Source: Nitratireductor kimnyeongensis
GTDB taxonomy: Bacteria; Pseudomonadota; Alphaproteobacteria; Rhizobiales; Rhizobiaceae
Reading direction: 5' to 3'
DNA: 64,000 nucleotides
Assembly (NCBI RefSeq): GCF_019891395.1
Contig: NZ_CP078143.1
Coordinates: 3,485,001 to 3,549,000 of the forward strand
The notes under the pieces were generated by a model. The model had not been told where the DNA came from. It searched no databases and saw nothing but the letters and a program-made list of their open reading frames with translations. Position numbers and translations under genes: made by a program. Below, piece after piece: positions 1 through 64,000 of the stretch. The number at the start of each line of letters is the position of its first letter. Position 1 is the stretch's first letter.

Positions 1-649
1 GCATGGCGCCATGGGCTATCGCGCCATGCGTTTCGATCTCCGCCCACCACACACCGCGATGGCCAAGGCAGATGCGGTCCTTGTTGAGCGGCTCGGGAAT
101 GATGACGTGATCGACGCGGGGTTTTGAGAAGAAGCCCTTGCTGGCGAGATAGGCGACGCCACCAAACCCGCCGGACTCCTCGTCTGCCGTGCCGGAGATC
201 TCGATGGCTCCGGGAAAATCCGGGTAAATTTCGAGAAACGCCTCGGCGGCGATGATGGAGGCCGCAAGCCCGCCCTTCATGTCGCAGGCCCCGCGTCCGT
301 AAACCTTGCCGTCCTTCACGATGGCGGCATAAGGGTCGACCGTCCAGCCTTCACCGGCTTCCACCACATCGATATGAGAGTTGAAATGCACCGTTGCGCC
401 GGGGCCGCGGCCCTCACGCCGCGCAATGACGTTAGTGCGCGGATAACGATCCGAATCGCCCGGAGCGCCGACGCCCCGGACAAATTGCGTGGCAAAGCCG
501 TTCGCCTTCAGCCGACAGGCGATGTATTCGCAGCACGGCGTATAGGCGTCACCGGGCGGGTTCACCGTGGGATATCGGATCAGATCGGAGGTGAGTGCGA
601 CGAGGTCGTCGGTCCTGCGCCGCACAGCCAGGGCAAGCTGTTCGTTCAT
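1..649 (-). CDS. M20-family metallopeptidase (ArgE/DapE type), 3' end outside the window
   Basis: This is the first 216 codons of a zinc-dependent amidohydrolase of the M20 family, reading off the left edge. Reverse-strand translation shows the family landmarks in order: NSHIDVVEAG near residue 100 (metal-binding His/Asp), GRGACDMKGG (bridging Asp), ADEESGG (catalytic Glu pair) and GHRGVWWAE. These belong to the ArgE/DapE/carboxypeptidase G2 group, which removes acyl groups from amino acids or cleaves small peptides in the cytoplasm. The chosen start is the ATG at 649; a second ATG at 668 is out of frame. The substrate cannot be told from the part visible. It is divergent from the L,D-transpeptidase gene, with a 190-base gap between them. 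Confidence 0.85.
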   Translation of the reverse strand, partial: MNEQLALAVRRRTDDLVALTSDLIRYPTVNPPGDAYTPCCEYIACRLKANGFATQFVRGVGAPGDSDRYPRTNVIARREGRGPGATVHFNSHIDVVEAGEGWTVDPYAAIVKDGKVYGRGACDMKGGLAASIIAAEAFLEIYPDFPGAIEISGTADEESGGFGGVAYLASKGFFSKPRVDHVIIPEPLNKDRICLGHRGVWWAEIETHGAIAHGAM

Positions 650-779
650 GAAGGCAATAGAGCGGCATGAAACCGGATTGGCAAGCTCGGCTGCGCACGG
701 AAATGTGAAGAGGGCGAACTTGTCGCGCTCACGGCAGTATAGTTCTATTTACCAAGGACATTTGGGGTTTTGTCATGAA

Positions 780-798
780 TTGACGTTAGTTACGTCAA
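780..798. promoter_or_regulatory. perfect inverted repeat TTGACGT-N5-ACGTCAA
   Basis: A perfect 7-base inverted repeat with a 5-base spacer lies in the gap between the divergent M20 peptidase and L,D-transpeptidase genes, 41 bases upstream of the latter. It has the size of a dimeric repressor or activator operator. The left arm could also serve as a -35 element (TTGACG). No regulator is encoded next to it, so the cognate protein is unknown. The rest of the gap shows nothing clear. Confidence 0.4.
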
Positions 799-839
799 GA
801 CAACGGGTAGAAACTTAACACATGTAGCGGGGGGCGCTC

Positions 840-1271
840 ATGAAACGGTTTTTCTTTGTACTGGCCTTGGCGGGCCTGATCCTTTCGGGCGGCGTAGCGC
901 AAGGTTTCGCGGCTCGGCTTGTGGCCAAGGTCAGCGTTTCCAAACAGACCATGACGGTGATGCATGGGGGGCGCGTGTTGCATCGCTGGCGCGTTTCGAC
1001 AGCGCGTCGCGGCTATGTGACGCCGCGTGGACAGTGGCGGCCAACGCGCATGCACAAGATGTGGCACTCGCGCAAATACGACATGTCGCCGATGCCCTAT
1101 TCGATCTTCTACTATGGCGGCTACGCGATCCACGGCACCAATGCGGTGTCCAAGCTCGGCCGACCCGCCTCGCACGGATGCGTGCGCCTACACACGGCCA
1201 ATGCAAAGCGTCTCTATTCGCTGGTGCGGAAGGTCGGACCGGGCAACACCCGGATCGTGGTCACGGACTGA
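840..1271 (+). CDS. L,D-transpeptidase (YkuD domain), secreted
   Basis: This 143-residue protein has an N-terminal signal sequence (MKRFFFVLALAG, then a small-residue stretch ending near AQGFA). A minimal YkuD catalytic domain follows. The hallmarks are YAIHGT (His98) and SHGCVRL with the nucleophile Cys114. Enzymes of this family act in the periplasm, forming 3-3 peptidoglycan crosslinks or anchoring outer-membrane proteins to peptidoglycan. The protein is little more than the catalytic domain and carries no LysM or peptidoglycan-binding repeat. The start is the ATG at 840 behind a G-rich stretch. It converges on lpxXL with 15 bases between stops. Confidence 0.9.
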   Translation: MKRFFFVLALAGLILSGGVAQGFAARLVAKVSVSKQTMTVMHGGRVLHRWRVSTARRGYVTPRGQWRPTRMHKMWHSRKYDMSPMPYSIFYYGGYAIHGTNAVSKLGRPASHGCVRLHTANAKRLYSLVRKVGPGNTRIVVTD

Positions 1272-1286
1272 TCTTCCAAGGGCGGG

Positions 1287-2207
1287 CTACATTTCCCAAC
1301 GCTTGTGGAACCACATCCACTGGCCGGGATCCTCGCGGACCCAACGCTCGACAACATCGTTGAGCAGTTGGGCGCTGGCTTCGATGTCGATCATGCCATC
1401 CGCCTGTGTTGGCAGGGTGATCTTGTCTTCAACGATGAGACGATAGCGGCCACCGGGCAGGCGCTTGCAGCGGGCCGGGTAAACATCGCAGCCATATTGT
1501 CGAGCGAGTTTCGGGAGCAACGGATTGGTTTTGCATTCACGGCCGAAGAAGTGCGTCTTCACGCCCTTGCGGAATTTCTGATCGACCAGAACGCCGATAT
1601 TGCCGCCATCGTCCAGAACGCGGGCGAGCTGGAGAGCGGCACCCGCCTGTGACGGCACAAGCCCACCCATCGCGCTGCTGCGGGTTTTGAGGATGTAGTC
1701 GGCTACATAGGGATTGTTGGGCGGACGGAAGAGCGAGGTGGTGGCGAGCTCGAAGCGGGCGGCCGCGATGGGCAGAAACTCGAAATTGCCCAGATGGCCG
1801 GTGAAGAAAATGTGCGGGACATCTTTTTCGTCGCGCAGGCGTTTGAATATCTCCACACCTTCCACCTCGACACGGCCAGGGGTCTCGGCCTCCGGGTCGA
1901 AATCGAACAGCTTGTCGAGAAACACATATTCAGCTGCAAGGCGCGCCATGTTTCCCCACATATCGAGGGCGATGGTCTGGAGTTCGGCTTCGCTCTTTTC
2001 GGGATAGGCGTGGCGCAGATTGTCGACCGCGAGGCGATGGCGGCCCACCTTGGGCCCAAGTTTGCGGGCGACCTTTTCCGCCAGATCGAGCGCCTTTTCA
2101 GGCGGCAGCTTGCGCAGGAGCGTGAGAATACCGATCACCATGCGCGCGGTGAGCCAGTATTCCAGCGTCTTGAGGCGTTTGCCGGTTGTGTAGAGAAGGC
2201 GCTTCAT
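1287..2207 (-). CDS. lpxXL: lipid A C28 acyltransferase (LpxXL, LpxL/HtrB family)
   Basis: A 306-residue LpxL/HtrB-type acyltransferase. The HX4E active-site motif is visible as GHLGNFE about mid-protein, followed by the FRPPNNPY and VDQKFRKG segments typical of the family. An N-terminal hydrophobic segment should anchor it on the inner face of the inner membrane. It is the last gene of the acpXL cluster, 9 bases after adh2XL. In rhizobia and Brucella the gene in this position transfers 27-hydroxyoctacosanoate from AcpXL to lipid A, and that role is inferred here from position and family. Confidence 0.88.
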   Translation of the reverse strand: MKRLLYTTGKRLKTLEYWLTARMVIGILTLLRKLPPEKALDLAEKVARKLGPKVGRHRLAVDNLRHAYPEKSEAELQTIALDMWGNMARLAAEYVFLDKLFDFDPEAETPGRVEVEGVEIFKRLRDEKDVPHIFFTGHLGNFEFLPIAAARFELATTSLFRPPNNPYVADYILKTRSSAMGGLVPSQAGAALQLARVLDDGGNIGVLVDQKFRKGVKTHFFGRECKTNPLLPKLARQYGCDVYPARCKRLPGGRYRLIVEDKITLPTQADGMIDIEASAQLLNDVVERWVREDPGQWMWFHKRWEM

Positions 2208-2216
2208 GGGCGCGGG

Positions 2217-3245
2217 TCAGTCCACGCGCAGGATGATCTTGCCGAACACGTCGCGGCCTTCCATGCGGGCAAGCGCCTTGTCGATGTCGGCGAAGCTGAC
2301 TTCGGTGTCGATGGCCGGAGAGCAAAGACCGCGTGCCATCTTCTGCATGGCATCTGCCATGTTTTCCATGCGGCAGCCGAAAGATCCGAAAATCTTGAGC
2401 TGCTGCTGGAAGAGCTGCATCAGGTTCATGTTGGTCGAGACACCGGAGGTGGAGCCGCAGGTGACAAGCCGCCCGCCGCGCTTCATGGAAAGGAGCGAGC
2501 CTGCCCATGTGTCAGCACCCACATGCTCAAACACGACATCGACGCCGCGCTTCTTCGTGATCTTGCGCACGACGCCCTCAAACCGGTCTTCGCGGTAGTT
2601 GATGACGTGATCGGCGCCAAGCGCCTTGGCCTTTTCCATCTTGTCATCGGAGCCCACCGTGGTGATGACGGTGCAGCCCATGCTTTTGGCGAGCTGGATG
2701 GCGGCGGTGCCGATGCCGGAGCCACCGGCCTGGATGAGAATGGTTTCTCCCGGCTCGAGCTTCGCATTGTCGAACAGCATGTGCTCGACCGTGCCGAAGG
2801 TGACGGGCGCAACGGCAGCGCCGATTTCGTCCACACCGGGCGGTGCGGGAACGAGCAGGCGCGCCGGCAGATTGATCTTTTCCTGCGCAAAGCCATCAAG
2901 ATGGAAACCATGTACGCCGGAGACGTGTTCGCAAAGATTGTCGCGGCCCTCGCGGCAGGGACGGCACAGGCCGCAGGTGCGTGCGCCGTAGATGGAGACC
3001 AACTGGCCGGGAAGCAGATTGCTGACGCCGGGGCCGACCGTCTCGACCACGCCGGACGCCTCTGCGCCGACAACCAATGGCATCTTGCGTTTGGCGAATG
3101 CCATGCCGCGCCAGCCCCATACATCAATGTGGTTGAGGGCGACGGCGCGGATCTTCAGCGTCACTTCGCCCTGTCCGGGGGCTGGGGGCGGCGCAAGATC
3201 GACGGTTTCAAGCTTGCGGTCGGCGACGAGTTGAAGTGCGCGCAT
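2217..3245 (-). CDS. adh2XL: zinc-binding alcohol dehydrogenase of the VLCFA cluster (Adh2XL)
   Basis: A 342-residue medium-chain dehydrogenase/reductase. The GroES-like N-terminal half carries the structural zinc motif CGLCRPCREGRDNLC. The nucleotide-binding motif AGGSGIG follows near residue 170. The usual catalytic-zinc GHE motif is replaced by GAEASG, so catalysis may resemble the zinc-poor quinone oxidoreductase branch. It lies 39 bases after fabF1XL and 9 before lpxXL, matching the adh2XL position in rhizobial lipid A clusters. The exact reaction in C28 hydroxy-acid synthesis is unproven; oxidation or reduction of an acyl intermediate is inferred. Confidence 0.82.
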   Translation of the reverse strand: MRALQLVADRKLETVDLAPPPAPGQGEVTLKIRAVALNHIDVWGWRGMAFAKRKMPLVVGAEASGVVETVGPGVSNLLPGQLVSIYGARTCGLCRPCREGRDNLCEHVSGVHGFHLDGFAQEKINLPARLLVPAPPGVDEIGAAVAPVTFGTVEHMLFDNAKLEPGETILIQAGGSGIGTAAIQLAKSMGCTVITTVGSDDKMEKAKALGADHVINYREDRFEGVVRKITKKRGVDVVFEHVGADTWAGSLLSMKRGGRLVTCGSTSGVSTNMNLMQLFQQQLKIFGSFGCRMENMADAMQKMARGLCSPAIDTEVSFADIDKALARMEGRDVFGKIILRVD

Positions 3246-3284
3246 AATGAATTCCGATGGTTTCGGGCAATCTGAACCGGTCGA

Positions 3285-4553
3285 TTAGACCGGTTCGCGG
3301 GCCATGACAAGGCAGGTGTTCTGTCCGCCGAAGCCGAAGGAGTTCGACAAAACGGTCGAAACCTGCGCCTCGCGCTTCACATTCGGCACCACGTCGAGCT
3401 CGATTGCCGGGTCCGGCGTGTCGTAATTGATGGTGGGCGGAATGACGCCTTCACGCATCGTCATGATCGAGAACACGGCCTCGATGGCACCGGCTGCAGA
3501 AAGCGTGTGGCCGATCATCGACTTGTTGGAGGAGATAGGGGTGGTCTTCATGCGCTCGCCAAAGACGGTCGAGAGCGACAGATGCTCCATCTTGTCGTTC
3601 TCCGGCGTCGAGGTGCCGTGCGCGTTGACATATTCGATCTCGTCCTCGGCCATGCCGGCATCGGCAAGGGCAGCGCGGACCGCGCCAATGGCAGGAGAGC
3701 CGTCGGGCTTGGAGCGGGTGCGATGGAAATCATCGGCCTTCTCGCCGCAGCCGCGCATGATGCCGAGGATTTCGGCGCCGCGCGCAAGCGCGCTTTCGAG
3801 CGATTCCAGGACGAGTGCGCCGGCACCTTCGGCAAGGACAAAGCCGTTGCGATCCTTGGAAAAAGGCCGCGAAGCCTTTTCCGGGTTGTCATTCTGGGTC
3901 GTCAGTGCGGACAGAAGCGAGAAGCGGATCAACGCTTCGGCGGTCGCCGACCCGTCCGCGCCAATGGCGAGCGCACGATCGCATTCGCCCCGGCGGATCG
4001 CTTCCGTGCCAAGCTGGATGGCAGTGGCGCCCGATGCGCAGGCCGTCGACATGGTGATCGGCAGACCGCGTGTGCCGTAGCGCTCGGCAAGCCTGTCGGC
4101 GATGGTGCCGAACTGGCTTTCCTCGAAAAGCTCCATGGCACGCGCTTCCCTTGCCGCTTCGATGAGCGAGGGATTGCCATTGTGGCTGCGGGCCTTGGCA
4201 TAAAGCGCAAGGCGATGATGCCAGTCGAGCTCGACGGGAGGCGCTGCCAGAAAGAGCGGTCCGCCGAAATCGGAGGCAGGCAGACCGGACTGTTCGATGG
4301 CTTCCGCCGCGACGAGATCGGCAAGGTGGTGGGTGTGAACGCTTGCGCCCTTCGTGCTCGATGGCAGGAAGTCGACCATCCCGGAAATCGTGGTGGCGAG
4401 ATGATCAATGGGAAAGCGCGTGATGGGGTGGATTCCGGAACGCCCGTTTATCAACGCATCCCAGTTCTCTGCACGGCCCTGGCCGAGAGAGGTGACGACA
4501 CCCATTCCGGTGACGGCGATAACGGGTCTTCCAAAGCTGTCGGTCGTTTTCAC
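3285..4553 (-). CDS. fabF1XL: beta-ketoacyl-ACP synthase II of the VLCFA cluster (catalytically complete)
   Basis: A 422-residue KAS II/FabF ketosynthase that extends acyl chains on an acyl carrier protein. The catalytic triad is intact: nucleophile Cys172 in MSTACASG, the first His in NAHGTSTPEND, and the second His in KSMIGHTLSAAG, followed by NSFGFGGQN. I choose the GTG at 4553 because it follows GGAGAAA at suitable spacing. Extending further upstream would read into the neighbouring fabF2 gene out of frame. It lies 37 bases after fabF2XL. It is predicted to elongate acyl-AcpXL toward C28, probably paired with the divergent FabF2XL. Confidence 0.88.
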   Translation of the reverse strand: MKTTDSFGRPVIAVTGMGVVTSLGQGRAENWDALINGRSGIHPITRFPIDHLATTISGMVDFLPSSTKGASVHTHHLADLVAAEAIEQSGLPASDFGGPLFLAAPPVELDWHHRLALYAKARSHNGNPSLIEAAREARAMELFEESQFGTIADRLAERYGTRGLPITMSTACASGATAIQLGTEAIRRGECDRALAIGADGSATAEALIRFSLLSALTTQNDNPEKASRPFSKDRNGFVLAEGAGALVLESLESALARGAEILGIMRGCGEKADDFHRTRSKPDGSPAIGAVRAALADAGMAEDEIEYVNAHGTSTPENDKMEHLSLSTVFGERMKTTPISSNKSMIGHTLSAAGAIEAVFSIMTMREGVIPPTINYDTPDPAIELDVVPNVKREAQVSTVLSNSFGFGGQNTCLVMAREPV

Positions 4554-4590
4554 GGGATCGCTTTCTCCAAAATCCTCCGGGAAGGAAGGA

Positions 4591-5778
4591 TCAGGCTCTT
4601 TTGATGAGGCCCATGCCTTCGTAGCAATGATAGCCGATCGCAGTCGCCAGAACGGTCTCGGGCCTGCCATCGAATGCAGTCTCGTTTTTATCGTCGAAAG
4701 CCGGGTAGGGGCTGCCATGGTGCACGGCAAGTGCGGCAAGCGCGACTGCGAAGGGAAACTGCGCCTCCTTCATGTGGCCGGTGAGCGAGGAGAAGCCGCG
4801 CAGCGCAACATTGTCGTGCCGCGAAAGCGCCTCGCGTTCGGCTGCCGTTGCCGCATGGGCCCCGGACGCCCCTGAGAGCGCGAGAACAGGCGTCTCGGGA
4901 AGGGGGAGCTGATCGAGCATCCCTGCGATGCCGTCTGCCAACGGCTCGTTTTTGCGGCGGGTCCGGCGAGAGACGACCGGGCCGATTGATGCGTAGGCCT
5001 GGCGTCCGCGATTTTCCGCATGCGCGCGCGATTCCAGAACGAGAAACGCGCCGCCGGAACCGGTGATGACACCGCCGCCCTCTGCCTCGCTGCGCTGCCA
5101 TACCGGCTTCCAGTCTTCACGATGCAGAAAACCGGCCAGCTCATAGGCAAGCAGCATGTCGGAATGCCCGGTCTGGAAGGACGCGCCGACCAGCACGTGC
5201 GAGGACTGGCCGGAGCGAATGCGCGCAGCTGCTGTCTCGATGGCCGAAACCCCGGCACCTTCCTCGCCCATGAAGGTGCGCGACGAACCGGTCACCTTGT
5301 GGACAATGGAGATATTGCCGGCAAGAAGATTGGAGAGCTGAGCCAGGAAAAGCGTCGGGCGCAGCTCCGTGGTGAGTTTCTCGTTGAGCAGGATATCGTG
5401 GTCGTCACGCTCGAGCGACGCGGCGAGAATGGCCTCGTCCACCGTCTCGTCACGCTCGCCCCCACCGGCCGCAACCACCATATCCATGGACGCGCAAAGC
5501 GCCTCGTCGTCCTTCATGCCCGCATCGTCGAGCGCCAGACCCGCCGCATAGGTGCCAAGGCGTTGCCAGGTTTCCATCTGGCGTTGATCGCCACGGCGCG
5601 GGATCTGCTGGCCCCAATCGATCTCGGGCAGGGGATGGATGCTGTAAGGTGCAAACCGTTCCGTATCGAGGACGGGAGACGGCGACTTTGCCGTCAGCGC
5701 CTGCCAGTGGGCATCTGCGCCCTCGCCAAGCGAGGAAACGATTCCCATGCCGGTGATAACTACGTCGCGCGGGCTCAT
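4591..5778 (-). CDS. fabF2XL: ketosynthase-like protein lacking catalytic Cys (FabF2XL, chain-length-factor-like)
   Basis: A 395-residue thiolase-fold protein that starts like FabF (VVITGMGIVSSLGEG) but has lost key residues. Where FabF has TACASG it reads VTGSSRTFMG (residues 162-171), so the nucleophilic Cys is missing. Where FabF has AHGTSTP it reads SGASGAHAA (302-310), so the first catalytic His is also lost. The second His survives in LTGH335. This pattern resembles the KS-beta or chain-length-factor partner of type II polyketide synthases. It sits between acpXL and the intact fabF1XL, which fits a heterodimer. That partnership is inferred. Confidence 0.85.
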   Translation of the reverse strand: MSPRDVVITGMGIVSSLGEGADAHWQALTAKSPSPVLDTERFAPYSIHPLPEIDWGQQIPRRGDQRQMETWQRLGTYAAGLALDDAGMKDDEALCASMDMVVAAGGGERDETVDEAILAASLERDDHDILLNEKLTTELRPTLFLAQLSNLLAGNISIVHKVTGSSRTFMGEEGAGVSAIETAAARIRSGQSSHVLVGASFQTGHSDMLLAYELAGFLHREDWKPVWQRSEAEGGGVITGSGGAFLVLESRAHAENRGRQAYASIGPVVSRRTRRKNEPLADGIAGMLDQLPLPETPVLALSGASGAHAATAAEREALSRHDNVALRGFSSLTGHMKEAQFPFAVALAALAVHHGSPYPAFDDKNETAFDGRPETVLATAIGYHCYEGMGLIKRA

Positions 5779-5812
5779 GCCGCTCCCTTCAACGAACTAC
5801 TGTCAGGAAAAC

Positions 5813-6091
5813 TCAGCCGGCCTTGGCGGCCACCAGATCGTCGATCTTGGCGCAAAGGTTCTTCATGACGAAATACTCTTCCGTCGAAACCTTGCCGTCA
5901 TTGACTTCCTGGGTCCACTTTTCCAGCGGAACCTTGATGCCGAATTCCTTGTCGATGGCAAAGACGATGTCGAGAAAGTCGAGGCTGTCGATGCCCAGAT
6001 CGTCAATGGTGTGGCTTTCGGGGGTGATTTTCTCGCGGTCGATCTCGCTGGTTTCAGCGATGATGTCGGCAACCTTGTCGAATGTCGTCAC
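5813..6091 (-). CDS. acpXL: specialised acyl carrier protein AcpXL
   Basis: A 92-residue acyl carrier protein matching rhizobial AcpXL almost along its whole length. The phosphopantetheine attachment site is Ser36 in [10 protein letters not shown]. The protein is longer than housekeeping AcpP (about 78 residues) and has the extended C-terminus typical of AcpXL. The start codon is GTG at 6091, giving an N-terminus like known homologues. It carries the C28 hydroxy-fatty acid for transfer to lipid A by LpxXL. It heads the minus-strand cluster and is followed after 34 bases by fabF2XL; fabZXL, usually next, is absent. Confidence 0.93.
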
Positions 6092-6198
6092 GTGCAGCCC
6101 TCAGTCTGGGGAGATTCTCTTACAATAGGATGATCGTGGGGTCTCTAATCGGTTTTTGCCGGCAGGAAAAGGGGCAATAGGCAGCGCTGATCCCACGA

Positions 6199-6750
6199 TC
6201 AGTTGAATTTGATCCGCGCGGCGACCGCGAGACTGTCGGCTCCGCGTGACAAAATGATGGCTTCGCCCTCACGAGCCGAAGCACCGATCAAGGCTTCGAT
6301 GACTTCGAGATGGGTGACCAGAAACAGGTTTCCCGAACCGGTGTAGTCGTTGATTCGCTCCATGATCTCAGCCGTCTGCGCTTCCATTGTGCTCTCATTC
6401 AATGGCAGGTCGAGCGCAGGGAAGGCCTCGACGAGGCCTGCCCCGAACGCCTGGGTGGCCGTGTCGCGGGTGCGGCAGTAGCGGCTGGCTAGAACCTTTT
6501 CCACCGGCGCCGCGCGCGCCTCGACCAACGCGCCGATGCGTCGCGCCTGCAGACGTCCGCGCTCTGAGAGATTGCGCTGGGTCCCGCATTTCTCAATATC
6601 GAAATTGGCTGGATCTCCGTTTCCCGGTGCGATCGCGTGCCGCATCAGAACAACCTGACCGCCATTGCGCAGGAGCGCCCACCCAGCCTCGGTTGCCTGC
6701 GCCGGGAGGACGCCGAATAGAAAAGTGATGGCAACAAGCAGGCGAAGCAT
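6199..6750 (-). CDS. secreted histidine phosphatase superfamily protein
   Basis: A 183-residue protein with an N-terminal signal peptide (MLRLLVAITFLFGVLPAQA). The phosphatase core follows: LMRHA supplies the phosphorylated His, NLSERGRLQARR lies downstream, and LVTHLE supplies the second His. The fold fits the phosphoglycerate mutase-like (branch 1) family, close to SixA-like proteins, but this one is exported. The start is the ATG at 6750, preceded by GAGG; a TTG two codons earlier is possible. It lies 107 bases after the acpXL start on the same strand but need not belong to that cluster. The substrate is unknown. Confidence 0.8.
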   Translation of the reverse strand: MLRLLVAITFLFGVLPAQATEAGWALLRNGGQVVLMRHAIAPGNGDPANFDIEKCGTQRNLSERGRLQARRIGALVEARAAPVEKVLASRYCRTRDTATQAFGAGLVEAFPALDLPLNESTMEAQTAEIMERINDYTGSGNLFLVTHLEVIEALIGASAREGEAIILSRGADSLAVAARIKFN

Positions 6751-6897
6751 AGGCAATCCTCAAATCAATGTTCCTAGCATATAGGCACCGGGACCGGAGT
6801 TGAAAGCCGCCTCTCGCTCCAAAGCTGCCGCTCGCGCCTGAGTGGATTTGTCTGACGGATGGTTTCTCTTGGCAATCATTGCGGCTAAACACGTTGC

Positions 6898-7839
6898 ATG
6901 TCTCCGCTTGTCGAAACCGTTTCCTTCGTTTTTGGGCTTGTTGCATTCGGCTATGTGGCCGGCTGGACCGGCTTGCTGAAGCCGCAGACGGGGGATGCAT
7001 TGAGCGATTTTGCCGTGACCGTCGCGGTGCCTCTTCTGCTTTTCCGCACTATGGCGGGGGCCGCATTTGGCAGCAGTCTGCCATGGGCACTGTGGATCAC
7101 CTATTTCACAGCGGTGGCTGTCGCCTGGGTGGTGGGACATCTGACAATTGTCCACCTGTTCGGGCGCGATGCGCGCGCCGGCGTGGTGGCGGGCCTCTCG
7201 ACGAGTTTTTCCAATCTGGTCCTGCTCGGCATCCCCTTCATGCTCGGCGTGTTCGGACAGGACGGGTTCGAGATCCTCTCGCTGATCGTGTCGATCCATC
7301 TGCCGATCATGATGGGAATGTCGATTCTCTTGTTTGCTCTCGTCGGGCGCAAGGGTGGCAAAGCGCTTTCAATCATCCGCGAGTTTCTCACGAGGCTTTT
7401 TTCGAGCCCACTGATCATCGGCATTATTGCCGGCCTGCTCTGGCGCTTCTCGGGGCTCGAGATGCCGGCTCTCGGCGCCCGGTTTGTTGACGCGCTTGCC
7501 AATGTCGCCGGACCTGTCGCGCTTTTCGCCATGGGCCTTGGATTGCGCCGCTTTGGCATTTCGGGCGATGTGCGCCCGGCAATCGTGATCGCAGGGCTGA
7601 AACTTTTCCTGATGCCTGCCGTTGCCCTTGGTATGGCGCTGGCGATCGGTCTTCCGGTCTTCAGCGCCCAGATCGCCGTCGTCGCGGCCGGCCTGCCTTC
7701 CGGGGTCAATCCTTATCTGATTGCCTCACGTTTCGGTACGGGACAGGCGCTGGCTTCCAACGCGATGACCATCGCCACGGCTCTGGCGGTGCTCTCGACC
7801 GCGTTCTGGCTATCGGTGCTTCACTGGACCTATCAATGA
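6898..7839 (+). CDS. AEC-family (auxin efflux carrier) transporter
   Basis: A 313-residue integral membrane protein with about ten hydrophobic helices. The internal layout is that of the AEC/BART superfamily: two five-helix halves joined by a hydrophilic loop around residues 155-165. Motifs such as TSFSNLVLLGIPF and the late AAGLPSGVNPYLIA match bacterial AEC carriers, which move malonate, malate or other small carboxylates. The ATG at 6898 has only a weak ribosome-binding site. The gene is followed 68 bases later by gabD on the same strand. Substrate is not deducible. Confidence 0.85.
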   Translation: MSPLVETVSFVFGLVAFGYVAGWTGLLKPQTGDALSDFAVTVAVPLLLFRTMAGAAFGSSLPWALWITYFTAVAVAWVVGHLTIVHLFGRDARAGVVAGLSTSFSNLVLLGIPFMLGVFGQDGFEILSLIVSIHLPIMMGMSILLFALVGRKGGKALSIIREFLTRLFSSPLIIGIIAGLLWRFSGLEMPALGARFVDALANVAGPVALFAMGLGLRRFGISGDVRPAIVIAGLKLFLMPAVALGMALAIGLPVFSAQIAVVAAGLPSGVNPYLIASRFGTGQALASNAMTIATALAVLSTAFWLSVLHWTYQ

Positions 7840-7907
7840 GGCCAGTCAGCCCCTAGCCGCGGCGGTTCTCGGCAGTACGGTGCCGCCCAACAGAGGAGAA
7901 GACCCAA

Positions 7908-9365
7908 ATGCTTCACAAGACAAGTCATTTCATGCGTCAGGCCAATTTCATCGATGGAGCCTGGGTCGAGGCGGATTCGGGTCAGACCATTGATGTCGTC
8001 AATCCCGCCAGCGGCCAGACGATCGGCACTGTGCCAAAGGCGGGCACGGCCGAAACCCGGCGCGCCATCCAGGCTGCCGAGGCCGCTTTTCATTCATGGA
8101 AAAAGACTTCCGCCGACCATCGTGCCAAGCTTCTGCGCAAGCTGCATGACGCGATCATGGACAATCAGGACGCACTCGCCGAACTTCTGGTCATGGAGCA
8201 GGGCAAGTCGTTTGCCGAGGCGAAGGGCGAGGTCGGCATGTCGGCCGCCTATATCCTCTGGTATGCCGAAGAAGGACGCCGGGTCTATGGCGATGTGGTG
8301 CCTTCGCCCTGGGCCGACCGGCGCATCCTGGTGACCAAGGAACCCGTCGGTGTCATCGGTGCGATCACACCGTGGAATTTTCCCTCCTCCATGCTGGCGC
8401 GCAAGCTCGGCCCAGCACTCGCCTCCGGCTGCACTGCAGTGGCCAAACCGGCTTCGCAGACCCCTTATTCCGGGCTCGCCTGGGGTGTGTTGTGCGAAGA
8501 GGCAGGGTTTCCAAAAGGTGTCGTGAACATTGTCACCGGCGCGGCATCCGAAATCGGCGATGAACTTTGCCAGAACCCGCTTGTCCGCAAGATCACGTTT
8601 ACCGGCTCCACCGAGGTCGGAAAGACGCTGATCGAAAAGACGGCGGGCACGGTGAAAAAAGTGTCCATGGAACTGGGCGGAAACGCACCTTTCCTCGTCT
8701 TCGATGACGCGGATATCGATCGCGCGGTGGAAGGTGCGATTGCGGCCAAATACCGCAACTCCGGCCAGACCTGCGTCTGCACAAACCGGTTCTTCGTGCA
8801 GGCGGGCATTTACGACACGTTTGTAGAGAAGCTCTCGGCCGCTGCCGTGAAGCTCAAAGTGGGGTCGGGCCTTGAGGAAGGAACCCAGCAGGGCCCGTTG
8901 ATCGATGAGAAGGCGGTCGAGAAGGTTGAGGAACTGATCGCCGATGCCACGGGCAAGGGGGGCAAACTGGCTGCCGGCGGCGCGCGCCATGCGCTGGGCG
9001 GGACGTTCTTTCAGCCGACCGTCATTTCCAATGCCACGCCCGACATGCGTTTCATGAAGGAAGAGATTTTCGGCCCCGTTGCGCCGGTGTTCCGGTTCGA
9101 GACGGAAGAAGAGGCCGTCAATCTCGCCAACGATACCGTGTTCGGTCTTGCCTGCTATTTCTACACCGGCGATCTGGGCCGGGCCTTCCGTGTTATGGAA
9201 GGGCTGAAATACGGGCTTGTCGGGGTGAATGAAGGCATCATCACCACGGTCGAGGCGCCGTTTGGCGGCCTCAAGGAATCGGGCCTCGGCAAGGAAGGCG
9301 GACATCAGGGCATCGAAGACTATCTCGATACAAAATATGTCTGCATCGGCGGATTGGGGCTCTAG
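7908..9365 (+). CDS. gabD: NAD(P)-dependent succinate-semialdehyde dehydrogenase (GabD type)
   Basis: A 485-residue aldehyde dehydrogenase. It has the ITPWNFP coenzyme segment, FTGSTEVGK, the general base Glu in SMELGGNAP, and the catalytic Cys in NSGQTCVCTNR. The CVC pattern, with a second Cys two residues on, is common in GabD. Length and sequence fit oxidation of succinate semialdehyde to succinate in GABA catabolism. The start ATG at 7908 follows GAGGAGAAG. No GABA transaminase is adjacent, so pathway context is weak. A second GabD-like enzyme is encoded at 31522-33006 in the ectoine cluster. Confidence 0.88.
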   Translation: MLHKTSHFMRQANFIDGAWVEADSGQTIDVVNPASGQTIGTVPKAGTAETRRAIQAAEAAFHSWKKTSADHRAKLLRKLHDAIMDNQDALAELLVMEQGKSFAEAKGEVGMSAAYILWYAEEGRRVYGDVVPSPWADRRILVTKEPVGVIGAITPWNFPSSMLARKLGPALASGCTAVAKPASQTPYSGLAWGVLCEEAGFPKGVVNIVTGAASEIGDELCQNPLVRKITFTGSTEVGKTLIEKTAGTVKKVSMELGGNAPFLVFDDADIDRAVEGAIAAKYRNSGQTCVCTNRFFVQAGIYDTFVEKLSAAAVKLKVGSGLEEGTQQGPLIDEKAVEKVEELIADATGKGGKLAAGGARHALGGTFFQPTVISNATPDMRFMKEEIFGPVAPVFRFETEEEAVNLANDTVFGLACYFYTGDLGRAFRVMEGLKYGLVGVNEGIITTVEAPFGGLKESGLGKEGGHQGIEDYLDTKYVCIGGLGL

Positions 9366-9397
9366 GGACAGGGTGCGGATTTCTCCGGAAGATCACG

Positions 9398-9505
9398 CAT
9401 TGATGCGATGAAGACCGCTGGCACGGGTGTCTGTGCGCAGCGGTCATGACCGCCTGCAATGCGCCGCCAATCCTGCAGCTTGGCGAACGTCATCCCGATC
9501 CTCGC
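9398..9505 (-). pseudogene. fragment of an IS5-family transposase C-terminus
   Basis: On the minus strand this stretch encodes FAKLQDWRRIAGGHDRCAQ followed by TPVPAVFIA. This resembles the conserved end of IS5-family transposases, in which K-L-x-DWRRI, R-YDRCA and AICIA occur in this order. No DDE catalytic part, terminal repeats or full reading frame is present, so it is a remnant. It lies in the 286-base gap between gabD and the LysR gene. The rest of that gap, 9506-9651, shows nothing I recognise. It marks an old insertion beside the LysR-SDR pair. Confidence 0.55.
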
Positions 9506-9651
9506 ACGTTGCGCGCAGGGGACATGTGCGAAGGGGACGTGTGTCTGCCCCCACTTCTGTCGTTGCCTGTGTCTTCGATGCGAATGGTCGATCTGCGGAT
9601 CAACCGCCGTGCATCTCGATGATTTGTCTTTCCGCTTCCGGTATAAAGGCG

Positions 9652-10530
9652 TCAGGTATCTTCGGCAGATCGCGCCTTTAGCCACGACATGACCTCACTC
9701 ACGGGCCCGCTGTTCTTTGCGGTTCGAGGAATGAGGACATAGAAGTCATTTCCGCTGGCCTCCCACATCTCACCAACCTCGACCAGACGACCGGCTTGAA
9801 GGTCTTGCGCCACCAGAAACCGGCTAACCAGGGCCACACCCTGACCGGCGATGGCTGCATCCACTGCGAGCGATGTCTGACTGAGGCGAAGGCCGCGAGG
9901 TGATCGGTCTTGCACGCCCAAGAACGCAAGGTAACTTGGCCACAGGTCGTGCGTATCGTGGATCTTCGACCGTTTGGACAGGGTTTCCGGATCGAGCGGA
10001 TGGCCGCCGAGGCCAGCGAGCTTTGGTGAAGCTACCGCTATCAGTGTCTGTTTGAAAAGCAATGTCACGTCCAACGATGCGCCAAATGGCGGCGATCCCT
10101 GCCGCACCGCAAGGTCGATCCCGTCGCTATGAAAGCTTGAAACTTTGTCGGTGGCCAGGATCCGTAGATCGATATCCGGGTGCGCTGCAGTGAAGTCCGG
10201 CAGGTTTGGTATCAGCCATTTTGCGGCGAAGGTTGGGGTTACGCTGACGACGACTTTATTGGGCTCCGGCTTCAACTCGGCGGTAGCCGCGCGAAGATCC
10301 GCGAAGACGCCTGCAATCCGGCTGTGAAAGCTGCGTCCGACCGAGGTGAACGCCAGGCCCTTCGGCACACGTTCGAACAGGATGACATCCAGATGAGCCT
10401 CGAGTTGGCGCACCTGTTGCGCAACGGCCCCTTGTGTGACGCCCAACTCATCGGCAGCGGCGCGGAAACTGAGGCGACGGCCTGCCGCATCAAATGCGCG
10501 CAAGCTGTTGAGAGGAGGAAGGTCAGTCAT
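9652..10530 (-). CDS. LysR-family transcriptional regulator (GcvA-like)
   Basis: A 292-residue LysR regulator. The N-terminal helix-turn-helix covers roughly residues 8-65 (LNSLRAFDAAGRRLSFRAAA, then LGVTQGAVAQQVRQLE). The effector-binding domain has the GcvA-like pattern TPTFAAKWLIPNL and DGIDLAVRQG. The start is the ATG at 10530. The gene is divergent from the SDR gene with a 97-base intergenic region, the usual arrangement when a LysR protein controls its neighbour. The inducer is unknown. Confidence 0.88.
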   Translation of the reverse strand: MTDLPPLNSLRAFDAAGRRLSFRAAADELGVTQGAVAQQVRQLEAHLDVILFERVPKGLAFTSVGRSFHSRIAGVFADLRAATAELKPEPNKVVVSVTPTFAAKWLIPNLPDFTAAHPDIDLRILATDKVSSFHSDGIDLAVRQGSPPFGASLDVTLLFKQTLIAVASPKLAGLGGHPLDPETLSKRSKIHDTHDLWPSYLAFLGVQDRSPRGLRLSQTSLAVDAAIAGQGVALVSRFLVAQDLQAGRLVEVGEMWEASGNDFYVLIPRTAKNSGPVSEVMSWLKARSAEDT

Positions 10531-10627
10531 TGAGCAATAGTAATTCTACAGGAACAAAACAGCAAACCTGAATCGAAATCGCCCCAAATCCGTGCGATCT
10601 CATTCGAAACCATTGAGGAGCTCAATC

Positions 10628-11332
10628 ATGGCAGTAGAAAAAGTGGCGTTGATAACGGCTGGGGGCAGCGGCATGGGTGCAGATGCAGCGCGAAGGTTGG
10701 CTGCAGATGGGTTCAAGGTCGGCATTCTCTCATCGTCAGGCAAGGGTGAAGCGCTCGGTGCAGAGTTGGGCGGTTTCGGGGTGACCGGTTCAAATCTTGA
10801 TGGCGAAGCCCTGTCCGCGTTGATCGAGGGTGCGAAGGATCGCTGGGGCCGTGTTGACGTATTGGTGAACTCAGCGGGCCATGGGCCGAAGGGCCCGGTT
10901 CTGGAGATCAGTGATGAGGATTGGCATCACGGCATGGAAGTCTACCTGATGAATGTGATCCGTCCGACGCGGCTGGTCACATCCCTGATGCAGGCGCAGG
11001 GTGGCGGAGCGATCATCAACATCTCGACCTTTGCAGCGTTCGAGCCCGACCCGCTCTTTCCAACATCGGGCGTCTTTCGAGCGGGGCTGGCAGCCTTCAC
11101 AAAGCTCTACTCAGATAAGTATGCGTCACAGAACATCCGCATCAACAACGTGCTTCCCGGCTTCATAGACAGTCTGCCCGAAACAGAAGATCGCAAGGCG
11201 CGTATTCCAATGGGCCGTTACGGCTACGCATCGGAAGTGTCTTCGCTGATTTCATGGCTAGCCTCTGAAGAAGGAGGCTATATGACAGGGCAGAACCTGC
11301 GCATAGACGGGGGGCTGACGCGTGCCGTCTGA
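10628..11332 (+). CDS. short-chain dehydrogenase/reductase family protein with altered active site
   Basis: A 234-residue SDR-fold protein. The N-terminal cofactor motif is AGGSGMG (TGxxxGxG type), and VNSAG stands in the NNAG position. The active-site Ser133 is present in NISTF. At the YxxxK position the sequence reads SGVFR (Ser147, Arg151), so both the catalytic Tyr and Lys are replaced; I checked this codon by codon. It may bind NAD(P) without classical SDR chemistry. The start ATG at 10628 follows GAGGAG. The gene overlaps the next by 11 bases and is divergent from the LysR gene. Confidence 0.82.
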   Translation: MAVEKVALITAGGSGMGADAARRLAADGFKVGILSSSGKGEALGAELGGFGVTGSNLDGEALSALIEGAKDRWGRVDVLVNSAGHGPKGPVLEISDEDWHHGMEVYLMNVIRPTRLVTSLMQAQGGGAIINISTFAAFEPDPLFPTSGVFRAGLAAFTKLYSDKYASQNIRINNVLPGFIDSLPETEDRKARIPMGRYGYASEVSSLISWLASEEGGYMTGQNLRIDGGLTRAV

Positions 11333-11573
11333 AACCATCGCCTGCGGGGCATCGCGTGATCGCCTTGTTTTTGCGGTCAAATGGGGCGCATCCGCCGTTC
11401 AGATCATGGGTTACACCGCGACGGGGTTTGGTTGGACACCCTGGAACCTTTATCTTTTTCTTGTCGGTGTTGTGGGATGGTTCGCCGTCGGAGCACTATG
11501 GGATGACAAGGCGTTGATGCTTGTCCATCTGGTGGCGCTTGGCGCGATGATCGCTGGAATGACGAGCAACTGA
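11322..11573 (+). CDS. small two-helix membrane protein, translationally coupled to the SDR gene
   Basis: An 83-residue protein that begins with GTG at 11322 inside the end of the SDR gene. It has two strongly hydrophobic segments, about residues 41-57 and 63-78, with the conserved-looking core GYTATGFGWTPWNLYLF before the first. The pattern (aromatic-rich loop, short DDK turn, second helix ending GMTSN) looks like a family found in other alphaproteobacteria, perhaps a DUF6552-type protein, but I recall this rather than having checked it. Function is unknown. The 11-base overlap implies translation coupled to the SDR. The 230 bases after it hold no gene I can support. Confidence 0.6.
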   Translation: MPSETIACGASRDRLVFAVKWGASAVQIMGYTATGFGWTPWNLYLFLVGVVGWFAVGALWDDKALMLVHLVALGAMIAGMTSN

Positions 11574-11806
11574 CACGCGAGAATAGTCATTCGAGGAGCG
11601 CGCAGTATTGTGTGGATTTGGGGGCGGAGCCATCATGCGGCATCGTTGAGATCAAGGGGCTTGACCTCGATCCTCAATCACGAGCACGCAGAAGCGGCAT
11701 CAACATGCCGGTTTTCCTTGACTTTTTTTTAGATGGGACAGAGTTCCTATGGCACCGGGGTGCGGCTGCGGGTTAAGTAGTGCACCTGACGAGTCGGAGG
11801 GACCAG

Positions 11807-12262
11807 ATGCCGTTTCAGGACAAAACCGGGTCGAGGCGTTTCGTGCTTGCGAGTGTCGGGCTTTTCATGGCGGTTGCCGCAATCTATGCGGCGTACCGGC
11901 TCTTCACGCCACCCGCACCCGAGATCGACGTCGCCTACAACACGGTGAGCAGGGATGGCATTTATCAGGTCATGTTCGAGACCGAAGCCCAGCCCATCCC
12001 TGTCAACGAAACCCATGATTGGGTGGTGACGATCACCACGCCTGACGGCACGCCGGTCACCGACGCCTCCCTGTCCATCGATGGCGGGATGCCGGCCCAT
12101 GGCCACGGCCTGCCGACCGAACCGCAGATGGCGGAAAATCTGGGAGATGGGCAGTACCGGGTGGAAGGACTACGCTTCAATATGGGCGGGCATTGGGAAA
12201 TCCGCATCGGAATCTCGGCCGATCCGGGGCTCGACGAGGCGGTCTTCAATCTGGAACTCTGA
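11807..12262 (+). CDS. FixH/YtkA-like membrane-anchored protein
   Basis: A 151-residue protein with one N-terminal membrane helix (about residues 10-27), then a periplasmic beta-domain of the YtkA/FixH type. The distinctive segment is GGMPAHGHGLPTEP, followed by GQYRVEGLRFNMGGHWEI, where His and Met residues may bind copper. I choose the ATG at 11807 because GGAGGGACC lies just upstream; an in-frame ATG at 11780 has no such site. It sits one base before the di-haem peroxidase gene, so the two are co-transcribed. A role in metal or redox handling for the peroxidase is inferred. Confidence 0.78.
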   Translation: MPFQDKTGSRRFVLASVGLFMAVAAIYAAYRLFTPPAPEIDVAYNTVSRDGIYQVMFETEAQPIPVNETHDWVVTITTPDGTPVTDASLSIDGGMPAHGHGLPTEPQMAENLGDGQYRVEGLRFNMGGHWEIRIGISADPGLDEAVFNLEL

Positions 12263-12263
12263 A

Positions 12264-13490
12264 ATGAAGACGGCGCGCCGCCATGTTGCAATGGGCGCGC
12301 TGTGCGGACTGCTTGCGCTATCGGCCTGCGATGCGGGTAAGCTGAGCGAAGACGAGAAGGCGAAGATCGCATCGCTTTCCATCGATGCGCTGGCTCCCGT
12401 TCCACCTGCACCGGGAAATCGCTTTTCAGACGATCCTCAGGCAGCGGATTTCGGCCGCCTGCTTTTTTTCGATGAGGGGTTGAGCGGGACCGGAACCATC
12501 TCCTGCGCCACATGCCACATTCCCGATCAGCAGTTTCAGGACGGCCGCCCGCGCGGTGTCGGATCCGATGAAACAGATCGACGCACCATGCCGCTTGAGG
12601 GGGTTGCATGGAATATCTGGCAATTCTGGGACGGCAGGCGTGACAGTCTATGGGCGCAGGCGCTCACCCCCCTCGAGGACCCGCGCGAACACGGAGGCGA
12701 CCGGACGGCATATGCGCGCCACATCGCCGAGGCGTATGCCGGAACGTATCAGCAGATTTTCGGGTCCTTGCCAGACTTTTCGCAAATGCCGGAGAATGCC
12801 AGCCCGCTTGGTACAGAGGCCGAGCGCGCAGAGTGGTCTGCGATGAAACCGGGGCAGCAGGAAGCGGTCAACCGGGTGTTTTCCAATATCGGCAAGGCGA
12901 TTGAGGCCTTCGAGCGTACGCTGGTGCCATCCGAAACCCGTTTCGACCGTTTTGCACGGGCCATTATGGCGGGGAACGAGCCAGAAGGGGACGCGGCTTT
13001 CAGCGATCTGGAGCTCGAGGGGCTGCGGCTCTTCATCGGCAAGGCCAATTGTCTCGAATGCCACAACGGCCCGCGTTTCACGGACGACCATTTTCACAAC
13101 ACGGGTGTCCCGCCTGTCGCAGGGTTGCCGGAGGATCTGGGGCGGGCGTTGGGTGTCTCTGCAGTACAAGCCGACCCGTTCAACTGTCTGGGGCGCTACA
13201 GCGACGCAGCTCCGGATGCATGTGAAGCCCTGCGCTTCATGAAGCGCGACGCGGCGGCGATGGAACGGGCCTACAAGACGCCCTCCCTGCGTGGTGTGGC
13301 GGGCCGTCCGCCCTATATGCATGCCGGGCAGATCGCCACCTTGGATGCCGTGATCGACCACTACAGCAGCGCTCCCGATGCGGCCTCGGGGCAAAGTGAA
13401 ATTCGCGGTGTGGTGTTCACGGATCGCGGGCGGCAGGCGCTGATTGCCTTCCTCAAGACACTGGATGCAACGCCCGCTAGCGATCCTTGA
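12264..13490 (+). CDS. di-haem cytochrome c peroxidase (CCP/MauG family), lipoprotein
   Basis: A 408-residue exported protein with two CXXCH haem c sites: CATCH near residue 76 and CLECH near residue 265. This is the standard layout of bacterial di-haem peroxidases. The N-terminus ends in a lipobox-like LSACD, so it is probably lipid-anchored in the periplasm. Later motifs include KTPSLRGVAGRPPYMHAG, which is typical of the family. It should reduce hydrogen peroxide with electrons from a cytochrome c, or modify a partner as MauG does. The start ATG at 12264 follows directly on the FixH-like gene. Its 3' end overlaps the convergent lrp gene by 14 bases. Confidence 0.88.
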   Translation: MKTARRHVAMGALCGLLALSACDAGKLSEDEKAKIASLSIDALAPVPPAPGNRFSDDPQAADFGRLLFFDEGLSGTGTISCATCHIPDQQFQDGRPRGVGSDETDRRTMPLEGVAWNIWQFWDGRRDSLWAQALTPLEDPREHGGDRTAYARHIAEAYAGTYQQIFGSLPDFSQMPENASPLGTEAERAEWSAMKPGQQEAVNRVFSNIGKAIEAFERTLVPSETRFDRFARAIMAGNEPEGDAAFSDLELEGLRLFIGKANCLECHNGPRFTDDHFHNTGVPPVAGLPEDLGRALGVSAVQADPFNCLGRYSDAAPDACEALRFMKRDAAAMERAYKTPSLRGVAGRPPYMHAGQIATLDAVIDHYSSAPDAASGQSEIRGVVFTDRGRQALIAFLKTLDATPASDP

Positions 13491-13929
13491 CCGTTTCCAT
13501 CGTCACGAAGGTGGAGGTGCGGGCGACGTGTGGCAGGGCGGAGATACGCTCGCCCAGCACCTTGCGATAGCTCGAAATATCGCGCGTCCGCACCTTGAGC
13601 AGGTAGTCGAAGCCGGCCGCCGTCATGTGACACTGCTCGATCTCGGGCACGGCAAGAACCGCCTTGTTGAAGGCGGCGAGGGCGGATGAGCGGGTGTCCT
13701 CCAACTCCACCTGGACAAAGGCTATGTGGCCTTCGCCGATGCGCGCACGGTCGATGATTGCCGAATAACCGCGAATATAACCTTCCTTCTCCAGACGGCG
13801 CAGACGTGCCTGAACCGGGGTTTTGGAGAGCCCCACCCGACGCGCGAGCTCGGAGATGGAAAGCCGCCCATCCTTGGTCAGGGCATCGAGAATATTGCGG
13901 TCGATACGGTCAACACGTTCTGTTGTCAT
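13477..13929 (-). CDS. putR: Lrp/AsnC-family regulator, probable PutA regulator
   Basis: A 150-residue Lrp/AsnC regulator. The N-terminal winged helix covers about residues 5-60 (LDALTKDGRLSISELARRVG and the recognition helix SKTPVQARLRRLE). The ligand-binding RAM domain follows (GFDYLLKVRTRDISSYRKVL). The start is the ATG at 13929. It is divergent from putA with 158 bases between, the standard arrangement for PutR, which activates putA in response to proline in alphaproteobacteria. The gap holds CCAT-N5-ATGG and two copies of ATATGATC, possible operator parts. Confidence 0.85.
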   Translation of the reverse strand: MTTERVDRIDRNILDALTKDGRLSISELARRVGLSKTPVQARLRRLEKEGYIRGYSAIIDRARIGEGHIAFVQVELEDTRSSALAAFNKAVLAVPEIEQCHMTAAGFDYLLKVRTRDISSYRKVLGERISALPHVARTSTFVTMETVKDR

Positions 13930-14087
13930 GTAAAATGAAGCTCTCAAAACACCATTTTAGATGGAAGGATAGTCCATATGATCTGAGAAGGGCAATAGAT
14001 TAGCCCGAACGGCCATAACCGCTGTGATATGATCGCTTCGTTGCGGCGGCAGGGACGCCGGGAGCACCAATCCACATCGAGGACATC

Positions 14088-17000
14088 ATGCAGAAGAATG
14101 CGCCGCACAACCTTCGGGAAGAAATCAGGGCTCACTACCTGGTCGATGAAGCGGAGGCGCTGCAGCGGCTGGTTGCTCTGGCAGATCTGACTTGGGAAGA
14201 CAGAGACCGGATATCTGCCAACGCAGCCGAATTGGTGCGGGCGGTGCGTTCGTCGAGCGATATGCACATGATGGAGGCGTTTCTTTCCGAATATGGCCTT
14301 TCGACCCAGGAAGGTGTGGCGCTGATGTGTCTTGCCGAGGCGCTTCTGCGCGTGCCTGACGCCGAAACCATGGACGATCTGATCCGCGACAAGATCGCGC
14401 CGCATGACTGGTCCGCTCATTCGGGTGAATCGGCATCGATCTTCGTGAATGCTTCGACCTGGGCGCTGATGCTGACGGGGCGTGTTCTCGACGATGAGGG
14501 CGACGGAGTGGAAGCGATCCTGCGCGGGCTGGTGCGCCGCATGGGCGAACCCGTGATCCGCACTGCCGTGTCGCGCGCGATGCGTGAGATGGGCGAGCAG
14601 TTCGTGCTTGGCCGAACCATCGAGGAAGCGCTGAAGCGCGGCCGCTCCATGGTGGAAAAGGGCTATACATATTCCTATGACATGCTCGGTGAGGCGGCCC
14701 GAACGGAAGCGGACGCGCAGCGCTACCACAAGGCCTACGCGGATGCCATTGCTGCACTGAAACGATATTCCAACCGCGACGATATTCGCGAGAATCCGGG
14801 CATTTCCGTCAAGCTGTCAGCGCTTCACCCACGCTATGAAGCAACGCAGAAAACGCAGATGCTGCCGGTGATGACCGAGCGGCTTAAGAGCCTCGCCCTG
14901 GCAGCGCGGGACGCACGCATGGGCCTCAACATCGATGCAGAGGAGGCGGACCGTCTCGACCTTTCGCTCGACGTGATCGAAGCGGTTCTGGCCGATGAGG
15001 ACCTTGCCGGCTGGGACGGGTTCGGTGTGGTGGTGCAGGCCTATGGTCCCCGAGCGCCATTCGTACTCGACTGGCTTTACGCACTTGCAACGCGGCTTGA
15101 CCGGCGCATCATGGTGCGGCTCGTGAAAGGTGCTTACTGGGATACGGAAATCAAGCGCGCCCAGGTGATGGGGCTCGACGGTTTCCCCGTCTTTACCCGC
15201 AAGGTCAACACGGATGTGAGCTACATTGCCTGCGCTCGCAAGCTCTTGGGGATGACGGATCGCATCTACCCGCAATTCGCCACGCACAATGCTCATACGG
15301 CGGCGGCTATTCTGGCCATGGCGCCGGACAAGTCGCTGTTCGAGTTTCAGCGTCTGCACGGGATGGGCGAAGCGTTGCACGAGACCGTGCGCAAGCGGGA
15401 AGGGACACGCTGCCGTATCTATGCGCCGGTGGGCGCACACCAGGATCTGCTCGCCTATCTGGTGCGTCGGCTTCTTGAGAATGGCGCGAATTCGTCCTTC
15501 GTGCATCAGATCGTTGACGAGGATGTGAGCGCGGAAGAAATCGCCGCCGATCCGTTCACTGGCGTGGAAGCGGCGGGACGTGCGGCCAATCCGGCCATCG
15601 AGCGCCCTTCGGAGATTTTCGGCCCGAGCCGGAAGAACGCTAGGGGCTGGGACATCACGGACCCGGTGACCATGCACAAGCTTGATGCAGCCCGCGGGGC
15701 ATATGCCGCACCGTTCCAGTGGGAGGCCCGCTCCATCACCCCTGCGAAGGGAGATGGGGGCGTGCGGAAGGTGATCAATCCGGCGCGGCTTTCCGAGACC
15801 GTGGGCACGGTGCGCGATGCCACGCGGGAACAGGCGGGGGAGGCGGTGGCCGTTGCACTGCAGGCGCAGCCCGGCTGGGCAAACACGCCGGTTTCCGAAC
15901 GGGGCAGAATTTTGCGTGATGTTGCCGATCTCTACGAAAAGCACGCGGCGGAATTCTTTGCGCTCGCCACGCGCGAGGCCGGCAAATCACTTGCCGACGG
16001 CATCGCGGAGGTGCGTGAGGCAGTGGATTTTCTGCGCTACTACGCTCGCGAGGCGGCACAGGTGGAGAAAGACACGCAGGCGCGCGGTGTTATCGTCTGC
16101 ATTTCGCCGTGGAATTTTCCGCTCGCCATCTTCACCGGCCAGATCGCAGCGGCACTCGTGACGGGCAATGCGGTCATTGCCAAGCCGGCCGAGCAGACAT
16201 CGCTGATCGCGGCCCGCGCCGTCGCTATGATGCATGAGGCGGGCGTGCCGGCTAAGGTGCTGCAACTTCTCATCGGCGATGGTCCGACGGTGGGTGGCCC
16301 CCTGACCGCAGATCCGCGCATTGCCGGCGTGTGTTTCACCGGTTCGACCGAAGTGGCGCGGCTGATCGAGCGGCAGCTTGCCGACAATGCCGGCCCTGAA
16401 GCCATGCTGATCGCGGAGACAGGCGGGCTCAACGCGATGATTGTCGATTCCACCGCGCTCCCGGAGCAAGCCGTGCGCGACATTGTCGCTTCCGCCTTCC
16501 AGAGTGCGGGACAGCGCTGCTCTGCCCTTCGCATGCTCTACGTGCAGAAGGATGTGGAACGTCGGGTTCTCGAAATGCTGAAGGGAGCCATGCAGGCGCT
16601 TGGCATTGGTGATCCGTGGGAGGTCTCGACCGATGTCGGTCCGGTGATCGACGATGAAGCGCGCGAGACGATCAGTACCTATGCTCAGGAGATGTCGGAC
16701 AAGGGGCGCTTGATTGCGGCGCTTGATGTGCCGGAGGGCGGGCGTTTCGCGGCTCCATCCGCCTTCAAGGTATCCGGGATCAGCGAACTCGAGCGCGAAA
16801 TCTTCGGGCCAATACTGCATGTGGCGACATTTGAGGCAGACGACATCGACAGGGTTATTTCCGATGTTAATGCAAAAGGTTACGGCCTGACGTTTGGGCT
16901 TCACACACGCATCGATGCCCGCGCACAGCACGTGATCGACCGCGTGCACGCCGGCAATATCTACGTGAACCGAAATCAGATCGGCGCTGTCGTCGGTTCG

Positions 17001-17702
17001 CAGCCCTTCGGCGGAGAAGGGCTTTCAGGAACGGGGCCGAAGGCGGGTGGCCCGCATTATCTGCGCCGTTTTCGGCGCGGTGCGGAGATTGCACAGGCGA
17101 CACCTTCAGGGGCCGCGCTCGGCGCGGATGCCGTGAAACCTCTTCTGCCTGCGATAGACAAAAACTGGACGGTGCGCGCGGACAGGCTGCCGATCCTGCG
17201 CAAGCTCCTGCGCGGCAAGGCACAGGAAGCGATGGCTGCGTCAGCCGCGCTGGATCAGGGGCCGCTCGACCTGCCGGGGCCAACCGGCGAGGCCAACACG
17301 CTGATGCTTACGCCGCGTGGCCGTGCGCTCTGTCTCGGCGTGGATGATGAGGTCTTGCTGGCGCAGGTCGTGCAGGCGCTGTCGGGCGGAAACGTAGTGC
17401 TTGCAGTGCATCCGGAAGCACGACGCATTCTCAAGCCGCTGCTCGGGCAGGGACTTCCGCTGGAGGCCGCTGACGGCACGGTTTCTCCCGACGTCCTGAC
17501 CGCTCTTGCCGTTGATCTGGTGGCCGCAAATGGCGGCGCTGATTGGCTCAGGACCCTGCGCCGGGCGCTCGCCATGCGGGAAGGGGCGATTGTCCCGTTG
17601 ATCGTGGAGCCGATCTACCCGGCAGCCTATGCACACGAACGCGCGATCTGTGTCGACACGACGGCAGCCGGCGGCAATGCGAGCCTTTTGGCTTCGGTAT
17701 AG
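14088..17702 (+). CDS. putA: bifunctional proline dehydrogenase / delta-1-pyrroline-5-carboxylate dehydrogenase
   Basis: A 1204-residue PutA that oxidises proline to glutamate in two steps with substrate channelling. The FAD-dependent PRODH barrel lies around residues 170-480, with MVRLVKGAYWDTEIKRAQ, QFATHNAH, FQRLHGMGEAL and APVGAHQDLLAYLVRRL. The P5C dehydrogenase domain follows (ISPWNFPLAIF, FTGSTEVA, catalytic Cys in GQRCSALRML). Beyond residue 1000 there is a further 200-residue ALDH-superfamily-like tail, as in long PutAs. The N-terminus lacks the ribbon-helix-helix DNA-binding domain of E. coli PutA, which fits control by the divergent Lrp gene. The start follows GAGGACATC. Confidence 0.95.
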   Translation: MQKNAPHNLREEIRAHYLVDEAEALQRLVALADLTWEDRDRISANAAELVRAVRSSSDMHMMEAFLSEYGLSTQEGVALMCLAEALLRVPDAETMDDLIRDKIAPHDWSAHSGESASIFVNASTWALMLTGRVLDDEGDGVEAILRGLVRRMGEPVIRTAVSRAMREMGEQFVLGRTIEEALKRGRSMVEKGYTYSYDMLGEAARTEADAQRYHKAYADAIAALKRYSNRDDIRENPGISVKLSALHPRYEATQKTQMLPVMTERLKSLALAARDARMGLNIDAEEADRLDLSLDVIEAVLADEDLAGWDGFGVVVQAYGPRAPFVLDWLYALATRLDRRIMVRLVKGAYWDTEIKRAQVMGLDGFPVFTRKVNTDVSYIACARKLLGMTDRIYPQFATHNAHTAAAILAMAPDKSLFEFQRLHGMGEALHETVRKREGTRCRIYAPVGAHQDLLAYLVRRLLENGANSSFVHQIVDEDVSAEEIAADPFTGVEAAGRAANPAIERPSEIFGPSRKNARGWDITDPVTMHKLDAARGAYAAPFQWEARSITPAKGDGGVRKVINPARLSETVGTVRDATREQAGEAVAVALQAQPGWANTPVSERGRILRDVADLYEKHAAEFFALATREAGKSLADGIAEVREAVDFLRYYAREAAQVEKDTQARGVIVCISPWNFPLAIFTGQIAAALVTGNAVIAKPAEQTSLIAARAVAMMHEAGVPAKVLQLLIGDGPTVGGPLTADPRIAGVCFTGSTEVARLIERQLADNAGPEAMLIAETGGLNAMIVDSTALPEQAVRDIVASAFQSAGQRCSALRMLYVQKDVERRVLEMLKGAMQALGIGDPWEVSTDVGPVIDDEARETISTYAQEMSDKGRLIAALDVPEGGRFAAPSAFKVSGISELEREIFGPILHVATFEADDIDRVISDVNAKGYGLTFGLHTRIDARAQHVIDRVHAGNIYVNRNQIGAVVGSQPFGGEGLSGTGPKAGGPHYLRRFRRGAEIAQATPSGAALGADAVKPLLPAIDKNWTVRADRLPILRKLLRGKAQEAMAASAALDQGPLDLPGPTGEANTLMLTPRGRALCLGVDDEVLLAQVVQALSGGNVVLAVHPEARRILKPLLGQGLPLEAADGTVSPDVLTALAVDLVAANGGADWLRTLRRALAMREGAIVPLIVEPIYPAAYAHERAICVDTTAAGGNASLLASV

Positions 17703-17714
17703 TCTGAAAATTCA

Positions 17715-17738
17715 CCGCGCAGCCCGGCGGCTGCGCGG
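17715..17738. terminator. bidirectional hairpin between putA and tonB
   Basis: A perfect 10-base GC-rich stem with a 4-base loop (CCGCGCAGCC, CGGC, GGCTGCGCGG) lies between the convergent stops of putA and tonB. There is no T-tract, so it may act as a weak terminator or as an mRNA 3' end stabiliser for both transcripts. Confidence 0.65.
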
Positions 17739-17749
17739 ACCGTGCGGGA

Positions 17750-18655
17750 TCAGCGGCGAAAGGCCAATGGCACAGTGAAGCCCCAGCTTGAGCGGCCCGC
17801 TTCATCCGGAATCCGCGGGAAGGGCGCGGCGCGGCGCACCGTGTCGAGGGCGGCCTGATCGAGGACGCCCGATCCGGAACTGCGGACGATACGGACGCCG
17901 CTGACCGACCCGTTGCGCGCGATCGTGAAGCGCACGTGGACCTCGCCCTTGAGCCGCTGGCGTTTTGCCGCGCTCGGATAACGAAGGGAACGCCGCAGCT
18001 TCGAGACAACCTTGCCTGGATAGTTGGAGACGCGCGCATTGCCACTCTGCGTGGCGCGCGCCTCTTGCCGGCCCTTGGAGGCCTTTCCGGCGTTCTTCTT
18101 CCCCGAAGCCGTTCCACGGCGGGCATCCTGCGTGTCGCGGCCCTTTGAGCCGGCGCTGCGCTTTTTGGGCGGTGCCGTTTTGGCCTCGCGGACCTGCTTC
18201 TTCTCGGCCTTTGGCTTGGGGGGCGGTGTGTAGGCGGGGCGGGGCGTTGGAACCGGTGCTTCCGAGAGCGCTGCCACAATCTGCGCGTTCTCGACCGGCT
18301 CGACAGCCTCTGCGGTCTCTGCCTCTGTCATTTCGACAACGGGTTGCTCGGCTTCAACGACCTGGGGAGAGGTTTCGTCGACCACGGTTTCGACGGGTGT
18401 TTCGGGCGGCGCCTCGCTCGCCGTTTCGGGCTGAACCGGTTCCGTTTCCGGCTGCACCTCGGGCAGGACTTTCTCGGTCGTTTCACCGGCGGCGACCATA
18501 TCGGCAAAGGCGTTGCCAGCGATAGCGATCTCCGTCGCGCCGCCACCGGCGATCTCGATATCTGTCGAGCGGTTCATCACATAGACCGCTGCCCCCGCGT
18601 GAAGGCTTAACGACAAGGCCAGCGCTACGGCCCATTTCCATGCCCGCATTTTCAT
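17750..18655 (-). CDS. tonB: TonB-family energy transducer of the haem locus
   Basis: A 301-residue TonB. It has an N-terminal membrane anchor (residues 7-27), then a long acidic stretch rich in Pro, Glu and Val. A basic Lys/Arg/Pro region follows (KKRSAGSKGRDTQDARRG), and the C-terminal TonB domain starts near residue 212 (NYPGKVVSKLRRSLRYP, later GEVHVRFTIARNGSVS). It couples proton-motive force, through ExbB-ExbD, to outer-membrane receptors. It is the last gene of the minus-strand hmuR operon and overlaps the preceding exbD by ATGA. It most likely serves HmuR. Confidence 0.9.
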   Translation of the reverse strand: MKMRAWKWAVALALSLSLHAGAAVYVMNRSTDIEIAGGGATEIAIAGNAFADMVAAGETTEKVLPEVQPETEPVQPETASEAPPETPVETVVDETSPQVVEAEQPVVEMTEAETAEAVEPVENAQIVAALSEAPVPTPRPAYTPPPKPKAEKKQVREAKTAPPKKRSAGSKGRDTQDARRGTASGKKNAGKASKGRQEARATQSGNARVSNYPGKVVSKLRRSLRYPSAAKRQRLKGEVHVRFTIARNGSVSGVRIVRSSGSGVLDQAALDTVRRAAPFPRIPDEAGRSSWGFTVPLAFRR

Positions 18656-19062
18656 TCCGCCGCACGTTCCGTGATGATGCTGATCCTGCTGGCACCGGCT
18701 GCCTTGAGGGCGCCGACGATGTCGACGAGTTTGGCGGCCGGCAGGTCGCGGTCTGCTGCCACCTTGATCTCGAGTTGTCTTGCAGCCTCTTCACCAAGGG
18801 TTTCTGCGCGCGCGAGCATGAAACCCTGCGCATCTGTCGCCGTACCGCGCAGGCGCATCTCACCCTCCTGGGTGACGAACAGCGCATTCGGCGGTTCCGA
18901 CGGATCGGCCTCGACGGTGGAGATCAGGCTGACATCATTGTCGAGCGGCGGGGTCAGCGTGCCGGCAACGAGGAAAAAGATCAGCATCAGGAACACGATG
19001 TTAATCAGTGCGATCGTGCTTTCCCGCTGGCGGGGCTGCTTGGGACGGGCAAGGCGGAGCAT
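18652..19062 (-). CDS. exbD: ExbD/TolR-family protein (second copy)
   Basis: A 136-residue ExbD/TolR protein with one N-terminal membrane helix (ALINIVFLMLIFFLVAGT) and a periplasmic domain. The usual helix Asp is not visible; the position reads IALINIVF where typical ExbD has LIDV. The proton-relay Asp therefore appears replaced by Asn, whereas the neighbouring ExbD copy keeps LIDV. It lies five bases after that copy and overlaps tonB. It is probably the non-relay subunit in a mixed ExbD assembly, which is inference. Confidence 0.82.
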   Translation of the reverse strand: MLRLARPKQPRQRESTIALINIVFLMLIFFLVAGTLTPPLDNDVSLISTVEADPSEPPNALFVTQEGEMRLRGTATDAQGFMLARAETLGEEAARQLEIKVAADRDLPAAKLVDIVGALKAAGASRISIITERAAE

Positions 19063-19067
19063 GGGGA

Positions 19068-19457
19068 TTACCTCGCGACGGAAAGGTTGAGTTCGGTGTT
19101 GCGACGAATGTTTTCCACCGCCTCGACCAGCTGCTGGGATGTAAGATCGCCGCGCACCAGGAGAACGGCGGTCTCTGCGCCGGCTTCCTTCAAACGTCCG
19201 AGTTCGGCGATGGCGGCCTCTTCGGCGAGCGTCTGGCCGTTGACGCGCCAGCCCGCCGGGTCATCGACGCGGATCAGCACGTCCGGCGGATTGCCGGCAG
19301 CGGAACTCGAGGCCGGGCCACCGGAAATCTCGACCTTTGCGAAGCGGGTGAAGGTCGAACTCAGCATGAAGAAAAGCAGCAGAAGGAAGATCACATCGAT
19401 CAGCGATGTCAGCGAAAGGGGCCTTCTCTTCCTGATTGCAGCCGCATCAATGCGCAT
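19068..19457 (-). CDS. exbD: ExbD/TolR-family protein (canonical copy)
   Basis: A 129-residue ExbD with the standard helix SLTSLIDVIFLLLLFFML, in which the Asp of LIDV is the proton-relay residue. A periplasmic domain follows with DVLIRVDDPAGWRVNGQ. I take the ATG at 19457, which overlaps the end of exbB by 11 bases; a GTG three codons upstream is also in frame. With ExbB and TonB it energises the haem receptor. Two different exbD genes in a row are present here, where many tonB operons have one. Confidence 0.88.
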   Translation of the reverse strand: MRIDAAAIRKRRPLSLTSLIDVIFLLLLFFMLSSTFTRFAKVEISGGPASSSAAGNPPDVLIRVDDPAGWRVNGQTLAEEAAIAELGRLKEAGAETAVLLVRGDLTSQQLVEAVENIRRNTELNLSVAR

Positions 19458-20154
19458 AGCTCTCACCTGTCACAAGCCGTGGCGCGCCGGCATCTGCCGA
19501 CGTTGCCTGTTCTTCCGCTTTTTCGATTGATGCGTGGGACAGCACGGTTGCGGTCATGGTCTCGATGGCGACGCGCTCGTTTTCGATGCGTGTCTCGAAC
19601 CAGGTAAGAAGAAGCGAAACCGGCATGGCGACAGCGAGGCCGCAGGCGGTGGTCAGCAAGGCCACCCAGATGCCGCCAGCAAGCAGCGACGGATCCACAG
19701 AGTTCCCTGCCTCCTGAAGTCTTTGAAAGGCTTCGATCATGCCGAGAACGGTGCCGAACAGGCCAAGCAGAGGCGCGACCTGGGCGATCGCGTCCAGCGC
19801 ACGGAACCCCCGTTGCAGATCATGCAGACGACCAAGAGCCAGGCGGCTGATTTCGTCTTCGATCGCGCCTTTGTCCGCTTTTGCTGCGGCGAGCCGCATG
19901 GTGGTGGCGAGTGTTTCTTCCAACGGAGAACGGGCATTGGCGAGCATGGAGCGCGCTTCGCCCTGATTGTGGTGGAACCAGGCATGAAGTGCGCGGTTGG
20001 AACGCCCATGCCGTCCCACGCGCTCGCGCTGAAACTGCATGAATTTCAAAAGGATCAGCGCCACGGCAAAGACAGACAGCACGAGCAGGATTGCTACGAC
20101 CGGGCCGCCGAGCTGGAGAAAGGAGCCTATTGAAGAGATGAGGCCATCGAACAT
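19447..20154 (-). CDS. exbB: ExbB, MotA/TolQ/ExbB proton-channel protein
   Basis: A 235-residue ExbB. Three membrane helices are visible: residues about 15-38, a pair-forming helix with APLLGLFGTVLGMIEAF, and SLLAGGIWVALLTTACGLAVA, which carries the conserved Thr residues. The cytoplasmic loop between helices one and two has the usual length. The start is the ATG at 20154 behind AGGAA; an in-frame upstream start would reach toward the preceding gene. It forms the inner-membrane proton channel with the two ExbD proteins and drives TonB for haem import. Confidence 0.9.
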   Translation of the reverse strand: MFDGLISSIGSFLQLGGPVVAILLVLSVFAVALILLKFMQFQRERVGRHGRSNRALHAWFHHNQGEARSMLANARSPLEETLATTMRLAAAKADKGAIEDEISRLALGRLHDLQRGFRALDAIAQVAPLLGLFGTVLGMIEAFQRLQEAGNSVDPSLLAGGIWVALLTTACGLAVAMPVSLLLTWFETRIENERVAIETMTATVLSHASIEKAEEQATSADAGAPRLVTGESYAH

Positions 20155-20187
20155 TGGGGCATTCCTGTCGGGTTTGATTTCCAAAGA

Positions 20188-20655
20188 TTACTTGCCGAAC
20201 GTGACCGCGCCGCGGCTGGTTGCCTCCAGCCGCGCGATACAGTCTTCAGGCTCTATTCCCTCGCCTTCGCAGGCCGAGGCATCGTTGATGAGGACCCGGC
20301 CGATCTCATCGCAACTTGCGTCGACCAGATCGAAGCGGCGTACCTTGGTTTTCTCGTTGGGCAGGTCCTGAAAGTCGAGAACCAACAGGCGGTCCACGAG
20401 CCCTTCCTTGGTGAAAAGGGCGATCTCGTAGGCTGCCTTGGCGATGTCCTTACCTGTGGCATTCTTGACCACGAATGCGATGCGGCAGCCTTTTTCGCTT
20501 TTCTGAAGAGCATTGAGCTCGAGCTTGATCGAATGCTCCACGGCAGAAAGCTCCTGCGCCGTCCCCGGCACGATCAAAGCCAGCGTACCGGCCATCGCCG
20601 CCAGAACACGGGCGGCGATGGGCGCATGGGCCAGAAGCGGTAATCGAGATGGCAT
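20188..20655 (-). CDS. secreted small protein of the haem operon, function unknown
   Basis: A 155-residue protein with a long signal peptide (to about residue 35, ending PGTAQ). A small domain follows whose key features are LQKSEKGCRIAFVVKNATG and DLVDASCDEIGRVLINDASACEG, with four Cys residues that could form disulphides in the periplasm. The start ATG at 20655 has a strong GGAGGATAAG site and lies one base after the hmuR stop. I recognise the type from rhizobial haem operons but know no function. Its place between receptor and exbB suggests a periplasmic accessory role in haem uptake. Confidence 0.72.
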   Translation of the reverse strand: MPSRLPLLAHAPIAARVLAAMAGTLALIVPGTAQELSAVEHSIKLELNALQKSEKGCRIAFVVKNATGKDIAKAAYEIALFTKEGLVDRLLVLDFQDLPNEKTKVRRFDLVDASCDEIGRVLINDASACEGEGIEPEDCIARLEATSRGAVTFGK

Positions 20656-20656
20656 C

Positions 20657-22723
20657 TTATCCTCCAAAACGCACGGTTGCACCGAGCTTTACGGTCAGGC
20701 CTGGCTGTGCATGAATACCGTCGGAGATGTCGGCGATCGGCAGCACGTACCGCTTATCGAAAAGGTTGTCGACGCGGAAATCAAACCGGAGATTCTCGTT
20801 GGGCTGATAATTGGCGTAGAGATTCACCAGGGTGTAGTCCTCTGCGAAGGTCGACCCGCTGGGTGCCTTGTTGAACTGGACTTCACCACCTAGGGTCAGA
20901 CGGCGTTCGAGGAAACGCATGCCGCCATCCAGCGTCAGGCTGGCCGAGGGGATGGTCGTAAGGTCCGAGCGCACGCCGTCCCGGTCAACTTGGTGGCCGT
21001 CAATAACCGAAATCCCAAGGCCCGCAAAGTAGCGCCCAGCATCGTAGCGGCTTTCGAGCTCGAACCCCTGAATCTCTGCCGCATAGACGTTCTGATATTG
21101 CGCGCACATCGTGTGCCCGAGACTGGCACACTCACTGCCCGGAATGGCCGGGAAGGTGGGGATCGTGATGTAGTCGTCGACATCGTTGTGGAAATACGCT
21201 GCCTTGATCCGAAGCGTGTCCTCGGCATTGAAGAGGCCGTCAGCCTTGTAGTTCACACCGGCTTCCCAGGTCTTTCCGGTTTCGGGTTTGAGGTCCGGGT
21301 TCGGCAGGAACGCGAAGCTGAAGCCGGGGAAGGAATGGCCGCCGGTGATATAGGCTTCCGACGTGTTGGGCGCCCGATAGCCTTCGGAGTAGGAACCGTA
21401 GATCTGAAGGCCGGACAGGAGCCCTTCGTTGAAGGGAGAAACGCCCACGCTGAGACGAGGTGAGAAACGATCGCCTGAACTCTTTTCGGAAGCTTCAAGC
21501 TCGTAGGAATCGTATCTCACGCCAGCGACAACTTCCAGCCAATCATAGGAAAGCTTGTCCTGAACATAGGCACCCCAGACGCGGCGTGTGCCGGTCGGGT
21601 TGTAGCTGTCCGATCCCCCGGATGCTGCAGTGGAGGCGAAGTCATCATAGACCCAGTCTCCACCAACGGTCAGTTCATGGGCGATCATGCCCGTGTCGAA
21701 ACGGGACGTGTTCCAGATGTCGAAACTGGTGGTTCGCAGGTCGTAGCCGGATGTGCCGGGGCGAGAACCCGTATCCGTCTGGGTCAGATCTATATTGTTT
21801 ACGGCGGCCTTGATGTTGAGGTTCAGCCACTTCTCTTCGGCGTCCGAGAGCTTGAATTCTCCCGTGAAGGTGTCGCTGTCGAGCCGGTAGTCCCGCGTAT
21901 CTGTTGAGGACCAGTCATCGCCAGAGCCGGTCCAGCCCAGCGTCAATTCGCTGTTCTCGCTCGGTTTGATGGTTCCCTTCAGGTGGCCACTCAGCACATC
22001 AAAGCCTGAACTGTCGACGCGCGTGCCGTCGCCATCCTTGTAGTCGCCATAATCGCGCCAAACGATGTTGCCGAGAATGGAGGCGGCTTCGTTGAAGCGA
22101 TAGGCGCCGATCGCGCTGGTGGTCCAACCGGAACCATTGGATTCATAGCGACCGGTGAGTGACAATGCGTAGTTCTCGTCGTCACGCAGGAAGTCATCCG
22201 GTTTCTTGGTCTCGAAATAGACAACGCCGCCAATCGCACCCGATCCGAATGTGTTTGCACTCGGGCCGCGAATGACGTCCACCTGCTGGACCAGCATCGG
22301 GTCGAGCCAGAACATACGGGAGACATCATGGCCGGCCTTGTGGAAATTCTGACGGGCTCCATCCACGATCACGGAGACGCGGCCGGCATCCTGAAGCCCG
22401 CGGATGTTGATATTGCTCACTGCCGGGCGTCCATCCGAGTAGACCTTGATTCCCGGAACGCCGAAAAAGATGTCATTGGCGCTGGTGGCCATACGGCGCT
22501 CCAGTTCCTCGCCGCTGATCTGACTGACCGAAGCCATTGCTTCAAGGGCGCTTTCTCCGGTCCGGCTCACCACCGTTATACGGTCGAGAAGCGTAACGTC
22601 GCCTGAAGGTTCTGACATGACGATTGGCGCTTCCTGCGCCATCGCGGTCATCGATAGCGCTAATGTCGCGATCGACGTACCGCACAGCAAACCAAATGTC
22701 GTGTGTCGCGTGTAGTTCCGCAT
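20657..22723 (-). CDS. hmuR: TonB-dependent haem receptor (HmuR/ShmR type)
   Basis: A 688-residue outer-membrane receptor. It has a signal peptide (ending TAMAQ), a TonB box and plug domain (about residues 50-170, with VDGARQNFHKAGHDVSRMF and DVIRGPSANTFGSGAIGG), and a 22-strand barrel ending in the aromatic-type terminus VKLGATVRFGG. The haem-receptor motif is seen as SEGYRAPNTSEAY (FRAP box variant) and LPNPDLKPET (NPDL box), with His residues in the intervening loop. The start is the ATG at 22723 after TTTGGAG. It is divergent from hmuP across a RirA-type operator, so iron repression is expected. Confidence 0.92.
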   Translation of the reverse strand: MRNYTRHTTFGLLCGTSIATLALSMTAMAQEAPIVMSEPSGDVTLLDRITVVSRTGESALEAMASVSQISGEELERRMATSANDIFFGVPGIKVYSDGRPAVSNINIRGLQDAGRVSVIVDGARQNFHKAGHDVSRMFWLDPMLVQQVDVIRGPSANTFGSGAIGGVVYFETKKPDDFLRDDENYALSLTGRYESNGSGWTTSAIGAYRFNEAASILGNIVWRDYGDYKDGDGTRVDSSGFDVLSGHLKGTIKPSENSELTLGWTGSGDDWSSTDTRDYRLDSDTFTGEFKLSDAEEKWLNLNIKAAVNNIDLTQTDTGSRPGTSGYDLRTTSFDIWNTSRFDTGMIAHELTVGGDWVYDDFASTAASGGSDSYNPTGTRRVWGAYVQDKLSYDWLEVVAGVRYDSYELEASEKSSGDRFSPRLSVGVSPFNEGLLSGLQIYGSYSEGYRAPNTSEAYITGGHSFPGFSFAFLPNPDLKPETGKTWEAGVNYKADGLFNAEDTLRIKAAYFHNDVDDYITIPTFPAIPGSECASLGHTMCAQYQNVYAAEIQGFELESRYDAGRYFAGLGISVIDGHQVDRDGVRSDLTTIPSASLTLDGGMRFLERRLTLGGEVQFNKAPSGSTFAEDYTLVNLYANYQPNENLRFDFRVDNLFDKRYVLPIADISDGIHAQPGLTVKLGATVRFGG

Positions 22724-22845
22724 ACTCCAAATTCTCCAGCAATCAAACACAGCTATTGGCCGGCTGGCGCTGGCTTGCCGACGATGATCCGGCCAGGAAA
22801 TTTATCTTGATAATTTCACTCCGGTATTGCGGTGGCTATAAAATA

Positions 22846-22860
22846 TGATAATAAAAGTCA
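22846..22860. promoter_or_regulatory. RirA operator (IRO box) between hmuR and hmuP
   Basis: The sequence TGATAATAAAAGTCA is an exact TGA-N9-TCA match to the iron-responsive operator bound by RirA in Rhizobiaceae. It lies 85 bases before hmuP and 123 before hmuR, in a very A/T-rich gap, so one site could serve both divergent promoters. The gene for RirA is at 27188-27649. A near match, TGATAATTTCACTCC, begins at 22808. Confidence 0.7.
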
Positions 22861-22945
22861 AGAAAGCGAATGACAGAAAACATGCTGTCGATGTGAGCCC
22901 AAGCCAGTGAATTGGCCAGTGACTTGAAAATGGAGGTTCTTTCCA

Positions 22946-23146
22946 ATGAAGACCTATTTGTCGATCGACCCGCACGGACAGGCAGACATACAGCATCTGG
23001 CCGTCAGGCAAGGCGGCGTTACGCCTGATCGGACGATTTCGAGCACGGATCTGTTCGGTGGTCGTCGCGAGATCGGGATCGAGCATCATGGCGCGTATTA
23101 CCGCCTGAAAATCACCCGTCAGGGAAAGCTGATTCTCAACAAATAG
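22946..23146 (+). CDS. hmuP: haemin uptake protein HmuP (HemP)
   Basis: A 66-residue protein matching the HmuP/HemP family in its C-terminal half: RTISSTDLFGGRREIGIEH, then YYRLKITRQGKLILNK. In Bradyrhizobium and Sinorhizobium HmuP is needed for expression of the haem receptor, and in Burkholderia it has been described as a transcriptional activator. The protein is cytoplasmic and basic. It starts with ATG at 22946, preceded by GGAGGTTC, and heads the plus-strand hmuPSTUV operon, 9 bases before hmuS. Confidence 0.9.
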   Translation: MKTYLSIDPHGQADIQHLAVRQGGVTPDRTISSTDLFGGRREIGIEHHGAYYRLKITRQGKLILNK

Positions 23147-23155
23147 GTTTGTGGA

Positions 23156-24214
23156 ATGAATGTTCAGACAAGACGCACGCCTGAAGCGATCAGGCGTGCC
23201 CGTGATGAAAACCCGAAAATGCGCGAGCGCGACCTGGCGGCAATGCTGGGCATTTCGGAAGCAGAATTGCTCGCCGCATATGTGGGGCATGGCGTGACCC
23301 GCATCGAGCCGCGCGTCGCTGATCTTCTTCCGGCGCTTGAAAGCGTGGGTGAGGTCATGGCCCTGACCCGCAATGAGAGCGCCGTTCATGAGAAGGTCGG
23401 GGTCTACGAGAAAATCACGGTGGGCGCGCAGCATGCTCTTGTTCTGGGGCGCGACATCGATCTGCGAGTGTTTCCCTCTCGCTGGGCGATTGGCTTTGCG
23501 CTGGAAAAGCACGATGGCGACGGTGTGCGGCGCAGTCTGCAGTTCTTCGATAAGTCCGGAGATGCCGTGCACAAGGTGCATTTGAGGCCAAGCTCGAATC
23601 TGTATGCGTACCAGAAACTGGTCGAAGATCTTCTTCATCCCGATCAGCAGGCTCCGCTCGATCTCCAGGCTGGGGAGACCGACGAGGAAACCGGCAACGA
23701 GGAACTGCCGGCGGCCGATGACCTGCGCGAACGCTGGAGTGCGATGACGGACGTGCATCAGCTTTTCAACATTCTGCGCAAGCTGAACCTCACGCGCCAT
23801 CAGGCCGTCCACCTGATCGGCGAGGACTACGCCTGGCGGCTGCAGGAGGATGCACTGACGCAGATGCTGTATCAGGCGGTCGACGAAGCTGTGCCGATCA
23901 TGTGCTTCGTCGGCAGCAGCGGGTGCATCCAGATCCATACCGGCACGATCGAGACGGTGAAGCCGATGGGGCCATGGATCAACATTCTTGATCCGGGTTT
24001 CAACCTCCATCTGCGGACGGACCACGTGAAGGAACTGTGGGCCGTGCGCAAGCCAACCAAGGATGGCCATGTCACCTCCATGGAGGCCTATAGCGCCGGA
24101 GGTCAGCTGATCGCCCAGTTCTTCGGAGAGCGACTGGAGGGGCATGCAGAGCGGACCGACTGGCGTTCCATGGTCGAGGGCTTGCCGCGACTGGAAAGCC
24201 GGCAGGTGGCCTGA
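23156..24214 (+). CDS. hmuS: haem-degrading/haem-trafficking factor HmuS
   Basis: A 352-residue HemS/HmuS-family protein built from two repeated halves. The family opening (EAIRRARDENPKMRERDLA, then LGISEAELLAAYVGHG) is followed by VMALTRNESAVHEKVGVYE and, in the second half, WVFVG-like and HLRTDHVKELWAVRKPT segments. Family members bind haem in the cytoplasm and pass it on or degrade it to release iron. The gene is the second of the hmu operon, 9 bases after hmuP and about 100 before hmuT. Confidence 0.93.
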   Translation: MNVQTRRTPEAIRRARDENPKMRERDLAAMLGISEAELLAAYVGHGVTRIEPRVADLLPALESVGEVMALTRNESAVHEKVGVYEKITVGAQHALVLGRDIDLRVFPSRWAIGFALEKHDGDGVRRSLQFFDKSGDAVHKVHLRPSSNLYAYQKLVEDLLHPDQQAPLDLQAGETDEETGNEELPAADDLRERWSAMTDVHQLFNILRKLNLTRHQAVHLIGEDYAWRLQEDALTQMLYQAVDEAVPIMCFVGSSGCIQIHTGTIETVKPMGPWINILDPGFNLHLRTDHVKELWAVRKPTKDGHVTSMEAYSAGGQLIAQFFGERLEGHAERTDWRSMVEGLPRLESRQVA

Positions 24215-24318
24215 CGCTTTCACGGCAGGGGGCGCTCTTCGGCGCCCAGGTCAACGAAAACACATGTCTGGATCGTCCGGGTGCCGGACGATGGCCAAGG
24301 ATGCAGGGAGATTGTCGG

Positions 24319-25236
24319 ATGACGTGTGAAGCGTTCGGATCGATGACGCGCAGGGTGGTGGCGCGATTGTTCGTGGGGTTGGTTGCGTCCTTGGGTGCCG
24401 CGCTTGGCCCCGTCACCGCGCAGGAGGCCGCGCAATCCTTTCCTGACGCCTCCAAGCTGGTGACAATTGGCGGTGCCATCACCGAGATCGTTTACAGCCT
24501 TGGTGAGGAAAGCCGGCTCGTCGCACGTGACACGACGAGCACCTTCCCGCCGGAGGCCGAGGACCTGCCCGATATCGGCTATATGCGCGCACTTTCGCCT
24601 GAAGGTGTGCTCTCAGTCGGGCCAAGCGCAATTCTGGCGATGGAAGGAAGTGGTCCCGTAGAGACGATGGATGCACTCAAGGCATCGCGTGTGTCGGTCG
24701 TCACAGTGCCTGAGGGCTTTGATCGCGAGGCGATCCTGCGCAAGATTCGCGTCGTTGGAGCGGCGTTGAACGTGGAATCAAAAGCTGACGCACTAGCGCG
24801 GGAGGTCGAAGCGGAGCTCGACGCTGCCGAGGCTGAGGCGCGAATGCAAGTCGATGGAAAACGTGTGCTCTTCGTGCTCAGCATGCAGGGCGGTCGGGTC
24901 ATGGCGGCAGGCAAGAACACGGCTGCCGACGGGATCATCCGCATGGCGGGGGCGGAGAACGCAATGGACGGGTTCTCCGGCTACCGCCAGGTTTCGGCGG
25001 AGGCAGTGATTTCGGCGGCGCCTGACGTTGTCCTGATGATGACCCGGGGGGGGCCAGATCAACTTTCCCCTGACGATGTTCTTACTCATCCTGCGATAGC
25101 CACCACGCCAGCGGGAGAAGCTGGTGCGCTGGTGCGAATGGACGGATCCTACCTGCTGGGTTTTGGGCCGCGAACGGCAGGAGCGGTGCGGGACCTTGCC
25201 AGCGCACTGACGGGCGCGGAAACGGTGACCGATTGA
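24319..25236 (+). CDS. hmuT: periplasmic haem-binding protein HmuT
   Basis: A 305-residue periplasmic binding protein of the BtuF/HmuT fold. After a signal peptide (ending about VTAQEA) come the hallmarks GGAITEIVYSLGEESRLVARDTTS and PDIGYMRALSPEGVLS, where the Tyr in GYMR is the usual axial haem ligand. LFVLSMQGGRVMAAGKNTA follows. I choose the ATG at 24319, nine bases after GGGAG; an in-frame ATG at 24301 is possible. It delivers haem to HmuUV, and its stop lies one base before the hmuU start. Confidence 0.92.
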   Translation: MTCEAFGSMTRRVVARLFVGLVASLGAALGPVTAQEAAQSFPDASKLVTIGGAITEIVYSLGEESRLVARDTTSTFPPEAEDLPDIGYMRALSPEGVLSVGPSAILAMEGSGPVETMDALKASRVSVVTVPEGFDREAILRKIRVVGAALNVESKADALAREVEAELDAAEAEARMQVDGKRVLFVLSMQGGRVMAAGKNTAADGIIRMAGAENAMDGFSGYRQVSAEAVISAAPDVVLMMTRGGPDQLSPDDVLTHPAIATTPAGEAGALVRMDGSYLLGFGPRTAGAVRDLASALTGAETVTD

Positions 25237-25237
25237 A

Positions 25238-26338
25238 ATGGCTTTAGGTGACAATGTCGCATCCGCGCCAGAATGGCGCCTGCGGGCCGAGGTTGACGGA
25301 GACCGTTCGGCCCGCGCGCGTGCGGTCATTTTGGGGCTTGTCCTGCTTTATCTTTTCCTGTTTCTGACCAGCCTCGGTTCGGGCGCATCCGATACATCGT
25401 TCTGGAGCGTGTTTTCTGGATGGCTGGGCGGAGGGGCGGATAGCCTTCCGCTGCGCGACCGCGTGGTGATCTGGGATATCCGTCTGCCGCGCGTGGTTCT
25501 GGGAAGCCTGATCGGCGCCTCGCTGGCCGTGTCCGGCGCAGTCATGCAGGGCCTGTTTCGCAATCCATTGGCCGATCCGGGCATCGTCGGTGTAGGCTCC
25601 GGTGCGGGGCTTGGCGCGATAACCGTAATCGTTCTTGGCAACACGGTGCTGGCACCGGTGATTGGCATTTTCGGAATCTACGCACTTCCGCTTGCCGCGT
25701 TCTTCGGCGGGGTCGTGTCAACGCTGCTTCTTTATCGGGTTGCGACGCGCCGTGGCCAGACCTCGATTGCCACCATGCTTTTGGCGGGTATCGCGCTCGG
25801 CGCCTTGGCCGGTGCCCTATCGGGCATCCTTGTCTATCTCGCTGACGACCAGGAATTGCGAGACCTGACCTTCTGGGGGCTCGGCTCGCTGGCGGGCGCA
25901 AGCTGGGCAAAAATATGGGCGTCCGGACCGATCATCCTCGCAGCTCTGGCGGCTGCGCCGTTTCTGGCGCGTGGCCTCGATGCCATGGTTTTGGGTGAGG
26001 CGACGGCGAACCATCTTGGCGTGCGCGTCCAACGGGTGAAGAACTGCGCTGTCTTGACGGTTGCGGCAGCCACAGGCGCCTCCGTTGCAGTGGCAGGCGG
26101 CATCGGGTTCGTGGGGATCGTCGTGCCGCATCTCCTGCGCCTGACCATCGGTCCCGAACATCGCTACCTGTTGCCGGCCTCGGCGCTTTTGGGAGCCTGC
26201 CTTCTTCTGTTGGCTGACGCGGCAAGCCGCATGGTTGTCGCACCCGCCGAACTGCCGATCGGCATTGTCACCGCAACGCTCGGTGCGCCATTTTTTCTAT
26301 GGATATTGCTTCGCCAGAGGGGGCTTCTTGATCTGTAA
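25238..26338 (+). CDS. hmuU: haem ABC transporter permease HmuU
   Basis: A 366-residue FecCD/BtuC-family permease with about ten membrane helices. Family motifs include IRLPRVVLGSLIGASLAVSG, QGLFRNPLADPGIVGVGSG and the coupling-helix region GGIGFVGIVVPHLLRL. It forms the inner-membrane channel through which haem from HmuT enters the cytoplasm, powered by HmuV. The gene starts one base after hmuT and its TAA overlaps the hmuV ATG (TAATG), so the two are translationally coupled. Confidence 0.94.
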   Translation: MALGDNVASAPEWRLRAEVDGDRSARARAVILGLVLLYLFLFLTSLGSGASDTSFWSVFSGWLGGGADSLPLRDRVVIWDIRLPRVVLGSLIGASLAVSGAVMQGLFRNPLADPGIVGVGSGAGLGAITVIVLGNTVLAPVIGIFGIYALPLAAFFGGVVSTLLLYRVATRRGQTSIATMLLAGIALGALAGALSGILVYLADDQELRDLTFWGLGSLAGASWAKIWASGPIILAALAAAPFLARGLDAMVLGEATANHLGVRVQRVKNCAVLTVAAATGASVAVAGGIGFVGIVVPHLLRLTIGPEHRYLLPASALLGACLLLLADAASRMVVAPAELPIGIVTATLGAPFFLWILLRQRGLLDL

Positions 26339-27150
26339 TGGCGATCGATATCGATAATCTTTCAGTGTGGCTCGGCCGCACACAGGTTGTTCGCAATGTA
26401 AGCCTGTCGGTCAAACCGGGAGCCGTTACCGCTATTGTCGGCCCCAACGGGTCGGGCAAAACCACGTTATTGAGGGCGGTGTCCGGCGATCTGCCGTTTC
26501 GAGGCGATGTGCGGATAAACGGCGAGACCTTGCAGGACATGCAGCCATGGCACGCCGCCGCGCATCGGGCCGTGCTGCCTCAGGCAAGTTCGCTGTCATT
26601 CCCCTATACGGTGCGCGAGGTGGTGAAGCTTGGCCTCCTGGGCGGTCGCTCCGGAGCCAGTCCGGCGGAAGAAAAGCGGTTGCCGGAAAAGGCGCTCGAA
26701 CGTGTGGACCTGGCGGGGTTTGCCGGGCGGTTTTATCAAGAGCTTTCTGGCGGTGAACAACAGCGTGTCCAACTCGCGCGCGTCCTGTGCCAGGTCTGGA
26801 AGCCGGTGCTCGACGGCCAACCACGCTATCTTCTGCTCGATGAGCCGGTTTCAAGCCTTGATATCAAACATCAGCTGATCATCATGGGCATCGCCGAACA
26901 GTTCGCCGCCTCCGGCGGTGGTGTGCTTGCGGTTCTGCACGACCTTAATCTCACGGCGCGCTTTGCCGATCAGGTGGCCATGATGCATCGCGGAACGCTT
27001 GTCGCTTCCGGTGCGCCGAACGAGGTGTTCAACGACGAACTCGTTTCCGATGTCTTTGATTGCCGGATTCAGGTGGGTGTTCCGCCTGCCGAGAATCGGC
27101 CCTATGTGTTGCCGCAATCCGCCCAGATCACATTCAAATCGTCATTCTGA
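26338..27150 (+). CDS. hmuV: haem ABC transporter ATPase HmuV
   Basis: A 270-residue ABC ATPase. Walker A is GPNGSGKTT near residue 40, the signature is LSGGEQQR, and Walker B is YLLLDEP. It is a soluble subunit that energises HmuU. The family length and the loop AAHRAVLPQASSLSFPYTV match HmuV/FecE. It is the last gene of the hmu operon and converges on rirA, with two small hairpins between. Confidence 0.94.
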   Translation: MAIDIDNLSVWLGRTQVVRNVSLSVKPGAVTAIVGPNGSGKTTLLRAVSGDLPFRGDVRINGETLQDMQPWHAAAHRAVLPQASSLSFPYTVREVVKLGLLGGRSGASPAEEKRLPEKALERVDLAGFAGRFYQELSGGEQQRVQLARVLCQVWKPVLDGQPRYLLLDEPVSSLDIKHQLIIMGIAEQFAASGGGVLAVLHDLNLTARFADQVAMMHRGTLVASGAPNEVFNDELVSDVFDCRIQVGVPPAENRPYVLPQSAQITFKSSF

Positions 27151-27160
27151 CGAAGAATGA
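27142..27160. terminator. hairpin at the hmuV stop
   Basis: A 7-base stem with a 5-base loop (TCATTCT, GACGA, AGAATGA) overlaps the hmuV stop codon. No T-tract follows, so termination is uncertain. Confidence 0.4.
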
Positions 27161-27167
27161 TGATTGT

Positions 27168-27183
27168 GGAGGGCAACCCCTCC
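27168..27183. terminator. short hairpin between hmuV and rirA
   Basis: GGAGGG and CCCTCC form a 6-base stem around the loop CAAC, just after the stop of rirA (which reads the other way) and shortly after hmuV. It may serve as a shared weak terminator for the convergent genes. Confidence 0.4.
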
Positions 27184-27187
27184 TAAA

Positions 27188-27649
27188 TCAACGTGCGGTA
27201 GCACGTTCGGGTAAATCATCGAGGCCAAGTCGTAATCGCATATCCGGTCTGGCGACCGCGAGATCGCTGATCGTGTAGCCGGCCAGTACTTCGAAAAAGG
27301 CGTTCAGAGCCTTGCGCAGCGCTTCATTCAGGCCGCAGCTTTCAACCAGCGGGCAATCGGTTTCGTCATTCTCGAAACACTCTGCCATTGCGAAATTGTC
27401 TTCGGTGACCCGAACCACGTCGAACAGCGTGATTTCCTCGGCGGGTTTTGCCAGACGAACACCGCCATGGCGTCCGCGAACAGTCTCGACAAAGCCGTTC
27501 TCGACAAGTGGCTGCAGGATCTTGAACAGGAAAAGGTCGGACAGGGAGTATGCTTCGGCAATGTCGGAGATGCGGCTGAGCTTGCCTTCATTGGCAGCGC
27601 AATACATCAAAATCCGGATTGCATAATTGGTTTGTCGCGTCAGGCGCAT
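27188..27649 (-). CDS. rirA: iron-responsive Rrf2-family regulator RirA
   Basis: A 153-residue Rrf2 regulator. The N-terminal winged helix begins MRLTRQTNYAIRILMYCAAN and has the family VRGRHGGVRLA wing. The three cysteines that ligate the RirA iron-sulphur cluster are at 91, 99 and 105 (AECFENDETDCPLVESCGL), the positions known for rhizobial RirA. With iron it represses uptake genes through IRO boxes. One such box lies upstream of rirA itself and another between hmuR and hmuP, so autoregulation and control of this haem locus are expected. The gene ends the iron region and is convergent with hmuV. Confidence 0.94.
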   Translation of the reverse strand: MRLTRQTNYAIRILMYCAANEGKLSRISDIAEAYSLSDLFLFKILQPLVENGFVETVRGRHGGVRLAKPAEEITLFDVVRVTEDNFAMAECFENDETDCPLVESCGLNEALRKALNAFFEVLAGYTISDLAVARPDMRLRLGLDDLPERATAR

Positions 27650-27690
27650 AACAGTCCTCTCACATATCGTTCCCGCAATATGGCTTATTG

Positions 27691-27707
27691 TTTAGAATAA
27701 TTCCAGA
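27691..27707. promoter_or_regulatory. ICE-like (Irr) site upstream of rirA
   Basis: TTTAGAATAATTCCAGA is an imperfect inverted repeat resembling the Irr iron-control element, whose form is TTTAGAA, a short spacer, then TTCTAAA. The left arm matches fully; the right arm matches five of seven. It lies 42 bases upstream of the rirA start, a place where Irr control of rirA would act. No irr gene is in the window. Confidence 0.4.
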
Positions 27708-27724
27708 GTGAGTCTGGTGAAATC

Positions 27725-27739
27725 TGATAAAATTAATCA
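27725..27739. promoter_or_regulatory. RirA operator (IRO box) upstream of rirA
   Basis: TGATAAAATTAATCA is an exact TGA-N9-TCA IRO box 76 bases upstream of the rirA start. It is the second exact copy in the iron region and suggests RirA represses its own gene. The remainder of the 27740-27922 gap shows no further feature apart from the approach to the MaoC gene. Confidence 0.65.
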
Positions 27740-27922
27740 ACTTTATAGTGATCGAAGCTCCCGCCGAGATTTCTGGTGTGAGCGCGCCTGCCTTGTTATT
27801 CGTGTTGCGATGCACAATATTCGGTCGTTTGCGGCAATCGGTCGAGGGTGAAGCCAGCGTAGGAGCTTTCTCCCAGCGACCGTAGGCACTGGCAGAAGAA
27901 TGATTTCAGAAAGGCGAAGTCC

Positions 27923-28387
27923 ATGAACGCGCATGTGTTGGAAGCAGAGATCGGCGGGGGTCCCATGGTCTCCGACTGGGTGGTCGTGGATCAGTCCATG
28001 ATCGACCGTTTTGCTGACTGCACCAATGATCACCAGTGGATCCATGTGGATCGGGAGCGCACGGAGCGGGAAAGCCCTTTCGGCAAGCCCGTGGCGCACG
28101 GGTTTCTCACGCTGTCGCTCTTATCGAGCTTGTCTTACGAGTGCGGCGCATGGCCGGTGCATCTCGGCACCATCATCAATTACGGGCTCGACAAGCTGCG
28201 CTTTCTGTCACCCGTCAAGGCGGGCAGCCGGGTGCGTCTGCGCACGACGCTGAAGAGCGTGGATGAAAAAGCGCCGGGCCGGTATCTCGTTCGTCATCAT
28301 GGCGAGGTGGAGATCGAGGGTGAGGAAACGCCAGCCCTCGTCGCCGAAACGATCATCATGCTTATTCTCGAAGAAAAGGCCGCCTGA
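27923..28387 (+). CDS. MaoC-family dehydratase ((R)-specific enoyl-CoA hydratase type)
   Basis: A 154-residue single hot-dog-fold protein of the MaoC family. The hydratase-2 motif is clear: DRFADCTNDHQWIHVD supplies Asp and His, then SPFGKPVAHGFLTLSLL. Such enzymes hydrate or dehydrate (R)-3-hydroxyacyl-CoA, feeding beta-oxidation intermediates to polyester synthesis or fatty acid pathways. It stands alone, after a 273-base gap that belongs to rirA regulation, and faces the GST gene. The start is the ATG at 27923; physiological substrate is unknown. Confidence 0.88.
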   Translation: MNAHVLEAEIGGGPMVSDWVVVDQSMIDRFADCTNDHQWIHVDRERTERESPFGKPVAHGFLTLSLLSSLSYECGAWPVHLGTIINYGLDKLRFLSPVKAGSRVRLRTTLKSVDEKAPGRYLVRHHGEVEIEGEETPALVAETIIMLILEEKAA

Positions 28388-28406
28388 GCGGCCCATTCTC
28401 TAAATC

Positions 28407-29057
28407 CTATTCGGCGTCGGGCTGATTCATGGGAGCGGCTTGCTGGAATGGCTCCAGCGCCATGCAGGCATCGTTGATGCGCTGGATGGTGGGGTAGGGC
28501 GTCATGTCAACGGCGAAGCGCTTGTTGTTGGTGACCTGTCCGACCAGGCATATGTCGGCCATGCCCGGCGTGTCACCATGACAGAACCTGCCGGTCTCGG
28601 CGCTTTCGGCCAGCATCTTCTCCAGCGGCTCGAATGTCGCGTTCACCCAGTGGCGGAACCAGGAGCCGATGTCCCCATCGTCTGCGCCATAGCGCTCTCT
28701 CAATGCGTTCAGAATGCGCAGATTGTTCACGGGATGAATATCGCAGGCGATCATTTGAGAAAGCATGCGCACCCGTGCGCGCCCGGACGGATCTGAGGGC
28801 AGGAGCGGGGGCTCCGGCACCATCTCGTCGAGAAATTCCATGATGGCCATGGATTGCGCGATCATCGCGCCGTCGCTCCACACGAGTGCGGGCACGAGGC
28901 CCTGGGGATTGACCGAGAGATAGGCTTCGCCGTGATGTTCACCATGCCGCAGATGATGGGCGGTATAGCGATAATCGATGTCCTTCATCGCAAGCGCGAT
29001 GCGCACCCGGTAGGAGGTGGAGGACCGGAAATAGCTGTGCAGGATGATCTCGCTCAT
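28407..29057 (-). CDS. zeta-class glutathione transferase: maleylacetoacetate/maleylpyruvate isomerase
   Basis: A 216-residue GST. The zeta-class active-site motif SSTSYRVRIAL is at residues 12-22, and the N-terminal thioredoxin-like domain includes NPQGLVPALVW. The C-terminal domain contains FCHGDTPGMADICLV. Enzymes with this motif isomerise maleylacetoacetate (homogentisate pathway) or maleylpyruvate (gentisate pathway) using glutathione. It begins one base after the stop of the FAH-family hydrolase gene, the expected next enzyme, which supports a two-step ring-cleavage module. No dioxygenase is in the window, so the pathway stays open. Confidence 0.85.
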   Translation of the reverse strand: MSEIILHSYFRSSTSYRVRIALAMKDIDYRYTAHHLRHGEHHGEAYLSVNPQGLVPALVWSDGAMIAQSMAIMEFLDEMVPEPPLLPSDPSGRARVRMLSQMIACDIHPVNNLRILNALRERYGADDGDIGSWFRHWVNATFEPLEKMLAESAETGRFCHGDTPGMADICLVGQVTNNKRFAVDMTPYPTIQRINDACMALEPFQQAAPMNQPDAE

Positions 29058-29058
29058 C

Positions 29059-29754
29059 TCACGCCTCGCCGATGGTGATGGCGATCTCACCGATACCGTC
29101 GACGCCGCCTTCGAGCTGATCTCCCGGCTGGATAGCACCGACGCCGGCAGGCGTTCCGGTGTAGATTAGATCACCGGCCTTCAGTTCCATGGCCTGGCTG
29201 CACAGTGCAATCACATCGGCGACCGGCCAGATCAGCTCGTCGAGATTGCCTTCCTGCCGGATCTCGCCATTGACCGCAAGCCACACGCGGCCCTCGGATG
29301 GGTGGCCGATCTCGGAGACTGGCGCGATGGGACCGCAGGGGGACGAGCGGTCGAACGCCTTGCCCCAGTCCCATGGCCGGCCTTTTTTCTTGGCTTCTCC
29401 CTGAAGATCACGGCGTGTGAGATCGAGGCCGACAGCATAGCCGTAGACGTGGTCGAGCGAATTGGCCGGATCAATGTCGCTGCCGCCTTTGCCGATGGCG
29501 ACGACCATTTCGATCTCATGGTGAAGATCTCTTGTCAGGCTGGGATAGGGAACGACCGTTTCGGAATCGACCACCGCGTCAGCGGGTTTGGTGAAGAAGA
29601 AGGGCGGCTCGCGGTCCGGCTCATGGCCCATTTCCCGGGCATGGGCGGCATAGTTGCGCCCCACGCAGAAGATGCGCCGCACGGGAAAGCGTGCCTCGGT
29701 GCCTGCAATGGCAACGGAAGGCTGGCTGGCGGGCGGAAAAACGAAATCGGCCAT
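29059..29754 (-). CDS. fumarylacetoacetate hydrolase family protein (fumarylpyruvate hydrolase type)
   Basis: A 231-residue FAH-family hydrolase. Family signatures are CVGRNYAAHAREMG, FFFTKPADAVV, the metal-binding DLHHEIEMVVAIG and LIYTGTPAGVGAIQPGD. The short length, without the N-terminal domain of true fumarylacetoacetase, fits fumarylpyruvate hydrolases such as NagK. It splits fumarylpyruvate or a related acyl-pyruvate in the cytoplasm. It is followed one base later by the zeta GST. The palindromic element at 29833-30094 lies just upstream of its start. Confidence 0.87.
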   Translation of the reverse strand: MADFVFPPASQPSVAIAGTEARFPVRRIFCVGRNYAAHAREMGHEPDREPPFFFTKPADAVVDSETVVPYPSLTRDLHHEIEMVVAIGKGGSDIDPANSLDHVYGYAVGLDLTRRDLQGEAKKKGRPWDWGKAFDRSSPCGPIAPVSEIGHPSEGRVWLAVNGEIRQEGNLDELIWPVADVIALCSQAMELKAGDLIYTGTPAGVGAIQPGDQLEGGVDGIGEIAITIGEA

Positions 29755-29832
29755 GAAATTCTCCCAGGTGACTGCGAAGAAGAGATGGCCGAATTGACGC
29801 TCCGGGGCAAGGCCCCGAAGCGCCAGAGTCTA

Positions 29833-30094
29833 GGGTCAGGACCTACTAATATGGCCACAATGGCGTTCGATAGACCAAGAGATGCAAGGAAAAGCCCGCA
29901 GAGCGGGGCCTTTCCCCGGTAAAGGGGGTGACGCGGCAGGCCGCCGGTCTATCGAGCGTCCTTCGGATCGGCCTGATCAGCACGGGCTACTTTGTCACAA
30001 GGCCTTGAAAGACATGAAGTCTACCTGCGGCCTTGCTTCGCTTATCCGCACAGATCAGGCCGACCATTGCGGCCATATTAGTAGGTCCTGACCC
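29833..30094. repeat. 262-base element with 31-base terminal inverted repeats and nested palindromes
   Basis: The ends, 29833-29863 and 30064-30094, are inverted repeats matching at 30 of 31 bases; they open GGGTCAGGACCTACTAATAT. Directly inside, two further pairs abut: 29864-29876 with 29946-29958 (12 of 13), and 29968-29978 with 30053-30063 (11 of 11). The left arm holds a third, imperfect hairpin near 29888-29915. The whole can fold into a three-way structure. It carries no open frame I believe in. It fills the 346-base gap between the FAH gene and doeD, and looks like a MITE or a rhizobial palindromic repeat. I see no target duplication. Confidence 0.8.
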
Positions 30095-30100
30095 TCGAGA

Positions 30101-31477
30101 TCAGCCCTTGAAGACGCTCTTCACGGCTTGGGCGGTGGCATCGACGATCGTGTCTGCCTCTTCGCGCGTCAGGCAGAGGGGGGGCGCGAAGCCCAGAATG
30201 TCGCCCTGCGGCATGGCGCGGCCGATGACGCCCTGTTCAAGAAGGGCTGCGGCCATCTGCGGGCCAATCTTGTCGGACGCGTCGAAGAACTGGCGGCTCT
30301 CACGCTCCTTCACGAACTCGACGGCGCACAGCAGGCCTTCGCCGCGCACTTCGCCGACATGGGCATGGTCGCCGATGGCGTCACGCATGGCGTTGACGAA
30401 ATATGCGCCCGTCTCGCCGGCGTTCTTGACGAGGCCGAGCTTGTCGACCAGTTCGAGATTGGCAATGCCGGCAGCCGCACCGATGGGATGGGCCGAATAG
30501 GTCCAGCCATGGCCGATGGGGCCGTTTTCATCCGTGCCGCGCTCGAGCACGTCCCACATCTTCTTGCCAACGATGGAGCCGGAAAGCGGCGCATAGGCAG
30601 AGGTGAGGCCCTTGGCGATGGTGATGAGGTCGGGTTCCATGTCGTAGTGAATGGAGCCGAACATGGAGCCGAGGCGACCAAAGCCGGTCACCACCTCGTC
30701 TGCGACGAGCAGGATGTCGTGCTTACGCAGAACCTTCTGGATCGCGACCCAGTATCCGGCCGGTGGCGGCACGATGCCGCCCGTGCCAAGCACAGGCTCA
30801 CCGATGAAGGCGGCGATCGTGTCCGCGCCTTCGCGCTCGATCAGCGCTTCGAGTTCGGCCACGCAATGGGCGGTGAACTGCTCCTCGCTCATGGCGAGGT
30901 CGGGGCGGCGATAGTAATAGGGCGCTTCGGTGTGGACCACCTGGGCAAGCGGCAGGTCGAACTTTTTGTGGAACAGCTCAAGCCCGGTGAGCGAGCCCGT
31001 CATCAGGCCGGAGCCATGATAACCGCGCCAGCGCGAGATGATCTTTTTCTTCTCGGGGCGGCCGAGAATGTTGTTGTAGTACCAGATCAGCTTGACGTTG
31101 GTTTCGTTGGCGTCGGAACCACCAAGGCCGAAATAGACCTTGGACATGTTTTCCGGTGCACGGTCGACGATCATCTTGGCAAGCTTGATGGAGGCCTCCG
31201 TGCCATGGCCCACATAGGCGTGGTAATAGGCAAGCTCCTTGGCCTGCTCGGCAATGGCGTCTGCAATTTCGGTGCGGCCATAGCCGACATTGACGCAATA
31301 AAGGCCGGCAAAGGCATCGAGCAGCTTCTTGCCGTCACGGTCCTCGATATAGACGCCTTTGCCGCCGGTCACGATGCGGTTTGCGCTTTCGCCGCGCGCA
31401 TGCTGGGCCAGATGGGTCGAGGGATGGAAGAAGGCCTCGCGGTCCCACTGGTCGAGTTGGTCGTTCTTCAACAGCAT
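30101..31477 (-). CDS. doeD: class III aminotransferase, probable diaminobutyrate transaminase of ectoine catabolism (DoeD)
   Basis: A 458-residue PLP-dependent class III aminotransferase. The PLP Lys is in DLITIAKGLTSAYAPLSGS; VADEVVTGFGRLGSMFG binds the cofactor, and KIISRWRGYHGSG lies upstream. By position beside doeC, doeX and eutBC it should move the amino group of L-2,4-diaminobutyrate to an acceptor, giving aspartate semialdehyde. On sequence alone it could also be an omega-amino acid or putrescine transaminase. The start is the ATG at 31477, behind CAGGAGAGCGAC. It lies 44 bases after doeC, and its stop is 6 bases from the palindromic element. Confidence 0.83.
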   Translation of the reverse strand: MLLKNDQLDQWDREAFFHPSTHLAQHARGESANRIVTGGKGVYIEDRDGKKLLDAFAGLYCVNVGYGRTEIADAIAEQAKELAYYHAYVGHGTEASIKLAKMIVDRAPENMSKVYFGLGGSDANETNVKLIWYYNNILGRPEKKKIISRWRGYHGSGLMTGSLTGLELFHKKFDLPLAQVVHTEAPYYYRRPDLAMSEEQFTAHCVAELEALIEREGADTIAAFIGEPVLGTGGIVPPPAGYWVAIQKVLRKHDILLVADEVVTGFGRLGSMFGSIHYDMEPDLITIAKGLTSAYAPLSGSIVGKKMWDVLERGTDENGPIGHGWTYSAHPIGAAAGIANLELVDKLGLVKNAGETGAYFVNAMRDAIGDHAHVGEVRGEGLLCAVEFVKERESRQFFDASDKIGPQMAAALLEQGVIGRAMPQGDILGFAPPLCLTREEADTIVDATAQAVKSVFKG

Positions 31478-31521
31478 GTCGCTCTCCTGTTCGTCTTGAA
31501 TTTTGTGTCTTTCAGCGCCGC

Positions 31522-33006
31522 TCAACCGATGTTGCGGCAGACATATTTGATGTTGGTGAAGGCTTCCAGCCCGTGGCGGGAGCCCTCGCGCTCAAGGCCG
31601 GCCTGCTTGACCCCGCCAAAGGGGATGGGCGCGCCGGTGATCTTGGTGCGGTTCACGGCGACCATGCCGAATTCGAGACCGCGTGACAGGCGGGCGATGC
31701 GGTCCGGGTCCCGCGTGTGCAGATAGGCGGCGAGGCCGGTTTCGGTGTCGTTTGCCCTTTCGAGTACGTCAGCTTCGTCGTCGAAGGGGGTGAAGGCGGC
31801 AATCGGCCCAAATGTCTCTTCGCGGAAGATGAGTGCCGTTTCGGGCACATCGGCCAGAACCGTGGGTTGGAAAAAGGTGGGGCCGTGCCGCGACACGTTT
31901 CCGCCTGTTACGAGCCGCGCACCTTTTTCAAGCGCATCGGCGACCTGTTCTTTCTGCTTCGCGACCGCGCGCTTATGGATGAGCGGGCCGATATCGGGAT
32001 CGGTGAGGCCGTTCCCGACCGTCAGTTCCTCGACCTTGCGGGCAAAGGCTGCGACGAAGGCGTCATAGATGGAGCGCTCGATATAGAAGCGGTTGGCGGC
32101 AAGGCAGTCCTGCCCGGACGTAGCGAACTTGGCCGAAAGGGCGCTCTCGACCGCGTGGTCGAGGTCGCAATCGGCATAGGCGATGAAGGGCGCATGGCCG
32201 CCAAGTTCCATGACAAGGCGTTTCACGGTCGGTGCGGACTGTGCGTAGAGCAGGCGGCCGATCTCGGTGGAGCCGGTAAATGAGACGGCGCGCACACGGG
32301 TTGAGGCGGTCATCGCACCGACCACTTCGGCGGCCTTGCCGGTGAGCACGTTGAAGACGCCAGCCGGCACGCCGGCGCGCTCGGCAAGTTCTGCAAGGGC
32401 GAGTGCGGAGAAGGGCGTCTCGGATGACGGGTGTGCGACCACGGTGCAACCGGCAGCAAGGGCGGCTGCCGCCTTGCGGGTGAGCATGGCGGAGGGGAAG
32501 TTCCACGGCGTGACGAGCGCTGCGACACCCACCGGCTCGCGCGAAACCTGCATGTCCGCGCCCGGTAGGTGCGAAGCGACGCTCTCGACCGAAACGCGCT
32601 TGGCTTCCTCGGCGTAGAAGGAGACGAAGGAGGCGGCGTAGTCGATTTCACCGCGTGCCTCCGACAGGGGCTTGCCCTGTTCGAGAACCATGAGATGGGC
32701 GAGGTCCTCTTTTGCTGCGACGATCAGATCGTGCCAGCGCATGAGGATCTGCGCGCGCTCCTGCGGCAGAAGCGTGGCCCATGCCGGAAAGGCTGCGTGA
32801 GCCGCTTCAATGGTTTCATCAACCTGCTCTGCGGTGAGTGCCGGAACGCAGCCGAGCCGCGCGCCATCGGCCGGGTTGAAGACATCCACGACCGGGTCGC
32901 CGGGGGCGGCGATCCAGTGGCCGTTCGCATAGGCGTATTCGCGGAAAAGACGCGGATCGGCGAGGTCGGAAAGGGCGGTTTTCTGAAGAGCTGCAATAGC
33001 GGACAT
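31522..33006 (-). CDS. doeC: aldehyde dehydrogenase, probable aspartate-semialdehyde dehydrogenase (DoeC)
   Basis: A 494-residue NAD-type aldehyde dehydrogenase. It has the VTPWNFPSAML segment, FTGSTEIGRLL, the Glu base in VMELGGHAPF and the catalytic Cys in TSGQDCLAANRFY. In the ectoine pathway it should oxidise aspartate semialdehyde to aspartate; GabD-like activity on succinate semialdehyde is an alternative. It departs from its family at residue 192, where the usual Lys of KPA/KPS is His (VVAHPSSETP). This residue normally contacts the NAD ribose. It lies 127 bases after doeX and 44 before doeD. Confidence 0.83.
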   Translation of the reverse strand: MSAIAALQKTALSDLADPRLFREYAYANGHWIAAPGDPVVDVFNPADGARLGCVPALTAEQVDETIEAAHAAFPAWATLLPQERAQILMRWHDLIVAAKEDLAHLMVLEQGKPLSEARGEIDYAASFVSFYAEEAKRVSVESVASHLPGADMQVSREPVGVAALVTPWNFPSAMLTRKAAAALAAGCTVVAHPSSETPFSALALAELAERAGVPAGVFNVLTGKAAEVVGAMTASTRVRAVSFTGSTEIGRLLYAQSAPTVKRLVMELGGHAPFIAYADCDLDHAVESALSAKFATSGQDCLAANRFYIERSIYDAFVAAFARKVEELTVGNGLTDPDIGPLIHKRAVAKQKEQVADALEKGARLVTGGNVSRHGPTFFQPTVLADVPETALIFREETFGPIAAFTPFDDEADVLERANDTETGLAAYLHTRDPDRIARLSRGLEFGMVAVNRTKITGAPIPFGGVKQAGLEREGSRHGLEAFTNIKYVCRNIG

Positions 33007-33133
33007 CGGCTCACTCCCAAGCGGATTTCCAGTTTATGGATCGACTGGGATTATGCCGTTCGGGCCACCAAATTTTCTGACGATCTTGGCAGGGCGCACC
33101 AAGGTTTCTTCTGAACTTCGTGGCCTGCGCCCA

Positions 33134-33634
33134 CTATTCCTTCTGCGCCGTCTCGTCGGTGTTCACCAGAACGCCGAGCGGAAACGCGCCCGGCTGTTTC
33201 ACCGGCTTGGTGACGATGTAGGTGAAATAGCGCGCAAGACCCACATTCATCTCAAGAAGCCGGTCGACCAGCCGCTGATAGGTGTCGATATCGCGGGCGA
33301 TGATCTGCAGGATATAGTCGAAACCGCCGCCGACGGCCCAGCAGCCAGTAATTTCTTCGATGTCCTGCACGCTGCGCTCGAATCGCTGAAAATCTTCCGC
33401 GCGGTGGCCAGAAAGCTCCGCGGCCATGAAAACGGCGATGTGCGGGGCGAGCTTCGCCAGCGCCACTTCGGCGCGGTAGCCGGTGATGATGCCCGCCTTT
33501 TCGAGGCGTTTCAGCCGCTCCCAGCAGGGGGCAGGCGTGAGGTTCACGCGTTCGGCCAGCGCCGCCTTGGAGATGCGGCCTTCCCTTTGAAGGATACCGA
33601 GAATCTTGAGATCGCGATCGTCGAGCTTGAGCAT
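33134..33634 (-). CDS. doeX: Lrp/AsnC-family regulator DoeX
   Basis: A 166-residue Lrp/AsnC regulator. The DNA-binding wing covers about residues 4-60 (LDDRDLKILGILQREGRISKAAL, then the recognition helix PAPCWERLKRLE), followed by a RAM effector domain with GGGFDYILQIIARDIDTYQRLV. It matches DoeX, the regulator linked to ectoine degradation genes in Halomonas and many proteobacteria, where pathway intermediates such as ADABA or DABA are thought to act as inducers. The start ATG at 33634 is two bases after the eutC stop, so it is co-transcribed with eutBC. Confidence 0.85.
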   Translation of the reverse strand: MLKLDDRDLKILGILQREGRISKAALAERVNLTPAPCWERLKRLEKAGIITGYRAEVALAKLAPHIAVFMAAELSGHRAEDFQRFERSVQDIEEITGCWAVGGGFDYILQIIARDIDTYQRLVDRLLEMNVGLARYFTYIVTKPVKQPGAFPLGVLVNTDETAQKE

Positions 33635-33636
33635 GG

Positions 33637-34629
33637 TCAGCTCTGGATCGTCGTCCCGGCCCCCGCTGTCAAGACCCGCGCGTGCGCAAAGGTGGCGATG
33701 GCCGTGTCCTGCGCGCCCGTTCCGGTGAGATCGCATATGGTGATCTGGTCATCGCTGGTGCGGCTGGTTCTGGCGCCAGAAACGATGTCTCCGAGTTCGG
33801 GTGGCGTACCGCCATGCCATACGCCGGCGCGGATGGCGGCTGCCAGTTCACCGAGTTTTTCGCACTGGCTCACGCGGTCGGCGACATAGAGATCGGCGCG
33901 GGCAAGGGCTTTTGGCTCGATCTCGTTCTTGCCTTCCTGATCGGAGCCCATGGCGGTGATGTGGAGGCCCGGATGCAGCCAGTCGGCCTTGAGAACAGGT
34001 TCTCGGGCCGGCGTGGTGGTGACAACAAGCTGGCTTTCGGCGACGAGGCGGGCCGGGTCCGTTTCAGCTCTCACGTCGATGCCAAGGCTCTCGGCCAGTT
34101 CGGCGGCGCAGGCCTCTGCCTTATCCGCATCGCGTCCCCAGACGAGAAGGCGGGAGAAGGGGCGCACCTGATGCGCGGCGATCATTTGCAGGCGGGCCTG
34201 AACGCCGGTTCCCATGACGCCGGCGGTCTCGACCGTCGACGGTGCCAGGTGGCGGGCTGCGACCGCGCCGGCGGCGGCCGTGCGCACATCGGTCAGGAAT
34301 CCGTTGTCGAGAAGTAGCGCTTCCACAAGCCCGGTTTTTGCCGAGAACAGGATCATCAGGCCGTTGAGGCTCGGCAGGCCGATTTTCGGATTGTCGAAAA
34401 AACCGGGGCTGACCTTGATGGCGAACCCGTCAAAGCCGGGAATATAGGCCGTCTTCACATCCACCTCGCCATGAACCTGCGGAATGTCCATGGAGAGGAT
34501 GGGCGGCATGATGACGGAGCCCGAGGCAAGCGCGCGGAAGGCTTCTTCCACCACGTCGATGGCTTCGAGGTCGAGCCGAACGGCCTTGCGCAGATCGGTT
34601 TCGGTCAAGACAAGAATATCATGCGGCAT
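33637..34629 (-). CDS. eutC: ornithine cyclodeaminase-family protein of hydroxyectoine catabolism (EutC)
   Basis: A 330-residue member of the ornithine cyclodeaminase/mu-crystallin family. It has the substrate segment KVSPGFFDNPKIGLPSLNG, then LLDNGFLTDVRTAAAGAVAA and the Rossmann motif GVMGTGVQARLQ for NAD. The match to EutC, with eutB directly upstream and doeA divergent, points to conversion of a hydroxyectoine-derived intermediate rather than ornithine. I start at the ATG at 34629, inside the last codons of eutB (11-base overlap). The stop lies two bases before doeX. Confidence 0.86.
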   Translation of the reverse strand: MPHDILVLTETDLRKAVRLDLEAIDVVEEAFRALASGSVIMPPILSMDIPQVHGEVDVKTAYIPGFDGFAIKVSPGFFDNPKIGLPSLNGLMILFSAKTGLVEALLLDNGFLTDVRTAAAGAVAARHLAPSTVETAGVMGTGVQARLQMIAAHQVRPFSRLLVWGRDADKAEACAAELAESLGIDVRAETDPARLVAESQLVVTTTPAREPVLKADWLHPGLHITAMGSDQEGKNEIEPKALARADLYVADRVSQCEKLGELAAAIRAGVWHGGTPPELGDIVSGARTSRTSDDQITICDLTGTGAQDTAIATFAHARVLTAGAGTTIQS

Positions 34630-35641
34630 GGGGCGCTCCCTTGATGATCGTGTCGCCGAGCGCGATGTCGCGGCCACAGACAATGTCGGTGAAGACCCGC
34701 ATGTCGACATTGCGGCCGGTGATGAGCGTGGCGGTGGGGCCGATGCTTTTGGAGACCTTGCCGGCCATCAGGGCGGCGGCACCGACCGCGCTTGCCCCTT
34801 CGCACACCAGCCGATCTTCGAAGTAATGCGCCTGCATGGCGCGATAAATCTCTTCTTCAGAGACAAGCACGACATCATCGAGATGATTACGGCACAGTTC
34901 GAAGGAATGGTGGTTTTCGAGCCCGATGCCGCCGCCGAGCGAATCGGCAAGGCTTGCCACTTCGGTGACAGCGGTGGGTTTTCCCGCTGCGAGCGAGGCG
35001 TGCATGGCTGCACCCCGCTCCATGGTTATGCCTATGACGCGGATGGAAGGTTTGATCGTCTTCAGCGCGAAGGCGATGCCGCCGGCGAGCCCGCCGCCCG
35101 AAAGCGGGATAAGCACGGTCTCAAGATCCGGCCTCTGTTCCAGAAGTTCAAGTCCGATCGTGCCCTGGCCAGCGATCACGGCCAGATCGTCAAAGGGCGA
35201 GATTTCGCAAAAACCCTCTTCATCGACGAGGCGGCGGCTTTCGACCTGCGCTTCATCCTGGCTCGCGCCGATGATGCGGGCCTCGGCCCCGAGCGCCCTG
35301 ATGCCGGCGATTTTCGCCTCCGGCACGAGATTAGACATGCAGATGACGGCGCGCAGGCCGCGGGCGCGAGCGGCATAGGCGACGGCGCGCCCATGATTGC
35401 CGGTCGAGCAGCAGGCGACCCCGGTGGCATCGTCCGGCAGGGCGAGCACAGCATTGGCGGCTCCGCGCAGCTTGAACGCGCCGCTGGCCTGACCGATTTC
35501 CAGCTTGAGAAGGACATCGTCACCGGTAAGCCGGCTGAGAAAAGGAGATGGCGGGAGAGGCGTGTCGAGCGTGGCAGTGCCTTTGATGCGCAGGCGAGCG
35601 GCCAGAATGTCTGCCAGCGCGAGTGTGGCCCTGATGCTCAT
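34619..35641 (-). CDS. eutB: threonine dehydratase-like enzyme of hydroxyectoine catabolism (EutB)
   Basis: A 340-residue fold-type II PLP enzyme. The PLP Lys is in SGAFKLRGAANAV, the Asn-Gly loop is CSTGNHGRAVAYAARA, and the glycine-rich phosphate loop is PLSGGGLAGG. It lacks the C-terminal ACT regulatory domain of biosynthetic IlvA, and its position with eutC, doeX and doeA marks it as EutB, thought to dehydrate a 3-hydroxylated ectoine breakdown product. The start is the ATG at 35641 after GGGAG. It leads the minus-strand eut-doe operon, 45 bases from a TTGTACACAA operator. Confidence 0.87.
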   Translation of the reverse strand: MSIRATLALADILAARLRIKGTATLDTPLPPSPFLSRLTGDDVLLKLEIGQASGAFKLRGAANAVLALPDDATGVACCSTGNHGRAVAYAARARGLRAVICMSNLVPEAKIAGIRALGAEARIIGASQDEAQVESRRLVDEEGFCEISPFDDLAVIAGQGTIGLELLEQRPDLETVLIPLSGGGLAGGIAFALKTIKPSIRVIGITMERGAAMHASLAAGKPTAVTEVASLADSLGGGIGLENHHSFELCRNHLDDVVLVSEEEIYRAMQAHYFEDRLVCEGASAVGAAALMAGKVSKSIGPTATLITGRNVDMRVFTDIVCGRDIALGDTIIKGAPHAA

Positions 35642-35685
35642 AAGAAACTCCCGAAGTGTATGCGAGGCAGTACGAGTGATTGAAT

Positions 35686-35695
35686 TTGTACACAA
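35686..35695. promoter_or_regulatory. TTGTACACAA operator upstream of eutB
   Basis: A 10-base near-palindrome of the GntR/FadR type lies 45 bases upstream of eutB. An identical copy is found at 35780, about nine helical turns away, within the same divergent promoter region. The GntR regulator encoded at 38235-38927 is the likely ligand. The bases between the copies are A/T-rich and should hold both promoters. Confidence 0.6.
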
Positions 35696-35779
35696 CAACA
35701 ATTGAGCTGGATTAGAAACAACGACATTCAATGTCGTAATCGTGCGATTCCAGCGCTTCAAAATGTGATGATGGATTAG

Positions 35780-35789
35780 TTGTACACAA
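35780..35789. promoter_or_regulatory. TTGTACACAA operator upstream of doeA
   Basis: The second exact copy of the decamer, 75 bases before the doeA start. Paired operators flanking a divergent promoter region suggest that one repressor controls both arms of the ectoine cluster, possibly through looping. Confidence 0.6.
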
Positions 35790-35863
35790 GGTTGCGAACA
35801 CCTTTCCGGTGTACGGTTTCGCCGGGTGCGGAAACATCCGGCCTTACGTTTTTTGGAGGCCCC

Positions 35864-37048
35864 ATGCCAGCAACCGAAATGCCCTTCAGCGCGCAGGAAT
35901 ATGCCGCTCGTCTCGACAAGACCCGCAACGCCATGGAGGCGCAGGGTATTGACGTCCTGTTCGTGGAAGATCCATCCAACATGGCCTGGCTGACGGGCTA
36001 TGACGGGTGGTCGTTCTACGTTCATCAGGGGGTGATCGTCTTCAAGGATGCCGATCCGATCTGGTGGGGCCGGTCGATGGACGGGAACGGCGCCGTACGC
36101 ACAGTCTATATGGATGACGACCGGGTGCTGCGCTATCCCGACCACTATGTGCAGGCCAACACGCTGCATCCGATGCAGCATCTGGCCGAAATTCTGCGTG
36201 CCCATGGCTTTGGCAACAAGCGGATCGGCGTGGAGCTGGAGAACTATTATTTTTCCGCCAAGGCTTATCTGGTCCTGAAGGAAGAACTGCCCAACGCCAC
36301 CTTTGTGGACGCGACGGCACTGGTGAACTGGCAGCGGGCGGTGAAATCCGAAGAGGAAATCGTCTTCATGCGCCGTGCGGCGCGAATTTCGGAAAAGATG
36401 ATCGACGGCATTGTCGAACGCATCGAGCCGGGCCTGAAGAAAAACGATCTGGTGGCCGAGATCTATGCCGACGCGATCCGCGGCGTCGATGATGACTGGG
36501 GCGAATATCCGGCCATCGTGCCGCTACTGCCGACGGGCTCCGATGCCGCCGCACCGCATCTGACCTGGGATGGGCGCCGCTTCGAGCAGGGGCACGCGAC
36601 CTTCTTCGAGATCGCCGGCTGCTATCGCCGCTATCACGCTCCGCTATGCCGCACCGTGTTTCTCGGCACGCCGCCGCAGCACATGCTGGATGCGGAAAAG
36701 GCGCTGGTGGAAGGCATTGAGGCGGGGCTTGAGATCGCACGTCCGGGCAATCGCGCAGGCCAGATCGCCGATGCGCTCTATGGCGCGCTGGAGCGGGCCG
36801 GTATCACGCGGGACGGGCGCTGCGGTTATCCGATTGGCATTTCCTACCCGCCCGACTGGGGCGAGCGCACAATCTCGCTGCGCCGCGAGGACGAGACAAT
36901 TCTGGAAGCGGGCATGACGTTCCATTTCATGCCGGGCCTGTGGATGGCCGACTGGGGGCTGGAAATCACTGAAAGCATCCTGATCACGGAAGATGGCCCG
37001 GCCGAGGCGCTCTGCCGCCGCCCGCGCGAACTGATCGTGAAGACCTGA
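35864..37048 (+). CDS. doeA: ectoine hydrolase (DoeA/EutD), M24 peptidase fold
   Basis: A 394-residue pita-bread-fold (M24) hydrolase. The N-terminal region has DPSNMAWLTGYDGWSFYVHQ, a signature of ectoine hydrolase, and WGRSMDGNGAVRTVYMDDD. The catalytic half covers about residues 175-390. DoeA opens the ectoine ring to N-acetyl-L-2,4-diaminobutyrate. Typical M24 metal ligands are partly replaced, as in other DoeA/creatinase-like members. The ATG at 35864 follows TTGGAGGCCCC; an in-frame ATG at 35780 lies inside the operator and is unlikely. It is followed three bases later by the ArgE-like deacetylase. Confidence 0.92.
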   Translation: MPATEMPFSAQEYAARLDKTRNAMEAQGIDVLFVEDPSNMAWLTGYDGWSFYVHQGVIVFKDADPIWWGRSMDGNGAVRTVYMDDDRVLRYPDHYVQANTLHPMQHLAEILRAHGFGNKRIGVELENYYFSAKAYLVLKEELPNATFVDATALVNWQRAVKSEEEIVFMRRAARISEKMIDGIVERIEPGLKKNDLVAEIYADAIRGVDDDWGEYPAIVPLLPTGSDAAAPHLTWDGRRFEQGHATFFEIAGCYRRYHAPLCRTVFLGTPPQHMLDAEKALVEGIEAGLEIARPGNRAGQIADALYGALERAGITRDGRCGYPIGISYPPDWGERTISLRREDETILEAGMTFHFMPGLWMADWGLEITESILITEDGPAEALCRRPRELIVKT

Positions 37049-37051
37049 TCG

Positions 37052-38215
37052 ATGCGATCCGAAACGCTGGAACACACGACGCGCATCCTGTCCGATCTGG
37101 TGGGGTTTCCCACCATTTCGGCAGACAGCAATCTGGAAATGATCGCCTATGCCAGCGAGCTTTTGAGCGCGCTCGGTGCAAGGCTTTCAATGACGCTCGA
37201 CGACACCGGACACAAGGCAAACCTGTTCGCCACGCTTGGGCCGGAGGGGGATGGCGGCATCGTGCTTTCGGGCCATTCCGATGTGGTGCCGGTGGAAGGG
37301 CAGGACTGGGCGAGCGATCCGTTCGCCGTGCGTGAGGCCGATGGAAAGCTCTTTGGACGTGGCACATGCGACATGAAGGGCTTCATCGCCTGTACGCTTG
37401 CCATGGCGCCGCATTTTGCCGAACTGGATCTCAAGCGACCGCTCCATTTCGCCTTCACCTATGATGAGGAGGTGGGGTGTTTTGGCGCGCGCGCGCTGGT
37501 GGAAGAGCTGGAGAGAGCCGAAATCCGGCCCTCCGTCGCCATCATAGGCGAGCCGACCATGATGCGCATCATCGAAGGGCACAAGGGCTGCTTTGAATAC
37601 ACGACCGAGTTTCGCGGGCTCGCCGGCCATGCCTCTTCGCCTGAACGCGGCGTCAATGCGGTTGAATATGCGGTGCGCTATATTTCGCGGCTCATGGCGC
37701 TGGCCGAGGAGCTGAAGACGCGCGCGCACAAGGGCAACCGGTTCGATCCGCCCTGGACGACACTGCAGGTGGGCACGATTGCCGGTGGTGCGGCGCGCAA
37801 CGTGATCGCCGACCACTGTTCCGTGGAATGGGAAATGCGTCCGGTGCGCAATGAGGATGCGGATTTCGTGAAAGACAGCATCCGCGCTTTTGTGGAAGCC
37901 GAGCTGAAACCGGCCATGCAGGCGGTGTTCGAGGGTGCCGACATCGTGACCCATGTGATCGGCGAGGTGGACGGACTGGAGCCGGTGAGTGAATCGGAGG
38001 CACGCCAGATCGTGTCGGAGCTGACCGGCCTCACCGAGGCGGAAGTGGTGGCGTTCGGCACGGAAGCGGGGCTCTTCCAGAAAGCCGGGATTTCCTCCGT
38101 CATCTGTGGGCCGGGCTCCATCGAACAGGCGCACAAGGCAGATGAGTTCGTCTCGCTGGAACAGCTCGATGAATGCCTTGGCATGCTTGAACGGCTGTGC
38201 AGGAAGGTGAGCTGA
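37052..38215 (+). CDS. ArgE-like M20 deacetylase, probable N-acetyl-diaminobutyrate deacetylase
   Basis: A 387-residue M20 deacetylase close to acetylornithine deacetylase (ArgE). Visible motifs are SGHSDVVPVEGQDW, GRGTCDMKGFIA, the catalytic TYDEEVGCFGA, IGEPTMMRIIEGHKG and AGHASSPERGVNAVEYA. It follows doeA by three bases. The second step of ectoine breakdown removes the acetyl group from N-acetyl-diaminobutyrate, usually by DoeB/EutE of the AstE/aspartoacylase fold. That gene is absent here, so this enzyme probably does the job. N-acetylornithine is the alternative substrate. Confidence 0.84.
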   Translation: MRSETLEHTTRILSDLVGFPTISADSNLEMIAYASELLSALGARLSMTLDDTGHKANLFATLGPEGDGGIVLSGHSDVVPVEGQDWASDPFAVREADGKLFGRGTCDMKGFIACTLAMAPHFAELDLKRPLHFAFTYDEEVGCFGARALVEELERAEIRPSVAIIGEPTMMRIIEGHKGCFEYTTEFRGLAGHASSPERGVNAVEYAVRYISRLMALAEELKTRAHKGNRFDPPWTTLQVGTIAGGAARNVIADHCSVEWEMRPVRNEDADFVKDSIRAFVEAELKPAMQAVFEGADIVTHVIGEVDGLEPVSESEARQIVSELTGLTEAEVVAFGTEAGLFQKAGISSVICGPGSIEQAHKADEFVSLEQLDECLGMLERLCRKVS

Positions 38216-38234
38216 CGGCGATGGAGCCAGAGCG

Positions 38235-38927
38235 ATGACAGGCGACGCACGCGCGAGGTTTGAGCGGATCTACACGCTTTTGCGCGAACGCATCTGTCTG
38301 CTCGACTATCCGCCGGGCATGCGGTTGCGCGAAGAGGACCTCGCCGAGGAATTCGACACCAGCCGTACACCGATCCGCCGGGTTCTGGCGCGGCTTGAAG
38401 ACGAAGGCTATCTGCGCTCTGTTCACGGCGTGGGCACCATCGTCACGGATATCGACATAGCCTCGCTGGAACAGGTCTACCGGCTGCGGGTAGAGCTTTC
38501 CGAATTGCTCGGCAAGCTCTCGCCAGTGCCACCTGATGAAGACGCCAAACGCGCCTTCGCTGCCATGAAGACGCGCTGCGAGGCTTTGGTCGGAACCCCA
38601 AGCCAGCGCGCCTTCGCGCAGCTCAACATGGATTTTTTCCATCTTTTGATGACGCTGACGGAAAACGAGCCGCTGCAGGAGTTTTCCGAGCGGCTCTATT
38701 ATCAGACCACGCGGATCTGGCTGAAACGTGCGGCCGGCGAGGACGGCACGGAAGAAACGCTTGCCAGCGAGATCGGATTTTTCCTGCGCGAGGTTTCCGA
38801 CATTGCCGCAGCCGTGGCCTGCGGGGCGCTGGAAAGCGTCGGGCAAATCCGCCGCGCCCATGTCGCCATGAGTTTTGCCCGGCTGAAGGCCAGGGCGGGA
38901 GAAGAGGCGGAGGCTGACCCGGTTTAG
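38235..38927 (+). CDS. GntR-family (FCD) transcriptional regulator
   Basis: A 230-residue GntR regulator. The N-terminal winged helix-turn-helix covers residues 8-70 (PPGMRLREEDLAEEFDTSR, TPIRRVLARLEDEGYL). An all-helical FCD effector domain with His/Asp positions (LNMDFFHLLMTLTENEPL) follows. It is co-oriented 19 bases after the ArgE-like gene. TTGTACACAA sites upstream of eutB and doeA fit its family's operators. Ectoine clusters in Rhodobacterales are controlled by EnuR, a MocR-type protein; this is a different GntR subfamily. Its end overlaps the convergent pfkB gene by four bases. Confidence 0.85.
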   Translation: MTGDARARFERIYTLLRERICLLDYPPGMRLREEDLAEEFDTSRTPIRRVLARLEDEGYLRSVHGVGTIVTDIDIASLEQVYRLRVELSELLGKLSPVPPDEDAKRAFAAMKTRCEALVGTPSQRAFAQLNMDFFHLLMTLTENEPLQEFSERLYYQTTRIWLKRAAGEDGTEETLASEIGFFLREVSDIAAAVACGALESVGQIRRAHVAMSFARLKARAGEEAEADPV

Positions 38928-39820
38928 GAGGCCTCCTTTGCCAGCGCGCTCAGATCGGGCAGGTCGGTCGCGCCGCCAACCCGCATGACGGCTTCCGCCC
39001 CGCAGCGATTGCCAGCTGCAAGGCATTGTTCGAGCGACTTGCCGGAAAGCCAGGCATCGATAAAACCGGCATTGAACGCGTCTCCGGCTCCCGTGGAATC
39101 GATTACATTGACGGGCTGTGTCGGCATAGAGACGGTGGTTTCGGCGGTGATTGCAATGGAGCCTTCCGGCCCGCGCTTGACGATTGTAAGCGGTGCGGGC
39201 GGTTTCTTGCCGGGGGAAATGGCAAGCCGCTGCGCTTCGGTTTCATTCGGCAGGAATATGTCCACGGCTCCGATCAGCGCGGCGAGATCGTCGCGGGCAA
39301 GAACCGCATCGTCCCAGGAACAGTCGAGCGAGATGGAAAGCCCCGCACCGCGTGCCTGTTCGATCAGGAAAGGGGCTTCCACCAGCGTGGCGAGCTCGCC
39401 GATATGGAGATGGGCGAAGTCACCGCTGGCGATGGCTTGCGCAAATGTTTCCGGCACGGCGGGACCGGCGCGCCGGGTGAGGAAGGCGCGTTCGGTGCCC
39501 GAAGTCATGGCAACGGTGATCTGCGGATCGAGCGTGTCGGGCATGGGCTGCGAGGCCGAAAGATCGACGCCGCTTGCCTCAAGCTCTTTCATCAATGCGG
39601 CGGCGAACGGTCCGGAGGGGAGTGCGGAAGCCAGCGAGACCGGACGACCGAGGGCTGCGACATACGCAGCCGTGATGAACGCGCCGCCGCCCGGCTTGAT
39701 CGACAGACCACCGGCGAAGACCTCTTCGCCAAGTGTCGGCATCTTCGGCAGTTCCGTGAAGATGAGATCGCAATAAAGGCGTCCCACGCTCAGGACGCGG
39801 CCCGACCGTCCGGCCCGCAT
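38924..39820 (-). CDS. PfkB-family carbohydrate kinase
   Basis: A 298-residue ribokinase-like kinase. The second PfkB signature, with the catalytic Asp, is VIDSTGAGDAFNAGF near residue 245, and GGGAFITAAYVAALG lies near the N-terminus at the substrate site. It phosphorylates a sugar or related alcohol in the cytoplasm; the substrate cannot be named. The ATG at 39820 overlaps the stop of the transporter ATPase gene (TGATG), so it is the last gene of the ABC operon. It should act on the imported, processed sugar. Confidence 0.86.
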   Translation of the reverse strand: MRAGRSGRVLSVGRLYCDLIFTELPKMPTLGEEVFAGGLSIKPGGGAFITAAYVAALGRPVSLASALPSGPFAAALMKELEASGVDLSASQPMPDTLDPQITVAMTSGTERAFLTRRAGPAVPETFAQAIASGDFAHLHIGELATLVEAPFLIEQARGAGLSISLDCSWDDAVLARDDLAALIGAVDIFLPNETEAQRLAISPGKKPPAPLTIVKRGPEGSIAITAETTVSMPTQPVNVIDSTGAGDAFNAGFIDAWLSGKSLEQCLAAGNRCGAEAVMRVGGATDLPDLSALAKEAS

Positions 39821-40878
39821 CACGGAAGAGCCTCCCCGGATTTCGCGTCAAACAGATGCATTTCGCCGGCCTTTGCCGTGAGCTTGACCGTTTCGCCAGC
39901 CTTTGGCGGTTTGCGGCCCGATGCCTTTGCAATCACCTCATGACCATTGACACCGACATAGACGAGCGTGTCGGCACCGAGCGGCTCGACAATGTTGACC
40001 GTTCCCGAGAACAGCCCCTTACCGCCGGTGACAACGAGATCGTCTGGCCGGATGCCGAGGATCACGTCGGCCCCTTCCGAGGCGTTGCGTTCGGGCAGAT
40101 CGATGCCAAGCCCATCGCCGAGTTTCACGCCCTTTCCGGCCCAATTGCCCGGCAGCATGTTCATGGATGGTGCGCCGATGAACTGGGCGACGAAGGTGTT
40201 TGCCGGCTTGTGATAGACCTCGAGCGGCGTGCCGACCTGCTGGATGTAGCCATCCTTCATGATCACGATCCGGTCGGCCATGGTCATGGCTTCCACCTGG
40301 TCGTGAGTCACGAAAATGATCGTGTTTCCAACGCGTTGGTGCAGCTTCTTGATTTCAAGCCGCATCTGCGTGCGCAGTTGGGCATCGAGATTGGAGAGCG
40401 GCTCGTCAAACAGGAAGACGGCCGGATCGCGCACCATGGCGCGGCCGATGGCGACGCGCTGGCGCTGCCCGCCCGACAGCTGGTTGGGGCGGCGCTCCAA
40501 GAGGTCGGTCATGCCAAGAATGGCGGCTACCTCATCGATGCGCCTGTCTTTGGCCTCCTTCGAAAGCTTGGACGTGCGCAGGCCGAAGCCAATGTTCTTG
40601 CGCACCGACATGTGCGGATAGATGGCGTAGTTCTGGAACACCATGGCGATGTCGCGCTCCTTGGGCTCCAGATTGTTGACGAGGCGCTCGCCGATGTGGA
40701 TTTCGCCGCCGCTGATTTCCTCAAGGCCGGCGATCATGCGCAGGGTCGTGGACTTTCCGCAGCCAGACGGGCCGACGAAGACGACGAATTCACCATCGGC
40801 CACGTCGAGATCGATGCCGTGAAGCACCTCGACCTTGCCGTAAGATTTGACGAGATTGCGAAGGGACAAGGTGGCCAA
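39820..40878 (-). CDS. sugar ABC transporter ATPase (UgpC/MalK family)
   Basis: A 352-residue ABC ATPase of the carbohydrate class. Walker A is GPSGCGKST, the signature LSGGQRQRVAIGRA, Walker B VFLFDEPLSNLD, and the H-loop FVTHDQVEAM. A C-terminal regulatory OB-like region (from about residue 240) is typical of MalK/UgpC. I choose a TTG start at 40878, preceded by GGAG and giving the family N-terminus LATLSLRNLVKSYG (TTG read as Met). It lies 4 bases after the lyase gene and overlaps pfkB. Confidence 0.88.
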   Translation of the reverse strand: MATLSLRNLVKSYGKVEVLHGIDLDVADGEFVVFVGPSGCGKSTTLRMIAGLEEISGGEIHIGERLVNNLEPKERDIAMVFQNYAIYPHMSVRKNIGFGLRTSKLSKEAKDRRIDEVAAILGMTDLLERRPNQLSGGQRQRVAIGRAMVRDPAVFLFDEPLSNLDAQLRTQMRLEIKKLHQRVGNTIIFVTHDQVEAMTMADRIVIMKDGYIQQVGTPLEVYHKPANTFVAQFIGAPSMNMLPGNWAGKGVKLGDGLGIDLPERNASEGADVILGIRPDDLVVTGGKGLFSGTVNIVEPLGADTLVYVGVNGHEVIAKASGRKPPKAGETVKLTAKAGEMHLFDAKSGEALP

Positions 40879-40882
40879 GGGT

Positions 40883-42370
40883 CTACTCCTGCAAGAGAGC
40901 GCCGAAGGCGGCATCAAGCGCGGCTCCGGCTTTTTCGGCGCGGGCAAGGTCCGCTGCCTGTTGTTCTGAAAGGCGGGTGAGGGTCGCGCGATAGGATTGA
41001 AGCGCCTCGTTCATGGGTTTGGGTGCGGGGCCTCCGAAACGCTCGCGCACCGCAACGAAATGGCGCGCGCTGACGGCTTCGCCATAGGCTGCAGGGTCGA
41101 GTGTGCTGTCGCGGCCAGAAAGCTCATTGAAGGCCTTGGAGAAAGCCTGGAACCCTTTTCCGAGGGGTTTGCCATCGGCGATGACGGCGCGGGCCGTGGC
41201 GGCGGCGATCTCATGCGCCTGCCGGAAGGACAGGTTTTCGCGGCGCACCAGCGTATCGGCGAGTTCCGTCACGGTGATGCAGGCGGCGTCGATGTTTCTG
41301 GCCACGCGGTCACTATTGATGGAAACGGCGCTGATCAGGGCTGCCAGAAGGTCGAGCACGCGCGCGCCGCTCTGGAAGGCTGAATAGCCAGCCACTTGAA
41401 CCTCGCCCTCGCTGTCATTCATGTCGGTGAAGGGCGTGTTGTGCATCGTGTTGATGACCGCATCGGCGCGCCCGCAGGTCATCGACGCGAGATGGCGCAG
41501 ATGCTCGATGGGCACCGGATTGCGCTTTTGCGGCATGATGGACGAAATCTGCACGAGGCTGCCGGGCACATGAAGCTGTCCCACCTCGAAGGCCGACCAG
41601 AACTGCATGTCCTGAATGAGGCGCCCGAGATGGAGGAAGGTTAGCTTGATCGCGCTATAAAGGCCGGTGACATAGTCGACCGAGGCGATGCAGCCATAGG
41701 AATTGCGCAGCGGCTCGGAAAAGCCCAAAAGATCGGCCATGCGGGCGCGGTCGATGGGAAAGCCGCTGGTGGTGATGGCGGCAGCGCCCATCGGGCAATG
41801 GTCGATATTGGCGCGGGCCGCCTGAAGGCGCTCGATGTCGCGCAGAAGCACCTCGACGGCGGCCGACAGGTAGTGGCCGAAGGTCGAGGGCTGGGCCGGC
41901 TGACCGTGCGTATAGGCAACGATCAGCGTGTCGCGCTCGGCTTCAGCCTTGGCGATCAGGGCGGAGGCCAACGCATGCGCCTTGCCGATCAGCGTGTCGG
42001 CATGGTGCTTCAAGGTCAGCTTGAAAACCGTGTGGTCCATGTCATTGCGCGAACGGGCCGTGTGCAACATGCCGGCGAGGTCTGGACCAAGCCGCGTTTT
42101 GAGCTCCGCCTCGACGAGGAAGAAATAGTCTTCCACCTCGCCGGTATAGGTGAGGGCATCGACATCGACCGTTTCGTCAATGTCGGCGAGGGCTGCGGCG
42201 ATGCGGGCGGCATCGTCGTGGGAAAGGATGCCGGTCTCCGTCAGCATCACCAGATGCGCCCGGTTGATGGCGCGGAACGCGCCGACATAATTGGCCTTCA
42301 CGCCTTCAAAGAGCGGTGCCAGCACCGTGTCCTTGTAGACGGGGTGAGGGAATTTTTCGTTGAAGCTCAT
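40883..42370 (-). CDS. argininosuccinate lyase-like C-N lyase inside a sugar ABC operon
   Basis: A 495-residue member of the aspartase/fumarase superfamily, closest to argininosuccinate lyase. The catalytic signature SSIMPQKRNPVPIEHLR and YTHGQPAQPSTFGHYL are present. At the substrate segment ArgH proteins read GRSRNDQ, but here it is TARSRNDMDHT, so the Gln is Met. It is also about 35 residues longer than E. coli ArgH. It sits between permease and ATPase genes, 7 bases after the former. EDDS lyase from Chelativorans is an ASL-type relative with a different substrate, a warning against calling this ArgH. The start is the ATG at 42370. Confidence 0.8.
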   Translation of the reverse strand: MSFNEKFPHPVYKDTVLAPLFEGVKANYVGAFRAINRAHLVMLTETGILSHDDAARIAAALADIDETVDVDALTYTGEVEDYFFLVEAELKTRLGPDLAGMLHTARSRNDMDHTVFKLTLKHHADTLIGKAHALASALIAKAEAERDTLIVAYTHGQPAQPSTFGHYLSAAVEVLLRDIERLQAARANIDHCPMGAAAITTSGFPIDRARMADLLGFSEPLRNSYGCIASVDYVTGLYSAIKLTFLHLGRLIQDMQFWSAFEVGQLHVPGSLVQISSIMPQKRNPVPIEHLRHLASMTCGRADAVINTMHNTPFTDMNDSEGEVQVAGYSAFQSGARVLDLLAALISAVSINSDRVARNIDAACITVTELADTLVRRENLSFRQAHEIAAATARAVIADGKPLGKGFQAFSKAFNELSGRDSTLDPAAYGEAVSARHFVAVRERFGGPAPKPMNEALQSYRATLTRLSEQQAADLARAEKAGAALDAAFGALLQE

Positions 42371-42377
42371 CGTGCGC

Positions 42378-43259
42378 TTATCCCTTGAGGCCGGCCATGA
42401 CAACGCCGCGAATAATGAAGCGCTGGAAGATGAGGAAGACGACCAGTGTCGGCAGCGTGGAGATGGCCGCACCTGTCATGATCAGTTCCCAGGCCACATC
42501 CACCTCGTCGCCGAAGCTCGAAAGCCCGACTGGCAACGTGTACATCTCCACCGAATTGGTGACGATCAACGGCCATATGAAGGCGGTCCAGTTCCCGAGG
42601 AAGACGAAGATCGCAAGGGCGGCAAGGGCCGGGCGCACGAGCGGCATGGCCACCTGCCACCAGATCTGGAACTCGTTCAGCCCGTCAATGCGCGCGGCCT
42701 CGAGGAAATCGTCGGGAACGGTCTCGAAAAACTGTTTCATGAGGAAAGTGCCGAAGGCGGTCATGACACCCGGGAACATGATGCCCCAATAGGTGTCGAG
42801 CCAGCCAAAGCTCTTGCTCATGAGATACCACGGTATGACGAGCATTTCGGTCGGGATCATCAGCGTCGACAGGATGGCGATGAAGACCAGATAGCGGCCG
42901 GGAAACTTGAACTTGCACAGCGCATAGCCCACCAGCGCGTCGAAGAAGACGGCGGATGCGGTGGTGATAATGGAGATCACCAGCGAGTTGACGAACCAGC
43001 GGTAGAAGCGTCCGTCTTCGAGCACATAGGTGTAGTTCTCGATCGTCGGCTCTTCGGGGATCAGGTTCAGATTGTAGACCTCGAAGGGGAATTTCAACGA
43101 GGTGGAGACCATGAACACGATGGGCATGATCATGAGAATGCCGCCACCGAACAGGAGCGCCCAGCGAATGAACTGGCCCATATTGCGCCTGGAATTGCGC
43201 GAGGATCCGGAGAAAAGCGCGTCGGTGAAAGGCTTTACGGCGATGTCCTGACTGGCCAT
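42378..43259 (-). CDS. sugar ABC transporter permease (MalG type)
   Basis: A 293-residue permease with six predicted membrane helices, the first near residues 30-55. The coupling EAA loop reads EAARIDGLNEFQIWWQVAMP about residue 195. This is the MalG-like partner of the permease encoded just upstream. It forms the membrane channel for the substrate bound by the protein at 44209-45474. The start is one base after that upstream permease's stop, and the stop is 7 bases before the lyase gene. Confidence 0.9.
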   Translation of the reverse strand: MASQDIAVKPFTDALFSGSSRNSRRNMGQFIRWALLFGGGILMIMPIVFMVSTSLKFPFEVYNLNLIPEEPTIENYTYVLEDGRFYRWFVNSLVISIITTASAVFFDALVGYALCKFKFPGRYLVFIAILSTLMIPTEMLVIPWYLMSKSFGWLDTYWGIMFPGVMTAFGTFLMKQFFETVPDDFLEAARIDGLNEFQIWWQVAMPLVRPALAALAIFVFLGNWTAFIWPLIVTNSVEMYTLPVGLSSFGDEVDVAWELIMTGAAISTLPTLVVFLIFQRFIIRGVVMAGLKG

Positions 43260-43260
43260 G

Positions 43261-44154
43261 TCAGCTATCCTTCAAAAGTCGAAGCTGGATCAGGCTGACG
43301 ACCAGCAGAATGGTGAAGAGCACGACGGTCTGCGCTGCCGCATAGCCCATATTGAAGCCGTTGAAGGCGGTGTCGTAGATCAAAAGCACCAGCGGCTTGG
43401 TGGAGTTCAGCGGACCGCCGGGATTGTTGGTGGTCATGTTGAAGACCTGATCGAAGATCCGCAGGAAACCGATCGAGGAAAAGACCACGAGAAACACGAT
43501 TGTCGGCTTCAGAAGCGGGATGGTGATCTCGCTCAGTACCGTCCATGTGGACACGCCATCGATGCGCGCGGCCTCGTAATAGCTTTGCGGAATGGCGCGC
43601 AGGCCGGCCATGAAGATGATGACCTGAAAGCCGAGGCCAGCCCAGACGGCGCAGGCCAGAACCGAGGGCAGGGCATTGGTTGTCGAGCTTAGAAACTCGA
43701 TCTGGCCGATGCCGAAACTTGCCAGAAAATTGTTGAACACGCCGATGGGGACCGGCTGGTAGAACCAGCGCCACACCCAGGCCATGGCCACCGCACTTGT
43801 CATGAAGGGCAGGAAATAGAGCGCACGGATGGTGCCGTGCATGAAGCGCACCTTGTCGAGGTGATAGGCGATGATGAAGGACAGGACGAGGCTGACCGGC
43901 GTGCCCAGGATCAGATACAGGAAAGTGTTCTTGAACACTTTCCAGAAGACCGGATCGCTGAACAGCTTTGCGTAGTTTTCAAGGCCCACATATTTCCGAT
44001 CGCCGAGCAGGTTCCATTCCTGAAAGGACAGAACGAAGGCATTGGCTGTCGGATAAAACCGGATGACGACGTAGAAGAGAACCGGCAGGGCGAGGAAAAT
44101 CCAGGCCCAGACGATCTGCTTCTGCGAGATGGTGAGATTGTTGTAAAAGCGCAT
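43261..44154 (-). CDS. sugar ABC transporter permease (MalF type)
   Basis: A 297-residue permease with six helices. The EAA loop is EAARIDGVSTWTVLSEITIP near residue 200, and the N-terminal region has WIFLALPVLFYVVIRFYP. It pairs with the MalG-type permease one base downstream. Between it and the binding-protein gene lies a GC-rich hairpin, so it may be made at lower level than the binding protein. Confidence 0.9.
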   Translation of the reverse strand: MRFYNNLTISQKQIVWAWIFLALPVLFYVVIRFYPTANAFVLSFQEWNLLGDRKYVGLENYAKLFSDPVFWKVFKNTFLYLILGTPVSLVLSFIIAYHLDKVRFMHGTIRALYFLPFMTSAVAMAWVWRWFYQPVPIGVFNNFLASFGIGQIEFLSSTTNALPSVLACAVWAGLGFQVIIFMAGLRAIPQSYYEAARIDGVSTWTVLSEITIPLLKPTIVFLVVFSSIGFLRIFDQVFNMTTNNPGGPLNSTKPLVLLIYDTAFNGFNMGYAAAQTVVLFTILLVVSLIQLRLLKDS

Positions 44155-44174
44155 GGCCCCTTCCCGAAATTTCG

Positions 44175-44203
44175 TTGGGCGCCCGGCAAGCCGGACGCCC
44201 CAA
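44175..44203. terminator. intercistronic hairpin after the binding-protein gene
   Basis: TTGGGCGCCCGGC and a matching right arm (GCCGGACGCCCCAA) form a strong stem with an AA loop and one mismatch. It sits 5 bases after the binding-protein stop and 20 before the permease start. Such hairpins often let only some transcripts read on and protect the binding-protein mRNA. Confidence 0.65.
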
Positions 44204-44208
44204 AGGGC

Positions 44209-45474
44209 TTATTTCTTGTAGTATTCGTCGAGGACTTTCTGCTCTTCCTCGGCGGCCTGCGACACGCTTTCTTCAAGCGCCTGACCCTGCAGCTCGATGC
44301 GCTGCATCATGTCCACCATGGCCTGACGCTGGGCGCTTTCATTGGCGAAGACGGTGGTCTTTGCGTATTCCAGACCCTTGATGAAGGGGCCGTAGACCGG
44401 GTGATTGACGTTTTCATCGGTCATGGCCGCTGACGGTTTGGCTGGCAGTTCGCCAACGGTCTCAAGCCAGATCTGCATGGCCTCGTCGGAGGTGAGATAC
44501 TCCATGAACTTGACGGCAGCGTCGAATTTCTCGCCTTCTGCCTTGGAGGTGATCGCGTTCACCCAGTAGGAGGAATAGTTCGATTTGGTGCCGTCAGGGC
44601 CGGCGGGAAGCTCGGCCACACCCCATTTGAGGCCGCGCACGCTTTCCAGCGCGCCGATGCGGAAGGAGCCGTCAATGTGCATGCCGGCGCGACCGGCCTT
44701 GAAGGCGGCCTGCGGCTCGTCCATGAAGGCGGCCTTGGTCACGCCATGCTTGGCCTGCAAATCATTATAAAAACCAAAGGCTTTCAGCCCGGCCTCATTG
44801 TTGTAGTTGACCGTCTTGTAGTCATCCAGATAGGGCTCGCCGCCAAACTGGCGGATGAGCACTTCGCGGATCCAGTGGTGATCCTGCGCGGTCATGCCGG
44901 TGGTCAGGCCGACGGCGGTCAGATTGCCGGCACCATCTTTCTTGGTAAGTTTCTTGGCGGATTCGACAAGCTCGTCAAGATTGGCCGGCGGGTTCTCGAT
45001 GCCGGCTTCCTCGAACATGCGCTCATTGTAGAACAGCGCCAGCGAGCGCACGGCGGTGGGAAGGGCCCAGTAGCTGTCGCCCATCCGCATCGCCTTCACC
45101 ATGGGGAAGAACTCTTCCTCGATCTTTTCCGGCGGGAAGGTGTCGGCGGGCAGCGGCTGGATGAGCTCGGCTTCCACATAATCGTTGAGCCAGCCATAGA
45201 AGAGCTGGACGACATCGGGACCCTGACCGGCGGGAATGGCCGCGGCGACCTTGGTGCGATAGCTGTCATAGGGGAAATGCGTCATCTTGACGGTGATGTC
45301 GGGATTGGCCGCTTCGAAATTCTCGATCAGCTTGTCCATCGCATCGACGCGGGCTTCGAAGAAATACTGCCAGTACTCGATTTCGACCGCTGATGCGCCA
45401 CCCGTGCCAGCCGCCATGGTCATGGCTGCCGTGGCGGCACCCAGCATGAAAGTGCGTAGTCTGTTGCGTTTCAT
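44209..45474 (-). CDS. ABC transporter solute-binding protein (MalE type, family 1)
   Basis: A 421-residue periplasmic binding protein. It has a cleavable signal peptide (MKRNRLRTFMLGAATAAMTM, cut near GASAVE) and the type D pattern of sugar-binding proteins: EIEYWQYFFEARVDAMDKLI, PDITVKMTHFPYDSYRT and DSYWALPTAVRSLALFYN. It captures the transported solute for the two permeases. Family 1 proteins mainly bind oligosaccharides, polyols or glycerophosphodiesters. It heads the minus-strand operon and is divergent from the ROK regulator across an inverted repeat operator. Confidence 0.9.
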   Translation of the reverse strand: MKRNRLRTFMLGAATAAMTMAAGTGGASAVEIEYWQYFFEARVDAMDKLIENFEAANPDITVKMTHFPYDSYRTKVAAAIPAGQGPDVVQLFYGWLNDYVEAELIQPLPADTFPPEKIEEEFFPMVKAMRMGDSYWALPTAVRSLALFYNERMFEEAGIENPPANLDELVESAKKLTKKDGAGNLTAVGLTTGMTAQDHHWIREVLIRQFGGEPYLDDYKTVNYNNEAGLKAFGFYNDLQAKHGVTKAAFMDEPQAAFKAGRAGMHIDGSFRIGALESVRGLKWGVAELPAGPDGTKSNYSSYWVNAITSKAEGEKFDAAVKFMEYLTSDEAMQIWLETVGELPAKPSAAMTDENVNHPVYGPFIKGLEYAKTTVFANESAQRQAMVDMMQRIELQGQALEESVSQAAEEEQKVLDEYYKK

Positions 45475-45593
45475 TCTGCTTGCTCCCTTTGATTGCTGCC
45501 CGGAATGTAGCCAGCCAGCCTGTCACCCTCTGATCACCCGTCTCAACGAGGCGGCATGTCCATCCACCGACGATTAACTCAATCAAGTTGAAC

Positions 45594-45610
45594 ATTCAAG
45601 TTAGTTGAAT
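45594..45610. promoter_or_regulatory. inverted repeat ATTCAA-N5-TTGAAT upstream of ABC operon and ROK gene
   Basis: ATTCAA and TTGAAT flank GTTAG, 12 bases before the ROK start and 119 before the binding-protein gene. A related half-site, TCAAGTTGAAC, lies just left of it (45583-45593). The A/T-rich palindrome is what a ROK repressor would bind, and its position allows autoregulation. Confidence 0.55.
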
Positions 45611-45622
45611 TAATAAGCGCAT

Positions 45623-46822
45623 ATGAAGATCAACAATCCACGGCGCATTGTCGGATCGAACGCTGAACGCACCCGGCTTCACAACCGTCAGGTGGTGTTG
45701 GGCCACGTGCGTGAGCGGCAGCCCATCGGGCGTGCGGAGATTGCGCGCATATCGGGTCTGTCGACACAGGCCGTGAGCAACATCATTGCCGAACTGGAGA
45801 AAGACAGGCTTCTGATCGAAGCCGGCCGGCAGTCGGAGGGACGGGGGTTGCCTGTTCTGAAATACCGGCTCAATGCGGACGGCGCGGTGGCACTCGGCAT
45901 CGAGGTCAGGCCGGACGCAATGTTTGGCGCACTGGTGAACCTCGAAGGCGAGACGCTGTTCACCACGCGCGAGGCATTGTCGGACAATGCACCGTCCACA
46001 GTCGTTTCGGTGGCCAGGCGCATTCATACCAGCGCGCTTGAGGGGCGTTGCGGCAAGGCCCAGAGGATTCTTGGGGCCGGCGTCGTGATGCCTGGTCCCT
46101 TCGGCAAGGTTGGGATTTCAGGCGCGGGTCAATCGGCACTTCATGGCTGGGAGGAAAGCGATCCCGTTGCCGTGTTCGAGGAAGCGCTCGATATGCCCGT
46201 GGTCGTTGAAAACGACGCGACGGCTGCTGCCGTGGCCGAGCGCGTGCGCGGCGTCGCAACGGGGCTTCGCACCTTCTGCTTTCTCTATTTTGGAGCCGGG
46301 CTGGGTCTGGGCGTGGTCGCCGAGGGCGAGGTCCAGCGTGGTGCCTTCGGCAATGCGGGTGAAATCGGCCATGTCATTGTCCGGCCCGGCGGGCGGCTTT
46401 GTGCCTGCGGGAACCATGGCTGCCTTGAAACCTATGCCAGCCGGATCGCCGCGCGGGAGCAGCTTGCAAAGGCCGGCATCGCCATTGCCAGCGTGTCGGA
46501 TATCGAGCGGCTTTACGAGGCAGGCGATCCGCATCTGATGGCGTGGATCGACGAGGCGGCCGGACCGCTTTCACAGGCAATCGGACTGATCGAAAACCTG
46601 TTCGATCCCGAAACCGTAATTTTGGGCGGCGCCATGCCCGACGCGGTGCTCGACCATCTGATTTCCGCGCTCTGCCTGCCAGCCGGTTCCGTTGCCGCCA
46701 GCGACCGGCGGACCACGCCGCGCGTTCAGCGCGGTGCCTGCGGGCGCCTCACCGCCGCGCTCGGCGGAGCAGCACTCGTCATTCACGACACGATCACACC
46801 GCGCATTGCCGCGAAAACCTGA
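45623..46822 (+). CDS. ROK-family transcriptional regulator (NagC/XylR type)
   Basis: A 399-residue ROK protein with an N-terminal winged helix-turn-helix (residues about 15-70: PIGRAEIARISGLSTQAVSNII). A sugar-binding kinase-like core follows. It includes VVVENDATAAAVAE, GNAGEIGHVIVRP and the zinc motif CACGNHGCLETY. ROK repressors of this kind lose DNA affinity when a sugar or sugar phosphate binds. It is divergent from the ABC operon, 148 bases away, and is followed 19 bases later by the PIG-L gene, so it probably controls both arms. Confidence 0.88.
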   Translation: MKINNPRRIVGSNAERTRLHNRQVVLGHVRERQPIGRAEIARISGLSTQAVSNIIAELEKDRLLIEAGRQSEGRGLPVLKYRLNADGAVALGIEVRPDAMFGALVNLEGETLFTTREALSDNAPSTVVSVARRIHTSALEGRCGKAQRILGAGVVMPGPFGKVGISGAGQSALHGWEESDPVAVFEEALDMPVVVENDATAAAVAERVRGVATGLRTFCFLYFGAGLGLGVVAEGEVQRGAFGNAGEIGHVIVRPGGRLCACGNHGCLETYASRIAAREQLAKAGIAIASVSDIERLYEAGDPHLMAWIDEAAGPLSQAIGLIENLFDPETVILGGAMPDAVLDHLISALCLPAGSVAASDRRTTPRVQRGACGRLTAALGGAALVIHDTITPRIAAKT

Positions 46823-46841
46823 TATTTCGAGAGGTTCAGAA

Positions 46842-49196
46842 ATGCCCGTTTCCGATCAGGAGCGCATCGCCGCACAAGTGCGCAATCCGCGCATTGTCAG
46901 ACTGTGGCAGGCTCTTGCGCCGCTGAAATCCTGCGTCTCCTTCATGAACACGGGCGCGCACCCTGACGACGAAACCTCGGAAATGCTGGCCGCTCTCGCC
47001 TTGCGCGATGGAATATCGGTCTCCTTCGCCTGTGCCAATCGCGGCGAGGGCGGGCAGAACGCCATAGGCTCCGAAGTCACTCATGATCTGGGGGTGGTCC
47101 GCACGGCGGAAATGGAGCGCGCAGCCGATGTGCTCAATCTCAAACTCTATTGGCTATCGGAAACGCCCGACGACACGATCTTCGATTTCGGGTTCTCGAA
47201 ACGCGGCACCGAAACAATTGAAAAATGGGGACGCGAACGCACGCTCAAACGCTTTGTCGAGATCATACGCACCGAGCGACCGGACATCATCTGCCCCACA
47301 TTCCTGGATGTGCCGGGGCAACATGGCCATCACCGGGCGATGACCGAGCTCGCCCATGACGTGATGAGCGCCGCCGCCGACCCGGCATTTCCGGATGTGG
47401 ATCTACCGGTGTGGCAGGTGAAGAAGCTTTATCTTCCGGCCTGGTCGGGTGCGGGGGACAACTATGATGACGATCTGCCGCCGCCCAGCGCCACACTGAC
47501 AGTAAAGGGTACAGGGCTGGACCCGGTAACGGGCTGGAGCTGGGCGCAGATCGGTGAGCAGTCGCGCGCCTTCCATCTGACGCAGGGCATGGGCCGCTGG
47601 GTGCCACACGGCGAAGAGCGCGACTGGCCGCTGCATCTGGTGCGGTCCGAGGGGGATGGGCCGGACAAGCAGATCACGGACGGGCTGCCTGCAACGTTGG
47701 CTGATCTGGCTTCCTTTGCGGGTGCGCCTGAGATCGCCGCCGATCTGCAAGCGGCGCAGAGGGCTTGCGAGGCTGCATTGGCCGCATTTCCGGATCTGGG
47801 TGCGATCGCGCAGCAGGCTGCGCTCGCACTCAAGGCGGTGCGTGCTGTCCGCGATGCCTGCCCTGCCAAAGCCCGTGAAGAGGTGCAGCACCGCCTCGCT
47901 GCGAAGGAATTACAACTTTCCCACGTCATGCGGATTGCCAGCGGCGTGGAGGTGCGCGCTTGGCTTGAACACGATGTTCTCCGGCCCGGCGACAGTGTCG
48001 GGCTGACGATTGAAAGCTCGGGGCCCGTTGCAGATGTATCGCCGGTTCTACCGGAAGGCTGGCACTATGCAGATGGCTTTGTGCAGGTGCCGGTGGATGC
48101 CGAAGGCACGGACTGTTATCCGGCCACATATCGGCCCGGTATGGCACGCCTGCCGGCCATTCGTGTCGGTGTGACTGTTGGTGGAGTTTCATCAGAAACG
48201 CTTTTGCCGCTGGAGCGGGAACCGGTCGTGCTTCCTGCAAGGTCGGCAACACTTTCTCCCGACCGTGCTCTGATCAATGTCGCTTCGGAAATGCGCCAGA
48301 TCGATCTGCGTGTTTCCGAGCTTTTTCCTCAGTCGGGAAAAACGGGGCTGGACTTGCCGCCCGGCTGGAGCGCGACACCCGCCACAGGCGGTTTTCTTGC
48401 GGAGGCGCCGCAGGATGTTGCGGCAGGTCTTTATGATCTTCCCCTAAAGATCGACGGGATGCCTGCCGAAACCGTCAAACGGATGGGCTATCCGCATACC
48501 GGCGCACGCGCGCGGGCGTTTCCTGCACAATTGTCGGTGCGGGTTCTGGATGTAGCGCTGCCGGATGTGCGGGTGGGCTATGTCGGTGGCGGCAATGATC
48601 GCGTGGGATACTGGCTCAGGGCTCTCGGGCTCAATGCAATCGAATTGGCCGACAGCGACCTTACGGAAGAAGGACTGAAAGACATCGAGACGGTCGTGGT
48701 GGGCATCTTTGCGATGCGTGCGCGACCGGCGCTCAAAAATGCCATGCCGCTGGTGCATCGCTGGGTGGAGAATGGCGGCAATCTCGTCACGCTCTATCAC
48801 CGCCCATGGGATGACTGGGATCCGGAAACCGTGCCGCCGCGCCGGCTGGAAATCGGCAAGCCATCGCTGCGCTGGAGGGTGACGGACGAGAATGCAGGGG
48901 TCACCCATCTGTTGCCCGATCATCCACTGCTCAACACGCCAAACCGCATCACGCAAGAGGACTGGAAGAACTGGCACAAGGAGCGCGGGCTTTATTTCGC
49001 CAAGAGTTGGGACGAGGCCTATGAGCCGCTCCTGACCATGGCCGATCCCGACGAGGCAGCGCATGAGGGCTCGCTCCTTTCGGCTCGCATCGGAAAGGGG
49101 CGGCACACGCATGTGGCGCTCATCCTGCACCACCAGATGGAGAAGCTGGTGACGGGCGCGTTCCGCCTGATGGCGAACCTTGTGGCAAGGCCGTGA
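46842..49196 (+). CDS. large PIG-L/LmbE-family deacetylase with GATase-like C-terminus
   Basis: A 784-residue protein. The N-terminal PIG-L domain carries the zinc motif HPDDE (residues 40-44) and the later GQHGHHRA motif near residue 165, so it should remove an N-acyl group, usually acetyl, from an amino sugar. A long middle part is beta-rich. The last 220 residues (VRVGYVGGGNDRVGYWLRAL, later RWVENGGNLVTLYHRPW) resemble a glutamine-amidotransferase-like fold, without an obvious catalytic Cys in the nucleophile position. No signal peptide is seen. It lies 19 bases after ROK and overlaps the EamA gene. Confidence 0.82.
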   Translation: MPVSDQERIAAQVRNPRIVRLWQALAPLKSCVSFMNTGAHPDDETSEMLAALALRDGISVSFACANRGEGGQNAIGSEVTHDLGVVRTAEMERAADVLNLKLYWLSETPDDTIFDFGFSKRGTETIEKWGRERTLKRFVEIIRTERPDIICPTFLDVPGQHGHHRAMTELAHDVMSAAADPAFPDVDLPVWQVKKLYLPAWSGAGDNYDDDLPPPSATLTVKGTGLDPVTGWSWAQIGEQSRAFHLTQGMGRWVPHGEERDWPLHLVRSEGDGPDKQITDGLPATLADLASFAGAPEIAADLQAAQRACEAALAAFPDLGAIAQQAALALKAVRAVRDACPAKAREEVQHRLAAKELQLSHVMRIASGVEVRAWLEHDVLRPGDSVGLTIESSGPVADVSPVLPEGWHYADGFVQVPVDAEGTDCYPATYRPGMARLPAIRVGVTVGGVSSETLLPLEREPVVLPARSATLSPDRALINVASEMRQIDLRVSELFPQSGKTGLDLPPGWSATPATGGFLAEAPQDVAAGLYDLPLKIDGMPAETVKRMGYPHTGARARAFPAQLSVRVLDVALPDVRVGYVGGGNDRVGYWLRALGLNAIELADSDLTEEGLKDIETVVVGIFAMRARPALKNAMPLVHRWVENGGNLVTLYHRPWDDWDPETVPPRRLEIGKPSLRWRVTDENAGVTHLLPDHPLLNTPNRITQEDWKNWHKERGLYFAKSWDEAYEPLLTMADPDEAAHEGSLLSARIGKGRHTHVALILHHQMEKLVTGAFRLMANLVARP

Positions 49197-50080
49197 GCGC
49201 AGGCGCTACGGCAAAGGACAATCTGCGCGCCGGCGCGTGGCTTCTGGCGGATATGGGCCTCAACATCTGGGCCATATCCATCGTCAAGGCGCTGGGTGCC
49301 GGCTATCCGCCGTGGCAACTCGTCTTTCTGCGCGCGCTGGTCGGGTTCTGCCTGATTTTGCCATGGCTCGCGCGCCAGCGGCATGTTCTGTGGTCAATCG
49401 ACCGTGTGCCGTTGCATATCCTTCGGGTTTTCCTGTCGGCGGTGGCTCTTACAGGCGGGTTTTACGCTGTCGCGCATCTGCCGTTGGCGCTCTACATGAC
49501 GATGAATTTCACGCGGCCCGTTGTTCTGGTGGCGCTCTCGGCCCTGATCCTGCGTGAGGCGGTTTCCGGCTCGCGCTGGTTGGCGGCGGGGCTGGGGCTC
49601 GTGGGTGCGTTCATCGCCGCAAGTCCGGGCAATGTCCCATGGACGCCGGCGCTTCTGGCGGCGCTTGCTGCCGTTTTGGCGGGCACCGGGGCCATCATCG
49701 TCACGCGGCAGCTCAAGGGCACACCGCCGGTCGTCATGATGCTGTTTTATACCGGTGGGCTGGCGCTCATCACCGCCTGGCCGGCGCTCTCTGGCTGGCA
49801 GCCGATCGCGGCGGGGCATTGGCCGTTTCTTCTGGCGGTGGGCGTGTTTTCGCAGGCCGCGCAATTCTGCTTTCTGCGCGCCCACTGGCTGGGCGATGCC
49901 GGGTTTCTGGGGCCGCTCGGCTATTCGAGCCTCATCCTGTCCGGGCTTGTCGGCTATGTCTTCTTTGGTGAAATTCCCAGTTTCAACACGGTGATCGGTG
50001 CCCTTATCATCGTGTTTGCCACCGGGTTTCTCACATTGAGAACGGCGCGGCTGAGGAGCCACGCCGCCTCGGGGAACTGA
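49193..50080 (+). CDS. EamA-family (DMT superfamily) membrane transporter
   Basis: A 295-residue protein with ten predicted membrane helices arranged as two EamA repeats. Motifs such as FLRALVGFCLILPWL and the late ILSGLVGYVFFGEIPS, GALIIVFATGF are usual for the family. It starts at GTG 49193, overlapping the PIG-L stop by four bases (GTGA), so it is coupled to the deacetylase. EamA proteins export metabolites such as amino acids, or import some; here it may discharge a by-product of the adjacent pathway. It ends 14 bases from the convergent tctA stop. Confidence 0.85.
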   Translation: MSAGATAKDNLRAGAWLLADMGLNIWAISIVKALGAGYPPWQLVFLRALVGFCLILPWLARQRHVLWSIDRVPLHILRVFLSAVALTGGFYAVAHLPLALYMTMNFTRPVVLVALSALILREAVSGSRWLAAGLGLVGAFIAASPGNVPWTPALLAALAAVLAGTGAIIVTRQLKGTPPVVMMLFYTGGLALITAWPALSGWQPIAAGHWPFLLAVGVFSQAAQFCFLRAHWLGDAGFLGPLGYSSLILSGLVGYVFFGEIPSFNTVIGALIIVFATGFLTLRTARLRSHAASGN

Positions 50081-50094
50081 TTGGAGTCTTCCGC

Positions 50095-51630
50095 TCAGTC
50101 GGGGTCGGAACCCTCTGCTATGGCCTCGTCCGCGATCTTCGGACGGAAGTAGCGTCCCACGATCAGCGGCAGGACAAAGCCGACAATGGCAAAGGTCCAA
50201 AGGCCGATGGCCAGCCATGAGTTGAACAGCATTGTCCAGTCGCCATCATGGATGGTCATGGCGCGGCGCAGGTTCTTCTCCATCTGGTCGCCCAGAAGCA
50301 CGCCGAGAATGATCGGCACCAGCGGCACGTCGAGCTTGCGCAGCACCCAGCCCATGACACCGAAGATGACCATCACCACCAGATCGAAGGTGGAACCGGA
50401 AATGCCGTAGATGCCGACGAAGGAAATCATCGCCACGGCGGGCATCAGATAGCGTGTCGGGATCAGGAGAACCCGCACGAAGAGCGAGACCAGCGGCAGG
50501 TTCATGGCCAGAAGCATGATGTTGCCGATGAAGAGGGCGGCTATCAGCCCCCAGACCACATCCGGGTTCTGCTGGAAGAGCAGGGGGCCGGGCGTGATGT
50601 TGAGCGCAAGCAGCATGGCAAGCAGGACGGCGGTGGTGCCGGAGCCGGGGACACCCAACGCCAGCATGGGCACAAGCGCGCCGCCAGCGGCCGAGTTGTT
50701 GCCGGCTTCCGGTGCCGCCACACCGCGCGGGTCTCCCTTTCCGAACGTTCCCTTGCGGTCGGAGATCCGCTTTTCGAACGTGTAGGAAATGAAGGAGCCG
50801 AGCGAGGCGCCGGCCCCCGGCAGGACGCCGGCGATGAAGCCGAAGATCGTTGAGCGCCCCATGGCGGGCAGTGTTTCACGCACCATCTTCCATGGCGGCA
50901 CGATCCGACCCACTTTCACCGCCTTGTCGTCAGCACCGCTGCCGGCACGGTGTTCCAGAAAGATGAAGACTTCCGAGAGCGCGAAAAGGCCGACAATGGC
51001 GACGAGGAAGTCGATCCCGTCATAAAGATGCACCTCTCCGAAGGAGAAGCGCGGTACACCGGTCTGACCATCGACGCCGATGGTGGCGATGCCGAGACCG
51101 ATGACGGCTGCAAGCGCTGCTTTCGCCTGATTGCGGCTGGCGATGCCGCCGAGCGTTGCAAAGGCGAGCACGAAGAGCGCAAAATATTCAGCCGGGCCGA
51201 ACAGAAGCGCGACCTTGACGAGCTGCGGCGCCAGGAAGACCAGCCCCCATGTGGCAAAGAACGCGCCGATGAAGGAGGCCAGACCGGAGATGGCGAGCGC
51301 CTCTCCAGCCTTGCCGGCCTTGGCCATCGGATGCCCGTCGAGCGTTGTCATCAGCGCCGGTTCGTCGCCTGGAATGTTGAGAAGGATCGACGAGATGCGC
51401 CCGCCATACATGGCGCCGTAATAGACGCTGGTCAGAAGGATGAGCGCGGGCGTGGCCGGCAGGCCGAGCGTGAAGGCGAGCGGTATGAGGATCGCAACGC
51501 CGTTTGATGGGCCAAGACCCGGCAGGGCGCCGATGATGGTTCCGAGAAAGCAGCCGATCAGCGCCAGCATGAGGTTTTGCCAGGTCAGTGCGACGGCAAA
51601 GCCGTCTGCGAGTGATGCCAATGTGTCCAT
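50095..51630 (-). CDS. tctA: tripartite tricarboxylate transporter, large membrane subunit TctA
   Basis: A 511-residue integral membrane protein of the TctA family with about 11-12 helices. Family sequences are LIGCFLGTIIGALPGLGPSNG near residue 25, VYYGAMYGGRISSILLNIPGD near 70 and LPGAGASLGSFISY in the second half. It is the transport core of the TTT system, working with TctB and the periplasmic TctC. It follows tctB by 15 bases and is the last gene of the tctCBA operon. Confidence 0.92.
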   Translation of the reverse strand: MDTLASLADGFAVALTWQNLMLALIGCFLGTIIGALPGLGPSNGVAILIPLAFTLGLPATPALILLTSVYYGAMYGGRISSILLNIPGDEPALMTTLDGHPMAKAGKAGEALAISGLASFIGAFFATWGLVFLAPQLVKVALLFGPAEYFALFVLAFATLGGIASRNQAKAALAAVIGLGIATIGVDGQTGVPRFSFGEVHLYDGIDFLVAIVGLFALSEVFIFLEHRAGSGADDKAVKVGRIVPPWKMVRETLPAMGRSTIFGFIAGVLPGAGASLGSFISYTFEKRISDRKGTFGKGDPRGVAAPEAGNNSAAGGALVPMLALGVPGSGTTAVLLAMLLALNITPGPLLFQQNPDVVWGLIAALFIGNIMLLAMNLPLVSLFVRVLLIPTRYLMPAVAMISFVGIYGISGSTFDLVVMVIFGVMGWVLRKLDVPLVPIILGVLLGDQMEKNLRRAMTIHDGDWTMLFNSWLAIGLWTFAIVGFVLPLIVGRYFRPKIADEAIAEGSDPD

Positions 51631-51645
51631 TTTGGGCCTCCCGCC

Positions 51646-52077
51646 TCAGAAGCCCCAGGGGCCGCGTGCCAGCGACAGTCCCAGGACGAGATGGAAAATG
51701 ACATAGATCCCGACGGCGATAAGCGCGCCGGCGATGATGGCCGAAGCCGGGCTGGAGCCCAGCCGCCAGGAGAGATAGCTCGCCGCCACCGCGGTGCAGG
51801 CGACAAAGCCGTATTCCTTGAGAAAGAGCGCATAGGCCACCATGACGGCAGTCGCCATGCCGATCTCGAACAGGCGCGCGAAGGTGGGCCATTCGGGCTC
51901 GGTGTCCGGCTTGAGGACGATGATCGCGCTGGAAATCGCCAGCACTGTGCCGATCATGAAGGGAAAGGCTTTGGGTCCGAACGGATCGGAAATGAAGCTC
52001 AGTTCGATCTGCGTTGCCTGCCAGATATAAAAGGCGGCGAGAAGGAAGCCGAAGCCCCCGAAGATTCGGTCGCTCAT
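51646..52077 (-). CDS. tctB: tripartite tricarboxylate transporter, small membrane subunit TctB
   Basis: A 143-residue membrane protein with four hydrophobic helices, matching TctB. The family is poorly conserved in sequence; identity rests on size, helix pattern and its place between tctC and tctA. The start is the ATG at 52077, chosen because it begins with a typical MSDRIFGGFGFLLAAFY; an upstream in-frame start lacks support. A strong hairpin separates it from tctC. Confidence 0.85.
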   Translation of the reverse strand: MSDRIFGGFGFLLAAFYIWQATQIELSFISDPFGPKAFPFMIGTVLAISSAIIVLKPDTEPEWPTFARLFEIGMATAVMVAYALFLKEYGFVACTAVAASYLSWRLGSSPASAIIAGALIAVGIYVIFHLVLGLSLARGPWGF

Positions 52078-52112
52078 AACGGCGCGCTCCCCTGATGGTT
52101 TTCGATACAAAT

Positions 52113-52142
52113 CGGGCCTGCAGGGAGCATCCTGCAGGCCCG
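52113..52142. terminator. perfect hairpin between tctC and tctB
   Basis: A perfect 12-base stem (CGGGCCTGCAGG with CCTGCAGGCCCG, loop GAGCAT) follows the tctC stop by 17 bases. It resembles the hairpin in the sugar ABC operon and probably favours tctC over tctBA expression. Confidence 0.7.
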
Positions 52143-52159
52143 AGCGTGTTTTCGGATGG

Positions 52160-53134
52160 TTACTTCACGATACCGATCTGCTTCGACAGATCGGTGATGG
52201 ATCCGATGGATTCCTTGACGAACGCCTGGAATTCGTCGCCCTGGAGATCGAGCGGAGCGAGTCCGTTCTGAGCCATGACCTCTTTCCACTCGTCGGAGGC
52301 ATAGACCTTGCTGACGGCATCGACCCAATAGGCATAGGCATCATCGGACATGTCGCCGGGGGCGTAGAAACCGCGCCAGTTGGCGCCGATCACGTCGATG
52401 CCCTGTTCCTTTGCCGTGGGGAAGGACGAGAAATCGCCTTCAAGGCGTTCCGGTGCGAGCACGGCAATCACCTTGATGTCGCCGGAATCGACGAAGCCCT
52501 TGGCTTCCGAAGCATCGCCTGTGAAGGCCTGCACGGAACCGGCCAGAAGCTGGGTGACCGCCTCGCCGCCGCCATCAAACGCAACGTATTTCACCTGGCG
52601 GACATCCTCGATACCAGCCTTGGAAGCGGCGATCAGCACCTTGAGATGATCCCAGCCACCCACGGCCGAACCGCCAGCAACCGATACAGAGGAAGGGTCA
52701 GCCTTGATCTGTTCCATCAATTCGGGAAGCGTGTTGACCGGAGAATCCTTGGCAACCGCAATCACACCGTAATCGGCTCCGACCGAACCGATCCATCGCA
52801 CCTGATCCATGGTGTTGCCCGGAAACGCACCCTGCGCAAGACGTGTTGCGGTGGCCGAAGAGGCTGCAACGATGAGGTTGTTTTCGGCGTTGCGCTTGCC
52901 GACCACTTCCGCAAAGGCAACACCGCCACCGCCGCCGGCGATGTTGGAAACCTGCATCGTTCCGGGTACGAGGTCGAGATCCTGCAGTGTCTTGCCCACC
53001 TGACGGCAGGTGAAATCCCAGCCGCCGCCGGGATTGGCGGGCGCGATGCATTCGGTGTTGTTGGGCTCAAACGCAAAGGCCGACAGGCTGGATGCGAGCG
53101 TAAAGACGGCCGCAAGGCCGAGCAGCTTTTTCAT
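52160..53134 (-). CDS. tctC: tripartite tricarboxylate transporter substrate-binding protein TctC
   Basis: A 324-residue Bug/TctC-family binding protein. After the signal peptide (cut near AFAFEP) the mature protein opens ECIAPANPGGGWDFTCRQVGK, the family's carboxylate loop, and has NIAGGGGGVAFAEV and VAGGSAVGGWDHLK. It catches a carboxylate in the periplasm and hands it to TctAB. Its N-terminus carries two Cys residues (C29 and C43) that might form a disulphide. It heads the operon and is divergent from tctD with 167 bases between. Confidence 0.91.
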   Translation of the reverse strand: MKKLLGLAAVFTLASSLSAFAFEPNNTECIAPANPGGGWDFTCRQVGKTLQDLDLVPGTMQVSNIAGGGGGVAFAEVVGKRNAENNLIVAASSATATRLAQGAFPGNTMDQVRWIGSVGADYGVIAVAKDSPVNTLPELMEQIKADPSSVSVAGGSAVGGWDHLKVLIAASKAGIEDVRQVKYVAFDGGGEAVTQLLAGSVQAFTGDASEAKGFVDSGDIKVIAVLAPERLEGDFSSFPTAKEQGIDVIGANWRGFYAPGDMSDDAYAYWVDAVSKVYASDEWKEVMAQNGLAPLDLQGDEFQAFVKESIGSITDLSKQIGIVK

Positions 53135-53301
53135 CGATAATCCTCCTCCAGAGCCGGCGCGCCCTGACCGGACACAACCGTGCTCAATCCTCTGAATGCC
53201 GCCGGCCTCCCATCGGTCCGGGCGGGATGTCACGATGGTGTTCTCATGACGGGTGAGAGCCTATAGGGTGAGCCTGTCAACAAGCTGTCATAGTCCGAAA
53301 A

Positions 53302-53979
53302 ATGCACTTCCTGATTGTCGAAGACACGCGCGATGTCGCCGAAGCCATCGAGCGACGGCTAGAAAAAGCCGGCCATGTGAGTGATCGCGCCGAAACGCTG
53401 GAGGATGCGGAGCATTTCGTGGCGATGGCCCGGCACGATCTGATCGTGCTGGACATAAATCTACCGGATGGTTCGGGAATTGCATTTTTGAAGAAGCTGC
53501 GTGCGGCTGCAAACCGCGTGCCGGTTCTGGTGCTGACAGCGCGCCTTGCTGTCAACGACAAGATCGATGCGCTTGATCTGGGCGCCGATGACTACATGAT
53601 CAAACCCTTCGATCTGGGCGAGCTGGAAGCGCGCATCCGCGCCATCATTCGCCGGCGCAGCGGTGATGCGGACCGCATATTGTCTGCCGGCAAGCTGACC
53701 TTCGACATGGCTGCCCGACGGGTCCTGATCGACGGGGAACCCTGCGAGTTGACGCGGCGCGAGCAGACTCTGCTCGAGATATTTTTGACCAATCGCGACC
53801 GGGTGCTCGAAAAGGAGGATCTTCTGACGCGCCTTTTCGGGCATGACGAGGAGCGCAACCCGAATGCGGTCGAACTCTACGTTGGACGCCTCAGGCGAAA
53901 AATCGAGGGGTCCGGACTTGAAATTCGGACCTTGCGCGGTCTTGGCTATCAGGCGGTCTCGAAGGAACCGGGGACCTGA
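53302..53979 (+). CDS. tctD: OmpR-family response regulator TctD
   Basis: A 225-residue response regulator. The receiver domain (1-118) has the acidic pocket at residues 7-8 (VEDTR), phospho-acceptor Asp51 in LIVLDINLPDG, and the Lys in DYMIKPFDLGE. A winged-helix OmpR/PhoB domain follows, with LTRREQTLLEIFLTNRDRVL and VYVGRLRRKI-type residues. It is divergent from tctCBA, the expected target. It overlaps tctE by one base (TGATG). Confidence 0.92.
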   Translation: MHFLIVEDTRDVAEAIERRLEKAGHVSDRAETLEDAEHFVAMARHDLIVLDINLPDGSGIAFLKKLRAAANRVPVLVLTARLAVNDKIDALDLGADDYMIKPFDLGELEARIRAIIRRRSGDADRILSAGKLTFDMAARRVLIDGEPCELTRREQTLLEIFLTNRDRVLEKEDLLTRLFGHDEERNPNAVELYVGRLRRKIEGSGLEIRTLRGLGYQAVSKEPGT

Positions 53980-55388
53980 TGGGTCAGCCCGTGCGTCAGG
54001 CCTTGCCCGGCCGCAGCCTTTCGATCGTCTACCGTTTGACGATCTCGCTCACTCTGGTGCTGACGCTAGCCGTGGCCGCAACCATCTGGGCCGCCTATGG
54101 CTTTGGGCGGCAGGCGGCCAATGAAGCGTTCGACCGGCTGCTGCAGGGGGCAGCCCTGCAGATCGCGGAACGCATCTTCGTTGTCGAAGGCGAGGTGCGG
54201 GTCGACATACCGGTTTCCGCGTTCGCGCTTCTGTCTCTGGCCAAGGATGAGCGTGTGTTCTACCGCGTGGCGCAGCCCGATGGAACCACGCTGACCGGTT
54301 ATGAGGATTTTCCAATGCCGGATACGGAAAGGATCCGGGAGGGAGGCTTCGCCTATGAAGTAGACTTCGGTGGCGAGCGTGTGCGTGCGCTTGCCATGCG
54401 GCGCAGGCTCGCTGAAAGAGCGGTGAGCGGCGACATCCATATCATCGTGGCGCACACGACCGGAAGCCGCGAACAATTGGCGCGCAGCATGGTAACCCAG
54501 GCCGTTGCCGTCATCGCCGGCGCCGGCCTCGCCATCCTGATCCTGGCACTGCTTGCCATGCGGTATGCGATGCGCCCGCTCGAACGCATCCAGACGGCGA
54601 TACTGGAACGCGATCCGCTCGACCTCTCGCCATTCTCCATGCACGCGCCGGATGAGGTTTCGGCGCTCGTCACGTCGATCAACCGCTTTATGGGGCGGCT
54701 CGACCGCCGCGTGCGTGCCATGCAGGACTATGTTGCCGATTCCGCCCACCAAATCCGCACTTCCATCACCGCCTTGAGGGCGCACAGCGAACTGGCGCTG
54801 GAAGAGGAGGACCCGCAACGGCTAAAGTCCCTTCACCGCCGCATTCGAAGCCGCGCCATCGGCCTCAATCGCCTGACGGACCAGTTGCTGAGCCACGCAC
54901 TCGTGACGCACCGCGCCGACACCGCCCCACTGGAACTGCTCGATTTGCGGCGCATCGCTGTCGGTGCCGAACGCGATTTCGTCCAGATTGCCGGTGCCCA
55001 AAGACCGCGCATCAGGCTCGATCTCCCGGAAGAGCCGGTCATGGTCCGCGGCGATGCGTTCAGCCTGCGGGAGGCAGTCAAGAACCTTTTGAACAATGCG
55101 CATGCGCATGGGACGCCTCCGGTCGATCTCACGGTTGCCCTGAAGGACGACCGTGCATGCATTGCCGTCACCGATCGGGGCGAGGGCCTGCCTGTCAGCG
55201 ATGCCACCGAAATCGGCCATCGTTTTGCAATCAACCCCAACAAGCCGGAAAGCGCCGGGCTGGGGCTCGCCATCGTGCGGGAGGTTGCGGAATTTCACCA
55301 TGGCCGGATCACACTCGATCGTGAAAAACGAGGCTTCACCATCAGCCTTGACCTGCCGCTCACCCGGGAAGGGACGGAAGCATCATGA
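53979..55388 (+). CDS. tctE: sensor histidine kinase TctE
   Basis: A 469-residue sensor kinase. Two membrane helices (about 18-40 and 165-187) bracket a periplasmic domain; HAMP and HisKA follow. The phospho-accepting His is in SAHQIRTSITALRAHSEL. The ATP-binding domain has NLLNNAHAHG, DRGEGLPV and GLGLAIVREVAEFH. It is paired with tctD and senses a carboxylate outside the membrane. It overlaps the following binding-protein gene by four bases (ATGA), so the two are coupled. Confidence 0.91.
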   Translation: MGQPVRQALPGRSLSIVYRLTISLTLVLTLAVAATIWAAYGFGRQAANEAFDRLLQGAALQIAERIFVVEGEVRVDIPVSAFALLSLAKDERVFYRVAQPDGTTLTGYEDFPMPDTERIREGGFAYEVDFGGERVRALAMRRRLAERAVSGDIHIIVAHTTGSREQLARSMVTQAVAVIAGAGLAILILALLAMRYAMRPLERIQTAILERDPLDLSPFSMHAPDEVSALVTSINRFMGRLDRRVRAMQDYVADSAHQIRTSITALRAHSELALEEEDPQRLKSLHRRIRSRAIGLNRLTDQLLSHALVTHRADTAPLELLDLRRIAVGAERDFVQIAGAQRPRIRLDLPEEPVMVRGDAFSLREAVKNLLNNAHAHGTPPVDLTVALKDDRACIAVTDRGEGLPVSDATEIGHRFAINPNKPESAGLGLAIVREVAEFHHGRITLDREKRGFTISLDLPLTREGTEAS

Positions 55389-56467
55389 GACGACTGATAC
55401 TCGGACTGTGTCTGTTGGCGGCATGGATTGTACCGCTATCGGTCATGGCGGAAGATACGCGGTTCGAACCGCCCGGCGACGAAAGCGAGACGCTTGTCAT
55501 CGGGAGCGTTACCGATCTTGTTTTCATAGAGCCGCTTATTCGCGCGTTCCAGCGCGCCAACCCTTCCACAGCGGTCATCTATCGGCAGATGACCAGTCTG
55601 GATCTTTACGCCGCTGTCGCCGATGCCTGTGAAAAGGGAGAATTTTTCGCCGATACCGTCATTTCGTCGGCCATTCCCGAGCAGGTGCGGCTCGTCAATG
55701 ACGGGTGCTCGGAGCCGTTCCGCTTCAGCCTGCCGCCCGATCTGCCGGATTGGGCTTCGTGGCGCAATGAGCTCGTCGGTCTGACCTACGAGCCGGCCGT
55801 TATCGTCTATGACCGGGAAGGCCTGGGACAGGATGAAGTTCCGCGCAATCGCTTCGAACTGGTCGATCTCCTGCGCCAGACCGAGCGTTTTCGTGGCCGC
55901 ATCGGCACCTATGACATCCAAAGCTCCGGCGTTGGCTATATTTTCGCGTTCGAGGATGCTTCGCAGGCCTCCACATGGGGGCGGCTGCTCGAGAGCCTTG
56001 GTCAGAACCGCGCGCAACTCTTTTGCTGCAGTTCAGACGTGATCGATGGTGTGCGCACCGGCAGGCTCGTGCTCGGATACAATGTTCTGGGTTCTTATGC
56101 GCTCGCGCGGCAAGAGGAAGATCCGCGGATCGGCATCGTCTTTCCCTCCGATTACACATTGGCATTGTCGCGGGCCGCGCTTGTCTCGCGCCATGCACGC
56201 AACAAGCGCGCCGCCAATGCGCTGATCGCGCTTGCGCTGACGGATACAGGGCAACGTCTCCTGTCGGGGCCTTCCCGTCTCCTCTCGTCGCTCAACGGTC
56301 CGGACATGCTCAACCGCCTCGACACGGGGGACGGTCCTTCGGCGGAAGAGGCGGCTTTCAGGCCGATTGCGCTTTCTCCGGCGCTTCTGGTCGGCCTTGA
56401 TCGGGCCAAGCGCAAGGCCTTCCTGGACCAGTGGCGCAAATCCTTTCAAGCGGACGGTGGAGAGTAA
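55385..56467 (+). CDS. periplasmic solute-binding protein coupled to the TctDE sensor genes (PgtC-like)
   Basis: A 360-residue exported protein with an N-terminal signal peptide (MRRLILGLCLLAAWIVPLSV). It has a type 2 periplasmic binding fold of the iron/phosphoglycerate kind: ETLVIGSVTDLVFIEPLIRA, then ANPSTAVIYRQMTSLDLYAA. No permease or ATPase gene is near, so a role in transport is unlikely. Its overlap with tctE and the PgtA/PgtB-like genes that follow recall PgtC of Salmonella, which acts in signal input. It probably presents a ligand to TctE or to the second kinase. Confidence 0.78.
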   Translation: MRRLILGLCLLAAWIVPLSVMAEDTRFEPPGDESETLVIGSVTDLVFIEPLIRAFQRANPSTAVIYRQMTSLDLYAAVADACEKGEFFADTVISSAIPEQVRLVNDGCSEPFRFSLPPDLPDWASWRNELVGLTYEPAVIVYDREGLGQDEVPRNRFELVDLLRQTERFRGRIGTYDIQSSGVGYIFAFEDASQASTWGRLLESLGQNRAQLFCCSSDVIDGVRTGRLVLGYNVLGSYALARQEEDPRIGIVFPSDYTLALSRAALVSRHARNKRAANALIALALTDTGQRLLSGPSRLLSSLNGPDMLNRLDTGDGPSAEEAAFRPIALSPALLVGLDRAKRKAFLDQWRKSFQADGGE

Positions 56468-56551
56468 GTGGCGGCTATTTGCTTTCCACCGGCGCTTGGC
56501 TAATCATGCGGACCCACAGCGGAGGGGGTCTGGGAGGCGGATCGGGAGAAT

Positions 56552-57944
<1,393 letters not shown>

Positions 57945-57952
<8 letters not shown>

Positions 57953-59963
57953 CCGATTAGAACCGGTCCGGCGCGGAGGGCAGGGACGCTCGGTCCGCTT
58001 CCGTCTCCTCGTGATCGCGCTTTTGCCGACCCTTGTGATCCTGCCTCTGCTTCTGGGCATGGCGGTCTATCGGTGGAATGCGAAGTTCGATGCAGCGTTG
58101 ATCTCCAAGGTCAATGGCGACCTGACGATCGCGCATCAATACTTCGCGCGGCTTCTGGAAAACACTGGTGAGCGCATAACCGCTCTTGGCGGATCGGCGC
58201 GGTTTCGCGATATCGTGGAAACAGATGGCGACGGTCTGGAAGCGCTCCTCGAAGAGCATCGCCGCGCGCTCGATCTCGACTTTTTGTATCTGATACCGGC
58301 AGACGGGAAGGTTGTTACATCCGCTCCCAGACTTGCAAACGATCCACGCTCGGACTGGCCAATCATCGAAAAGGCCCTGGCGGGTGAGGCGTCCACCGGG
58401 ATCGACATTTTCTCCGGCGAAGAACTGGCCGCGATCGCGCCAGCCCTGGCCACGCGCGCCCGGCTGGAACTGGTGCCTACAGCCAATGCCGTGCCGACGG
58501 AGAGGGCTGCGGAAACGCGCGGCATGGTGGTTCATTCCGCAACCCCGGTTCGCCTTCCCGGTGGGCGCCCGGCCGCCCTTGTGGGGGGCAATCTTCTGAA
58601 CCGGAACCTCGTTTTCATCGATACGATCAACGATCTTGTCTATCGCGAGGCGAGCCTGCCGGAGGGCAGCCAGGGGACCGCGACACTTTTTCTCGACGAT
58701 GTGCGCATCAGCACCAATGTTCGGCTCTTCGAGGGGCGCAGAGCGCTCGGCACACGCGTTTCGAGCATTGTGCGCTCCGCGGTTCTTGGCGAGGGGCGCG
58801 TCTGGCTCGATAGCGCCTTCGTCGTCAATGACTGGTACATTTCCGCGTATGAGCCGATCACCGACAGTTTCGGCAAGCGTGTCGGCATGCTCTATGTCGG
58901 CTTTCTGGAAGCGCCCTTCACGGAAGCCAAATACACGACACTCCTGACCATCGCCGCCGCGTTTCTGGCGATCACGGCGCTCAGCGTTCCTTTGTTCCTG
59001 CGCTGGGCGCGTTCGATCTTCAAGCCGCTGGAGCGAATGGCGGGAACCATCTCGGAAGTGGAGGGCGGGGATCTCGGCGCGCGCACGGGCATACGCGGCG
59101 TCGATGACGAGATCGGCCGGGTGGCGCAGCATCTTGATTTGCTTCTTGAGCAATTGCAGGAGCGCGACAGGCAGTTGCGCGCCTGGAACGAGGAACTGAA
59201 CGCGCGCGTCGAGGAGCGCACGCGAGAATTGCGGCTTGCCAACCGGCAGTTGGAGGCCACCACCCGCCAGCTCATCATGTCGGAAAAGCTTGCGGCAATC
59301 GGTGAAATCACAGCCGGTGTCGCGCATGAAATCAACAATCCGATTGCCGTGATCCAAGGCAATCTTGAAGTGGTGCGTCAGGTGATGGGGGAACGCGCCG
59401 ACGAGGCACGAACCGAGTTTCGCCTGCTTGACGAACAGGTGCACCGCATCAGCCAGATCGTGACCAAGCTGCTCCAGTTCGCCAAGCCTGAGGAATATGC
59501 GGGTTTTCTGGAACGGCACGCCGCAAAAGACGTGATTGCAGACACACTGCCGCTCGTTCAGCATCTTCTCAACAAGGCGGAAATTGCCGTCACCCAGAAG
59601 CATCTGGCAACGCGGCTTGTCCTGATGAACCGCACCGAACTCCAGCAGGTGTTCGTGAATCTGATCGTGAACGCCATTCACGCCATGCCCGACGGAGGGA
59701 CGCTGACAATCGTCAGCCGCGATGAGGATCTGGAGACCGGGCAGGGGCTCGTCATCGAGATCACCGACACTGGCGTCGGCATGACACCCGACATGCTGGA
59801 GAAGATTTTTGATCCGTTCTTCACCACCAAGCGGCGCGAAGGAACCGGCCTTGGCCTGTCGATCAGCCAGACCCTGATCAGCCGCCAGGGCGGCAAGATC
59901 TCGGTCGAAAGCAGACCCGGCAAGGGAACCTGCTTCACGATATGGCTTCCAGAGGCCCGGTGA
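57945..59963 (+). CDS. Cache-HAMP sensor histidine kinase, partner of the sigma-54 regulator
   Basis: A 672-residue sensor kinase. There is one membrane helix at about 20-42 and another at about 325-345, bracketing a 280-residue periplasmic Cache-like sensor. HAMP follows, then a coiled coil (RDRQLRAWNEELNARVEERT). The HisKA His is in VAHEINNPIAVIQGN. The ATPase domain has NLIVNAIHAMPDGG, DTGVGM and GTGLGLSISQ. The start at 57945 overlaps the regulator gene. Architecture matches DctB/PgtB-type carboxylate sensors, but the ligand is unknown. Confidence 0.92.
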
Positions 59964-59971
59964 AGAGGCTG

Positions 59972-60005
59972 GACAAAATGTCTTGCGGCTGCGGACAAAA
60001 TGTCC
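59972..60005. promoter_or_regulatory. two GGACA-N2/3-TGTCC palindromes, probable activator sites
   Basis: GGACAAAATGTCT (59972-59984) and GGACAAATGTCC (59994-60005) are near-identical palindromes whose centres lie about 21.5 bases, two helical turns, apart. They sit 55-90 bases upstream of the -24/-12 promoter, the usual place for an enhancer-binding protein, and directly after the kinase gene. The sigma-54 regulator encoded at 56552-57952 is the likely ligand. Confidence 0.7.
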
Positions 60006-60058
60006 ATTGAAGCGACCTCTCAACCCATAAGCGTTTGAAATCGTTCGCGCGGACGGTC

Positions 60059-60074
60059 TGGCACGACCGTTGCT
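60059..60074 (+). promoter_or_regulatory. sigma-54 (-24/-12) promoter
   Basis: TGGCACGACCGTTGCT matches the sigma-54 consensus TGGCAC-N5-TTGCW at every conserved base, with GG at -24 and GC at -12. It lies 155 bases upstream of the MFS transporter start and downstream of paired palindromes, a complete RpoN-dependent promoter layout. Confidence 0.85.
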
Positions 60075-60228
60075 TATCTCAAATCGAGGTAAGAGGAGGA
60101 CGCTATCGACATCCGGGTCCCGACCCGGGCGTGCCTGTTGCGGAGGGCGGCAGGCCGCATCAATCGGGATCATCACATGTTCAACCAGCAGGACGGCTGC
60201 CGGGAAACCCGGCAGGAGGAGGAGACTT

Positions 60229-61881
60229 ATGTCCGCAGCAAGTGAAACTTTAACCGGCGCTCCCGAAGGGGGCATGCTCGACAGGGAGCGGATTATCGCC
60301 CAGCCGGGCTTCAACCGCTGGCTTGTGCCGCCGGCCGCTCTGGCCATTCATCTGTGTATCGGCATGGCCTATGGTTTCAGCGTGTTCTGGCTGCCTCTGA
60401 CGCAGTCCATCGGCATTTCCCAGCGCGTGGTGTGCGAGGACATGACGCTCATCAGCGCGCTGTTCACAACGAGCTGCGACTGGCGTGTTTCGGACCTGGG
60501 CTGGATCTACACGCTGTTTTTCGTTCTGCTCGGATCCGCTGCGGCGATCTGGGGGGGATGGCTTGAACGAGCCGGTCCGCGCAAGGCGGGCGTGGTTGCA
60601 GCGTTCTGCTGGTGCGGCGGCATCGCCGTGGCCGCGATCGGCGTGATGTTTCACCAGCTCTGGCTGATGTGGCTTGGTGCCGGCGTGATCGGCGGCATCG
60701 GCCTTGGACTTGGCTATATCTCGCCGGTCTCGACCCTGATCAAATGGTTTCCGGACCGGCGCGGCATGGCGACAGGCATGGCAATCATGGGCTTTGGCGG
60801 CGGTGCCATGATCGGCGCACCTCTGGCCGACATGCTCATGAACACGTTCAAGACCGCGAATTCTGTGGGTGTGTGGCAGACCTTTCTGATCATGGCGGCC
60901 ATCTATTTCGTCTTCATGATGGGCGGCGCATTCGGCTATCGCATTCCGCCTGCGGGTTGGCGTCCGGAGGGTTGGACACCGCCGGAAAAGAGCACCAAGT
61001 CGATGATCACATCACGGCACGTCCATCTGCGCGACGCCCACAAGACCAAGCAGTTCTGGCTGATCTGGGCCGTGCTTACACTCAATGTGTCGGCAGGCAT
61101 CGGCGTGATCGGCATGGCCTCGCCCATGCTTCAGGAGATTTTCGGCGGAAGGCTGCTCGGCATGCCGGAGCTGACCTTCAACGAGTTAGATGCGTCACAG
61201 AAGTCTGCCATTGCGGCAATTGCCGCGGGCTTTGCCGGTCTTCTTTCACTGTTCAACATCGGTGGACGCTTCTTCTGGGCCTCACTGTCGGACAAGATCG
61301 GCCGTAAGAACACCTATTACGCCTTCTTCCTGATCGGCATCGTGCTTTATGCGCTGGCCCCTACCGCAGCCCATATGGGCAGCCAGGTGCTCTTCGTTCT
61401 GATGTTCGGAATCATCCTGTCCATGTATGGCGGCGGCTTTGCCACAGTGCCAGCCTATCTCGCCGACATTTTCGGAACGCAGTTCGTGGGTGCCATTCAT
61501 GGTCGCTTGCTCACGGCGTGGGCGACAGCCGGCATCATTGGCCCGGTGGTGGTGAACTACATTCGCGAGGCCCAGCTCAACGCAGGCATTCCACGCGAGC
61601 AGGTCTACGATTTCACCATGTATATCCTGGCGGGAATGCTACTTCTGGGGTTGATCTGCAACATGCTCGTCAAGCCGCTCTCAGACAAATGGTACATGTC
61701 GGAGGAAGAGGTCGCCAGGCTTCAGGCGAAATCGGTAGCGGCCGATTCCGGCCCGACGGGCTCCTTCGGCATCGGCAAGGGCGGCTTCGATGGCAAGGCG
61801 CTGGCCGCCTGGGCCGTCGTCGGCATCCCCATTCTCTGGGGCATCTGGATAACGCTGCAGAAGACCGCGGCCCTGTTCTAG
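60229..61881 (+). CDS. OFA-family MFS transporter under sigma-54 control
   Basis: A 550-residue MFS protein with 12 main helices and an extra C-terminal membrane segment (GKALAAWAVVGIPILWGIWI), a pattern I associate with the oxalate/formate antiporter (OFA) family. Family-like stretches are GIGLGLGYISPVSTLIKWFPDRRG and LSDKIGRKNTYYAFF. It probably imports or exchanges a carboxylate. The ATG at 60229 follows GGAGGAGGAGAC, a very strong site. A consensus sigma-54 promoter and enhancer-like sites upstream tie it to the preceding two-component genes, as PgtP is to PgtABC. Confidence 0.88.
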   Translation: MSAASETLTGAPEGGMLDRERIIAQPGFNRWLVPPAALAIHLCIGMAYGFSVFWLPLTQSIGISQRVVCEDMTLISALFTTSCDWRVSDLGWIYTLFFVLLGSAAAIWGGWLERAGPRKAGVVAAFCWCGGIAVAAIGVMFHQLWLMWLGAGVIGGIGLGLGYISPVSTLIKWFPDRRGMATGMAIMGFGGGAMIGAPLADMLMNTFKTANSVGVWQTFLIMAAIYFVFMMGGAFGYRIPPAGWRPEGWTPPEKSTKSMITSRHVHLRDAHKTKQFWLIWAVLTLNVSAGIGVIGMASPMLQEIFGGRLLGMPELTFNELDASQKSAIAAIAAGFAGLLSLFNIGGRFFWASLSDKIGRKNTYYAFFLIGIVLYALAPTAAHMGSQVLFVLMFGIILSMYGGGFATVPAYLADIFGTQFVGAIHGRLLTAWATAGIIGPVVVNYIREAQLNAGIPREQVYDFTMYILAGMLLLGLICNMLVKPLSDKWYMSEEEVARLQAKSVAADSGPTGSFGIGKGGFDGKALAAWAVVGIPILWGIWITLQKTAALF

Positions 61882-61887
61882 ACAGGG
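61871..61887. terminator. small hairpin over the MFS stop codon
   Basis: CCCTGT and ACAGGG pair around TCTAG, overlapping the stop codon of the MFS gene and followed by TTGTTG. A weak terminator, or part of the structure with the larger hairpin at 61900. Confidence 0.4.
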
Positions 61888-61899
61888 TTGTTGCAGCGC

Positions 61900-61928
61900 G
61901 CCCTCCGGCATGAGCCCCGCCGGAGGGC
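61900..61928. terminator. terminator-like hairpin after the MFS gene
   Basis: A perfect 10-base stem, GCCCTCCGGC with GCCGGAGGGC, spans a 9-base loop just after the MFS gene. It should end or stabilise the sigma-54 transcript. Its presence argues that the flavoprotein gene starts downstream, at 61994, rather than inside the hairpin. Confidence 0.65.
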
Positions 61929-61993
61929 AAGATCCTGCCCTCATGGCCAGGAGCGTCGTCGGATCGGGCTTGCCGGGTGCGCCGAGGCTCTTT

Positions 61994-63262
61994 ATGTCGG
62001 AACGGAAAGTTTCGCGTGGCGGGGGCAGGATCCTGGACGATCACATCATCATCATCGGTGCTGGCCATGGCGGCGTACAAGCTGCCGCGAGTCTCCGCGA
62101 GGAGGGGTATGAAGGCCGACTGACACTCGTGTCAGGCGATCCGGAATTGCCCTACCACAAACCGCCGCTTTCCAAGGCCTTTCTCAAGGCGATAGATGCC
62201 GAGCCGCAGATCCTCAGAGCCCAGGCATTTTACGACACGAACCGCATCGAGCTGCAGAAAGGCGTACGGGTCGCCGACATAGACCCGGCTGGCCAGACAC
62301 TGCGGCTGGAGGAGGGAGGGCAGCTTGTCTGGACTGGGCTTCTTCTTGCTACGGGAGCCGAACCGCGGCGATTGTCCGTGCCAGGGGCGGACCTTTCGGG
62401 CGTTTTCTATCTGCGCGACTGTGCCGATGCCCGCAATCTGCGCGATGCGTTCTCCCGGGCAAACAGTGTGGTTGTGATCGGCGGTGGCTTTATCGGTCTG
62501 GAAGTGGCAGCGACGGCTGCCATGGCCGGGAAGGGCGTTACGGTCGTGGAAGCGGCCGATCGCATTCTTGGCCGTGCCGTGAGCCAGCCTGTCGCAGCGC
62601 ACATGCATGCCTATCATGAGGGCCTCGGCGTAACAATATTCACGGGAACCGATGTTGAGCGGCTGGATGGCACCGAAGGCACCGTGCGCAGTGTCATCAC
62701 AAAGGACGGGCAGATCCTTCCAGCCGACATGGTGCTGGTAGGAATTGGCGCAAAGCCAAACATTGCGCTTGCGGAGGCGGCAGGCCTTGTTTGTGACAAT
62801 GGCATCCGGGTGGACGCGTCTTGTCGAACAAGCGCTCGCAACATTCATGGGATCGGTGATTGCGTGTCGTTCCCGCATGTCGCCTCGGGGCGCGTGCTGC
62901 GCCTGGAATCCGTGCAGAACGCCACCGATCAGGCGCGTATCGCCGCAAAATCGATGCTCGGCAAACCGGCGGTGCATGATGCTGTTGCCTGGTTCTGGTC
63001 CGATCAAGGCGAACGCAAGCTGCAAATGGCAGGCCTGCCTTTCGATGTGGATCGGGAGATCATTGCGGGGGATGCGGAAAGCGGGGCTTTCGGAGTCTAC
63101 CTCTACGCGGGGGACCGGCTTGTTGCTGTGGAGACCGTCAACCGTCCCGGCGAGCACATGATGGCGCGAAGGATGCTGGCGGCTGGATTTTCGCCTACGG
63201 CTGAAGCGGTTCTGGAAGGTCCGGCGGCGCTGAAATCGGCAATGCTTGCCGGCGGACGCTGA
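61994..63262 (+). CDS. FAD-dependent ferredoxin/rubredoxin reductase-like protein
   Basis: A 422-residue pyridine nucleotide-disulphide oxidoreductase-fold flavoprotein. The FAD motif is IIIIGAGHGGVQAAASLRE near the N-terminus, the NAD motif VVVIGGGFIGLEVAATAA near residue 145, and the second FAD motif NIHGIGDCVSFPH. This is the layout of NADH:ferredoxin reductases of Rieske oxygenases and P450 systems. I choose the ATG at 61994, six bases after GAGG; further in-frame starts upstream lie in a hairpin. No ferredoxin or oxygenase is adjacent, so its partner is unknown. Confidence 0.86.
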   Translation: MSERKVSRGGGRILDDHIIIIGAGHGGVQAAASLREEGYEGRLTLVSGDPELPYHKPPLSKAFLKAIDAEPQILRAQAFYDTNRIELQKGVRVADIDPAGQTLRLEEGGQLVWTGLLLATGAEPRRLSVPGADLSGVFYLRDCADARNLRDAFSRANSVVVIGGGFIGLEVAATAAMAGKGVTVVEAADRILGRAVSQPVAAHMHAYHEGLGVTIFTGTDVERLDGTEGTVRSVITKDGQILPADMVLVGIGAKPNIALAEAAGLVCDNGIRVDASCRTSARNIHGIGDCVSFPHVASGRVLRLESVQNATDQARIAAKSMLGKPAVHDAVAWFWSDQGERKLQMAGLPFDVDREIIAGDAESGAFGVYLYAGDRLVAVETVNRPGEHMMARRMLAAGFSPTAEAVLEGPAALKSAMLAGGR

Positions 63263-63509
63263 ACGCTTCCCGGCTGGGCTTTGGCCGCCACAGGCCCATT
63301 GCCTGCTTGATAAATCCTGCTGCCGCACTTTATGACAACCGGCGCGAGCCATGCTAGAGGTCCGCCTTGTCTGAACACGCACTCTGCACGCGCCTCCATC
63401 GATGTGAACGCGCTTTAAAGGCAGTGTGTTGTCAGTTCCCGGTTTCTGGCGGGAAAGAGGCCGGTGCAAGGTGCAAGCAAGCTCGAGAAATGTAGGCGAA
63501 GTGGCAGAA

Positions 63510-64000
63510 ATGCAAAGACAGTCACAGATCAGCGCGCAGAAATCGTTTGCCGTCGCACCCATGATCGATTGGACGGATCGGCACTGCCGCTTTTTCCACC
63601 GGCGGCTCACGGGCAGGGCGCTTCTTTATACCGAGATGATCGTCGCCGATGCCGCCATCCACGGGGATCGCGAGCGGTTGCTGGGCTTCGATCGGAGCGA
63701 ACATCCGGTTGCTCTGCAGCTTGGTGGGTCGGATCCTCATAAACTTGCACAAGCTGCCGAGATCGGCGCCGGATATGGCTATGACGAAATCAATCTGAAT
63801 GTGGGTTGCCCTTCGGACCGGGTGCAGTCGGGCACATTCGGAGCCTGCCTCATGAAGACGCCCGAAGTGGTGGCCGCCGGGGTTGCGGCGATGAAGGCGA
63901 GGGTGTCGGTTCCCGTGACGGTCAAGTCCCGGATCGGAGTGGACGAACAGGACATCGAAACCGCACTTGACGCTTTGGCCGGGGCAGCCTGGTCGGCGGG
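63510..64000 (+). CDS. dusA: tRNA-dihydrouridine(20/20a) synthase DusA, 5' part only
   Basis: The first 163 codons of a DusA enzyme, which reduces uridine 20 and 20a in tRNA using FMN and NADPH. Visible motifs are [19 protein letters not shown] at the FMN site, [27 protein letters not shown], and [22 protein letters not shown], with the catalytic Cys in GTFGACLM. The start is the ATG at 63510; a GTG at 63501 is also in frame. The gene runs off the right edge. The 247-base gap upstream (63263-63509) shows no gene or clear signal. Confidence 0.93.

Follow-up and report, generated by a model that had tools for sequence, protein, structure and literature searches.

Nine densely packed genes in two divergent arms occupy 38924..50080 of the 64,000-nucleotide window of the Nitratireductor kimnyeongensis genome that we analysed (Table 1). 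The original prediction had named these genes and described their tight packing; the genes, their positions and their packing were all confirmed. Overlaps of 4 bases join the PIG-L gene to the EamA gene and the ATPase gene to the PfkB gene, which starts with GTG. Gaps of 1, 7 and 4 bases separate the permease, lyase and ATPase genes, and the gaps between the ROK and PIG-L genes and between the binding-protein and permease genes are 19 and 54 bases, respectively. The probable start codon of the ATPase gene is a TTG at 40878, hence its end coordinate is about 40878.

Table 1. Genes and predicted operator of the cluster, with strand and the best supporting profile matches.
Feature	Coordinates	Strand	Evidence
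PfkB-family sugar kinase	38924..39823	-	PF00294 134 bits
ABC transporter ATPase, UgpC/MalK type	39820..40878	-	NF008653 506 bits
Argininosuccinate-lyase-family (ASL) lyase	40883..42370	-	PF00206 145 bits; TIGR00838 299.7 bits
ABC sugar permease, MalG/UgpE type	42378..43259	-	PF00528
ABC sugar permease, MalF/UgpA type	43261..44154	-	PF00528
Periplasmic solute-binding protein, MalE type	44209..45474	-	PF01547 135 bits
Two tandem palindromes, predicted ROK operator for both arms	45578..45609	.	conserved motif
ROK-family transcriptional regulator	45623..46822	+	PF00480 146 bits; NagC model 105 bits (under model cut-off)
PIG-L (LmbE-like) metallo-amidase/deacetylase, 784 aa, long C-terminal part	46842..49196	+	PF02585 64.5 bits
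EamA-family exporter, accessory	49193..50080	+	PF00892 76 bits

The region between the arms holds two palindromes of the form [CT]TCAA-N5-TTGA[AG] (45578-45592 and 45595-45609). We observed TCAA-N5-TTGA in 93 of 117 divergent regions, that of N. kimnyeongensis counted, compared to a mean of 0.64 over 50 shuffles and to 1 of 116 lyase-internal controls. Only two sites in the genome match a stricter form of the palindrome, and one lies between the cluster arms. We propose that the palindromes are a candidate ROK operator serving both arms. The second strict site lies where a TRAP-type binding-protein gene (identified by eye) ends; it was considered as a possible regulon member and was taken as chance.

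We searched 151 genomes of the family for orthologues of the lyase and of PIG-L. A close lyase orthologue (54-100% identity) was present in 16 genomes, that of N. kimnyeongensis counted, and the remaining lyase matches, most of them resembling ArgH, did not exceed 36% identity. PIG-L was found in 15 genomes, all within the 16 lyase carriers (hypergeometric, P = 9e-20; this figure, like the one given below for the kinases, assumes independent genomes or clusters, which the actual ones are not). A second sample of 398 genomes, drawn across the phylum, had the lyase in 6 and PIG-L in 5, and all five PIG-L carriers were among those 6.

We also collected 138 related clusters, of which 116 had flanks long enough to be judged (evaluable); member counts rest on tblastn with a fixed set of proteins or with proteins taken from annotated records and loci. 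Clusters were treated as distinct if their lyase genes shared <90% of 16-letter words, and close relatives therefore remain: L160 and L197, counted separately, have kinases and NagB proteins that are 99-100% identical. Gene order is kept between the clusters of relatives. All genes except EamA were present in 87 of the 116 evaluable clusters and the complete nine in 46, EamA being the least conserved member (detected in 54). Judged by this synteny and co-occurrence, the nine genes do form a functional unit, most of which stays together in many relatives, as expected from the earlier claim that the genes work together. The distribution of PIG-L is not the random one that the original prediction had taken to speak against it, but the gene is absent from 8 of the 116 evaluable clusters (present in 108) and is thus not essential to the core. 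The clusters without PIG-L include the divergent L060, L164 and L165, though not the most divergent, L210. This pattern places deacylation outside the core of the proposed pathway.

The genome holds five Lyase_1 proteins. The ArgH of the strain, which groups with known ArgH proteins, is encoded separately (C1:1076236) and is 33% identical to the cluster lyase, so the concern raised at the outset that this lyase might be the strain's only ArgH proved false. The cluster lyase scores above the argH equivalog cut-off (NCBIfam TIGR00838; 299.7 vs 279.5 bits). In the tree, 37 cluster lyases formed a clade of their own (SH-aLRT 100), and 17 ArgH rows formed a separate branch (support 98) with which the cluster lyase did not group. 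We observed 30 alignment columns fixed differently in cluster lyases and ArgH. The catalytic and succinyl-side motifs SRND, TH and SSxMPQKxN are retained (SRND in 137/137 cluster lyases with alignment coverage; TH, SS, K282 and N284 in 138/138). The ArgH segment P-L-x-Y-x-K-D-x-Q reads P-F-x-D-M-N-D-x-E in the cluster lyases, where the Tyr, Lys and Gln that we take to be the arginine-side residues of ArgH are replaced by Asp316, Asn318 and Glu321. D316, D319 and E321 are present in 138/138 cluster lyases and N318 in 137/138 (Thr in one). By tree position and active-site residues, the cluster lyase is distinct from ArgH. In the annotated plasmid records seen, the lyase is called argininosuccinate lyase, mostly argH; the whole lyase clade is thus probably misnamed, and the pathway thereby hidden.

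The best PDB matches of the cluster lyase include EDDS lyase (174 bits), which in a profile search of the PDB scored 229.5 vs 243.3 for Thermus ArgH. Chelativorans is a related genus, and it is the source of EDDS lyase (PMC12363623). These similarities would fit a metallophore or chelator-type aminocarboxylate substrate (EDDS, aspergillomarasmine), as for EDDS lyase. We regard such a substrate as very unlikely. EDDS lyase falls outside the cluster clade, on a long branch whose exact place is unsure; the cluster lyase has His, Val and Asp in place of the EDDS-lyase contact residues Q159, D290 and Y320; and the sugar kinase, the glucosamine-6-phosphate (GlcN-6-P) deaminases described below and PIG-L would be left without a role.

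The PIG-L protein matches its domain model well above the cut-off (PF02585, 64.5 vs 28.2 bits) and carries the zinc motif HxDD plus H and the sugar-binding Arg. H40, D42, D43, R67, H161 and H164 were present in 121/121 PIG-L homologues with alignment coverage. Every LmbE/PIG-L enzyme covered by a 2014 review has substrates with an N-acyl-glucosamine core (PMC4101496), and we propose that the cluster PIG-L is an N-deacylase of the glucosamine. Among NCBIfam models, the PIG-L domain came closest to the mycothiol-conjugate amidase Mca (33.8 bits), ahead of MshB (26.4 bits), BshB2 (20.7 vs 195.25 bits) and BshB1 (19.7 vs 182.5 bits). With this ranking, mycothiol-type thiol turnover would make PIG-L an Mca-like amidase on Cys-GlcN-inositol and give the lyase an unrelated job. 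All of these scores are far under the cut-offs, however, and inositol conjugates provide nothing for a fumarate-releasing lyase. Three clusters (L155, L164 and L166) also have the lyase, a kinase and a deaminase without PIG-L, and we consider mycothiol turnover extremely improbable.

PfkB was present in 89 of the 116 evaluable clusters and a ROK-type kinase in 11 others; 16 had neither. The two kinases never occurred together in the 116 (chance 2e-8, assuming independent clusters). The exception, L085, lies outside the 116 because of its short flank and has PfkB with a 39% ROK match behind it. Going by this exclusion, a ROK-type kinase replaces PfkB in variant clusters. PfkB is proposed to be a glucosamine (hexosamine) 6-kinase, a specificity that we infer.

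By tblastn, 22 of the 116 evaluable clusters carried a GlcN-6-P deaminase, either NagB-II (14) or NagB (8), which have unrelated folds, and never both. In sixteen cases the deaminase gene follows the kinase gene on the same strand, and in two it comes directly after PIG-L, again on the same strand. The two NagB proteins tested, from L160 and L166, passed TIGR00502 (250.9 and 242.1 vs 236.9), and the four NagB-II proteins tested (242-313) were all below the NF046059 cut-off of 430. No deaminase was found at the locus in 94 of the 116 clusters, including that of N. kimnyeongensis, whose genome has a NagB-II relative (40%) elsewhere (C1:1649931-1650962), adjoining a MurQ-like gene (named by eye). 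The deaminases and kinases of the variant clusters reveal the probable end of the pathway and point to glucosamine as the sugar. The original prediction had the substrate as a sugar or amino sugar joined to an amino or dicarboxylic acid; comparative genomics makes an amino sugar with a dicarboxylic acid most likely, and NagB and NagB-II at variant clusters sharpen the sugar to glucosamine.

Ordinary use of GlcNAc or chito-oligosaccharides, with the lyase as a passenger or a second ArgH, would be compatible with the MalE-type importer, the ROK regulator, NagB or NagB-II and PIG-L, and with the lyase score above the argH cut-off. We judge this quite improbable, since L060, which has another kind of transporter and neither a MalE-type importer nor PIG-L, couples the lyase to a ROK protein and NagB in overlapping genes. 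The separate ArgH in the genome and the replacement of arginine-side residues in 138/138 cluster lyases also argue against it, and no NagA or glycosidase was noticed by eye among the 45 largest recurrent flanking groups.

These groups come from an all-against-all comparison of the flanking reading frames of the 138 clusters; besides cluster members, the 45 largest, judged by eye, held only common families and the flanks of near relatives. Ten of the 138 clusters, nine of them evaluable, encode a VOC/glyoxalase-like protein between the permease and the lyase, and a GH9 gene lies near the cluster in one plasmid record. In L161, EamA is followed by a gene that carries the annotation cysteine dioxygenase, and in the related cluster L074 by a 92% identical one; Pfam and NCBIfam searches gave no family for this gene. 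In Loktanella, Tranquillimonas and Aminobacter, the cluster has as neighbours an Lrp regulator and a class V enzyme resembling a desulfurase; in Aminobacter, a Blh-type sulfur dioxygenase is also next to it. The desulfurase-like gene was not enriched (12/44 vs 61/251 genomes, P = 0.7). The link of the cluster to cysteine through neighbouring genes is thus weak; it was dropped and is not used as evidence.

In the binding protein, R143 was present in 131/131 and R272 in 132/132 homologues with alignment coverage, and the corresponding positions are Asp and Ala in the acarbose/maltose-binding protein GacH. These conserved extra arginines would suit an anionic ligand.

With moderate confidence, we propose that the cluster is a ROK-controlled catabolic module for N-acylated glucosamine bearing a C4-dicarboxylate, the preferred substrate being glucosaminyl-malate, as in bacillithiol. 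As read from the gene families, the reactions and their order would be as follows. The binding protein and ABC importer would take up the acylated glucosamine-dicarboxylate conjugate, and PIG-L would strip its N-acyl group. The lyase would release the C4 unit as fumarate by the beta-elimination typical of fumarase and argininosuccinate lyase, leaving glucosamine, which PfkB would convert to GlcN-6-P. NagB or NagB-II, whether encoded within the cluster or at another place in the genome, would then yield fructose-6-phosphate and ammonia. EamA probably exports the freed acyl part or another by-product. Deacylation by PIG-L, fumarate release by the lyase and phosphorylation by the kinase had all been predicted, and comparative genomics supports these roles. 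The view that no described pathway has this gene set also stands, as we found no match in the open-access literature searched.

Known lyases of the ASL subgroup cleave C-N bonds, which speaks against the C-O cleavage that glucosaminyl-malate would require. An N-linked conjugate, such as N-(2-deoxyglucos-2-yl)-aspartate (which fructose and aspartate form as a Heyns product) or another N-substituted aspartate like it, would give glucosamine and fumarate by C-N lysis, with PIG-L handling acylated variants of the compound. The ASL and EDDS-lyase relatives are C-N lyases, and EDDS lyase adds many amines to fumarate (PMC12363623). An N-linked substrate would account equally well for the kinase and the deaminase, and for the dispensability of PIG-L in the 8 clusters that lack it. 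It leaves PIG-L without a clear role in the 108 clusters that have it, and to our knowledge glucosamine-aspartate compounds of this type are rare in nature. We consider it unlikely.

Glucosaminyl-malate, free or within bacillithiol, is the only natural compound known to us that fits the proposed scheme, and the bond cleaved by the lyase may therefore be C-O, not the C-N bond of the original prediction. Bacillithiol is Cys-GlcN-malate (PMC4360819), and N-methyl-bacillithiol was confirmed in Polaribacter sp. MED152 (PMC6336425). The preferred substrate would be bacillithiol or its fragments; with bacillithiol, the role of PIG-L would be that of a conjugate amidase, and the lyase would cleave at the C-O bond to malate. 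More tentatively, and as a doubtful though possible reading, the cluster may be the first catabolic pathway for bacillithiol-type thiols, in which PIG-L would be a bacillithiol-conjugate amidase of large size and the lyase a new ASL-family enzyme, a glucosaminyl-malate lyase that releases fumarate by acting on the C-O bond. In that tentative reading, the thiols could be Cys-GlcN-malate, N-methyl-bacillithiol or their GlcN-malate or GlcNAc-malate fragments.

If the overall scheme is true, it would give the fumarase/ASL superfamily a new reaction, acting on an amino-sugar conjugate, assign a substrate class to the family of this large PIG-L and bring to light a nutrient possibly used by many Alphaproteobacteria, of which most with a name are marine. 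Should the bacillithiol reading hold as well, it would explain the natural fate of the sugar-malate part of these thiols and provide thiol-cleaving enzymes. Marine and soil Alphaproteobacteria could then feed on the thiols of Bacteroidetes, Firmicutes and others.

The cluster lyase shares with ArgH its family, the active-site motifs HTxRSRND, TH and SSxMPQKxN and the predicted release of fumarate, but is 33% identical to the ArgH of its own strain and lies inside a sugar-conjugate operon. EDDS lyase of Chelativorans sp. BNC1 is also an ASL-family lyase with a comparable PDB search score and serves the catabolism of an imported compound, whereas its clade and amine-side residues are unlike those of the cluster lyase; we know of no amino-sugar genes beside it. 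The cluster PIG-L has the HxDD plus H zinc motif of BshB, Bca, MshB and Mca, and, judging by motif spacing, its Arg67 and His161 take the places of Arg68 and His144 of MshB. It differs from these enzymes in its catabolic context and in its 784 residues with a conserved long C-terminal part, compared to models of 217-284 positions. Variant clusters resemble GlcNAc/GlcN operons (NagC/ROK, NagB, NagB-II) in their ROK regulator, hexosamine kinase and deaminase, but here the ASL-family lyase is the common core. The proposed scheme also resembles peptidoglycan recycling through MurQ, and a MurQ-like gene and NagB-II are neighbours in the same genome. In MurQ recycling, an amino sugar first loses the hydroxy acid attached to it, by elimination at the C-O bond, and only then is the amino-sugar phosphate used further. 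MurQ itself has the SIS fold and is an etherase with lactate as product, whereas the cluster would use an ASL-family lyase and produce fumarate.

The nine genes were present in two divergent arms where the original prediction had placed them (Table). We observed intergenic gaps of 1 to 54 bases and 4-base overlaps at two junctions, PIG-L/EamA and ATPase/PfkB. The source genome comprises 4.05 Mb on two contigs, and its closest named relatives in a scan of GTDB contigs with the lyase were Nitratireductor species. The adjoining (hydroxy)ectoine genes were placed outside the unit because their GntR regulator turned up in just 7 of 95 loci. On the other flank, the transporter genes had no match among NCBIfam models at 1e-60.

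Features of the cluster, its flanks and related loci (window positions unless a locus fetched from a relative, L, is named)
Feature	Position	Description
Cluster	38924..50080	nine genes
Leftward arm		MalE-type binding protein, two permeases, argininosuccinate-lyase-family protein, UgpC-type ATPase, PfkB kinase
Rightward arm		ROK regulator, 784-residue PIG-L protein, EamA exporter
Palindrome copies	45578-45592 and 45595-45609	TCAA-N5-TTGA
(Hydroxy)ectoine degradation genes	33637-38212	adjoin cluster; EutC, EutB and DoeA pass their models; ArgE-type deacetylase and GntR regulator follow
Transporter flank	50095-55388	tripartite tricarboxylate-type transporter genes, then two-component pair (both by eye)
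Second PIG-L paralogues	L061:8768-11254 and L062:8983-11379	genomes G051 and G078; about 41-43% identical
Genes behind Aminobacter cluster	L158:15347-18289	Blh-type sulfur dioxygenase-like protein, desulfurase-like class V enzyme, Lrp regulator
Terrarubrum variant	L165:3713-16119	lyase and ABC genes, binding protein reversed, MBL-fold protein inside; nadA, L-aspartate oxidase and nadC genes downstream
Distant lyase	L063:8016-9524	argininosuccinate-lyase family (34%), outside cluster-lyase clade

Among 151 genomes of the family, a close lyase orthologue (at least 54% identical) occurred in 16 and PIG-L in 15, all 15 within the 16. In a draw of 398 genomes from the phylum, 6 encoded the lyase and 5 PIG-L, all 5 within the 6; the exception was genome G525. 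Gene order was the same across relatives in 20-kb stretches, and the outer flanks differed. The best 80 of 509 GTDB stretches encoding lyase relatives were taken on; together with 15 family loci, they held the lyase in 95/95 (by construction, because clusters were sampled via the lyase), PIG-L in 86, ROK in 84 and PfkB in 80, part of the misses being contig ends. Adding 43 of 44 clusters from 295 genomes of another family (genome G819 left out), three phylum-draw genomes (G329, G354 and G525) and 11 plasmid loci gave 152 loci and 138 distinct clusters, of which 116 had at least 8.5 kb upstream and at least 3.8 kb downstream of the lyase. These 116 clusters, from relatives that are not independent of one another, held PIG-L in 108, ROK in 105, PfkB in 89 and EamA in 54; neither PIG-L nor EamA was universal. 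Importer, lyase, ROK, PIG-L and PfkB occurred together in 87/116, and all nine genes in 46/116. Lyase/PIG-L co-occurrence and kept gene order bear out the proposal that these genes work together, and indicate that the cluster is a functional unit. No lyase was found within the 20 kb fetched around the second PIG-L paralogues. A VOC/glyoxalase-like insert of about 140 residues (as in L115, L123, L122 and L098) was observed in 10/138 clusters, always between permease and lyase.

Inter-arm regions were counted where binding protein and ROK were found, divergent and 60-800 bases apart. The palindrome TCAA-N5-TTGA was present in 93/117 such regions (116 clusters and the window), compared to 0.64 on average over 50 shuffles and 1/116 control stretches within the lyase gene. 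Its strict form occurred at just two sites in the genome, the second apparently by chance. The pattern fits a putative operator of one local ROK regulon.

The genome encodes five Lyase_1 proteins. One, encoded away from the cluster, groups with ArgH and is 33% identical to the cluster lyase, which is thus not the strain's only ArgH. In a 56-row tree built by a quick method, the 37 cluster lyases, divergent contexts included, formed a single branch (SH-aLRT 100) and 17 ArgH a separate one (98); EDDS lyase and the L063 lyase, both flagged for long branches, also fell outside the cluster-lyase branch. The L063 gene lies among dipeptidase-like, MmgE/PrpD-like and ABC genes (by eye), another context for the superfamily. 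The cluster lyases kept S107-R108-N109-D110 (137/137 covering those positions) and T154-H155, S276-S277, K282 and N284 (138/138). In contrast, the ArgH segment P-L-x-Y-x-K-D-x-Q, which we take to face the arginine part, is replaced by P-F-x-D-M-N-D-x-E (D316, D319 and E321 in 138/138; N318 in 137). Counting against a non-ArgH reading, the cluster lyase meets the NCBIfam argH cut-off (299.7 against 279.5), and annotated records label cluster lyases argininosuccinate lyase; we take both as over-broad annotation.

PIG-L residues H40, D42, D43, R67, H161 and H164, which by motif correspond to the residues reported to bind zinc and sugar in the superfamily, were kept in 121/121 homologues covering them. 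Its nearest NCBIfam model was Mca, all scores being weak (33.8 bits or less). According to passages in PMC4101496, superfamily members identified by 2014 all act on an N-acetyl-glucosamine core, and the thiol-conjugate amidases on an N-acyl-glucosamine core. The binding protein is similar to GacH, which binds acarbose/maltose, but has Arg at 143 (131/131 aligned) and 272 (132/132) where GacH has Asp and Ala, which would suit an acidic ligand.

A ROK-type kinase occupied the PfkB position in 11/116 clusters (Loktanella, Roseomonas, Paroceanicella and others); none had both kinases, and 16 had neither. Locus L085, with a short flank and outside the 116, encodes a 39% ROK match behind PfkB. A glucosamine-6-phosphate deaminase lay in or beside a minority (22/116): 14 clusters had NagB-II (SIS fold) and 8 classical NagB, and none had the two together. 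Of these deaminases, 16 were behind the kinase on its strand, 2 directly behind PIG-L and 4 elsewhere nearby. Both NagB tested passed curated cut-offs; all four NagB-II tested fell below theirs. The G525 cluster, where PIG-L was looked for and not found, ends in PfkB and NagB-II. In locus L060, also without PIG-L, lyase, ROK protein and NagB form three overlapping reading frames; the ABC transporter close by is of another kind, judged by eye to be of polyamine type. The window's cluster contains no deaminase; the genome encodes a NagB-II relative elsewhere, adjoining a MurQ-like gene. Kinase replacements and linked deaminases suggest a recurring core of lyase, hexosamine kinase and deaminase, with glucosamine the most likely sugar.

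In the scheme we consider most likely from these sequence comparisons, N-acyl-glucosamine conjugated to a C4-dicarboxylate would be imported and deacylated, the C4 part eliminated as fumarate, and the freed glucosamine phosphorylated, then deaminated to fructose-6-phosphate. An N-linked aspartate conjugate would suit the lyase equally well and PIG-L less well. For the N-acyl-glucosamine conjugate, bacillithiol with its precursor GlcNAc-malate is, to our knowledge, the only known natural compound with these three parts. Bacillithiol is described in part of PMC4360819 as cysteinyl-glucosaminyl-malate; passages of PMC6336425 report N-methyl-bacillithiol confirmed in Polaribacter sp. MED152, and dedicated amide hydrolases as required for cysteine release from bacillithiol-type thiols. 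Searches of open-access full texts yielded no paper pairing PIG-L with argininosuccinate lyase; the few papers combining bacillithiol with argininosuccinate lyase, or naming argininosuccinate lyase, glucosamine-6-phosphate deaminase and an ABC transporter in a gene cluster, did not, judged by their listings, deal with such a pathway, in line with the original prediction's statement that it knew of no described pathway with this gene set. Among the listings and passages on bacillithiol catabolism and amidases there, none gave a catabolic pathway for the GlcN-malate part. The original prediction had the lyase split a C-N bond with release of fumarate or a similar acid; fumarate release is retained, and with a bacillithiol-type substrate the lyase would break C-O, because malate is linked via oxygen. 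Fumarase too breaks a C-O bond.
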